From: Candidatus Sulfotelmatobacter sp.
GTDB lineage: Bacteria > Acidobacteriota > Terriglobia > Terriglobales > Acidobacteriaceae
NCBI GenBank assembly: GCA_017883385.1
Contig: JADGNQ010000040.1
Span: 1-39,003 of the forward strand
Direction: 5' to 3'
Length of the DNA stretch: 39,003 nucleotides
Below the pieces are notes generated by a model that saw only the letters and a list, made by a program, of their open reading frames with translations, did not search any database and was not told the origin of the DNA. How positions within the stretch are numbered: the stretch's first letter is position 1; every line of letters starts with the position of its first letter. Positions 1 through 39,003 of this stretch are shown piece by piece. Both the position numbers and the translations under genes were made by a program.

Positions 1-1
1 G

Positions 2-1183
2 CTCTTCGAGTTCTGGACTTCGAACGAACGAATCGGCCTCATCTGGTGCACGCGAAATGCTTCCGGAATGATGCTGAAGCGGCTTACCGCTGCGCAGCAG
101 GCCCGGATTCTTGAGTTGTTGAACAGTCTTCCCAGTGCGCTCGACCAAAACTGGCGCGAGAAGATGTCCTTGTTGAACACTCTTCTTCCTGAAAGCTCTG
201 TAGTGCCGCCGGGGAGTCGTCACCTGCTCGTCGTTCCCGATGGCTGGATCAGCTATGTCCCATTTGACCTCCTGCAGTCTGGCCCGCCATCGAATTCACT
301 GCTGATTGAGCGCTACGACATCACTTACCTGCCGACTGCCGCTTTGCTACTGCGGCCTCAGACTGCTGACCACCGCATACGGTTTCCTTGGACTCGCGAA
401 CTTGTCGCTTTTGGAGATCCAATATTCAAAGGCGAAGGCTCTCAAGTGATCGAGGGAGACACGGAAAGAGATGGCACACAGCGATTGCGTTACTCCGCTG
501 CAGAAATAGTCGACATTAAGAACCGTACGAGCGGTGCGACGCGGATTTTCTTGCAGGAGAATGACTTGAAGAGGTTCTTTCTGGGCGCGGAAGCCAACAG
601 CGCATTTCTGTTGCACGTCAGCACGCACGCGTTTGCCGACGTAGACAACCCTGAAAATTCCAGAATGCTGTTCTCTCCCGAGAATCGTGACGGCGTTCCT
701 GACTATGTGTTCCTGAGAGAGTTGTACGACTTGGACCTGAGCCGCGTCAGCCTGGCGACGATCTCCGCGTGCGACACCGAGCGCGGCAAGATCATACGTG
801 GGGAAGGAATGCAGGCTTTCAGTCGAGCGCTGCTTTCGGCAGGATCAAGTTCTTCATTGACTGCTTTGTGGCGAGTCGACGACGAACCCACCGCTGAGTT
901 CATGAAGCAGTTTTATTTCTTCGCTTTGAAAGAGCACAGGCCTAAGGCGGAGGCACTTCAACTGGCGAAACTCAAGTTTCTTCACTCGAATACAAAGCTG
1001 GAAGATCCAAGGCTCTGGGCTGCATTTGTACTTAACGGCGAGGGCTTGACGCCCTTGCCGGCAGTTGTCTCGTGGAGCAGTCTTGCGCTCGCCGCGGCGA
1101 TCCCCGTTCTGGTCTCGCTGTTTCTCGGTTTTTTGATTCGCTTACGGAGTAGGCGAAGGCAGCACGGGCAGCACGATTCCTGA
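2..1183 (+). CDS. CHAT-domain (caspase-like) protein, membrane-anchored, 5' end outside window
   Basis: The reading frame is open to the window edge, so the gene starts upstream; the first ATG inside the window (68) is probably internal. Numbering from base 2, the protein has a CHAT fold: a His in an STHA motif (about residue 209) and a Cys in a SACDT motif (about 257) form the expected catalytic dyad. They are followed by the family's aGSSSSLTALWRVDD and FY..L blocks. CHAT domains are cysteine-protease-like modules, often behind TPR repeats, that act in signalling or defence. A hydrophobic stretch at about 355-375 followed by Arg-rich residues suggests a C-terminal membrane anchor, which is less usual for the family. 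The 3' end overlaps the convergent gene on the other strand by 42 bp. Substrate and trigger cannot be told from here. Confidence 0.88.
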   Translation, partial: LFEFWTSNERIGLIWCTRNASGMMLKRLTAAQQARILELLNSLPSALDQNWREKMSLLNTLLPESSVVPPGSRHLLVVPDGWISYVPFDLLQSGPPSNSLLIERYDITYLPTAALLLRPQTADHRIRFPWTRELVAFGDPIFKGEGSQVIEGDTERDGTQRLRYSAAEIVDIKNRTSGATRIFLQENDLKRFFLGAEANSAFLLHVSTHAFADVDNPENSRMLFSPENRDGVPDYVFLRELYDLDLSRVSLATISACDTERGKIIRGEGMQAFSRALLSAGSSSSLTALWRVDDEPTAEFMKQFYFFALKEHRPKAEALQLAKLKFLHSNTKLEDPRLWAAFVLNGEGLTPLPAVVSWSSLALAAAIPVLVSLFLGFLIRLRSRRRQHGQHDS

Positions 1184-2329
1184 GGCGTCATCCCCCAGAA
1201 GGCCCAGCATTTGGACCGCTCGATTTGACGACACCTTCAACTCGGTCCCGCCTCCGGGTACTGCTCCTGGAAATAGCTCCACCAGGTCTCGCGCGATGCG
1301 CGTATTCGGTGCGACGGAGAGATTCCGCTGGGCGAGCAGAACACCGGTACTCGAAAACAGCTGGAGCAAGAAAGTCGCGCTGGCCGGATTCAGGTTCTGC
1401 AGGGCGAGCCCGCTGAACATCGTTCCCTTTAATTGGGGCCGGAAATATCCGAGCTTCAATTTTCTCTGGGAAAACAAAGGGTAGCTGGCTGCGACTAGAG
1501 CGTGAGTGCTCTTTCCAGCCTGTGCCGTCCGCTGGTACGGATAGTAGGTTGCCCGCTCGTTGTTATCGTTGGTTACCCGGATACGCTTGCCTCTGATGTC
1601 GAGCGGCAGGGAGAACGTGACCTGCATCTCATTCGGGCTAATGTACTGCGACGTGGCAATCACTCCTTCATTTACATCGACCCGCGATGTCGGTTGGAAC
1701 CCAACGCCCTTGATCGAGATCACCGTCCCGGGCTGAACAACGCCGGCTCCCGGATTCACGTCCGCGATCGACAGGGAACCGCCGACCGTCATGGTTCCCG
1801 ATTTCAGTTCCACCGGGTACAGTGTCGAATTCGGGTCATACCACAAGGAACTGTTGGGGTCGAGCGTCAAGTTCACGCTCTGCCCGACGGTTGCTGTCTT
1901 GCGAACGGGAACTTCAATCGTCATGACCGGAGTGTCAATAGTCATGCCGAAAGAGGTAAGCGGGGAACTGAAGTACACCTGCGTATCGCTGGGCCCGAGC
2001 ACAGCGACTCCACTGACGTCTCCGCCGGAACTGAAAAGCGCAGCACTTCGAATTGCTCCCAGCGGAGAACTGACTGCACCGACGACCGAGGCGAATTTTG
2101 CGCCCTGCTTTCCTTTCAGGATCGGTTTCGGCTCAGTAACCGAGACCTGCATCTGCAGCATTCCGCCCGGAGGCACAGTTGGGCTCGCGACCGAAAGGCT
2201 GACTCCCGCAAAAACAGCTCCGGGTTCTCCCGGGGCCGCAAGCCCGATCGGCGTCACCACGACAGGCAAAGCCAGCAGGGAAAGTTGCAGCAAGCGCGAA
2301 AAGCTGCAGCGCAAGCGTAGACCATTCAT
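1142..2329 (-). CDS. Secreted protein with cohesin-like and IPT/TIG-like domains
   Basis: 395 residues. I chose the ATG at 2329 because an AGAGGTG ribosome-binding site lies just upstream and the previous gene ends 11 bp before it; a longer frame to 2455 would overlap that gene. A signal peptide covers about residues 1-30 (Arg-rich start, then a Leu-rich core). Residues about 37-190 look like a cohesin-type beta sandwich, with an opening SLSVASPTVPPGG and long beta-strand runs. Residues about 190-280 resemble an IPT/TIG immunoglobulin-like fold (VNPGAGVVQPGTVISIKG). The C-terminal third is beta-rich and unassigned. It is probably an exported or cell-surface binding protein. It is the last gene of the sigma/anti-sigma operon, so its export is likely under that sigma factor. 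Domain calls are by eye. Confidence 0.8.
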   Translation of the reverse strand: MNGLRLRCSFSRLLQLSLLALPVVVTPIGLAAPGEPGAVFAGVSLSVASPTVPPGGMLQMQVSVTEPKPILKGKQGAKFASVVGAVSSPLGAIRSAALFSSGGDVSGVAVLGPSDTQVYFSSPLTSFGMTIDTPVMTIEVPVRKTATVGQSVNLTLDPNSSLWYDPNSTLYPVELKSGTMTVGGSLSIADVNPGAGVVQPGTVISIKGVGFQPTSRVDVNEGVIATSQYISPNEMQVTFSLPLDIRGKRIRVTNDNNERATYYPYQRTAQAGKSTHALVAASYPLFSQRKLKLGYFRPQLKGTMFSGLALQNLNPASATFLLQLFSSTGVLLAQRNLSVAPNTRIARDLVELFPGAVPGGGTELKVSSNRAVQMLGLLGDDASGIVLPVLPSPTP

Positions 2330-2340
2330 AGGACACCTCT

Positions 2341-3114
2341 TCACTGCAGGAGTGATCCGTTCGTTGAAGCTGGGGATTTTCTTCCTACTGAGAAACGTTG
2401 CACCTGGGAAACGGCGAGCACCCGCCCCTGGCCATCGAATGCCGTGACTTGCCACAGCACCGGCTTTCCTGGAAGCATCTTACCCCGCGTAGGACCGGGG
2501 ATTGTAATGGAAATGTCATTTGTTTCGGCGGCCCAAAGGGCTTCGTGGTCCACTTCCATGACCGACACCTTGTAGTTTGCGGCGCCCGCAAAGCGCTTCC
2601 ACTGCAAGGTTTTCGGGGCTTGTGGCAATTCCCCTGCAAGAGCGACGACCTCAACTTCCTGCGAGCGATAGACTGCCGGGCCGGATCCAGCGTCGGCGCG
2701 CAGGTCCGGTTGCCTGGCTGGTCGCAACAACACGCTGCTGGCTACCGCCACCACAAGTATGGCCGCGACCGGCACGAGCCATCGTGCATTACCGGTTCCA
2801 AACAAACGAGCGAACCACCCGGTGGGACTCCCCGCGCCGGCCTGAGCGCCCCGATGCTCGCTACTTGGGTTCTTGATCTGGTCGAACCGACGCCCCAGAT
2901 GCGAACTGATCCATGCCACCGCCGCACCTTCATAGGGAAGCGGAGTGCTCGACTCGAATGCTTTCAGCATGGCCAGCTCAGCCTGGCAGCGCGGACAGTC
3001 GGCCAAGTGTGGATGACCCGGGGCCCTGCCTTCCGCCAGTCGCTCCAGTTCCTGCAGAGACAGGCAGCCAGGCTTTGCCGCAAGGGCCGTATTCAGTATT
3101 GATCGATTTGACAT
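2341..3114 (-). CDS. Anti-sigma factor with zinc-binding N-terminus and one membrane helix
   Basis: 257 residues from ATG 3114; a TTG at 3129 that overlaps the sigma gene's stop is the alternative start. The N-terminus carries the ZAS-type motif H36-x3-C40-x2-C43, which binds zinc and holds an ECF sigma factor in most members of the family. One membrane helix (WLVPVAAILVVAVASSVLL) lies near residues 108-130. The C-terminal about 120 residues are beta-rich, possibly Fn3-like, and would lie outside the cytoplasmic membrane. Position directly after the sigma gene fits the standard sigma/anti-sigma pair: the protein holds the sigma factor at the membrane until an envelope signal frees it. The signal is unknown. 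Confidence 0.82.
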   Translation of the reverse strand: MSNRSILNTALAAKPGCLSLQELERLAEGRAPGHPHLADCPRCQAELAMLKAFESSTPLPYEGAAVAWISSHLGRRFDQIKNPSSEHRGAQAGAGSPTGWFARLFGTGNARWLVPVAAILVVAVASSVLLRPARQPDLRADAGSGPAVYRSQEVEVVALAGELPQAPKTLQWKRFAGAANYKVSVMEVDHEALWAAETNDISITIPGPTRGKMLPGKPVLWQVTAFDGQGRVLAVSQVQRFSVGRKSPASTNGSLLQ

Positions 3115-3125
3115 GGGTGCATCTC

Positions 3126-3839
3126 TCAATATCCGGCTTGTTTTTCGCGCGCTCTGCGCTGTTGCACGAGGCGAGCGAGCTTACGTTTTGCACTGACGAT
3201 GAAGGCCTTGGCGCCGCTTCGATTTTCGAGACCCAGCAAGCGAGTGATGGCATCGAGCGGCAAGTCTTCGCCGTAGTGCAGGGTGAAGACCACCTTTTCG
3301 GTTTCGTCCAAGCCTTGATTCAGCAGTTCCGACACCAGTTTTGCCGACGATTCCCGCTCCAGTGCTGAATACGGTGTCGCACCAGCATCGGGGATCTCGG
3401 CCATGAATTCCTCATCCACGTCCGCCTTGAGTTCCGTGGCCTGTCTTGCATTAGCCCGCACTGCGTTCAAGCAATGATTGCGTGCAATAACGAAGAGCCA
3501 AGTGGAAAACTTGGACTGCCCTTGAAATGAATCCAGGTTCTGATAAGCCTTGGTCAGTATCTCCTGGGAGAGGTCGGCAGCAGTCTCGCGGTCAGCCGTG
3601 AAGCGAAGACACCAGCGCGCAACCCGCGCGAAGTTCCTCCGAAACAGCTCATTGACGAAGAGTTCACGTTCGCTGGAATCAGAAGCGTCTCGATAGCGTC
3701 TCGCGAGTTCCTCGTCCGCAAGTTCTTCGAGGGGCATTTCGCCGATTATAGCAATGCATCCGGGCGTCTCCGGCACCCGGATGGCCCCCAAGTCGGGAGC
3801 AAAGAGCGCGTCAAAACCGCCGGAAAACGTATCGTACAT
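3126..3839 (-). CDS. ECF-type RNA polymerase sigma factor
   Basis: 237 residues from ATG 3839, which has a GGAGTGGGAAG ribosome-binding site; the frame is open further upstream to 3932 but without such a site. Region 2 is at about residues 60-128 (ELFRRNFARVARWCLRF, DLSQEILTKAYQNLDSFQG, FSTWLFVIARN). Region 4, at about 177-231, is recognisable but diverged (HYGEDLPLDAITRLLGLENR). ECF sigma factors steer RNA polymerase to stress or envelope genes. The stop codon touches the possible TTG start of the anti-sigma gene, so the two are probably co-translated. Likely targets are its own operon and the divergent lipoprotein gene, an inference from layout only. Confidence 0.9.
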   Translation of the reverse strand: MYDTFSGGFDALFAPDLGAIRVPETPGCIAIIGEMPLEELADEELARRYRDASDSSERELFVNELFRRNFARVARWCLRFTADRETAADLSQEILTKAYQNLDSFQGQSKFSTWLFVIARNHCLNAVRANARQATELKADVDEEFMAEIPDAGATPYSALERESSAKLVSELLNQGLDETEKVVFTLHYGEDLPLDAITRLLGLENRSGAKAFIVSAKRKLARLVQQRRAREKQAGY

Positions 3840-3933
3840 TCTTCCCACTCCGAGATTAGGTGGTGGACTGATCGAGCCTGGTGTTTCGTTGTTATCCAGC
3901 CCACACCTAACTAGGACACGCCAGAACTTCACG

Positions 3934-4048
3934 CGGAACAGACAATTTCTCGGAAAAGATTTCCATTCCGCAGCCAGCAGACCTTCAGAGGAGAAAAACG
4001 AAACCCATTCTCATGACTCTTTGTTTCCGCATGGAGAAAACTGTTCCG
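3934..4048. promoter_or_regulatory. Divergent promoter region with inverted GGAACAG / CGGAAA motif pairs
   Basis: The 304-bp gap between the sigma gene and the lipoprotein gene holds two facing copies of a motif pair. On the plus strand CGGAACAG (3934-3941) is followed by CGGAAA (3951-3956). On the minus strand the same CGGAACAG (4048-4041) is followed by CGGAAA (4029-4024). GGAAC is a common -35 core for ECF sigma factors, so these may be sigma-dependent promoter elements or operators. I could not find convincing -10 partners. The two copies point inward, towards each other. Confidence 0.25.
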
Positions 4049-4143
4049 TTCGAAGATGGCCAGTGTCTCAAACAACAGAACAGGCAGCCCCATGAAGAGT
4101 CCTGCTGAGGGGGGTGCCCAGAGATTCGACCAAGGAGCCAGAC

Positions 4144-5568
4144 ATGTCAGTGACTCAGAAGTTTGTACCTGTGGTTCGCAGATTCAGTCAGCTCGCGTTT
4201 ATTACGCTGGCTATCGGCCTAACACTTCTAGCGATTTCTTGTGGCGGCTCATCCAGTGCGATCGCCGGTCCAGGACCCGGCCCGACGCCCCAAACCGCAA
4301 CCCAGGTGAAGATCGGAGATGCCCCCGCGGATCGCGTTGTGTCCTTCGAAGTCACCGCCGGCCCCATCACCGTAACCCCAACCAGCGGCAGCGCTGTCAC
4401 CGTTTTGTCCGGGACGCGCCGACTTGAGCTCTCCCACTTGTCCGGCACCAACGAACCGTTGGCCCTGCTCAACGTGCCGCAAGGAAGCTACAGCAGCGCG
4501 TCCATCACGGTTTCCAACCCTGAGGTTACCTTCATCAATAACCTAGGCGTGCTGGTGAAACTGCAGCCGGCCTTCAACCAGGCGATCACGCTCAACTTCA
4601 GCCCGGCTCTTACGGTTGGAGCCAGCTCCATGGTTGTCGACATCGATTTGAACGTCGCCAATTCGCTGACGTTTGACGGGCAAGGAAACATCACCGGAGT
4701 CAATCTCACAGCCGCTTCATTCACTGTTGGAACGGCCGTTGTCGCCGCAGAGGACAAACAAGGCCACGACGATGGCGAACTCGAGGACACCACCGGAGTC
4801 ATCACGGTGGTGAACGGAACTTCATTCACCCTGACGGTCGATCAGACCGGCACACCTCTTACCTTCACCACCGACGCAAACACGCAGTTCAACGACGGTG
4901 CGACTTTGACTTTGAACACAATCGTAACGGTGGAAGGTGTCACCAAGTCGGATGGCACTCTCTACGCGAAGGAAGTGGAAGGAATCGAAGACTCGAATGG
5001 CGCGGAAGCCGAAGGACTGATTACACAAGTGACCGGAAATCCCGCCACCCAACTCACCTTTGTTGCTGACCATGGCATGGGAAGCGGCATGGACGACACT
5101 AAAGTGGGCGAGCCGATCACCGCAGACGTCAGCGGTGCCAAGTACAAAGTAAAGAAGGGCAACATCGACACCAGCGGGATCGGTGGCCTGCCTTCAGCCC
5201 CAACCTTCCCCTTCGATGCCGCAACCGTTCATGCAGGGCAGAGAATCGAAGTGGAAAGTGTCGCCGCGATGAGCGGAACCAGCATCACGGCGGACAAGGT
5301 CAAATTGCAGCAACAGGCGCTGGTGGGCACGGTGTCTGGGCTGCAGGGATCGACAACCGCGGGACCTGTGACCTTCACCCTAACCGTGGCCAACGACTCT
5401 GTGTTCGCGATGCTCTCTGGAACAACTCAGGTCACCGTGTACTGGCAACCGGGAACGGATCTACACAAACTGGCTAGCGTGAACAACGGCGATACGGTCA
5501 GAGTCCGCGGCCTGGTGTTCTTCACCGGCAGCAGCTTCAACATGATCGCTCGACGCATCGATCAGTAG
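4144..5568 (+). CDS. Lipoprotein with DUF4382-like and DUF5666-like domains
   Basis: 474 residues. The start at ATG 4144 is set by an AAGGAG site 7 bp upstream; an upstream GTG at 4114 in the same frame is less likely. The signal peptide ends in a lipobox (LAISC), so Cys33 would be lipidated, and the protein is anchored to a membrane from the outside. A Gly/Pro-rich linker follows. Then comes a DUF4382-like beta domain at about 45-190 (QVKIGDAPADRV, LNVPQGSYSSASITV) and repeated DUF5666-like beta units to the end (GLITQVTG, VEGVTKSDGTLYAKEVEGI). Such proteins are frequent in Acidobacteria and have no known function. The gene is divergent to the sigma operon and ends at a strong terminator, so it is its own transcription unit. 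Confidence 0.85.
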   Translation: MSVTQKFVPVVRRFSQLAFITLAIGLTLLAISCGGSSSAIAGPGPGPTPQTATQVKIGDAPADRVVSFEVTAGPITVTPTSGSAVTVLSGTRRLELSHLSGTNEPLALLNVPQGSYSSASITVSNPEVTFINNLGVLVKLQPAFNQAITLNFSPALTVGASSMVVDIDLNVANSLTFDGQGNITGVNLTAASFTVGTAVVAAEDKQGHDDGELEDTTGVITVVNGTSFTLTVDQTGTPLTFTTDANTQFNDGATLTLNTIVTVEGVTKSDGTLYAKEVEGIEDSNGAEAEGLITQVTGNPATQLTFVADHGMGSGMDDTKVGEPITADVSGAKYKVKKGNIDTSGIGGLPSAPTFPFDAATVHAGQRIEVESVAAMSGTSITADKVKLQQQALVGTVSGLQGSTTAGPVTFTLTVANDSVFAMLSGTTQVTVYWQPGTDLHKLASVNNGDTVRVRGLVFFTGSSFNMIARRIDQ

Positions 5569-5601
5569 CAGCTGCAGTGCTGTTCATAGAATTGCCTCCC
5601 C

Positions 5602-5639
5602 CGGGAGCGCAGATGCTTCCCCTGCGCTCCCGATTTTTT
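5602..5639 (+). terminator. Rho-independent terminator after the lipoprotein gene
   Basis: A perfect 11-bp GC-rich stem (CGGGAGCGCAG at 5602-5612 pairing with 5622-5632) closes a 9-base loop and is followed by ATTTTTT. It lies 34 bp after the lipoprotein stop codon. Confidence 0.93.
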
Positions 5640-5997
5640 GTTCGTGCAAGGTGCTCAGGGGCGCTCCTGTTTGGCTGAGTCCCTGACGGTTCCCACAGAT
5701 GCAAATTTCTTCTGTGCGGCCGTGTCAGGTTTTAGACGCGGGTTCTCGCGGCGCCGCAAAACCGGCCCGAAGCTCTAGCCGAGAGACACCCCCATGACTG
5801 AGCGTTAACGAGAAATTTACGTCCCCGGGACATTCTCACGATGTGAAAGTGCTGGAATGCCGGACATAGGCTCTTCTAGGAAGGAATGAGCAGCATTCAT
5901 ATTCGTTTCGAACTGTTCCGGCAGGCCGTTTCTGGTGTCTCAGGCAATGTAAGCGCAGTGTGGCGCACTACAAGCAATCCTAAGGGGCTGCCAGTTC
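5640..5997. other. Long leader/promoter region before the five-gene polysaccharide operon
   Basis: 358 bp without a supported gene. It contains a 6-bp hairpin (CACAGA at 5694-5699 with TCTGTG at 5711-5716) and a GC-rich stretch at 5735-5795 with several short complementary runs. AAGGGG at 5982-5987 may be the ribosome-binding site of the first operon gene. No sigma-54 promoter consensus was found. A structured 5' leader is possible, but I cannot assign a riboswitch class. Confidence 0.3.
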
Positions 5998-6861
5998 ATG
6001 AAGAGTCCAGTCACCATGGTCACGGGAGTAGGCGGGCCGGCGGGCCATGCCGTTTCGCAATACTTCCAGCAGAATGGCATCGCGGTTCTGTGCGCCGACA
6101 TGCGCCACTTAGACGGCCTACAGAACTTCAGAATGCTTCCTCCCGCCTCCGACGATCAATTCGTGGAATCTCTCGACCAGCTCCTGGACGAGGCCGAGAT
6201 CGGGCTGCTTGTTCCCACCGTTACCGAGGAACTCCCGAAGGTTGCGGAGCACCGCGAACCGATCCGTCGCAAGAACTGCGCACTATTTGTCTCTCCGGCT
6301 CAGTCTGTGAGAGTCGCGAATGACAAGTGGGAAACCGCGCGTCTGCTCATGGAACACGGAGTGCCCGTTCCATTGTCCTACTGCGGCAATTCGAAGGCGG
6401 AGCTTCTGGATTCAATTCCGTTCCCCATGTTGTCGAAGCCCCGCTTCGGCAGGGGTGGAAGAGGGATCGCAATCCACGAAAGCGCCGATGACCTTCCGGA
6501 GTTCCTTTCGACGGACCGGGTCTATCAGGAATTTCTTCCGGCAGAAGAATACGACGTAAATCTCTTCGCCGAGCCGGGTGGGGCGACTCTCACATCAGTG
6601 GTCCTTAAGAAGACTGCGCTCAAAGATGGGCTCGTAGGAAATGCGCTGACTGTAGAGCGTGTTGACGAGCGGGAGGTGGCAGAGTTGGCGGCAGCGGCGG
6701 TCCGTGCCCTGTCCCTTGAAGGACCGATCGATGTAGACGTTCGACGCGGAGGTGACGGCCGCCCGTTCATTCTGGAGATCAATGCGCGCGTAGGCGCGAA
6801 TGTGCGGGCGGCCGAGGAGATTTTGATCGCGATGATAGCTAGCTGGAGGGCCCGGCAATGA
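5998..6861 (+). CDS. ATP-grasp family ligase
   Basis: 287 residues. ATP-grasp enzymes join a carboxylate to an amine, thiol or other nucleophile through an acyl-phosphate. The N-terminal ~110 residues form the pre-ATP-grasp Rossmann part (TGVGGPAGHAVSQYF). K147 in SKP and the Gly-rich loop RFGRGGRG bind ATP, and E260 and N262 in LEINAR are the metal ligands. All key residues are present, so an active enzyme is likely. It is closest in style to carbamoyl-phosphate-synthase-like and amino-acid ligase members; the substrate is unknown. Its stop overlaps the next start (ATGA at 6858), the first of a run of such overlaps, so it belongs to the polysaccharide operon. Known Pga-type loci carry no such enzyme. 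I infer that it may attach an amino or carboxylic acid to sugar amines freed by the PIG-L enzyme encoded two genes later. Confidence 0.87.
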   Translation: MKSPVTMVTGVGGPAGHAVSQYFQQNGIAVLCADMRHLDGLQNFRMLPPASDDQFVESLDQLLDEAEIGLLVPTVTEELPKVAEHREPIRRKNCALFVSPAQSVRVANDKWETARLLMEHGVPVPLSYCGNSKAELLDSIPFPMLSKPRFGRGGRGIAIHESADDLPEFLSTDRVYQEFLPAEEYDVNLFAEPGGATLTSVVLKKTALKDGLVGNALTVERVDEREVAELAAAAVRALSLEGPIDVDVRRGGDGRPFILEINARVGANVRAAEEILIAMIASWRARQ

Positions 6862-8144
6862 GAACGTGGAAATGGTTAGCGGTGATTATCTTTTGCGCGC
6901 TCCAATTGCGTGCGAGCGACGAACAGTCAGTCCAGCAAGCATCCCAGTTGCTCGAAGCTGGGAAAACAAGAGATGCGAAGGTCATCCTTCAGTCCATGCT
7001 GGAACGGGAGCCGCAAAATGCTGAAGCGCATGAACTGATGGGTGACGCATTTCGCCATGAAGGAAACGGCAAGGCGGCCGAGCGGGAATACCGTCGAGCT
7101 ATGGACTTGGGCATTCACGATTCCGGGCTGCTGAGCAACCTGGCAACGGTCCAGAAATGGAACCGTCACTTCTCCGAGGCCAGGACGTCATACCGGCGAG
7201 AGCTGGAAGTCGCTCCCTTCCAACAGGGGACGAGAGATGAGTTGCAGGACCTCGAGTATCAACGCGGGTTTTCTCTGTTTGGCGCCTATGGTGGCTGGGA
7301 AACGGATTCAACCACCAAAGGCTGGCAGGCCGATCTCTCCTATCGAGGTTTAGACCGCCTTGATACCTATGCCGGGCTCTCATACGCGGACAAGTTCTTC
7401 TACACGCGGCGATCGTACGACGCAAAGGCCTATGCGTTTTTCTCGCCGACGGGATACGTCAAGTTCAATTTCGAGCAGGACAACTACAACTATCCTGTCG
7501 CGATTACTCCGGTGCCTGACGCCAATGCGTACCAGCATGTCCCGACCGCGGGCATCGAAGTGTCGGGAGATCTGCGGCCCAACCTGCGAGGAACGATCTC
7601 GTATGAGTTCTTCCGGCCGAACTTCTTCTTCGATCCCAGTGAGCACGCCAGCAATCACAAGTTGGGGGGCGAGCTTTTATACAAGACCGGATGGAAGCCG
7701 CTCCAACTGCGGGTGCAGTCAGCCGTCCTTCGCGATCCCGATCCCAATCGCACACTCGTTGACAAGGTCAATCGGCACGTGGTGCCAGTGTATGGCATGC
7801 AGTACCTGGTGGGGGGAGGTGCTGATCTTTCATTTCCCAGATTTGACGCGCAGGTGCTGGTGCTGCCGAACCGCGATCTCGATCGGAGCACCGACTATTC
7901 CTTTCTCAGCGCGCTGAGCGTACCTCTCAATCGCACTCTCAAGCTCAAGAGCGGCTACATCTACGACCACTATTCGAACCAGAGCGCTTTTACCGGAAAG
8001 ACCGCGCAGGTCTACAACGTTGGTTTCTCGTGGAAGATGGCGAAGTGGATGGAACTTTCAGTCGGCGGAAAGGCAGTACGCCGTCCCATTCGAAATGATC
8101 AGGCGGTATATGTCACGACCAGTTTCAGGTTGCCACTGCGATGA
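6858..8144 (+). CDS. Outer-membrane beta-barrel with N-terminal TPRs (YaiO/PgaA-like)
   Basis: 428 residues. A signal peptide (about 1-19) is followed by roughly three TPR units at about 20-135 (ASQLLEAGKTRDAKVILQSM, AHELMGDAFRHEGNGKAAER). From about 145 on the sequence alternates in short aromatic strands typical of an outer-membrane barrel of the YaiO type, and it ends in a membrane-insertion-like TTSFRLPLR. TPR plus barrel is the architecture of PgaA, which exports poly-GlcNAc, although PgaA is about twice as long. The gene overlaps both neighbours by 4 bp. I infer that it is the export pore or its partner, with the TPRs in the periplasm binding polymer or the TPR part of the next protein. 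Confidence 0.82.
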   Translation: MRTWKWLAVIIFCALQLRASDEQSVQQASQLLEAGKTRDAKVILQSMLEREPQNAEAHELMGDAFRHEGNGKAAEREYRRAMDLGIHDSGLLSNLATVQKWNRHFSEARTSYRRELEVAPFQQGTRDELQDLEYQRGFSLFGAYGGWETDSTTKGWQADLSYRGLDRLDTYAGLSYADKFFYTRRSYDAKAYAFFSPTGYVKFNFEQDNYNYPVAITPVPDANAYQHVPTAGIEVSGDLRPNLRGTISYEFFRPNFFFDPSEHASNHKLGGELLYKTGWKPLQLRVQSAVLRDPDPNRTLVDKVNRHVVPVYGMQYLVGGGADLSFPRFDAQVLVLPNRDLDRSTDYSFLSALSVPLNRTLKLKSGYIYDHYSNQSAFTGKTAQVYNVGFSWKMAKWMELSVGGKAVRRPIRNDQAVYVTTSFRLPLR

Positions 8145-9931
8145 GAGCATCTATCCAAATTGCCGTTGGTATCATCTTCGCACTTGGCGCACTCTCGGTT
8201 AGCTCCGCGCGTAGCGCCACAGACTCGCGATTACCCACTGAATCTGAGCCAAAGACGCATGCCACGCACAAGGAGCTTGCCAAACGTTATGCCCTAAATG
8301 GTGCTCTGCCTGACGCCATTCGTGAGTACCAGGTAGCGCTCGCGGCTGACCCCAATGACGGAGATGCTCGTTTGCATCTTGCCGAAGTGTTTTCCTGGAC
8401 CGGTGACTACGATCGTTCCCTCGTCGCATACGAAGATGTCCTGAGGACTTCGCCATCGAATCTTGAGGCGCGGATTGGAATGGCCCGGGTCTTACGTTGG
8501 TCGCACCGCTACTCCGATTCAGAGCAACAGCTACAGTCGGTTTTGAAAGTGGACCCGGACAATCTTGACGCGATCAAAGGAATAGCGCAGACCTATGCGC
8601 TGGCCGGGGACTTTGGAAGGTCCTTGACCTTCCTCGATCGGGGTGTCTCTCGCTATCCCCATGACGCAGAGCTCGTGGCGCAAAAGGGAACCGTGCTTTC
8701 ATGGAGCGGGAACCTGCAGGAGGGGATCGCGTTCCTGAAAACTGCGGTGACTCTGGATCCTACGTCGGCCAGTACCTACCGCTCTCTGGCTGACGCCTAC
8801 ACGTGGAGGAAGGAGTTTTTGATCGCGGCCGAGAACTACCGCAAAGCCTTGGATATCGAACCAAAATCTGTCGAGACTGCTCTCGACCTTGCGCGGGCAT
8901 ACCAGAAGGCCGGAAAGAGGATCATGGCCGAGGAGGTTGTGACGCAGGTGCTACGCATCGCTCCAAGTCATCATCAGGCGATGGAACTTCTTCAAGAAAT
9001 CCGCAGAGGAGACAGACTCGACACGGCGAGAGCAATGGATGTGGTTGGCGAACCGGTCGCCTTTCTCGCGATCCTTTCACTTCCGACGGTGCTTTTTTAT
9101 AGAAGGCAACGACGCACTATCTGGAAGGCGCCCCAGCATAGGAAGCTCTACCGAGTCGTCTTTCCTGTGTTGTCCCTGCTGTTTCTGGTGGCTTATGGAT
9201 TGCGCATTGTTTTGGAAACAAGCGTCTACTACAAGATCCTGGAGATTGTTCTTCTGATTGCAATCGCGGTGTTCACGCTCCTTCTGTTTCGCGAGACGCG
9301 CCCCTCGGCAAAAGCTTCGGCGGCTGATTCGGTGCTCGTCATAGGCGCCCATCCGGACGATATCGAACTCGGGGCCGCAGGTTCTCTTTTGAAGCTTACT
9401 CAGGAAGGGGCAAAGGTCTACGGTCTCGTCCTGACGCAGGGAGAAATTGGCAGTGAAGCGCCCATTGGTACTAGGGCGGAAGAAGCGCGGCAGGGCGGCA
9501 GCCGCCTGGGACTCAGTGACTTATGGATCCTGAACTTCCCCGATACGCATTTGCGGCAGCACATCACCGAAATGAGAGCAGTCATCGAAGAAAAAATCAG
9601 AGAACTTGGAGTCCAGATCGTTATTACCCATAGCCCGCACGAAACCCATGGAGATCATGCGGCAGTCTTTGAGGCAGCCAAAGAGGCTGCTCGCAAATGC
9701 TCGCTGCTCTGCTATGAGAGCATCAGTGCGCCGAAGGAATTCGTGCCCAACTACTTTGTGGACATCACGCCGTATCTTCCCGACAAGCTCTTGGCCGTCA
9801 GCAGTCACAGGACACAACGCGGGAAGTTTTACATGGACCTGGAATTGGTGAAAGGGCGCGCTGCACATCGTGGACTTCAGGCAGGAGTACCCTATGCCGA
9901 GGCATTCTGGGTCTATCGGTGGGTGCGATGA
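8141..9931 (+). CDS. Periplasmic TPR scaffold fused through three membrane helices to a PIG-L deacetylase
   Basis: 596 residues with an unusual order. A signal peptide (about 1-27) is followed by six to seven TPR units at about 45-295, three membrane helices near 306-322, 340-358 and 366-384, and a PIG-L/LmbE domain at about 396-596. The zinc motif A403-HPDD-407 and the second motif THGDH (502-506) are intact, so the deacetylase should be active. With the N-terminus outside and three helices, the positive charges (FYRRQRR) put the PIG-L domain in the cytoplasm. PIG-L enzymes such as MshB and BshB remove acetyl groups from GlcNAc of small molecules. Here one would expect deacetylation of a precursor before or during polymer synthesis, unlike the periplasmic CE4 domain of PgaB. 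Overlaps of 4 bp on both sides show tight coupling. Confidence 0.88.
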   Translation: MRASIQIAVGIIFALGALSVSSARSATDSRLPTESEPKTHATHKELAKRYALNGALPDAIREYQVALAADPNDGDARLHLAEVFSWTGDYDRSLVAYEDVLRTSPSNLEARIGMARVLRWSHRYSDSEQQLQSVLKVDPDNLDAIKGIAQTYALAGDFGRSLTFLDRGVSRYPHDAELVAQKGTVLSWSGNLQEGIAFLKTAVTLDPTSASTYRSLADAYTWRKEFLIAAENYRKALDIEPKSVETALDLARAYQKAGKRIMAEEVVTQVLRIAPSHHQAMELLQEIRRGDRLDTARAMDVVGEPVAFLAILSLPTVLFYRRQRRTIWKAPQHRKLYRVVFPVLSLLFLVAYGLRIVLETSVYYKILEIVLLIAIAVFTLLLFRETRPSAKASAADSVLVIGAHPDDIELGAAGSLLKLTQEGAKVYGLVLTQGEIGSEAPIGTRAEEARQGGSRLGLSDLWILNFPDTHLRQHITEMRAVIEEKIRELGVQIVITHSPHETHGDHAAVFEAAKEAARKCSLLCYESISAPKEFVPNYFVDITPYLPDKLLAVSSHRTQRGKFYMDLELVKGRAAHRGLQAGVPYAEAFWVYRWVR

Positions 9932-12354
9932 GCTTTCCCTTGGGCCTCATTGGCCAGTCGGTTCTCGTAGCCTTTGGCCTCGCCACTCTACTGGTTAGCA
10001 TCCAACTGATTGTTTTCTTCCCTCTAACCATTGCTTACGAGATCTGGAAGCAGCGTGCACTCCGGCGCCTCGCGGTAAAGCCGTTTGAAGGACGGGTGTC
10101 GGTTGTTGTTCCTGCCTACAACGAAGAAAAAACGCTGAGAGCCTGTATCGAGTCACTACTTGCGTCCCGTTACCCTGACCTGGAAGTGATTGTGGTCAAT
10201 GATGGCTCAACCGATGGGACCGAGGACTCCATTGACGGATTGGTCGACGGAGAAAGAGTTCGTTATTTTGATCAGCCCAACGGCGGAAAGGCGACCGCAC
10301 TAAACCGGGGAGCGCAGGCCGCTACTGGCGAGGTGATCCTGTACACCGATGCGGATAGCCTATTCCTGCCCGATACTGTTGGACAGATGGTCCGCTGGTT
10401 TGCAGATCCTACGGTCCACGCTGTTTGCGGCAATGACACCCCTCTGACGGCGCGAACTCCGCTGCAAAAAGTTCTCGCGGTGACGAGCCACATTGGAACC
10501 GGGTTCGTTCGCCGCGCCCTTTCCCTGTTGAATGTATTGCCGATCATTTCCGGAAACCTTGGAGCGGTCCGCGTCGATACATTTCGAGAGATTGGTGGGT
10601 TCCAGCAGGTTTGGGGGGAAGATCTCGAGTTCACCTTTCGGCTGCAAGCGTTCGGGAAGCGAATTGTTTTTGATCCGGATCCGGTCGTGCGCGCTGAGTG
10701 TCCCGCGGGCCTGCGTCCCCTCTGGCGCCAGAGGATTCGCTGGGTGCGAAGTTATCTCAAGGTCTCGGCCATGCACTCCGATCTTTTTCGTCCCACGAGA
10801 GCCTTTCCGTTCTCGCTGTATCTGCCCTTTAACTACTTTGCCCAGACCGTTGTGCCACTTCTGCAGATCGTTTCTCTTCCTCTCCTCTTTCGGCTCGCAT
10901 TCGCCGGGGCCAATGCGCTGGATTGGGTGTGGACGCTGATTCTCTATTTTGGATTACTCACCTTCCTGACCGTGGCGCTGTACAGCGTCTTGCTCGACCG
11001 CGACCTCAAGACGCTGAAATACATTCCTATTGCGGCTCTGCTCATCATTCCACTGTCGTATTTCTATAGTTTTGTAGTTCTGTCTTCCGTATGGCAGGAG
11101 TTGTTGCGGAAGGCGGAGCGGTGGGAAAAAATTGAGCGCCTGCCTGTAGGGGCAACGGGTCGCCGAGGCGGAGCGAGTCTGGTACTCATGGGCGTCTTGC
11201 TGGTTGGCGTCGTTGGGGCGGTCCGAATTTCGCATGACGGTACGTCGGGGCCCGCTCCCTTGCCTCAGCCCCCAGTTCCTCGCAGGCCGGTGAGTGAAGC
11301 GATGTTGGCGAATGATGGTCGCGTTCGTGACATCGCGGTGGCAACCCACTTTGATGGTTGGCAGGACTGGCGCAATGCAATAACGTCAGTTCTCCAGAAC
11401 CCAGTGGCCCCTCGACTTCACACCGTGGGCATCTCAGCGGGACGGGTTGAGTGGGCGCACTTCCAATGGCAAGGACATCAAACGCAATGGTCCCCTCTGC
11501 AAAAGAGAACATCGGTTGACATGTTGGGAGAAGCGACCCGAGACTTCAAGAAGCATGGCTTTCGCACCGTGGCGATGGTCGATTTCTACTCGCCCGACCT
11601 GGTGACGCGATTTCCTCAGAAGTCAGCAATTCGATTTGACGGTGCACGCAGCACCGACCAGGTGTGTTTCAGCGAACTGGTCGATGGAGACTATGGGCGG
11701 CAGATTATCGAGATGGTGTCGTATCTCTCGCACAACTATCCTCTGGACGCCATTGCGCTGACCGAGCTTGGTTACTATTCCTTCTGCTTTGACGACAGAT
11801 GCCTTCGTTCCTATCACGACGCAACCGGGCAAGCTTCGTGGCCCAGAAGACGCTTCGGAAGCGGCGTTGACCGTGATGACCCTTCCATATGGGAATGGCG
11901 GTCGGCGCGGATGGGAGTGTTCCTTCAGAGGGTCGCGGATGCAGCCCACTCCGGCGGCAAGCAACTCATCGTGGATGTGCCTGTGAGTTGGAAAGACCTC
12001 CAGAGACACGGGAAGGATTCCGGTCTGGACTATGCGAGAGTCCTGCACAGTGCCGACCAGATCGTGGTGTGGAACTATTTTGGCGTGCAACAAAAGGATC
12101 CCGAGATTTCGCAGGACATCGCCCAGGATCTGCTGCAGAGTTTTCCTCCCGATAAGTTTTTCATCTCTGTGGGTCTATGGCGCTCGCACGGCACCCTCGA
12201 TCCGCAAGCATTCCAGAAGGGCTTGGCGTATACCATCAAGGGTGGAGCTCCGAATATTTGGATTACTCCAAATGAGTTGATGTCGCGCTCGCATTGGGCA
12301 GCAGTAGACGCGGCGCTTGGACAATCGGATGCCACCACGCGAACCCACAACTGA
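9928..12354 (+). CDS. Processive GT2 polysaccharide synthase fused to a glycoside-hydrolase-like domain
   Basis: 808 residues; ATG 9928 overlaps the previous stop (ATGA). The N-terminal membrane helix or helices (about 8-35) precede a GT2 catalytic domain at about 55-290: VVNDGSTDG, D141-A-D143, GED232 and Q268-RIRW-272. These are the D, DxD, ED and QxxRW motifs of processive synthases such as PgaC/IcaA. Membrane helices follow at about 300-400 and at 416-433. Residues about 465-790 form a TIM-barrel-like domain reminiscent of glycoside hydrolases; E613 in ALTELGYY is a candidate acid. The topology puts it in the periplasm. In the Pga system the hydrolase domain is on PgaB, not on the synthase, so this is a fusion of two normally separate steps. 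The fold of the C-terminal domain is my reading and needs a structure search. Confidence 0.87.
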   Translation: MSFPLGLIGQSVLVAFGLATLLVSIQLIVFFPLTIAYEIWKQRALRRLAVKPFEGRVSVVVPAYNEEKTLRACIESLLASRYPDLEVIVVNDGSTDGTEDSIDGLVDGERVRYFDQPNGGKATALNRGAQAATGEVILYTDADSLFLPDTVGQMVRWFADPTVHAVCGNDTPLTARTPLQKVLAVTSHIGTGFVRRALSLLNVLPIISGNLGAVRVDTFREIGGFQQVWGEDLEFTFRLQAFGKRIVFDPDPVVRAECPAGLRPLWRQRIRWVRSYLKVSAMHSDLFRPTRAFPFSLYLPFNYFAQTVVPLLQIVSLPLLFRLAFAGANALDWVWTLILYFGLLTFLTVALYSVLLDRDLKTLKYIPIAALLIIPLSYFYSFVVLSSVWQELLRKAERWEKIERLPVGATGRRGGASLVLMGVLLVGVVGAVRISHDGTSGPAPLPQPPVPRRPVSEAMLANDGRVRDIAVATHFDGWQDWRNAITSVLQNPVAPRLHTVGISAGRVEWAHFQWQGHQTQWSPLQKRTSVDMLGEATRDFKKHGFRTVAMVDFYSPDLVTRFPQKSAIRFDGARSTDQVCFSELVDGDYGRQIIEMVSYLSHNYPLDAIALTELGYYSFCFDDRCLRSYHDATGQASWPRRRFGSGVDRDDPSIWEWRSARMGVFLQRVADAAHSGGKQLIVDVPVSWKDLQRHGKDSGLDYARVLHSADQIVVWNYFGVQQKDPEISQDIAQDLLQSFPPDKFFISVGLWRSHGTLDPQAFQKGLAYTIKGGAPNIWITPNELMSRSHWAAVDAALGQSDATTRTHN

Positions 12355-13027
12355 GAAACTGCTCGTCGCCATCAGTGGGAACGCGAAACACTACGCAGAG
12401 TGGGTCCTCCGCGCTGGTGGGACGTACCAATTGATGGTTCCAGGGGCGAACGGCCCGTTCGATGCGGTCTCGGGTCTGCTACTGACGGGCGGAGAGGATG
12501 TCCATCCCGCCCTCTATGGCGAGGTCAACCGGTGCTCCAGGGTCAATCCGGAGCGAGACAAATTTGAACTCGAGCTATTACATGCGGCGCTCAGTCGCGA
12601 CCTGCCCGTTCTCGCCGTCTGCCGTGGAATGCAACTTCTGAACGTGGCACTTGGAGGGAGTCTCTATCAAGATCTCGGGGAAATGGTGTGTGACCCAAGC
12701 GCGGGAAAGAGTGTCTGCCATCGCGGCCCGCAGCACACTGATACCACCCATCCCGTTCACCTGGAGCCACAGACCTTTCTCAGCAGGTGCGTAGGTCAAC
12801 ACACTCTGCTGGTCAACAGTCACCACCATCAGGGTGTTCGAGAACTTCCCGCGGACTTGCATTCCTCCGGACGCTCAGAAGACGGGCTGATCGAAGCAGT
12901 CGAACACGCCACCAAAACTTGCGTCCTGGGTGTCCAGTGGCATCCAGAGCGATGGTCAGACAAATCCTCCGACTCGATCATGAAGCAGTATCTCGCCGCC
13001 TGTGAGAGCTATCGCTCCTGGCACTGA
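12329..13027 (+). CDS. Class-I glutamine amidotransferase-like hydrolase (peptidase C26, PuuD-like)
   Basis: 232 residues from ATG 12329, overlapping the synthase gene by 26 bp; a TTG at 12317 is an alternative start. The catalytic triad is visible: C98 in AVCRGMQLLNVALGG, and H205 and E207 in GVQWHPE. The early LLLTGGEDVHPALY block is typical of gamma-glutamyl-gamma-aminobutyrate hydrolases and other peptidase C26 members, which cut gamma-glutamyl amide bonds. As the last gene of a polysaccharide operon it is unexpected. Together with the ATP-grasp ligase at the other end it suggests that amide-linked groups are added and removed, possibly on the polymer, its precursor or a donor. That link is inference. 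Confidence 0.85.
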   Translation: MPPREPTTEKLLVAISGNAKHYAEWVLRAGGTYQLMVPGANGPFDAVSGLLLTGGEDVHPALYGEVNRCSRVNPERDKFELELLHAALSRDLPVLAVCRGMQLLNVALGGSLYQDLGEMVCDPSAGKSVCHRGPQHTDTTHPVHLEPQTFLSRCVGQHTLLVNSHHHQGVRELPADLHSSGRSEDGLIEAVEHATKTCVLGVQWHPERWSDKSSDSIMKQYLAACESYRSWH

Positions 13028-13133
13028 TCCAAAATTAGGGACGACCTGAGTGATCGCTGCATCTTGTCAGGGTTTCACGAAGGTGGACGAATCGAACACC
13101 GAATAACTTGGAGCACAAAGCGGAGCACAATAA

Positions 13134-13928
13134 CTGCCGAATGAGAGCCTGGGTCTTGATCCGGGCATGGGTGTCCTGCACGTAGACACACCGGCCCGCG
13201 ACAGCTTGGCGTGCGACCTTATGGAAGTAGTTCGTCCTCAGGTTGACGCTTACCTGTTGGACTGGATTACGCGGCAGTTCCTCAATCGCGAATGGTTTTT
13301 CGAGCAGCATGACGGCAATTGCCGTCTGATGGCACCGTTCACGGTCGAACTGAGTAAGACCGCACCGATCTGGGGTCGCGCCGTCGCGCCGATTGCAGAG
13401 TGGGTTGCTCGTGCTTTTTGGTCGACCATCCGCAAGCCCGATGCTCCATTCGCCACAAGGCTGACCCAGGGGAACAAGCGGCAAGCGAAAGCAGCTCCGT
13501 CCTCACATGCCCCAAATGCGCCAGGTCCGCAGACGCTCTGTCGTGGTTGCGGGAAGAATATCGCCGTTGGAAGAATTAACTGCGCCCAATGCTCAATCGA
13601 AGGGGCCACAGAACGGATCGTTGATGCTGCTCGTCTGGGACGGTTGGCGGCGCAAACCCCTGCAGCACTGACCAAACAGGCCGATTCTCAGCGTCGGCAC
13701 GCGAATGCACGTTCGGCATGGGACGAATCCTGTCAACCAGCGTGGCTTTCCAGCGAGTTGTTCTCGCGGAAAATTCAACCGAAACTGTCGGACGTTGCGA
13801 CATCTGCCATTCGATCGAGCATGGGCGTATCCCGATGGTATGCGAGCCGGATTCGCCAGGGGTACCGACCTCATCCTAGGCATTGGGGAGTGCTGGCTCG
13901 TCTGGCTGGAGTCTCGGCGAAAGGTTGA
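13134..13928 (+). pseudogene. cas1: N-terminally truncated solo Cas1 with C-terminal zinc ribbon and HTH
   Basis: The frame opens after a TAA at 13131; ATG 13167 gives 253 residues. It begins in the middle of Cas1's catalytic domain (LGLDPGMGVLH, then RDSLACDLMEVVRPQVDAYLL). His5 and Asp17, counted from the ATG, match two of the three metal ligands. The N-terminal domain and the third ligand (Glu, normally about 60 residues earlier) are missing, and the upstream DNA is the end of another gene. After the Cas1 core come a four-cysteine zinc ribbon (CRGC, then CAQC, within about residues 124-140) and an HTH-like tail (SSMGVSRWYASRIRQG, then LARLAGVS). I recall this tail from stand-alone Cas1 proteins of soil bacteria. 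No cas2 or CRISPR array is nearby. Probably a dead relic of a mobile or defence element. Confidence 0.72.
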
Positions 13929-14400
13929 CGAGTTAAATGGGGAGTGGCTTTCGTCATTCTGCGAATCGAATCCTTCACAGCTTTCAGCATGTCAGTTCCT
14001 CCTGCCAGTTCCACGGAGTATCGGATGAAACAGACTGAAGCCACAGCAGGTCCGTCGTCTTTATCGGTGGGCCACAAAGCAAAACAGCGTCATGTATCGT
14101 TGTCCCCTTTGTGATCAACGAACGGCCACAGACAATCCTGCGGCCACTGGAACGTAGCCTTTGGTCCGACGGTTAGAAGTTCAGACTTCCTCGGTTCGTT
14201 AGGGTCCTTGTCTGGATCGGGCGAGGGATCGATAAATGGAACTTTGTTTTTCATTCCAGCTATGCTGCTTCTGCTTTCCGCATGGCGTACATGTAGCGGT
14301 TCATCGCCTGTGTCAACTGCGTTTCCCCCTCCGCTCGTCCGCAATGGTCATGACATTGGGTGAAAGCAAACTAATGCCTCGAAGGCTGAGATTCCTCGTC
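13929..14400. other. Gene-free stretch between the Cas1 relic and the histidine kinase
   Basis: 472 bp. Only short open frames without ribosome-binding sites are present, for example a minus-strand frame with a Met at 14254 giving 54 residues. I see no RNA gene or convincing terminator. It may be decayed DNA belonging to the Cas1 relic. Confidence 0.4.
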
Positions 14401-16128
14401 TCATGAGGCACGAGTTTTCTTTTTTTGGTTGTACGATGCTGAAATCGGCTTGCTGAAGAGTTCTCGAATTTTCACCGCTAGCTCTCGGAGAAAAAACGGT
14501 TTTCCCAGGAAAGCATCGTTCGTATCGAGAACGTCCTGCTCAAGGGTCTGGTCATCAAAGCCCGACACATAGAGAACCTGGATGTTGGGGTAAAGAGGTC
14601 GCAACTGCTGTGCTAACGCTCGACCGTTGATACCTGGCATCACCACGTCCGTTAACAGCAAGTCAATTTTTCCGGTGAATTGCTGCGCAATCTGAATGGC
14701 CTCTCCCGGAAGACCTGCAACCAGCACCTTATATCCCAGCCCCTGCAAAAATCTATGAGTGAGATGACGCAGTTCGCTCTGGTCCTCTACCAGAAAGATG
14801 GTTTCCGAGCCCCGCAGAGATTCGTCGGGGACTCTCGACGCGGCGGCCTGCTCTATGATTTCCTCCTTCGCCCTCGGTAGATAAATCCTGAATGTCGTAC
14901 CCTCGCCCCGCTCGCTGTTTAACAAAATGCTCCCACCGCTCTCCTTCACGATTCCATAAACTATAGACAAACCCAGGCCCGTACCTTTTCCGATGTCTTT
15001 CGTCGTGAAGAACGGATCGAAGGCACGGCTCTGGATCTCTGGCGACATCCCCGCCCCCGTGTCACTCACCGTTAGCGTAACGTAGTGACCCGGAGCAACG
15101 TCAGCCGGTTCGCCGCCACCCTGTTTCATTTCCCAATTGGCGACCTCGATAGTCAGCTTGCCTCCTTCGGGCATGGCGTCACGAGCGTTTGCCGCCAGGT
15201 TCATCAGAACCTGCTGGACTTGGGTAGGATCGGCCAGAACCGGGGCTTGCTCTCCCGAGAGAACAATACCCATCTCAATGTGTTCTCCAATCATTCGAGG
15301 GAGCATGCGGCCAGTTTCCCTCACTATCGAATTGAGATCAAAGACGAGTGTCGAAGATACCTGCTTGCGACAGAAGGTCAGGAGTTGTTTTGTCAAACTT
15401 ACAGCCCGCTGAGATGCGGTGATGATAGCCTCGACATATCGTCTTCGTGGGTCGATGGCGCGAAGATCTCCCAGCAAGAGTTCCGAACTTCCCAAAATTA
15501 CGCCCAAAAGGTTGTTGAAGTCGTGGGCCACTCCACCAGCCAGGCGTCCGACGGCTTCCAGTTTGCTTGCCTGTTGTAATTGCTCTTCCGATTTGCGGAG
15601 CGCCTCCTCGGCGTGTTTGCGCCGGGTGATGTCGCGGATGTTGCACTGGATAACTCTGGTGCCGCCCACTGTATAAACATTACTGACAAACTCTACCGCA
15701 ATTCGGCGACCGTCCTTGGTTTCAAGGGGCAAATCGTCGTAACGGATAATGCCATTGTCTTGTAAATCAGCGAAACTTGAACGGCTGGGGGAAATGTCCT
15801 TGACGGGACCGATTTCCCAGAGATCCTTCCCCACTAACTCGGCACGCGAATATCCCAACAGGTTGGTCAAGAACGGGTTCACATCCACAATTTGCCCGCT
15901 GGCAAAATCGAGGATCAATATGCCGTCTTGGGCAGCTTCAAACAGCCGCCGATAACGAATTTCGGAAGCTTGCAACGCTCCCTCGGATCGATTACGCCCC
16001 TTAATATCGCGAATGGCACCGGAAACCAGCATACCCTCCTGCTCCTTCACAGGGCCCAGCGTGATCCTCACCGGGATTTCGCGCCCATCCTTGTGCCCCA
16101 GCTTGTGCTCAACCACGACTGGCCCCAC
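14401..16128 (-). CDS. Hybrid sensor histidine kinase (PAS-HisKA-HATPase-REC), 5' end uncertain
   Basis: 575 residues from GTG 16128. Residues 1-45 look like the tail of a PAS domain ([17 protein letters not shown]); a full PAS domain follows at about 55-168. H202 in GGVAHDFNN is the phospho-acceptor. N310/N314 and DTGAG (356-360) belong to the ATPase domain. A receiver domain at about 442-560 carries the acceptor D494 ([10 protein letters not shown]). Two codons before the GTG is an in-frame TAG, so the protein either begins inside a PAS domain or has lost its N-terminus to a mutation. There is no membrane helix, so it is a soluble sensor in this form. No dedicated response regulator gene is adjacent; the GAF-REC protein further right has a similar receiver. 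Confidence 0.88.
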
Positions 16129-16540
16129 ATGCTATCGTCTGCCTGCTGCACATCGGGGAAAAATCGAGATCCTGGTGCGGTTGCGCTCGCCTAGAATCAC
16201 AAGACGAGTAGGGAACGATGCCAGAAGAGTGTGTTAAAGCGTTATGTTTGGGTTGATTTCCGATCCAGTCCTTGACTGAGCCCGCGACAAACACAAGACT
16301 AGCGCCAAATACGTCTCTTCTGGTGAGCCCAGTCACGGAGCCGTGCATCAATGATCGCAGGTTCGTTAGGGAGACATAAACATAAACGCAGTAATCCCCG
16401 CAGATTGAGAGCAGTCGGATAGCGTTGCTGGACCTGTCTCTGTATATTGCACCTGTTTGTAAGTACATTCTTAGGTCGTCGGTCTGACTTGACGCTAATA
16501 CCATTTTCTACCTCCCCTCTTAAAGTGTTTCTGCAGGCGC
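16129..16540. other. Gene-free stretch between histidine kinase and Crp-family gene
   Basis: 412 bp. No supported gene; a minus-strand frame (16109-16504) has no family features. It could contain the decayed 5' part of the kinase, since the kinase starts within a PAS domain, but I could not recover a clean PAS reading in any frame. Confidence 0.35.
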
Positions 16541-17212
16541 TTAGTCGTGGAGAACGACGTTGAGAAGTGAACTGTGAACCTGTAATTCATCACCAACGCG
16601 ATAGTTAATGAATCCCAATTTTCTGAACCTGTTCATGAAGAAATTGACTCGCGAGCGAGTGGTTCCCACCATCTCCGCCAGAGTCTCTTGACCGATCTGG
16701 GGAATGGCAGCTTCGGGCTTACCGTCCTTGCCAAATTGAGCAAGCAACAGCAGAATCCGAGCAAGTCTTTTTTCACTGGAATTGAAAAGCTGGTCAACCA
16801 AATCTTCCTCGTACCGGATATTCCGTGCTAGCACATATGCGACGAACATATCGGAGAACGCACGTTCCCGGTGAATGACTTCCATCATGGATTTCTTATC
16901 GATCCGCATCAGCGTGCAATCGGTCATTGCGGCCGCAGTGCACATGCGGAGAGGCCGTGCTGCGAGGCAAGCTTCTCCGAAGAAATCGCTCTCATTCAGA
17001 ATGCCTATTGTGGCTTCCTTCCCGCTCGTGGCCAGAACGGTGAGTTTTACCTTTCCCCTCTGTATGTAGAAAACAGAATCGGCCGAGTCGCCTTGAGCAA
17101 AGATCGTCTGTTTTTTGGGAGCGGCCGAGATTGTCCTGCCGCCGTCGATGGTCGAAAGGAAGGTCTTGAGGTCGAACTTGTTGCGTTTCTTGACCGCTGC
17201 CACGGGTGTCAT
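16541..17212 (-). CDS. Crp/Fnr-family transcriptional regulator
   Basis: 223 residues; ATG 17212 has a strong AGGAGG site 6 bp upstream. Residues about 25-145 form the cyclic-nucleotide-binding beta barrel (FAQGDSADSVFYIQRGKVKL, FFGEACLAARP). A dimer helix follows. A winged HTH lies at about 165-215 (GQETLAEMVGTTRSRVNFFMNRFRKLGFI). There is no cysteine cluster for an iron-sulfur centre, so Fnr-type oxygen sensing by that route is unlikely. The protein is probably a dimer that binds DNA in response to a ligand. It sits among other signalling genes but has no clear operon partner. Confidence 0.92.
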   Translation of the reverse strand: MTPVAAVKKRNKFDLKTFLSTIDGGRTISAAPKKQTIFAQGDSADSVFYIQRGKVKLTVLATSGKEATIGILNESDFFGEACLAARPLRMCTAAAMTDCTLMRIDKKSMMEVIHRERAFSDMFVAYVLARNIRYEEDLVDQLFNSSEKRLARILLLLAQFGKDGKPEAAIPQIGQETLAEMVGTTRSRVNFFMNRFRKLGFINYRVGDELQVHSSLLNVVLHD

Positions 17213-17684
17213 AATGCGCCTCCTCTCAAGAGTTACGTCAGCCTTTCACCACGGACTGCTAGCTTGAAGGAAGCTTAGCCACTCGCTCATGCTGTCTTCT
17301 CCATCCGCGCGGGCCGTGCCATGCCGCAGATAGGTCTTCGAGCACGGCTTTGTCTCTAATGAATCCGTGCCGGGCTATCGCAGCTTGTAGTCTTGTCGAG
17401 ATATGATGTAACTCGGCGCTCTGCTTCGTCGAGCACCTCTCTTAACGTCTGGTGATCTGCATCCCAGAGAAATTCCAGCAGACCACCAGACACTCGAAGT
17501 GCTCCCAGGGGGGAGGGCAAGCGTTGTGCGACGGTGTTTCTTCCAACGCGAATGGGGACCGTCGCCCGAATCCACTGATTCGCCTACCGACGAGTCCGCG
17601 TTAAAAGAATGCCACGAGTCCACCGTTGCCCCACTTCGCTTCTTGCTGTCAGATGCATGTACCTTTCCATCTCCGAGTAATAGT

Positions 17685-17702
17685 TAAGTCATAGAAAACA
17701 CG
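17685..17702 (-). repeat. 18-bp motif, copy 1
   Basis: TAAGTCATAGAAAACACG on the plus strand. It matches the copy at 18067-18084 in 16 of 18 positions. Read on the minus strand it gives a TTTTCTATGAC core, somewhat like a -10 box. It may be a regulator site or promoter element. Confidence 0.35.
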
Positions 17703-18066
17703 ACCTGGAGATCTCAGTGGCGAGTGTCAAAACTGTCGAGAGACAGGCGAGTCGACACATCCGGCCTCACCTAAGTTGAGATCCCACTAAACCTTCGGTG
17801 CTTTAAGCCAGGGCTCGTCATTTCACAGGCAAAGGCGATGCTTAGAGCCCCAAGCGGATCAGAAGGCCGGGGAGATTGGCAGAGAGCGACTGCCCCATCC
17901 GTCGTTCGCATCAAGTGCATGGCCGGGGCGCATTCCACACGCGTCGAGCCGATCCGTCGGCATCAAAAGTATCGCTTGGCGTACGAGGTCTTTCTCCGGC
18001 GTGGTTGATCCCCGCTCCGTTTGCATAGGGCTCCTTGCAAGTGGTCTTCCGCGGAACGTCAACTTA

Positions 18067-18084
18067 TAAGTTATAGAAAATACG
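18067..18084 (-). repeat. 18-bp motif, copy 2
   Basis: TAAGTTATAGAAAATACG on the plus strand, 382 bp from copy 1 and differing from it only by two C/T changes. It lies in the intergenic region downstream of the sigma-54 activator gene. On the minus strand it reads TTTTCTATAAC. Confidence 0.35.
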
Positions 18085-18249
18085 GGTCTAGTCTGTATAG
18101 CTGGCGCGCCGGTGTCGTCGGATGACTGTCGACCGCTTTGACAAACTCGACACTTCGACACGTCTGATGCCTTTTTCGATGGATGTGCCACCACAAGTCC
18201 AAGAATACTGAAAAGATGTCGTGTCCGACGTTCGTGCGCACAGTGGCAA

Positions 18250-19836
18250 CTAGCACTGGAACTCAACGGGACTAATGTTCAGCTTCTTCATCTTCGAGTA
18301 GAGGGTCGTGCGTTTCATCCCCAGTCTATTGGCTGCACCAGATTCGCCACCTATTACTCCGCCCGCCTCTTTCAGAGCTTGAAGGATGAGCTCGCGCTCG
18401 ACCTCTGGGGACACCCTGCCAGAAGACGGCTTCGCGTCACTTCTCAGTTCCCCAAGTGGAACCATCAGGACTGGCGAGTTCGTCAAAATCACGCATCTCT
18501 GCATCAAGTTTTGCAATTCTCTGATGTTCCCCGGCCAGTTCCAATTCCGAAGCGCATCCATGGCGTCCCTAGGAATAGTCGCAATCGACTTCTTGGCTTC
18601 ACTTGCATATCTGGCCACGAAGTAACGCACAAGGGCAGGAATGTCACTTTTTCTCTCGCGTAGAGAGGGAATGTAAATCGGGAAGACATTGAGTCTATAG
18701 AATAGGTCCTCGCGGAAACGACCTTCGGCAATACTCCGATGCAAGTCCTGATTTGTGGCAGCGATCAGCCGAACGTCGACCTTTAGAGTCCGGTTGCTGC
18801 CGAGCCTTTCGAATTCCTTGTCTTGCAGCACTCGTAACAATTTGGGCTGAATCACATTCGGAAGATCTCCTACCTCATCCAAAAGCAGAGTTCCTCTGTC
18901 AGCTAGTTCCAATCGACCGACGCGCCTATCGATCGCCCCGGTGAATGCCCCCTTTTCGTGTCCGAATAACTCGCTTTCCAACAACTCTGTCGGAATTGCA
19001 GTACAGTTGACGTTGACAAACTTGCTGTCGGTCCGCGGGCTGAGCCGATGAATAGCACGTGCAACTAATTCCTTGCCGGTCCCTGTCTCTCCTAGCAGCA
19101 GCACAGTCGCGCTCGTGGCAGCAACCGTCCTCATCTGTCTTAGCAGTTCTTGCAGAGGAGCACTATTCCCCACGATTTCGGGAAAAGCTTCGCCCTGTTC
19201 CTCCTGATTGCCCAGATCGAGATCCAGGAGTGCTTGTTCGCGCCCCGGCGTTACGACCGGGGTAGCTTGGACGCAATCCGTCTGCGCTATAAGCCCATCA
19301 GATGAAAGTGTGGTATCCAGGAATTGAGCGATCATTGCAGCCGCACGCCGCAACAACTCAAGCATCGCATTCGTCTTGGGAATGACATGCAAACTGCCAT
19401 AGCCTATTGCTCCCAGCTTGTGACGACTTGTCGTCAAGGGAAAGACATAGTAAGTACGAACCCCAAGTTGGCGAAGCGACTCTAGGAAGACAGGCAACTT
19501 TGGTTCGGTGTCCAAATTCTGAACAAGTACGGATCGTTGATTCTTCCAGGCCCATCCGCTTGCACAAGTGAAAACGGGAATGGATTCACTTCTTTTCTGC
19601 ACGTGGCCCGCCTTCCAAGTATCCAGATGGATGTTCTCCGTACGTGAGTCGTAAAGACCCAACGTGACAAAGTCAAAATTCAAGGAAGACCGCAGCCCGA
19701 GTGCCAAGGTGGGGAAAAGAGCATCTGTTGTCCGGTGGCTGACTATCAGCTGTGCCAGATCGAGTAGATTGCGATACTGACCGACTGTCAGATCCGAGGG
19801 ATAAACGGGATCAAACGCAATTCTTTGCTGCAGCAT
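18250..19836 (-). CDS. Sigma-54-dependent activator: GAF - AAA+ - Fis-type HTH
   Basis: 528 residues from ATG 19836 (AGGAG just upstream, short spacing); a GTG at 19878 would add 14 residues without a site. A GAF sensor domain covers about 30-180. The AAA+ domain at about 222-450 has Walker A GETGTGKE (249-256), the sigma-54 contact loop GAFTGA (296-301) and a Walker B LLLDEVGD. The C-terminus (about 470-525) is a Fis-like HTH (AANRLGMKRTTLYSKMKKL). The overall plan is that of FhlA/NorR. It opens promoters used by sigma-54 RNA polymerase when the GAF domain senses its ligand. I found no obvious sigma-54 promoter in the window, so its targets are probably elsewhere. Confidence 0.92.
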   Translation of the reverse strand: MLQQRIAFDPVYPSDLTVGQYRNLLDLAQLIVSHRTTDALFPTLALGLRSSLNFDFVTLGLYDSRTENIHLDTWKAGHVQKRSESIPVFTCASGWAWKNQRSVLVQNLDTEPKLPVFLESLRQLGVRTYYVFPLTTSRHKLGAIGYGSLHVIPKTNAMLELLRRAAAMIAQFLDTTLSSDGLIAQTDCVQATPVVTPGREQALLDLDLGNQEEQGEAFPEIVGNSAPLQELLRQMRTVAATSATVLLLGETGTGKELVARAIHRLSPRTDSKFVNVNCTAIPTELLESELFGHEKGAFTGAIDRRVGRLELADRGTLLLDEVGDLPNVIQPKLLRVLQDKEFERLGSNRTLKVDVRLIAATNQDLHRSIAEGRFREDLFYRLNVFPIYIPSLRERKSDIPALVRYFVARYASEAKKSIATIPRDAMDALRNWNWPGNIRELQNLMQRCVILTNSPVLMVPLGELRSDAKPSSGRVSPEVERELILQALKEAGGVIGGESGAANRLGMKRTTLYSKMKKLNISPVEFQC

Positions 19837-20151
19837 ACTCTCCTGTAACCGATGGTCTAGCTTTTCGCATCGCACCACGTTTCACGGTGTCGCCCTTCAG
19901 GACACTGATGAGAACGACAACACCTTGTCAGGAGTCTTTCCAGTATTTTTGAGATCGATCTTGACAACGATCTACGTTAGCGACATTATCAAGCTAATCG
20001 CGTGGGGCATGATCGTCCAGTCACTACGTGTGGACATCACAACGAACTCTGGCCGGGGGCATGGCAGATACGAATCTGTCGCACCAAACCTTTGTATTGT
20101 GTTCATGGTCAGTTGTTCTCGCGGCAGTACGAAGGTAGAATTAGCGATGGT
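19837..20151. other. Divergent promoter region between the AAA+ activator and the GAF-REC gene
   Basis: 315 bp without a supported gene. The GAF-REC frame is open back to 20002, but the extra residues do not resemble the domain. The region should contain both promoters; I could not assign clear -35/-10 pairs. Confidence 0.35.
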
Positions 20152-21129
20152 ATGAGGCGGCCTGAGGGGAACCGCTTCTGTCGTCGCGGTGAGGCGTTAG
20201 TGCAGTTGCCCCTCCCACAAAATGAAAGTTTCCGTCTCGAAAGTCTTCGTAGCTTTCGTGTTCTGGGAACATCTTGCGAGCAAGTGTTCGACGACATTGC
20301 CCTTCTCGCCTCTCTTATCTGCGATACTCCAATCGCAATCATCGCTTTCATCGATGAGCAAAGCGTATGGTTTAAGGCAAGAATCGGCCTTGAGTTGGAT
20401 GAGATTCCGCGAGATAGCTCGTTCTGCGCCTATGCCATCTTGCAATCCGACCTCCTGATCGTCCCGGATCCGCCCTCTGACGAAAGGTTCATGAACAGTT
20501 TCTTGGTGAAGCAAATCGGGATTCAATTCTACGCAGGGATACCGTTAGTTACCGATGACGCCCACTCCCTGGGCACCCTAGCCGTGATGGACCGAGTGCC
20601 ACACCTCGTGACAGAGGAGCAGAGCGATTCCTTACGCATACTCGCCCGACGGACGATGCGTGAGTTGGAACTACGACGCACAGGAGAAGCTCAAGCGCCG
20701 CACCAGAGACTTCACCTCGCGCGCATTCGGCAGCCTTCCGCCACCATCCTGTTGGCCGAAGACAACGACAACCTTCGAAACCTTCTGCACCGGGTGCTCG
20801 AAGGCGACGGGTTTTCCGTCCTTCCCGCCGCCGATGGTGCAGAGGCACTCCGCTTGTGCCAGCAACACGATGGAACAATAGACCTTATGGTCAGTGATAT
20901 TGTCATGCCCCAGCTCAACGGCCTTCAGCTCGCAGAGCGAATTCGTGGGGCTCACCCCGAGACGAAATTTCTATTTATAACGGGCTTTGGTGAGCAGTTT
21001 CCCGAATTGCGTGAATGGATCAAGTACGGCGCAACCATTCTGGCAAAGCCCTTCCTCCCTTCAGAACTCCTGCATAAAGTGGAAAACACGCTCACCCAGG
21101 GGAAGACAGCCACAGGTACCGAAGGATAG
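20152..21129 (+). CDS. GAF domain - response-regulator receiver fusion
   Basis: 325 residues from ATG 20152; the upstream extension to 20002 is not domain-like. Residues about 25-180 form a GAF domain of the family that precedes many kinases (RLESLRSFRVLGT, FIDEQSVWFKARIGLELDE, FYAGIPLVTDD, LGTLAVMD). Residues about 200-315 are a receiver domain with acceptor D249 (DLMVSDIVMPQLNG) and the conserved Lys in LAKPF. There is no kinase or DNA-binding output domain. It probably acts as a phosphorylation sink or single-domain regulator tied to a ligand sensor, perhaps with the hybrid kinase 4 kb away, whose receiver is similar. The gene ends next to an unusual G-rich tract. Confidence 0.86.
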   Translation: MRRPEGNRFCRRGEALVQLPLPQNESFRLESLRSFRVLGTSCEQVFDDIALLASLICDTPIAIIAFIDEQSVWFKARIGLELDEIPRDSSFCAYAILQSDLLIVPDPPSDERFMNSFLVKQIGIQFYAGIPLVTDDAHSLGTLAVMDRVPHLVTEEQSDSLRILARRTMRELELRRTGEAQAPHQRLHLARIRQPSATILLAEDNDNLRNLLHRVLEGDGFSVLPAADGAEALRLCQQHDGTIDLMVSDIVMPQLNGLQLAERIRGAHPETKFLFITGFGEQFPELREWIKYGATILAKPFLPSELLHKVENTLTQGKTATGTEG

Positions 21130-21184
21130 CTCCCCCGCACGCCCCTGCCCAACGCTTCCCCTCGCAGCGAGTCCTGCCCCGCGC

Positions 21185-21244
21185 GGGCGGGCGGGGGGCC
21201 TAAAACCAGCGGGCGGGGGCCAAAACCGACCGGGGCGGGGGTGG
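21185..21244 (+). repeat. G-rich degenerate tandem repeat, possible G-quadruplex
   Basis: Three imperfect units: 21185-21210, 21211-21231 and a partial 21232-21244. Each begins with G-runs (GGGCGGG...) and the first two end in a C/A part (AAAACC). At least six runs of three or more G lie on the plus strand. It starts 56 bp after the GAF-REC stop codon. No protein reading makes sense of it. It may affect transcription ending or be an assembly-difficult slippage tract. Confidence 0.6.
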
Positions 21245-21307
21245 TTACTAGCATGTCACTATGGAGGGCAGTTTCGAAACCTCCTACCTCCTCAAAATAC
21301 GGCTCTA

Positions 21308-21342
21308 GTTGAAACTAGCGGTATATTCTTAGGCAACAAAAC
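21308..21342 (+). repeat. 35-bp degenerate direct repeat, copy 1
   Basis: Aligns without gaps to 21486-21520 with 28 of 35 identical bases; shared cores are GTTGAAA, GTATATT and AGGCAAC. Its second copy begins 12 bp after the end of the first 66-bp repeat. Confidence 0.5.
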
Positions 21343-21408
21343 CACATGAAGGAGACTCCTAGCGCACCGAGCTCTGCGAGGGAATTGACCAAGTGCTTAA
21401 GAGAGCGC

Positions 21409-21474
21409 GAGGCTATCGCTGCCGTCCCGGAAGGGACACAATTTGCATCCACAATGTCGCGAAGGATGCGAATA
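21409..21474 (+). repeat. 66-bp perfect direct repeat, copy 1
   Basis: Identical over all 66 bases to 21716-21781, 307 bp to the right; flanks differ. The unit holds two hairpins: GTCCC-GGAA-GGGAC (21424-21437) and GCATCC...GGATGC (21445-21469). The structure suggests an RNA-level or REP-like element rather than coding DNA, although one frame reads AIAAVPEGTQFASTMSRRMR in both copies. Confidence 0.88.
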
Positions 21475-21485
21475 AGCCGTCGTCT

Positions 21486-21520
21486 GTTGAAATCAGGAGT
21501 ATATTGTCAGGCAACTAAAC
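21486..21520 (+). repeat. 35-bp degenerate direct repeat, copy 2
   Basis: Partner of 21308-21342 (28 of 35 identical, no gaps), 178 bp away. Older than the 66-bp repeat judging by divergence. Confidence 0.5.
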
Positions 21521-21631
21521 AGCCTGGTCGCATCTGCGTTTCTCGGTCAGTCCGGCTTAGGGAACCCGAGCGTCGCCAGCTGTTCTCCACCTGTGGGGCC
21601 ATCGCGCGATACAGGCCTATCTCTCCCGTCA

Positions 21632-21715
21632 ATAATCAAGCTCAATCCGAAGGGATCTGCACTTGTCTACTCTACGTTCTTGGGTGGCATCAGCTTCGAA
21701 TCCCCGAAGAAATTT
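21632..21715 (+). pseudogene. Fragment of an SBBP beta-propeller repeat protein
   Basis: One frame reads IIKLNPKGSALVYSTFLGG, which matches the repeat unit of SBBP (beta-propeller) proteins abundant in Acidobacteria. Those proteins have many such units in series; here only one is present and the frame then runs into the second 66-bp repeat. No start or export signal is associated. It is best read as debris of a larger gene, perhaps carried or broken by the repeat element. Confidence 0.5.
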
Positions 21716-21781
21716 GAGGCTATCGCTGCCGTCCCGGAAGGGACACAATTTGCATCCACAATGTCGCGAAGGATGCGAATA
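21716..21781 (+). repeat. 66-bp perfect direct repeat, copy 2
   Basis: Identical to 21409-21474. Its hairpins fall at 21731-21744 and 21752-21776. It directly follows the SBBP fragment. Confidence 0.88.
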
Positions 21782-22260
21782 GGTGGCAATTACAGGCAAT
21801 CGGTTGTCTGCCCTCGTCCTGGTAGCTTCACCATAGTCGATGTTGACTGTGGCTTGGGAAGAGACCGAGCCAAAATTCGGGGCAGGCGAACCGAGAGCAA
21901 CCGCACGGTCGCATAACGCCGAGCCTAAGGCAATCGGCGGCCTGCTCCATTTTCGATTCCCCGCGCCGAAATCTCCGTTTGCGGTCGCGATGCGGGGCGT
22001 TCTGCCGGTTGTGACGATACACCGACCTGGTCTTCCAGCCTGTTAGAACACGATTGTCCCGAATAACTTGATGGTTTAAGAATGGTCCTGGAATGGTACA
22101 ACCAGTCCAACCATCGACGATCGAAATCGTTTCGCAACCACCCCTACTGTCCTGAATGGTGTCCTGAAAATGACGAATGAGGTCACATTTAGGTGAGTTT
22201 TGGTGCGTGGGCGCGACTGTAAGTAACTGAGATTGCGGGACATCACACGAGAGTCGATAA

Positions 22261-22324
<64 letters not shown>

Positions 22325-22394
22325 GTTGTTATTTTCAGCAAGTTGTGAGCCGGTGATACCTTCACTGATTCCGAGTTGAATCGGAGGTGCACCA

Positions 22395-22577
22395 GTGGCC
22401 AACGCTCAATCCAAAGAAGTAAACCTCACTCGCTTGCCGCTGCCTCAAAAACTAAGGACTCCCAGCAGTCGGTGTTCTTCGAGCCTTCGCATCAGCGGCC
22501 TTAGTGTTTGGTTCCCACCATTTCGCCCGACCTTCCTCGGCGCGCTCGCAGTGGCGACGTGGGCTCCCTACCAGTAA
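22395..22577 (+). pseudogene. Possible integrase N-terminal stub next to the tRNA fragment
   Basis: A GTG at 22395 has a good GGAGG site (22383-22387, 7-bp spacing). The frame starts ANAQSKEVNLTR, which resembles the opening of tyrosine recombinases of Acidobacteria as I remember them. After about 15 residues the likeness stops, and the frame ends at 60 residues inside the 3' end of the receptor gene on the other strand. A recombinase reading away from a tRNA 3' end is the normal arrangement at an att site, which is the main reason to suggest this. Low certainty. Confidence 0.25.
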
Positions 22578-25500
22578 AGCTTTAGCGCCATCTGCACCTC
22601 GCGTGGACCATTGCACTGGTAATAAATCTTGCCGAAGGTGGGACTGCCAAACGTCGTGTCGGGACCACAGAACTGTGGATGATTGAAGGTGTTGAAGGTC
22701 TCGAACCGGTATTCAAGACGCATCCCTTCACGAACCGTGCCCAAGCCGAACTCCTTAAAGATGGACAGGTCGGCGTTGTCGGCACCCGGATTGCGAACGG
22801 TACCCAAGGCGCGAGGTGCAGTGCCGATCGCATACTGCGCCGGCTGTGCGAGGAAATCGCTCCCGTCTGCGCTGGTGAAGTATTGATTGGTCCAGTCCGA
22901 GTCCTTCCCTCCGGCACGGTGAGGCGTGCCGATCAGGTTCGGGCGCTGCGGCCCATAGGTTGGCAGACTTTGAGATATATAAAGCATCGGGTTGATGGGC
23001 CTGCCGCTGTTGAAGCGCCAGATGCCGTTGGTGCGCCATCCGCCCACGATGGCATTGAGCACAGGGTGCAGATTGCCTCCGATGAATTTCCCTCTACCGA
23101 TAGGAAGTTCGTAGGTATAACTCAGCTGCAGGACTTGAGGAATGTCGAATGAAGAGAGACTTCGTTCACCGGCCGGATTGTTCGGATTCTGCAGGCTGGC
23201 AAAACTCCCCAAATAGCCGCTGTTGGTGCTAGTCAGCGACGCATCGTCGATTGACTTGGAGAACGTGTATGTCGCGAGAAATTCTAAACCGTGCGAAAAG
23301 CGCTTCTCTGCTCGAAACTGCAGCGCGTGATAGATCGAGTTGGCGATGGGTGGCTCGTCCCCGGAAAATCCAAAGAACTGCGGATAGGGCATCAGCAGCT
23401 GCATTTTCTGGATCTGAGAATAGAGCAGCGGATCATTGGGATCGGTGATGATCTGTGACGCGTTGGACTGGTTGGGATCCGCGAATGGATTGTCGACAAA
23501 GGACGCTAGGTCTGCCAACTGCGCGTTGGTGTAGTGCTCGACCTCGGGTCCCAGGTGATTGATGCTGCCGGCATTGGCGAAATAGAGGTGCGTTCCTTTC
23601 TTGCCGATGTAGGAGGCGTCGAGTACCAGGTTCCCACGCGTCTCGTGCTGGACGCCGAAGCTCCAGCTCTGTTCGTAGGGCACTTTGTTGCTGATATAAC
23701 GAATGGGGCCGTATCCACCATAGCCCACGTCGTTCAACAGGCCCAGGCTGCTGCCCGGAGGCTTGATTGGACCATTGGGATATGGATTGCTCATTCTCGC
23801 AGCAGGAGTCGCTCCGTCCCCCTGAAATGAGGTCACCAGATAGGACAACTGATCGAAGCCCTGCTGCCCAACGCCTGAGGTCCCGGCGACCGCGCCTCGC
23901 CAGGCGGAGTAGTAGATGCCGTATCCGCCGCGAACGACAGTATTGCGGAGCGCGCGGTAGGCAAAGCCGAAGCGTGGCTGAATGTTCTTGAAGTCGGCTG
24001 CATAGGAATGCCGGTCGCTGGAACTGGCGAACCTCTCGCCGCCCTTGAGGTGCTGGCCATTGAGAGTGATAGGAGATACTGCATTCGGATCGAGCCAGTT
24101 CAGCTCGTTGCGCCTCTCAGTGCGCGGCAAAACCAGCTCGTAACGCAGGCCGAGATTAAGAGTCAGCTTGTCGTTCATTTTCCAGTTGTCCTGCACGAAT
24201 CCACCGAACTCGAAGTTCTGACTGGCGACCGAGTTGGGAATCTCGTACATGCCCCACGAGTTCGGTTGTACGCCGATCAGGAAGCTCGCCATCCCATCGC
24301 CGCCCAGTGGGTCACAGTTCACATCAGGCGGATTTGGGATACACGCGGGATCGTAGTTCGAAGTGCCGGTCTGGTCGAAGCTGTAGTATCCGCCAGGGGC
24401 GTAGTTCGGCTGGGTGAAGTTGAGGCGATGAAGCCGTCCTTCTGCGCCGAGCTTGATCTCGTGCATGCCCTTCACCCAATTCAGAGTGCCGATGAGGTGA
24501 TGCGTCTCTTGCCCCTGCTTCGCGTAACTATAGAGTTCCGTGCCTATGTTGTTGTAGGGCCCGGCGGAGCCGTAGCCACCGCCAATGCCAACTGCCGGGA
24601 ACCAGTCGTAACCGGAAGATTTCATGTATGCTGGCTCGCCCAGCAGGTCCACAGCGGAGGTTCCCTTGGGAAAGGTTCCGGCATTGCTGGGATAGAAATA
24701 CGTGCCGCGCGACACGCCGTAGGAAATGTTCAGCAGTAGGGTGGGACTGAACATGTGGTTGTCATTCAGCGCAAACATGTGAGCGGTGCCGGTTACCGGT
24801 CCACTCGAGCACGGATCGGCGAAGTTGTTGAAGCAGTTGAAAGGCGACGAATTGCTGGCCTGTTGCGAGTACTTTGCGCTGAGCAGGTTCTTTACGCTGA
24901 AGCGGTGATCGATCTTCAGGTCCCACTGATTGTTGCTGCTCTTGGTAGAGCCTGAGTCAACACGATTGAAGAAAGGACTGTAGTTCGAACTGCCGACATT
25001 CAAGTTCGGCTCGGGGAAGTACTGCATGAGTTTGAAAGCCACGGGGTCGATCAGGTTACCCGGCCCCGACGGAAGACGATAGGGAGCAGCACCAGGATCG
25101 CCGGCTAGCACCTGGTTGCCGGGATGGTTCGCATCCACCGTGCTGGTGTAGGTTGAGAGATTGTTGTATGGGACGGGCGCCAAGCGTCTCGCTCCGCCCA
25201 CGGCCGGATCGTAGGTCCCGGAGTAGGGGTCCCAGAGTTGGCCGGCCTGGCTGGAGCAGACTCCCTGGGCATCGAATGTTCCCCCGTTGTTTCCGCAGAC
25301 CTCGCCAAAGTCACCTACCCGTTCGGCGTCGCTTGGTACCCCGTAAAAAACGGGTCCGGCGGCCGAGGTCAGACGCATGCCCTCGTAGTCGAAGAAAAAG
25401 AAAGTCTTGTTCTTGATGATCGGCCCCCCGATGGTGCCGCCAAAATTGTTGCGGCGCAATGCGGGAATGGGGATTCCCTGCTGGTTGTTGAAATAGCTAT

Positions 25501-26353
25501 TCGCGTCCATCTTGTAGTGGCGCAGAAATTCATACCCGCTGCCATGAAATTTGTTGGCGCCCGAGCGCGTGACGAGATTGATGATGGTGGCGCCGCTGAA
25601 GCCGAATTCAGCGCTGAAATTCGATTCCTGGACCTTGAACTCCTCGACGGCATCTACCGAAGGCGTATAGGTATCCACGCGAATGCCGCTATTCTGCTCA
25701 TAGTTCGTGGTCGTGACCCCGTCCATGAGGATGTCGGCCGTCGCATTCCGGCTACCATTCGAGATGAAGTTGTTGGCGGAGCAACCCATGCACGCCGCGT
25801 CTACTTCCGTGACGCCGGGAGCGAGGAACGCCAGATTGAAGACGCCTCTTCCATTCAGCGGGAGGTCGTTAATGAACTTACGGTCTACAACCTGACCGCT
25901 GACCGCGTCTTGGGTGCCGAGCAATGGAGCTGACGTCGACACAGTGACGGTCTCGAGTGTGCCCAAAACCGTCATCGCGAAATCCACACCCACATTCTGG
26001 CTGACGTCCACTCTAATCCCGGTTCGGTTTTGTTCTTTGAAACCGGCCGCCTTGACCGAGATGTTATATGTGCCGGGCGCTACTGAACGAAAGAGGTAAC
26101 GTCCGTTCGTGTCCGTCTTGGAGGTGAAGGTGAAGCCCTTTTCTGCATCCACTAACGTCACGTTCGCCTCGGAGATCACGCCGGCCGTCTGGTCGGCGAC
26201 TACGCCGGTAACAGATCCGGCATAAAGTTGCGCTTGCACAGGAACTGGCGACTGGAAGACCAGAAAGGCCAGAGATATGACGGCAACCATGCGCAGAATC
26301 AGTGTTCTTCGGGTGCCCTGGGATGCGACGCTGGATAAAGTGGATTCGGTCAT
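22568..26353 (-). CDS. TonB-dependent receptor with N-terminal carboxypeptidase-regulatory-like domain
   Basis: 1,261 residues from ATG 26353, which has an AAGGAG site. A signal peptide ends near VQAQ. Residues about 45-130 form a CarboxypepD_reg/CnaB-like beta domain (SVTGVVADQTAGVISEANVT, GRYLFRSVAPGTYNISVKAAG). A plug domain follows (FINDLPLNGRGVFNLAFLAPG), then a long barrel rich in aromatic strands that ends in ALKLYW. This receptor type is greatly expanded in Acidobacteria and is thought to bring large substrates, often glycans, across the outer membrane with energy from TonB-ExbBD. No SusD-like partner is next to it. It is the last gene of the glycan operon, 71 bp after the preceding gene. 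Confidence 0.93.
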   Translation of the reverse strand: MTESTLSSVASQGTRRTLILRMVAVISLAFLVFQSPVPVQAQLYAGSVTGVVADQTAGVISEANVTLVDAEKGFTFTSKTDTNGRYLFRSVAPGTYNISVKAAGFKEQNRTGIRVDVSQNVGVDFAMTVLGTLETVTVSTSAPLLGTQDAVSGQVVDRKFINDLPLNGRGVFNLAFLAPGVTEVDAACMGCSANNFISNGSRNATADILMDGVTTTNYEQNSGIRVDTYTPSVDAVEEFKVQESNFSAEFGFSGATIINLVTRSGANKFHGSGYEFLRHYKMDANSYFNNQQGIPIPALRRNNFGGTIGGPIIKNKTFFFFDYEGMRLTSAAGPVFYGVPSDAERVGDFGEVCGNNGGTFDAQGVCSSQAGQLWDPYSGTYDPAVGGARRLAPVPYNNLSTYTSTVDANHPGNQVLAGDPGAAPYRLPSGPGNLIDPVAFKLMQYFPEPNLNVGSSNYSPFFNRVDSGSTKSSNNQWDLKIDHRFSVKNLLSAKYSQQASNSSPFNCFNNFADPCSSGPVTGTAHMFALNDNHMFSPTLLLNISYGVSRGTYFYPSNAGTFPKGTSAVDLLGEPAYMKSSGYDWFPAVGIGGGYGSAGPYNNIGTELYSYAKQGQETHHLIGTLNWVKGMHEIKLGAEGRLHRLNFTQPNYAPGGYYSFDQTGTSNYDPACIPNPPDVNCDPLGGDGMASFLIGVQPNSWGMYEIPNSVASQNFEFGGFVQDNWKMNDKLTLNLGLRYELVLPRTERRNELNWLDPNAVSPITLNGQHLKGGERFASSSDRHSYAADFKNIQPRFGFAYRALRNTVVRGGYGIYYSAWRGAVAGTSGVGQQGFDQLSYLVTSFQGDGATPAARMSNPYPNGPIKPPGSSLGLLNDVGYGGYGPIRYISNKVPYEQSWSFGVQHETRGNLVLDASYIGKKGTHLYFANAGSINHLGPEVEHYTNAQLADLASFVDNPFADPNQSNASQIITDPNDPLLYSQIQKMQLLMPYPQFFGFSGDEPPIANSIYHALQFRAEKRFSHGLEFLATYTFSKSIDDASLTSTNSGYLGSFASLQNPNNPAGERSLSSFDIPQVLQLSYTYELPIGRGKFIGGNLHPVLNAIVGGWRTNGIWRFNSGRPINPMLYISQSLPTYGPQRPNLIGTPHRAGGKDSDWTNQYFTSADGSDFLAQPAQYAIGTAPRALGTVRNPGADNADLSIFKEFGLGTVREGMRLEYRFETFNTFNHPQFCGPDTTFGSPTFGKIYYQCNGPREVQMALKLYW

Positions 26354-26424
26354 AGTAGTCTCCTTGATCTCTAAATCTCTGTTTCGGCTGCGCCGGTCAT
26401 GCACCTTCCGCGGCGCGAGCTTCC

Positions 26425-27399
26425 TTAGGGCAACGGCGCTTCGACTTCCTCAAGCACCCAATGATCGGGCGACTCCAAATGGCAGTCATAGCCATAAAAT
26501 CGATCGTTAAAAATGTGCTGGAACAGGCAGGCGCGCTGACCGCGCATAATGGGGTTGCCTTCCACGGGCTGGAAATCGCCATCGGGCGAGTCCGCTGCGA
26601 AAATCTTTACCTGCCATTCACCTTCGGGGTCGTCGGTGTAGCGGTGCGGATAGATCTCAGTGGCGAGATAGTAAGTCCCGGTCTTCTTTTCCCCGACGCC
26701 GACCGCGTCTTTGACATACATCAACGTGGGAGCCGCAATTGTCGTTTCGGACTTGAGCAGCAGTTTTTCGGGAGCCTTGTCGAGGTCAACGACGGAATCG
26801 GCGCTCTTGCTGATGATCTCGAAATGATCCTTATCATTGCCGCGATAGAAAGTGAGGTAGAAACGCCCCGTGCGTGGATCGCGGAACAGGTTCGGATTCT
26901 GGTTGCGCTGGTTGGGAACACCTGCCACCAGAATCTTCACCTCGGTGAGATGAAGTCCATCGTTGGAACTGGCCAGCACGATGTGGCTGCTCGGGGTGTC
27001 GTATTCTCGAGTAATCGCGAAATAGAGCAGGTCTTTGTCCTTCGCGTCGGCTCCTGCGAGTACCGACGGCCAGCGCGCATTCGTCCACAGTGGATTCTGG
27101 TCATACTTGGTCCACGTCACGAGATCGTTGCTGCGGGCTAAGCCGATACCGCGGCCTTCGTTCAACCCGTACCATCCCCAGTAGCGGAATCCTCCGCGAT
27201 TCCGTTCCAGTACCGACATGGTGTGGGGGAACTCGTCGCCTTCCCACTTTTGCGCGTCGGGAAGCACGTGGCGAGGTGTTGTGAGTTTGAGGTAGGGAAC
27301 AGCTTTGGGGTGCTCCTGCGAAAAACCTGTGACTCCAATGGCGAGCACGACAAGCGTCAGTGCAATAAGGGCCCGAACCTTATGAATAGCGTTGAACAT
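26425..27399 (-). CDS. Secreted GH43/GH117-like five-bladed propeller protein
   Basis: 324 residues; ATG 27399 with an AGGAG site. A signal peptide (about 1-28, ending at VTGFSQ) shows export. The body has the repeated blade pattern of glycosidases of the GH43/GH32/GH117 group: GIGLARSNDLVTWTKYDQNP, then IVLASSNDGLHLTEVKIL, NPNLFRDPRTGRFYLTFYRG, and KIFAADSPDGDFQPVEG. Such enzymes trim glycan side chains or oligosaccharides in the periplasm or outside the cell. I could not fix the catalytic acids with certainty, so activity is inferred from fold and context. 33 bp separate it from the previous operon gene. Confidence 0.75.
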   Translation of the reverse strand: MFNAIHKVRALIALTLVVLAIGVTGFSQEHPKAVPYLKLTTPRHVLPDAQKWEGDEFPHTMSVLERNRGGFRYWGWYGLNEGRGIGLARSNDLVTWTKYDQNPLWTNARWPSVLAGADAKDKDLLYFAITREYDTPSSHIVLASSNDGLHLTEVKILVAGVPNQRNQNPNLFRDPRTGRFYLTFYRGNDKDHFEIISKSADSVVDLDKAPEKLLLKSETTIAAPTLMYVKDAVGVGEKKTGTYYLATEIYPHRYTDDPEGEWQVKIFAADSPDGDFQPVEGNPIMRGQRACLFQHIFNDRFYGYDCHLESPDHWVLEEVEAPLP

Positions 27400-27432
27400 G
27401 TATGCTCCTCGTCGAAATTCACTGCATGCCGC

Positions 27433-28425
27433 TTATTTCTGGTTTTCCATCGCCGTATTGATCGTGTTCCACAACGAGTCGGAAGCTGGATCGTAAGGAA
27501 CCATGTCGATGCCAAACTCCCAATAAAAGCCTCCGCCTACCCACTTCGAAATGCTGGGGTGGACGGCGTAGTGTCGCCCCACAAGATCCTTCACGACTGC
27601 TTTAGACGGTTTCGTTTCCGACCAGCCAAATTCCGAAATGCCCAGCTTGGAGTTGGGAAACATCGTCGCGAGCTGACTGAAAACGCGCTGCCAGTCGGGT
27701 TTGAAACCGTTGCAGTCCACTTCGTAATAGCTGACCAGCACGTAGTCCAACCCGTTCTTCATGCGAGTGGGAACATTAGCGCTCGTCCATGTGAACATCT
27801 CGTTGGCAGCCGGCCTGTGACATGGTGTGTTGTAGTACAGAGTGAGCGCCGTGACCTTGCCTTGGGACTTCAGATAGTCATAGGACTGGGTCATCTTGGT
27901 CACGACGTCACGCTGAGAGGTGGAACTCACCGGCGCTTTGGGGGAACAGTCCTTCGTTTCTCCAAAGAGCCACTCGCCGTTGATTTCATTCCCCACTTCC
28001 CAGAAATCGACAAACGCACCGAGCGCGGTTACGTAGTCTTTAAAGCGGGCGAGGTGCTCGGCTGGAGTGAAGCACTTCATGTAGAAAGAATCCACGGGCT
28101 GTCCGAAAACGTATCCCACGCTCTTGATCTGCCGGGTGGCGTCGAGGTATGAGGTTGCGGCGAAGGATCCCCCCTTATTCCCAGGTGTGTAGACGATCCT
28201 CACAGTCGGCGTTACTGACAGATGCCGCAGTGAGTCCAGCACCTTTGCAAGGAATGCACTGTCGCGAATGTCGTTCTTGTTGTCGACGGTCACACCATGG
28301 ATTGGCTCGGGTATTAAAGTCTGTGCATGGGAGGACAGGAAGAGCGCAAAGATGGCGGCGATGACGGCCAGTGTCCACTTCGGCCCCCATTCCCTTCGTC
28401 TTCCGTAGTTTTTTCCCGACGTCAT
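27433..28425 (-). CDS. Secreted clan GH-A-like glycoside hydrolase
   Basis: 330 residues from ATG 28425; the ribosome-binding site GAGG overlaps the stop codon of the MFS gene, so translation is coupled. An upstream Met at 28473 would overlap that gene by 41 bp. A signal anchor or peptide lies at about 15-35 (WTLAVIAAIFALFLSSHAQ). A TIM-barrel with the two GH-A glutamates follows: E147 in WEVGNEINGEW (strand 4, acid/base) and E265 in LGISEFGWSE (strand 7, nucleophile). The exact family (GH5, 39, 53 or a new one) is not clear. It probably cuts the backbone of the glycan that this operon handles. Confidence 0.78.
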   Translation of the reverse strand: MTSGKNYGRRREWGPKWTLAVIAAIFALFLSSHAQTLIPEPIHGVTVDNKNDIRDSAFLAKVLDSLRHLSVTPTVRIVYTPGNKGGSFAATSYLDATRQIKSVGYVFGQPVDSFYMKCFTPAEHLARFKDYVTALGAFVDFWEVGNEINGEWLFGETKDCSPKAPVSSTSQRDVVTKMTQSYDYLKSQGKVTALTLYYNTPCHRPAANEMFTWTSANVPTRMKNGLDYVLVSYYEVDCNGFKPDWQRVFSQLATMFPNSKLGISEFGWSETKPSKAVVKDLVGRHYAVHPSISKWVGGGFYWEFGIDMVPYDPASDSLWNTINTAMENQK

Positions 28426-28432
28426 TCCGACC

Positions 28433-29710
28433 TCACGCTGTCCGGCCTGGTATGGGTTCGGCCGCATTTTCACGATTCAAGATGGTGGCGTTCGTGATGA
28501 TCGGCCGCGCCCAGAAGCCGACGCTAAGAACGCATCCGAACGTTAAGTACAGAAAAGCGACACCCGAGCGGAGACCTGCGAAATCTCCGATGCGGCCGAT
28601 GATCAGCGGAACGACTGCTCCGCCCATGATTCCCGTGCTGAGAATCCCGGCGAATGGACCATGGTGTTCAGAGACCGAATTCAATGCCAGGGAAACCAGC
28701 ACCGGCCACATGATCGAAGCGAAGAGTCCGATGGCCGGGAATGCAATTAGGGAAGTGCGGGCGGGACCGAACAGCGCCGCTGTGAGGCACAGTAACGCAC
28801 CGACGGAAAATCCGATCAGCACCTTGCGGCTGTCGAACAGCTTGAGCAGGCCCATGCCAATGAAGCAGCCAGCCGTCAGCATTCCCCAGAACCAGGAGAC
28901 CGCAGTCGCCCCGGTGGTATGCGGGTCATAGCCGTGATACTGGGCGAGAAACTTGGACATCCAGTCCGCCGTGCCTTGCTCGCAACCTACGTACGCAAAG
29001 ACACAAATGAAGAACATCCACACCATCGGCTTGCGCAGAAGGCTGCCGTACATCTGGAGGGAACCGGCCGCTTCATCACTGGTATGTTCGACGCGAGGGA
29101 AGCGCGTCAACCCGAGCACCGCAATCATCAGCACCGTGAATACCGCGAAGATCCAGTACATGGAGGCCCAAGGAAGGGCGGGCGGAGTCACCCTGGCAAG
29201 AGTCTCCAGCAGCAGATTGCCCTTGGCGGAAGGCTTGCCTAGATTCTCCACGAGATAGGAGTAGATTCGCGGGCTGGCGAAGGAGGCAGTGCCGAAGATC
29301 AACTGAGCGAATGCGGAGTTGAATGCGAAGTGTTCTTCTCCGCCGGCTACACGCAACAGCGGGTTGATGGCGACTTGAAGCGTCGCCATACCCGCGCCCA
29401 TCACGAACAGCGATCCCACCGCAACGTGGTAGGTGGGAAGCAGCGCGAAACTCAGAGACCCGATCGTGCCGGCCAGAAAAGCGGCAATCATGACCGGCTT
29501 CTCCGTAAAGCGTTCTACCCAGAAACCCGCGGGAATTGACATCACTCCATAGGCAATAAAGAAGGAGAAGGGCAAGAAAGCTGCGGCCGTAAGGCTGACG
29601 CCAAAGCTGCTGATGATGTCGGGCACGAACGGTCCCAGAATGTTGGTCAGCAGTGACATTACGAAGAATGTCAGGAAGACCAAACCGACCATGTAGCGAT
29701 TTCGAGCCAT
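28433..29710 (-). CDS. MFS sugar transporter (FucP/NagP-like)
   Basis: 425 residues from ATG 29710, with about twelve hydrophobic helices. Features such as FGVSLTAAAFLPFSFFIAYG and GAGMATLQVAINPLLRVAGG (near helices 1-2 and 4) are typical of the fucose/glucose/N-acetylglucosamine proton-symporter branch of the major facilitator family. It would import the mono- or disaccharide released by the operon's glycosidases across the inner membrane. Gaps of 24 bp to the SIS gene and 7 bp to the following glycosidase gene support an operon. The substrate is not shown by the sequence; the ROK and SIS neighbours favour an amino sugar. Confidence 0.88.
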   Translation of the reverse strand: MARNRYMVGLVFLTFFVMSLLTNILGPFVPDIISSFGVSLTAAAFLPFSFFIAYGVMSIPAGFWVERFTEKPVMIAAFLAGTIGSLSFALLPTYHVAVGSLFVMGAGMATLQVAINPLLRVAGGEEHFAFNSAFAQLIFGTASFASPRIYSYLVENLGKPSAKGNLLLETLARVTPPALPWASMYWIFAVFTVLMIAVLGLTRFPRVEHTSDEAAGSLQMYGSLLRKPMVWMFFICVFAYVGCEQGTADWMSKFLAQYHGYDPHTTGATAVSWFWGMLTAGCFIGMGLLKLFDSRKVLIGFSVGALLCLTAALFGPARTSLIAFPAIGLFASIMWPVLVSLALNSVSEHHGPFAGILSTGIMGGAVVPLIIGRIGDFAGLRSGVAFLYLTFGCVLSVGFWARPIITNATILNRENAAEPIPGRTA

Positions 29711-29734
29711 AGTTCAGAACTTTCTTTGGTCCGC

Positions 29735-30784
29735 TTATTCCGTCGTTGTGACCTTGCTCGCCAGTTCGAAGCGGCCCGGCTCGCGTCCGACCTGAGCCGC
29801 CAGCGCCAGCGTGATCATCTGTACCGGCAGAATTTCCAGGATTTGCCGGATGCCTGGACCATGCTCGGCAATCCGGCAGCAAGGCAAGGTGGAGTCTTTG
29901 TCGATGATTTCCGCGCGCCCGCCCTCCCGCTGGATGTCGCTGAGCAGACGCTGGTTCAGCTTTCGCGTCTTGGCGTCACCGGCGAAAACGAGCACAAAGG
30001 TCTGGCCTCCCAGCATTTCAAGAGGACCGTGCCGGAAAGCGGCGCTGCTCATGCCTTCTGCGGGAAAGTGGTCGGACTCCTTGACAATCAGTGCGCCCGT
30101 ACCGGCGCTCGCCAGCGACGCCCCGCGTCCGACAAGAAACAGGTGGCGCGTATCCTTGAGCACCTGAGACAGCGAGCACACATAATCCTTCCAATCGGCG
30201 AGATACGCTGCGACCGCTGGGCAAGCCTGCTTCAACTCCTTCCGGGTGTAGTGGAGACTGCGTTCACATAAGACATCACCGAGCCATTTCAAGGCCATGA
30301 GCGCCGTGACATAGGTCTTGCAGGACACAGAGAATTCGTTGCCGGCCCTGGTCAGTACTGCGGCATTGGCATGTTTCGCGAGGGGGCTGTCATGTGTGTT
30401 CGTCACCGCGATCACGGTGCAACGCTTGTGGTTCGTTTGCACCAGCCGCACCATCTCTGCGCTCTGCCCCGACTGCGAGACGGCAATCATCAGTGTCTTG
30501 GGATCAAATAGTCGACTCTGGTAGTGCACCAGTTCGGATGTCTCGACCATTGCGGCGGTGAATCCGTGACTGATGAACTCCAAGTGCAGAGGATGAAGGG
30601 CGTGGAAAGAGGAGCCCATCCCGGTTAACACAACCCTGTGAAACTTTCCCCGGTTGAGTCGTGCGGCAATGTCGAGAAGCGGCTTGGACGTTGCCAGGCT
30701 GGTGAGAGAGTTCTCCAACGCTTGTGGCTGATGAAGAATGTCCCGAAGATATTCGCCCTCGATGATCGAGAGATCTTCAAGCAC
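29735..30784 (-). CDS. SIS-domain sugar-phosphate isomerase/deaminase (GlmS isomerase-like, AgaS-like)
   Basis: 349 residues from GTG 30784, chosen for its excellent GGGAGGAGG site; it overlaps the ROK gene by 8 bp. The frame is open further upstream but inside the ROK gene. Two SIS domains are present. The first has the sugar-phosphate loop SQSGQSAEMVRL after GMGSSFHALHP. The second has the run PAEGMSSAAFRHGPLEML, where Glu and His match the catalytic Glu and His of the GlmS isomerase domain. There is no glutaminase domain, so it should work on existing amino-sugar phosphates, as AgaS or FrlB-type enzymes do, and feed them into glycolysis. This is the strongest hint that the operon handles an amino sugar. 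Confidence 0.85.
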   Translation of the reverse strand: MLEDLSIIEGEYLRDILHQPQALENSLTSLATSKPLLDIAARLNRGKFHRVVLTGMGSSFHALHPLHLEFISHGFTAAMVETSELVHYQSRLFDPKTLMIAVSQSGQSAEMVRLVQTNHKRCTVIAVTNTHDSPLAKHANAAVLTRAGNEFSVSCKTYVTALMALKWLGDVLCERSLHYTRKELKQACPAVAAYLADWKDYVCSLSQVLKDTRHLFLVGRGASLASAGTGALIVKESDHFPAEGMSSAAFRHGPLEMLGGQTFVLVFAGDAKTRKLNQRLLSDIQREGGRAEIIDKDSTLPCCRIAEHGPGIRQILEILPVQMITLALAAQVGREPGRFELASKVTTTE

Positions 30785-31718
30785 GGTGATCCTCCTCCCG
30801 AGCAAACCGGTGATACCAAACGCGAGCGGCGCCGATAAGATTGGCATCCTCGCCCAAAGAAGCCATGGCCAAATCCGCTTTTTCAAAAGGAACAAAGCGG
30901 CAACAGCGGACGATCGTTGCACGAATGCCATCGAGAAACAGAATCGCGCTCTTCATCACACTGCCGCCAAGCACAATGGCGTCCGGCGCAAATATCGTGA
31001 CCAGATTCGCCAGCCCTAGCCCCAGGTAGTGGGCCTCTCGGGTGGCTGCCTGCCGCGCCAACTCATCTCCCTCTATCGCGAGTTCGCAGATTCGCTTTGC
31101 GGTCAGGTTTGCGCGGTGCGCGTAATCCGCCGGCATGCTGCTCTCGACCCAACCAACCATCGCCGGACCAGCGGCGAGCGATTCCCAGCATCCGTGAAAA
31201 CCACACATACACGGTGGCCCGGAGGAGTCGATGACGTGATGGCCAATTTCCGGGTGAGCGCCATCGACGCCACGATAGAGCTGCCCGTCCAGAACGATGC
31301 CTGCGCCGATACCGGTTCCTACGGTCACATAGATCAGGCGCTGCTTGCCTTTCCCTGCGCCCCACGCTGCCTCGGCGAGCGCTGCGGCATCAGCATCGTT
31401 CTCCATCGCAACCCGCACCCCGAATATTCGAGCCAAGTCTGCGACGGGATTGTTGCCGCGCCAAGCCGGGAAGAAATTAACTTCCCCGATTTCGCCGGTG
31501 AAGGGATCGACAGGACCGGTACTCCCAATCCCGATGCCAGTCAGCTCGACATCAGCCGAAATCACCATGGCACGCAACATCTGCTCGATGCGCATCAGGG
31601 CCTCTGCATAGCCGCGCTCCGCATCGGTCGGACACTCCATGCGAGACAGCACCCGGCCGTCGTCATCCACTACTCCCACCGCGATTTTTGTGCCACCAAT
31701 GTCAACCGCGCCAATCAT
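30777..31718 (-). CDS. ROK-family sugar kinase
   Basis: 313 residues; ATG 31718 with an AAGGAA site. The phosphate-binding DIGGTKIAVGVVD opens the protein. NDADAAALAEAAWG holds the catalytic Asp. The ROK signature follows with its zinc site (HPEIGHHVI, then CMCGFHGCWES, a CxCGxxGCxE motif). ROK kinases phosphorylate glucose, GlcNAc, ManNAc, fructose and similar sugars at C6 in the cytoplasm. The next enzyme in the operon, with an 8-bp overlap, is a SIS isomerase/deaminase, so GlcNAc or a related amino sugar is a reasonable substrate. The CxCGxxGCxE motif argues for a kinase rather than a ROK repressor, as does the absence of an HTH. Confidence 0.92.
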   Translation of the reverse strand: MIGAVDIGGTKIAVGVVDDDGRVLSRMECPTDAERGYAEALMRIEQMLRAMVISADVELTGIGIGSTGPVDPFTGEIGEVNFFPAWRGNNPVADLARIFGVRVAMENDADAAALAEAAWGAGKGKQRLIYVTVGTGIGAGIVLDGQLYRGVDGAHPEIGHHVIDSSGPPCMCGFHGCWESLAAGPAMVGWVESSMPADYAHRANLTAKRICELAIEGDELARQAATREAHYLGLGLANLVTIFAPDAIVLGGSVMKSAILFLDGIRATIVRCCRFVPFEKADLAMASLGEDANLIGAARVWYHRFAREEDHRA

Positions 31719-31736
31719 GCCTGTTCCTTCCCTGCC

Positions 31737-33926
31737 CTACTTCCACTCCACGATGGCCGCTTCATAGGCTTCCATGTCCATCTTCCATGTGGCGCCTTCG
31801 ACGGTCAGCGCTTTGGAGCTCTCAGGTCCAATCTGGCGGACCGATTTCACCGGCAAAGAGGTCGATATCGTGATCTGGTAAGCCTGCGCACTGTGATTCA
31901 CGACCACCGCATAGCCGCGATCGTCTCCACGCAAAGAAGTTACTTCCACCGATGGCTGGTCGCTCTGAAAAGCCGCCTTCACGCCGGTCCAGTTGCGGAA
32001 CGCCTCGTAGATGCGATGTGTGCTCTCTGGCTTTTCAAATGCCGCCGGAGTATTCGCTAGATAGGTCTCGATCGGATAAGCCGAGAGCAGCGTTTTCCCG
32101 GAGCCGACGGTGTTCGCGATGAGGGCAGGCCGTCCGTCTTGATCGACAGCGATCACTTTTCCACCCTTAACCTCGAGCACAGAACCCCACACACGCGGGT
32201 TCGCGCCGGGAAGAGAGTAGTGGAAGGTGTCGCCGGGCTTCAGGCCACCAAAAGGCTCGACGATTTTTAGCGTGACTTCTGAGACGACCGCTGTATCCAC
32301 CAGTCGCGCGCCGAAGATTGTTTCCATGTCGGGGATGGCAGCGTCGGCCGCAACCGATGCATAAAGGAATCCACCGCCTTCCACATACTTTCTCGCTTTC
32401 TCATAGAAGTCGGAATGCACGTGCGCGATAACGCTGGCTGTGCTCGTTAATGGAGATGGCAGGAACACCATCGGGCGTTTCGACCAGTCGTCATACTCGC
32501 GCGGGAAGTCCGCCTTCAGTCCCGCGCGATGGGCGAGGATGAAAGAGTTCAGCGCGGAACTGATCAGCCATGAGTTATCCGCGCCCGTACTTGGCGAAGC
32601 CTGTCCGGGTATGGCATCGCCGTCGAAGGTGGAGACGTAAGGTGTGACTTCAGGACCGGTCAGACCGAAGCGCGAGAAATCGCCATGCGTTCGCGCCCAT
32701 TCGCCGGGTATGAGAATGGCGACCTCGGCCGGAGCAGGCTTTACTCCAGACAGATCCAGCTGGCCTACGACCTTTGAGAATTTCTTGAACTCGGCGGCCA
32801 GGGACTTGTCCTGACGGTCCCAGGTTGTCATGCCCCAGCGAGTCTCTTGCGGGGTTCGCAAGTATGGCGCCTTGTGAAATTGCTCGGGTGAAGCGTCCGT
32901 GTAGCACCAGAGATCGACGCCAATCGATCCCGCCGCCAGGCCTGAGTAGATCTGCAGGCGATCGTAGAGAGCCACTCTCTCGGGTGAATACTGTGCAGTC
33001 GAGCCGCCCATCTCGTGGATCATGGCGGGATGCCCGGCCCCGCTGGACAATGCGATTTCGAAAGCAGCGCCATAGGTCCCGCGTTCAGACAGCATGGGAT
33101 CGGGAAAAAGATCGGAACTATAAATCGTGAAGGGATGCACGCTGAAGAAATCGACTTCCTTCGCAATATTGTCGGGCCGGAATGGACCATGGCCAATTTC
33201 TTCTCCGCTAGTCCCGACGACAATAGGATGGAGTTTGTCTTCGCGGCGAATCGCACCCGCAATCAAACGAGTCCAGTTGATCGCCATCGCATCGGTGGTC
33301 TGTGCCTGCACAATCCAGAACGGAGGTTCATCGGTGAGGTCCCAGGCGATGATTGCGCTCTCGTTGGCGTAACGCCGGCCAAACTCAGCGGCGAGATTCG
33401 TTTCCAGCCTCAGCATTTCGGGATCTGAGTGCGGATGGCGACCGTGCCGCCAAGGCACGTCCCAATAGGCCTCGCCTACTTCTCCGCCGATAAACAGCGA
33501 GGGATGCAGGTAGATCTGATATTTGTGCGCGAGCGAAACAAAGTAGTCCAGTTGCTGAAAGGCGATCGGGTTATAGTCGCCCGGGCGCGGCTCAAACCAT
33601 GCCCACATCATGTCGAAACGGACGACGCTGTAGCCGAGTTCGTGCATCTTCGCGAAATCGGCCTCAATGTCGTTCGCATCCCACTGAACCGGCCACTGCA
33701 TGGCTGCCTTCGCCGGAACCCAGTGTGCACCCACGGGCACAAACCGTTTGCCATCCCGTGTGAAGTACTGGCCGTCGAGATGAACCGGCGGCAACTTCTT
33801 GATGGTCGTGACGGTGGTTGCCTTAGGACTCGCCTGCTGACCTAATAGAGGCGGAGTCTGCAATAGCAGAGCCCAACAGGCGATCATTCCAACTCCCATC
33901 AGTCGGAGTACTCTCATCTTCTGCAC
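31737..33926 (-). CDS. Secreted two-part glycoside hydrolase (GH5/GH42-like TIM barrel plus Rossmann-like and beta domains)
   Basis: 729 residues from GTG 33926, which has AGGAGG at good spacing; ATG 33917 is too far from the site. A signal peptide covers about 1-30. The barrel (about 45-390) has E200 in WDLTDEPPFW as acid/base and E305 in MIHEMGG as nucleophile. The middle part (about 410-610) resembles the glutamine-amidotransferase-like trimer domain that follows the barrel in GH42 beta-galactosidases. The C-terminal ~110 residues are a beta sandwich. The exact family is not clear; endo-mannanase-like GH5 and GH42 both share parts. It should act outside the cytoplasm on the operon's target glycan. 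Confidence 0.8.
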   Translation of the reverse strand: MQKMRVLRLMGVGMIACWALLLQTPPLLGQQASPKATTVTTIKKLPPVHLDGQYFTRDGKRFVPVGAHWVPAKAAMQWPVQWDANDIEADFAKMHELGYSVVRFDMMWAWFEPRPGDYNPIAFQQLDYFVSLAHKYQIYLHPSLFIGGEVGEAYWDVPWRHGRHPHSDPEMLRLETNLAAEFGRRYANESAIIAWDLTDEPPFWIVQAQTTDAMAINWTRLIAGAIRREDKLHPIVVGTSGEEIGHGPFRPDNIAKEVDFFSVHPFTIYSSDLFPDPMLSERGTYGAAFEIALSSGAGHPAMIHEMGGSTAQYSPERVALYDRLQIYSGLAAGSIGVDLWCYTDASPEQFHKAPYLRTPQETRWGMTTWDRQDKSLAAEFKKFSKVVGQLDLSGVKPAPAEVAILIPGEWARTHGDFSRFGLTGPEVTPYVSTFDGDAIPGQASPSTGADNSWLISSALNSFILAHRAGLKADFPREYDDWSKRPMVFLPSPLTSTASVIAHVHSDFYEKARKYVEGGGFLYASVAADAAIPDMETIFGARLVDTAVVSEVTLKIVEPFGGLKPGDTFHYSLPGANPRVWGSVLEVKGGKVIAVDQDGRPALIANTVGSGKTLLSAYPIETYLANTPAAFEKPESTHRIYEAFRNWTGVKAAFQSDQPSVEVTSLRGDDRGYAVVVNHSAQAYQITISTSLPVKSVRQIGPESSKALTVEGATWKMDMEAYEAAIVEWK

Positions 33927-33961
33927 CGTGTTTGCCTCCTGCTTCTTTGCGCTTCGCAGTA

Positions 33962-35689
33962 CTAGTGGCGCACTTCGATCTCGTCAAGAAACTTCCAGCC
34001 CGCATCCCATCCTGGCTTGACTTGCACCTGTACATAGCGCCCGTTTACGCCGGTTAAGTCCGTCAGGGTGTACCACCTCGACAGATTGCCATCACCAGGC
34101 GACGGCCTGTTCACCGCACCCACCGACGTGAAGTTGACGTTGTCGTCAGAGACTAAGCAGGTAAGCTGCTTTGGCAGGAGAATCCCCGACGCCTTGTCCT
34201 GGAGCCAGTTGCTGCGGATTTCCTTGATGACCTGCGTGGCGCCGAGATCGATGGTGAATGCATAGATCTTCGTGGTGGCCCTGCCCTGCCATGCCGGGTC
34301 GGCGTAGTTCGTCGCGTCCAAGATGCCGTCGGTCAACTCAACGCCCCCAGTATCGGGATAACTGGCATTTGCGGGCATGGTCACCACGTACGGCTTGTCC
34401 AGAGAAATGTTGGTCGGATATAGATGCGGCTCCGGGGTCGTTGCTGTTGTTGGGTTGCTTACGGCGGACTCATTTCCTGCCGCATCGAATGCTCTGAGCA
34501 CGTACGTGTACGGGGTACTAGAATCGAGTCCGGAATCTACGTAAGTGGTCGCCGCATCGTACAGCATAGCCACGTGTTTGCCGTCGCGGAGAACCTTGTA
34601 GCCTGCCACGCCCATGTTGTCGGTTGAGGCAGTCCAGGTGAGACGAATTCTCGTGGAATCGACTGCCACGCTGTTCAGGTGCGTCGGCGTCGTCGGACGC
34701 ACGGATTCAACCTTTCCAGTCTCGAGGTACTTCAGATACGTCTGGTAGTAGAGCGGATTCACTTGCTGCGGACTTAGATAGTGATTGAAGCTGAAGCTGA
34801 GATAACTACTGACGTAGGGCCGCACGGCGCCCATATCGTTCACGATCGAACGGATCGGCTGGGGTTCGCTGTCCAAGTTGAAGGTTTCCGTGTCGGCCCA
34901 GAATTGCATCTGTGGACGAGAATTCCGAATCGCATTCCCCACGCCGCTGAACCAGTCGGGTAGTTGCTTTTTCGTGGCGTGCGCTACGCCCACTCCGTCC
35001 TGCAGGGCAAGAATGTCGATGGGGCTGCGTTTCAGAACGTATTCCCACATCGTTTGCCACTGGGAGGGTGAGAGATCTGCGGTGGTGCTGAAAAACGGCG
35101 AAATCAGGGTAGGCTTGCCCGGGGTGAGTTTGTGGAGGTGATTGCCCACGGTCCGGTAGAAAGCGACCAGGTTGTCCCATTCTGCGGAGGTGGTTGCGGT
35201 GTTATCTACCTCGAATCCCAGATACCATCCGGTCAAGGATTTATGGTGACCGTAGCGCCTCCATAGGTCGTCTGCCAAAGCGTTGGCGAGCTTTGCCTCG
35301 TTGTTGAGCCAGGACTTATCGGTAAGGTATTTCGTCCACCAGTCGTCGTTGATTTGCAGGCCGAGGTACACTTGTGCGCCGCTTGCGTCCGCGGCGTCGA
35401 GAGCTCGATCGACGACATCATGTTTTGTGCTCTGCGTATAGCCAGCGACTCCGGAGGGATAAATGGTGGTCTTCTCCTTGCTGTCCGCGGACCACTGTAG
35501 GACCATCTGATCGAGGCCAGCTTTTCTCATGTAGTGGAACTCGTTGCGCCACTGCTTCAACGTCCACGCGTCCCCCAGGGCTGGTTGCAGAAACGAACCA
35601 TGCAGCGCGGGGCGCGAACAATCCTGCGCCACTGCCGACAGGCATGCCAGGGTGATGAACACGGCGACCGTCGTCCATCCCAGGCGCAT
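33962..35689 (-). CDS. Secreted DUF4434-like glycosidase with Fn3 and discoidin-like domains
   Basis: 575 residues from ATG 35689 (a GTGAG or GGAAGG may serve as ribosome-binding site); the frame extends to 35782 without sense. A signal peptide (about 1-21, ending SAVAQ) is followed by a TIM-barrel-like domain of DUF4434 type at about 25-320 (FHYMRKAGLDQMVLQWS, DDLWRRYGHHKSLTGWYLGF, DILALQDGVG). A fibronectin-III unit lies at about 330-415 (RIRLTWTASTDNMGVAGYKV). An F5/8-type-C/discoidin-like carbohydrate-binding domain lies at about 430-575 (DLGATQVIKEIRSNW). First gene of the minus-strand operon, divergent to the GntR repressor. Likely a glycan-binding hydrolase; catalytic acids not assigned. 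Confidence 0.8.
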   Translation of the reverse strand: MRLGWTTVAVFITLACLSAVAQDCSRPALHGSFLQPALGDAWTLKQWRNEFHYMRKAGLDQMVLQWSADSKEKTTIYPSGVAGYTQSTKHDVVDRALDAADASGAQVYLGLQINDDWWTKYLTDKSWLNNEAKLANALADDLWRRYGHHKSLTGWYLGFEVDNTATTSAEWDNLVAFYRTVGNHLHKLTPGKPTLISPFFSTTADLSPSQWQTMWEYVLKRSPIDILALQDGVGVAHATKKQLPDWFSGVGNAIRNSRPQMQFWADTETFNLDSEPQPIRSIVNDMGAVRPYVSSYLSFSFNHYLSPQQVNPLYYQTYLKYLETGKVESVRPTTPTHLNSVAVDSTRIRLTWTASTDNMGVAGYKVLRDGKHVAMLYDAATTYVDSGLDSSTPYTYVLRAFDAAGNESAVSNPTTATTPEPHLYPTNISLDKPYVVTMPANASYPDTGGVELTDGILDATNYADPAWQGRATTKIYAFTIDLGATQVIKEIRSNWLQDKASGILLPKQLTCLVSDDNVNFTSVGAVNRPSPGDGNLSRWYTLTDLTGVNGRYVQVQVKPGWDAGWKFLDEIEVRH

Positions 35690-35793
35690 CGACAGTCTCA
35701 CTACCTTCCGCTCTCTGCGTCTGTGATGGAACACCGGTTCGCAGGTCCAGATATGCAAGTAATCGTTTTCCGAGTGAAGCATGCCAACACGAA

Positions 35794-35814
35794 AACATCA
35801 TATGTATATATGTT
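35794..35814 (-). promoter_or_regulatory. AT-rich palindrome upstream of the glycan operon, candidate GntR operator
   Basis: A 21-bp imperfect palindrome with arms AACAT and ATGTT around an alternating AT core containing TGTATA. It is 105 bp upstream of the first operon gene. A TTGACA (35819-35814, minus strand) touches it. HutC/UTRA repressors often bind palindromes with TGTATATACA-like cores, so this is a candidate repressor site. Confidence 0.4.
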
Positions 35815-35939
35815 GTCAATCTTTATTTCGCATTGCTGGCGACCACCTCCGCTGCAATCTTAGATATCTGCTGTACTATGTTTCATTTAGAAGCGTTCGA
35901 TACTCTGAGGAATGTCGCCAATTTAGTTTTATTCGAGGG

Positions 35940-35963
35940 ACATATAAACGTTGTATACTATGT
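35940..35963 (+). promoter_or_regulatory. GntR promoter with overlapping palindrome; probable leaderless start
   Basis: Inverted ACATA (35940-35944) and TATGT (35959-35963) enclose TATACT (35954-35959), a near-perfect -10 box. Transcription would begin around 35966, only about two bases before the ATG at 35968. No ribosome-binding site precedes that ATG, which fits a leaderless message. Overlap of palindrome and -10 suggests self-repression. Confidence 0.45.
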
Positions 35964-35967
35964 ATTC

Positions 35968-36771
35968 ATGTTGGCCAAGCAATCGATCACTCCAAACCTC
36001 GAACCGGGCGTCGCGCCCAATGCTGAGTCTCTTGGGCTGGTGCTCGACAGTGCCAGTTTCGTCCCCTACTACGAGCAGATCGTGGACCGGGTACGCAACC
36101 TGATCAAGGGCGGTGAACTCCATCAGGGAGAGGTTTTCTGCTCCGAGGGCGAAGTCGCCCGCACGCTAGGCATCAGCAAGATGCCCGTTCGGCAGGCATT
36201 TCAGAAGCTCCGCTCCGAAGGCCTATTGATTATGGCCAAAGGGAAGCGGCCGATCATTGGGTCTGGACGTGTCCCGTGGGATTTCCAGCAACTGCGTGGC
36301 TTCAGCGAAGAGATGCGGCGGCGCGGGTTGGTCCCCTCGGCCAAGGTCCTGGCTCTTGAGATCGAGGAACCGGATCCTGAGACTGCGCAAGCCCTCAAAC
36401 TCGCTGTGGATGAAAAGACATACTGCTTACAGCGCCTTCGGTTCGTGAACAAGAAACCAGTGGCGGTCGTCACCAGTCATTTGCCAGTTCGCCTTTTTCC
36501 CGGAATTGAGAAACAAGACCTGGCCAAGCAGTCCCTCTACTACGTCTTCGAAAACGTCTACCGGCGGAAGCTACAATGGGCCGAGGAAGTGATCGGCGCG
36601 GTCACTGCCGGCGAGGAGGAGGCGCGTATTTTGCAGACATCGCCCGGTAGCGCTCTCCTCTCGATCAAGGAAACGACCTACGATGCCCAGCGTATCCCGA
36701 TTGAATATAGTGTTTCGCTGTTGCGGGCTGACCGCTACACCGCCTCCGTTGTTTCGGTTCGCAAGACATAG
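35968..36771 (+). CDS. GntR-family repressor with UTRA effector domain (HutC subfamily)
   Basis: 267 residues from ATG 35968; earlier in-frame Mets (from 35833) give residues unlike the family. The winged HTH is at about residues 30-95 (VPYYEQIVDRVRNLIKGGEL, SEGEVARTLGISKMPVRQAF). The UTRA domain, at about 110-262 (LQRLRFVNKKPVAVVTSHLP, PIEYSVSLLRADRY), binds small ligands; several members bind sugar phosphates such as GlcN-6-P or GlcNAc-6-P. Divergent to the eight-gene glycan operon and flanked by AT-rich palindromes, it is very likely its local repressor, released by a sugar phosphate made by the ROK kinase. A decayed copy of this gene lies about 0.4 kb downstream in the opposite direction. 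Confidence 0.92.
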   Translation: MLAKQSITPNLEPGVAPNAESLGLVLDSASFVPYYEQIVDRVRNLIKGGELHQGEVFCSEGEVARTLGISKMPVRQAFQKLRSEGLLIMAKGKRPIIGSGRVPWDFQQLRGFSEEMRRRGLVPSAKVLALEIEEPDPETAQALKLAVDEKTYCLQRLRFVNKKPVAVVTSHLPVRLFPGIEKQDLAKQSLYYVFENVYRRKLQWAEEVIGAVTAGEEEARILQTSPGSALLSIKETTYDAQRIPIEYSVSLLRADRYTASVVSVRKT

Positions 36772-36844
36772 ATGTTACACAGCAGGCTCCGTTTGTGAAC
36801 GTCAACTGCGCTGGTGACACCAATATTGCAAAGCGTGGCGACAG

Positions 36845-37114
36845 GTGCGGTCGGAGCAACAACGGCACGACTATCAACGGTCGCAAGGAAATAACCGCCG
36901 CAAAGGCAAACGCTGGACGCCAATCGAAGACGCAAAGATGACTGTGGCCAAACGCCCGACAGACCACAAGTTGAGCAAGGCGATGGGCCGCTCAGGCAAT
37001 TGCAGGGTGGCTGGTTCCACCGTCCATCTCGCGGCACCGGCTCTTGCACGATTACGGCCTCGCAAGCGGGCGACAGTAACTACAATTCCGCCCCAGGGGT
37101 CCCACAATCGCTAA
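36845..37114 (+). pseudogene. Possible fragment of a small Myb/SANT-like DNA-binding protein
   Basis: The frame is very basic and has one stretch, KGKRWTPIEDAKMTVAKR, then a PTDHKLSKAMGRS, that resembles a SANT/Myb-like helix unit. The second half loses the pattern. It lies in the 825-bp gap between the GntR gene and the Cys-rich gene, beside the decayed GntR copy, so it is more likely debris than a working gene. Confidence 0.2.
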
Positions 37115-37154
37115 CGATCAACAAAGCTCTACGTATGCTGACGCTGTCCTGGTT

Positions 37155-37450
37155 TTGACATCAACACCCATGCGATCTCCTCTTCGGCCCAGTGCAGCTT
37201 TCGGCGGTAGACGGACTCAATCACGTGGTATACGGATTGCTTTTCCAGGTCATATTTCTCAATGCCGAAGGAGATAGATCTGGCAGACAGCTTGTGACCA
37301 ACGCAACCGGCTCGTCGTTAAACCGGCGTAGACGCTTGATTCCGCATGCCTTCTCTGCGGCCAACTTCAGAGGCTGGCCCGATTCCTGGGCTGGTTCGTA
37401 CAGCTCAAGCGGCGGGACCTTAGCTCCTGGAGTCAATCCGCGACCCTGTG
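37155..37450 (-). pseudogene. Decayed inverted copy of a GntR/UTRA repressor gene
   Basis: Read on the minus strand, RGLTPGAK...EPAQESGQPLKLAAEK, then IKRLRRFNDEPVALVTS, aligns with the intact repressor's RGLVPSAKVLALEIEEPDP, then LQRLRFVNKKPVAVVTS. After a frameshift near 37264 the other frame continues with IEKYDLEKQSVYHVIESVYR and then RKLHWAEEEIAWV, which aligns with the intact IEKQDLAKQSLYYVFENVYR and RKLQWAEEVIGAV. The N-terminal HTH and the C-terminal end are missing. It is tail-to-tail with the intact gene. It is a relic of a second, diverged regulator. Confidence 0.8.
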
Positions 37451-37602
37451 GGGCAGTGCTATGAGAACCCCGTTCCATGTGAGCATGCAAGGTTGGTGAT
37501 CCAGCGGATAGCAGGATCTGACGGTAATCACAGCCTCACATCCCGGCAATCGCTACCCTTACTTCTTGTGGAGCAATCGACCAAGAGCCTAAACTTGTGA
37601 CA

Positions 37603-37974
37603 ATGATGCGTATACGAGCCGCCGTTGTGTTGTGGGCTGTACTGCTGTGGGCAGCCACGCCGGCGATCGCTTGTCTCTTGCCCGGCTTTGCCCCAACTTC
37701 CGCCGAGCGAGAGTGCTGCCATCACATGGCTGAGCACTGTGGGCACTCTGCCATGCCGGCCAGCCATAGTTGCTGCCACGTTACAGACCACCCGGAGACC
37801 ATGGTTGTTAAGGGGCAAGCGAACTTGCCGCTGAAGAATGCCATCGCTGCGGTTCCAGCCACTCCTTATGTTTATTTGCCCGCTGTTGTCGTGACATCGT
37901 CAAAATGCCTTGTTTTCTTTGAGTCACCCCCCGGCCAATCACCATCCGGTTTGTTGTCTGTCCTAAGGATCTAA
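37603..37974 (+). CDS. Small secreted Cys/His-rich protein, probable metal-binding
   Basis: 123 residues from ATG 37603; no strong ribosome-binding site is seen, and ATG 37606 is an alternative. A signal peptide (about 1-23) precedes a dense cluster of possible metal ligands: C38, C39, H40, H41, H45, C46, H48, H55, C57, C58, H59 and Met residues between them. The rest is low-complexity, with no known domain. It lies 102 bp before a CusC/TolC-like gene, so a role as a periplasmic metal (copper or silver) binding protein of that efflux system is likely but inferred. Confidence 0.7.
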   Translation: MMRIRAAVVLWAVLLWAATPAIACLLPGFAPTSAERECCHHMAEHCGHSAMPASHSCCHVTDHPETMVVKGQANLPLKNAIAAVPATPYVYLPAVVVTSSKCLVFFESPPGQSPSGLLSVLRI

Positions 37975-38076
37975 AGTCCTTCTTCCTACCTCCTGGCATT
38001 GGCGTGCAGGCACCCGTCCGCCTGAACTCTGCCAAGCCCATCTTCGGTTCGTTTTCGTTGATCGTGGAGAAGAGAG

Positions 38077-39003
38077 ATGAAGTTCTACGTTGTTCTTGCA
38101 CTCGTGATTTGTGCTTCCGTGGCACATGCGCAACAGCCTGACGTGGCCGCGCCGGACTCCGACCTGCTGGCTGGCAGCGAAGCGATGCTGACGCCCCCCC
38201 AACAGCATCACGCTTCGACGACGGTTCCACTCACACTGGCAGAACTCGAAGCCGAAGCTCTGGCAAATAACGCCGAAATCCGCGTTGCCGCCAGGCAGGT
38301 GCCTATTGCGGAGGCACACAGGGCGAGCGCTGGCGCGTTGGATGATCCGTCGTTCATGTATCGCGGATGGGGAACACCTCTCGCGAAACCTTGGGACCTG
38401 AATCAGACCCAGCACATGTTCATGTTCAGTCAGAACCTTCCTGGAGGAGGCAAGCGCCAACTGCGGTCGCGGCTCGCCGACGATGATGTTCAAGTCGCCA
38501 ACGCGAACGTCGAAACCAGGAAGCGCGACGTCCTTGTGCGCGTTCGTCAGTCCTTCTATGAACTTCTGCGGAACCAGGATGAACTCCGGTTCCACGACGA
38601 ACAAGTCGAACTGGCGCGTCAGGGCTTGGACTCTGCCCGGATCAAGTACATCGTTGGCAAAGTTTCGCAACAAGACATGCTGAAGGCGCAGATTGCCCTG
38701 ACCCGACTCGCCGAGCATCTCGTCACGCTGGAACAGGACAGTGACCTTGCACGGACCCGGTTAAACACACTCTTGGGGCGTGACCCGGGCGGGCCTCTCG
38801 AAGTTCTGGGCAGCTACACGCAGCCGGCAAAATTCCCCGCTCTTATCGATCTGGAAAGGATAGCCCTGGAGAACCGTCCAGAACTGGCGGCCATCTCGGA
38901 GGCCATTCATCAGGACGAAACCCGTACTCAGCTGGCGGAGAAGTCGCTTAAGCCCGACTACACACTCAGCGGCGGCTACATGCTTATGCCCGGAGATTCG
39001 CGC
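38077..39003 (+). CDS. TolC/CusC-family outer-membrane efflux protein, 3' end outside window
   Basis: 309 codons are visible and the frame is open at the window edge. ATG 38077 follows a GGAGAAG site. A signal peptide (about 1-19, ending AHAQ) is followed by the family's first helical hairpin: LTLAELEAEALANN, VAARQVPIAEAHRASAGALD, FSQNLPGGGKR. A long helix then leads to LNTLLGRDPGGPLEV, which closes the first repeat, and the second repeat starts at RPELAAISEAIHQDE. TolC-family trimers form the outer-membrane channel of RND and ABC efflux pumps. With the Cys/His-rich gene before it, a Cus-type heavy-metal efflux operon probably continues to the right. Confidence 0.93.
   Translation, partial: MKFYVVLALVICASVAHAQQPDVAAPDSDLLAGSEAMLTPPQQHHASTTVPLTLAELEAEALANNAEIRVAARQVPIAEAHRASAGALDDPSFMYRGWGTPLAKPWDLNQTQHMFMFSQNLPGGGKRQLRSRLADDDVQVANANVETRKRDVLVRVRQSFYELLRNQDELRFHDEQVELARQGLDSARIKYIVGKVSQQDMLKAQIALTRLAEHLVTLEQDSDLARTRLNTLLGRDPGGPLEVLGSYTQPAKFPALIDLERIALENRPELAAISEAIHQDETRTQLAEKSLKPDYTLSGGYMLMPGDSR

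Follow-up and report, generated by a model that had tools for sequence, protein, structure and literature searches.

The stretch analysed here, called the window, is 39,003 nucleotides of DNA from Candidatus Sulfotelmatobacter sp. An ORF check of the window placed five overlapping genes on its forward strand, four of which form the core of the operon. The features are as follows.

5998..6861, + strand: ATP-grasp ligase, 287 aa, core gene 1
6858..8144, + strand: TPR/barrel protein, 428 aa, core gene 2
8141..9931, + strand: TPR-3TM-PIG-L protein, core gene 3
9928..12354, + strand (ATG; alternative GTG at 9919): GT2-hydrolase fusion synthase, 808 aa, core gene 4
11299..12351, + strand: C-terminal glycosidase-like domain of the synthase, a predicted GH153/GHL10-like TIM barrel
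12329..13027, + strand (ATG; alternative TTG at 12317): C26 gene (class-I glutamine amidotransferase / peptidase C26, PuuD-like), accessory

The initial annotation had described these five genes as joined throughout by ATGA overlaps. This is the case at three junctions (6858, 8141 and 9928), but the synthase and C26 genes overlap by 26 or 38 bases depending on the start codon, and not by ATGA. The ATG codons at 9928 and 12329 are the likely starts, as the database copies suggest them: copy P0001 of the synthase has 808 aa and the N-terminus MSFPLG, and copy P0108 of the C26 protein has 232 aa. The domains assigned to the five genes were borne out by Pfam, with ATP-grasp_3, TPR, PIG-L, Glycos_transf_2 and Peptidase_C26 all above their cut-offs. 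Counts of promoter-like sites (none, where shuffles predict 3.0) and terminator-like sites (9, where 7.1 are expected) were uninformative. A defence system, an RNA element and a phage origin were each considered and rejected: PADLOC returned no family for the five proteins, Rfam no match at the gathering threshold in the window, and six synthase patterns matched no stretch among viral contigs.

The operon is a genuine, rare and conserved unit. Ten loci carry the fused synthase; three (L012, L016 and L038) are truncated at the end of a contig, and seven are complete (the window, L010, L011, L013, L014, L015 and L019). In all seven, which come from Acidobacteriota and Deltaproteobacteria, the four core genes are arranged identically on a single strand, and L038 keeps that order for the three genes it shows. 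As the order is retained in such distant genomes, the gene set is not a product of chance. In L011 the TPR part and the PIG-L part are encoded by two ORFs. L017, one of eight loci from a single search, which matches over the GT2 part only (29% over 134 residues), was excluded from every locus count. The genes that follow the operon in L011 encode HlyD, an ABC ATPase and an ABC-2 permease, with homologues in L012-L015; in L019 Fe-S redox genes follow.

Carriers are few. The C-terminal domain of the synthase was found in one of 61 genomes and was absent from the 60 other relatives, 36 of them of the same genus. The synthase occurred at E 1e-90 in two of 396 Acidobacteriota genomes, the same two that had the ATP-grasp protein at E 1e-40, and in one of 348 genomes of its own family. 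The deltaproteobacterial genome G456 belongs to an order in which six of 48 genomes have the synthase; an even draw of its phylum gave a single carrier among 345, G456 itself. The synthase counts for the 396, 348 and 345 genomes come from scoring the top two first-look candidates of each genome at the strict threshold, and the samples of 61, 396, 348, 345 and 48 genomes overlap.

A homologue search of the protein database listed 107 proteins with the fused domain, the window's included, at least two of which (P0020 and P0025) are without the GT2 catalytic part. Their source names include Deltaproteobacteria, Thermodesulfobacteriota, Nitrospiria, Thermoanaerobaculia and Bacteroidota, the majority of rows being nameless. 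P0025, a protein of 740 aa with ATP-grasp and hydrolase-domain parts, was rejected as a natural fusion, since the join falls inside both genes and a deletion or an assembly join is as likely. ATP-grasp and synthase genes lay on contigs matching in size and source in eight further cases; as these came from 16 hand-picked ATP-grasp rows of 120, the count is not a rate. The contig comparison covered 60 of the 107 synthase rows and 52 of 120 C26 rows (one contig-less row omitted). Contig match 2704 (P0041/P0152) was discarded because the sources differ and the contig is too small for both genes.

This patchy spread, together with the co-occurrence of the genes, would fit horizontal transfer as a unit. 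No foreign-DNA signature was seen when the operon was compared with its own contig: its GC content is 0.567, the remainder of the window having 0.562, and at 0.137 its tetranucleotide distance falls inside the spread of other windows (0.120-0.188). This comparison does not bear on the contig's membership of the MAG, for which contamination is 2.86%.

The initial annotation had counted the C26 gene as a core part and expected all five families to recur together. Four of them do, but none of the six complete loci besides the window has a C26 homologue next to the operon. Homologues are found elsewhere in five of eight genomes at E 0.001 (best 1.3e-25), none adjoining the operon. In eight relatives besides the window, a close C26 homologue does lie on a contig that matches the synthase's in length and source, one such contig having only 2429 bases; a match of this kind is indirect evidence. 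As it is absent beside six complete loci yet contig-matched in eight relatives, the gene seems to be an accessory confined to a single branch rather than part of the core. Its product matches Peptidase_C26 (5.1e-53) and class I GATase, and the nearest solved structures are Lin1909 and PuuD-type proteins.

The ATP-grasp protein matches ATP-grasp_3 (7.9e-19), and its K147, GRGGRG loop, E260 and N262, which we take to be the catalytic or ATP- and metal-binding residues, are invariant in 15 of 15 aligned sequences (seven from the loci and 8 of the 120 listed ATP-grasp proteins). Family match and conserved residues thus both place it among ATP-grasp enzymes. It is nearest the PRK12767 group, carbamoyl-phosphate-synthase-like ATP-grasp proteins; the NCBIfam model NF009402 matched at 6e-37, under its cut-off. 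As no TM segment was found, the ligase is probably soluble. The likeness to carbamoyl-phosphate synthase large subunits raises the possibility of a CarA/CarB-like pair, with C26 giving ammonia and the ATP-grasp enzyme amidating a carboxyl group such as that of a uronic acid, so that primary amides would be borne by the polymer. The GATase class I match would suit such a pair, as would the presence of both genes in the window and of C26 on the contigs of some relatives. It seems very improbable nonetheless: six of the seven complete loci have no C26 next to the operon, the enzyme is nearer PuuD-type gamma-glutamyl hydrolases than amidotransferase subunits, and the pair would leave PIG-L without a role.

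The fourth core gene encodes a synthase with a Glycos_transf_2 match (3.5e-36) and a QxxRW motif. Its top NCBIfam model is PgaC_IcaA (7.2e-41, under cut-off), it scores 140.5 bits against the 422.3 required by the PgaC/IcaA equivalog model TIGR03937, and it is 30% identical to E. coli PgaC over 277 aa. Judged by these comparisons it is a homologue of PgaC/IcaA and not an equivalog. Each of the 107 rows has at least three K/R in the segment that precedes the last TM segment (median 7; the median after it is 2), and the fused C-terminal domain is probably periplasmic. Alignment A1 comprises the window's protein and 38 of the 106 other listed proteins, hand-chosen across the ranking; another set took in all 107. 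Alignments A2 and A3 have seven and eight sequences, L038 having been found later and L016 being a fragment.

The initial annotation had called the fused domain glycoside-hydrolase-like. It matches no Pfam family in the window's own protein, but the description is upheld through its homologues and its predicted fold. GHL10 (PF02638) is the glycosidase family most often reached, by 11 of the 39 members of A1 (best 1.7e-5), with GHL6 reached by one of the 39. The predicted domain has a PgaB-type TIM-barrel fold: PgaB was the best VIA match, with Cwp19 nearly tied, and had the highest TM-scores in Foldseek. A PDB sequence search with the domain profile gave chance-level matches only, and hhalign with E. 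coli PgaB gave nothing usable, so that sequence similarity of the GH153 kind was not found. A Thr-Glu pair follows strand beta4 in this family, and Glu613 (808-aa numbering), just after beta4 in the model, is a candidate catalytic residue.

The matches to GHL10 and to Cwp19, a lytic transglycosylase (PMC6016235), could be read as a peptidoglycan or lytic system, in which the domain would cleave glycan strands and the GT2 would make a glycan or glycolipid associated with the cell wall. Here, however, the domain is fused to a PgaC-like synthase whose operon also encodes a TPR/barrel partner, and the Thr-Glu pair stands where Cwp19 has Asp195-Asp196 near beta4 (PMC5765458), the equivalence being by strand order only. 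We consider a lytic system distinctly improbable.

The proposed exporter is the second core protein. It has a TPR_19 match, and the AF2 model, built from a seven-sequence alignment, shows seven helices followed by about 16 strands (mean pLDDT 65.9, the barrel region being poor). Foldseek matches were mostly TPR proteins, with BcsC (9b8a) at rank 9, PelB (9h80) at rank 37 and OmpG also among them; the query TM-score was about 0.3 and the rmsd about 15 Å. VIA returned TPR matches (residues 13-139), none informative on the barrel, and the hhalign profile match to PgaA spans the TPR part only. A C-terminal Phe is found in four of the seven sequences, the window's being without it. The model suggests a probable outer-membrane protein with about three TPRs and about 16 beta strands. 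As a TPR region followed by some 16 strands, albeit in a low-confidence model, it could be an export porin of the PgaA/BcsC/PelB type; the PgaA and BcsC porins have 16 strands (PMC9384988). A TPR scaffold leading to an outer-membrane barrel is likewise the arrangement of BcsC and PelB, to which the Foldseek match is weak and which have 19 predicted TPRs each (PMC9384988).

The third core protein, predicted to sit in the inner membrane, has a TPR_19 match (1.8e-28) and a PIG-L match (3.8e-26; PF02585, 92.5 bits against a cut-off of 28.2). Its HPDD and HxDH motifs, presumably the catalytic motifs of the domain, are invariant in seven of seven sequences. An N-terminal hydrophobic signal or anchor is followed by a TPR array (about 7-8 repeats, estimated by length), three TM segments, called from hydropathy only, and the PIG-L N-deacetylase domain. 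All seven sequences show 7-8 K/R without any D/E in the TM1-TM2 loop, 0-1 K/R with 1-4 D/E over the whole length of the TM2-TM3 loop, and 2-4 K/R with 0-2 acids in the segment after TM3. By the positive-inside rule, basic loops lie on the cytoplasmic side. Because of the three TM segments and this charge pattern, we infer that the TPR array is periplasmic and the PIG-L domain cytoplasmic. Such a topology argues against the suggestion in the initial annotation that PIG-L simply replaces the periplasmic CE4 deacetylase; acetyl groups would then be removed from a precursor and not from the exported chain, and any amide made by the ATP-grasp enzyme might be added at that stage too.

One alternative is ordinary, partly deacetylated poly-GlcNAc (dPNAG), with PIG-L as a plain deacetylase in either compartment and the ATP-grasp protein merely aiding substrate supply. 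The PgaC-like GT2 and the PgaB-like hydrolase fold are in keeping with it, as is the kinship of PIG-L to GlcNAc deacetylases: the solved structures nearest the domain include diacetylchitobiose deacetylase, BshB1 and GlcNAc-malate deacetylase. PNAG, however, needs no ATP-grasp enzyme, and here one with intact residues accompanies the synthase in seven of seven loci and in the same two of 396 genomes; a translocated polymer would also be out of reach of a cytoplasmic PIG-L domain. We therefore think ordinary dPNAG unlikely. Bacillithiol and mycothiol synthesis pair a PIG-L deacetylase with an amide ligase, and an amino acid acylates the freed amine. Among NCBIfam models the PIG-L protein matches BshB1 best (7.7e-26, under cut-off), and the deacetylase followed by a ligase is the sequence of steps in bacillithiol synthesis, so the pair might make a bacillithiol-like cytoplasmic metabolite or a lipid-linked primer that only initiates the chain. 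The odds of this seem low, as the three TM segments tether PIG-L to a predicted periplasmic TPR array, which points to a role in an export complex.

The operon shares with PgaABCD a PgaC-like GT2, a fold like the PgaB hydrolase, a TPR protein with a probable outer-membrane barrel, an N-deacetylase and the gathering of these in one operon. It differs in that the hydrolase is fused to the synthase, the deacetylase is a PIG-L domain, predicted to be cytoplasmic, and not CE4, the TPRs are split across two proteins, an ATP-grasp enzyme is added, and almost no sequence similarity is seen beyond the GT2. PgaB is periplasmic (PMC5933820), and the predicted cytoplasmic site of the PIG-L domain is the principal difference from it. 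Neither PgaD (PF13994) nor GHL13 was found in the window's own genome, the E. coli control being positive for each, and none of the five operon proteins has a CE4 domain. With no CE4 in the operon and no GHL13 in the genome, this is not the PgaB-type combination of CE4 with GHL13/GH153, and only the fold is common. The proposal that the functions of a Pga-type machine have been re-partitioned over different proteins is supported, and so is a PgaB-hydrolase-like fold fused to a PgaC-like synthase.

Fusions of this general sort have precedents. pgaB clades with N-terminal GT fusions are known in Gram-negatives (Bundalovic-Torma et al. 2020, PMC7112194), so rearrangement of the PNAG operon as such is already known. 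There the GT is joined to the CE4 deacetylase, without the hydrolase domain, pgaA or pgaD, which is a precedent for fusing a GT to a PNAG-processing domain; PIG-L and ATP-grasp have no occurrence in the main text of that paper. A GH18-CE4-GT2 fusion in the window's own genome (L002) also unites synthase and processing domains on one chain, with Glyco_hydro_18 and Polysacc_deac_1 ahead of a GT2 only 31% identical to the window's. No described system with the present gene set, which the initial annotation had thought undescribed, appeared among the listed matches of a literature search of mainly open-access sources, which is weak evidence of absence; nor did these sources give a match for PIG-L and ATP-grasp with polysaccharide.

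The GT2 synthase and the TPR protein in one conserved operon, with a barrel predicted at low confidence, suggest a synthase-dependent exopolysaccharide system with PNAG-type parts in a new arrangement, to which we give a probability of about 0.8. From its similarity to PgaC/IcaA and its QxxRW motif, the GT2 would polymerise an activated hexosamine, most likely UDP-GlcNAc, and pass the chain across the inner membrane. On the periplasmic side, the PgaB-hydrolase-like barrel that the synthase carries may trim or guide the emerging chain, and TPR arms of the PIG-L protein and of the outer-membrane barrel protein may extend into the periplasm and guide the polymer towards the porin. The cytoplasmic PIG-L domain, its placement predicted from seven of seven sequences, would strip N-acetyl groups from the precursor before or at polymerisation, unlike PgaB. 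By analogy with bacillithiol and mycothiol synthesis, the ATP-grasp enzyme might join a carboxylate, such as an amino acid or a like compound, to the amine so exposed and yield N-acylated or aminoacylated hexosamine units; we think this step less likely than not. C26, where present, might reverse or edit a gamma-glutamyl-type amide, or supply ammonia, although this is speculative. We lean slightly towards this explanation as a whole. A little less probable than the ligation step itself is a biofilm polymer of N-aminoacyl or N-acyl hexosamines whose units a membrane-tethered PIG-L deacetylase and the ATP-grasp ligase would remodel in the cytoplasm ahead of polymerisation, the export scaffold bearing the deacetylase on its far side of the membrane.

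We read the architecture as new within the synthase-dependent exopolysaccharide kind, the hexosamine product and amide chemistry being what we infer from it. If the reading is correct, machinery of the PNAG type can be reassembled so that its processing steps fall to different proteins and to the opposite side of the membrane, and aminosugar polymers can gain new amide groups prior to export. The operon offers a natural contrast for the role of a PgaB-type hydrolase domain when tethered to the synthase. It would also add a new polymer chemistry and a new enzyme pair, PIG-L with ATP-grasp, in environmental bacteria known chiefly from metagenomes.

Two genes on the 5' side of the operon, both on the forward strand, are as follows.

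2-1183 (+): CHAT-domain protein, at the start of the window
4114-5568 (+): DUF5666 ORF; the operon begins 429 bases further on

The N-terminus of the DUF5666 protein looked lipobox-like by eye, and a homologue was found in none of the other loci compared.

On the downstream side the operon is directly adjoined by an ORF (13167-13928, +) that is a truncated Cas1 remnant: its residues 1-54 align with positions 216-269 of the 283-position Pfam profile Cas_Cas1 (7.2e-9), in the C-terminal part of the protein. A repeat search with a minimum length of 20 found no repeat array in window 12500-16500, where there were two weak direct-repeat pairs (27 nt at 70% and 21 nt at 76% identity).

Further downstream, the region 22568-35782, where the domain scan covered genes up to 29710, is possibly a carbohydrate-use locus.

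within 22568-35782 (-): large outer-membrane protein (CarboxypepD_reg/OMP_b-brl_4), then a GH43-like match, then an MFS transporter

At locus L002, on contig C265, the same genome encodes another synthase to which processing domains are fused, a Glyco_hydro_18/Polysacc_deac_1/GT2 fusion protein.

Two database proteins have the hydrolase domain in other layouts. P0025 (740 aa; longest contig 105906) carries the N-terminal part of the ATP-grasp protein joined in frame to the synthase's transmembrane and hydrolase part, as though the intervening genes had been deleted. P0020 (452 aa), on a 702550-base contig, is a hydrolase-domain protein lacking the GT2 catalytic part.

In the deltaproteobacterial locus L011, the operon is followed at 12497-15822 by genes for an HlyD-type membrane-fusion protein, an ABC ATPase and an ABC-2 permease, named from Pfam matches in L011 and by BLAST homology in L012, L013, L014 and L015, all four of which have homologues. 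These genes could be a linked exporter in the deltaproteobacterial loci.
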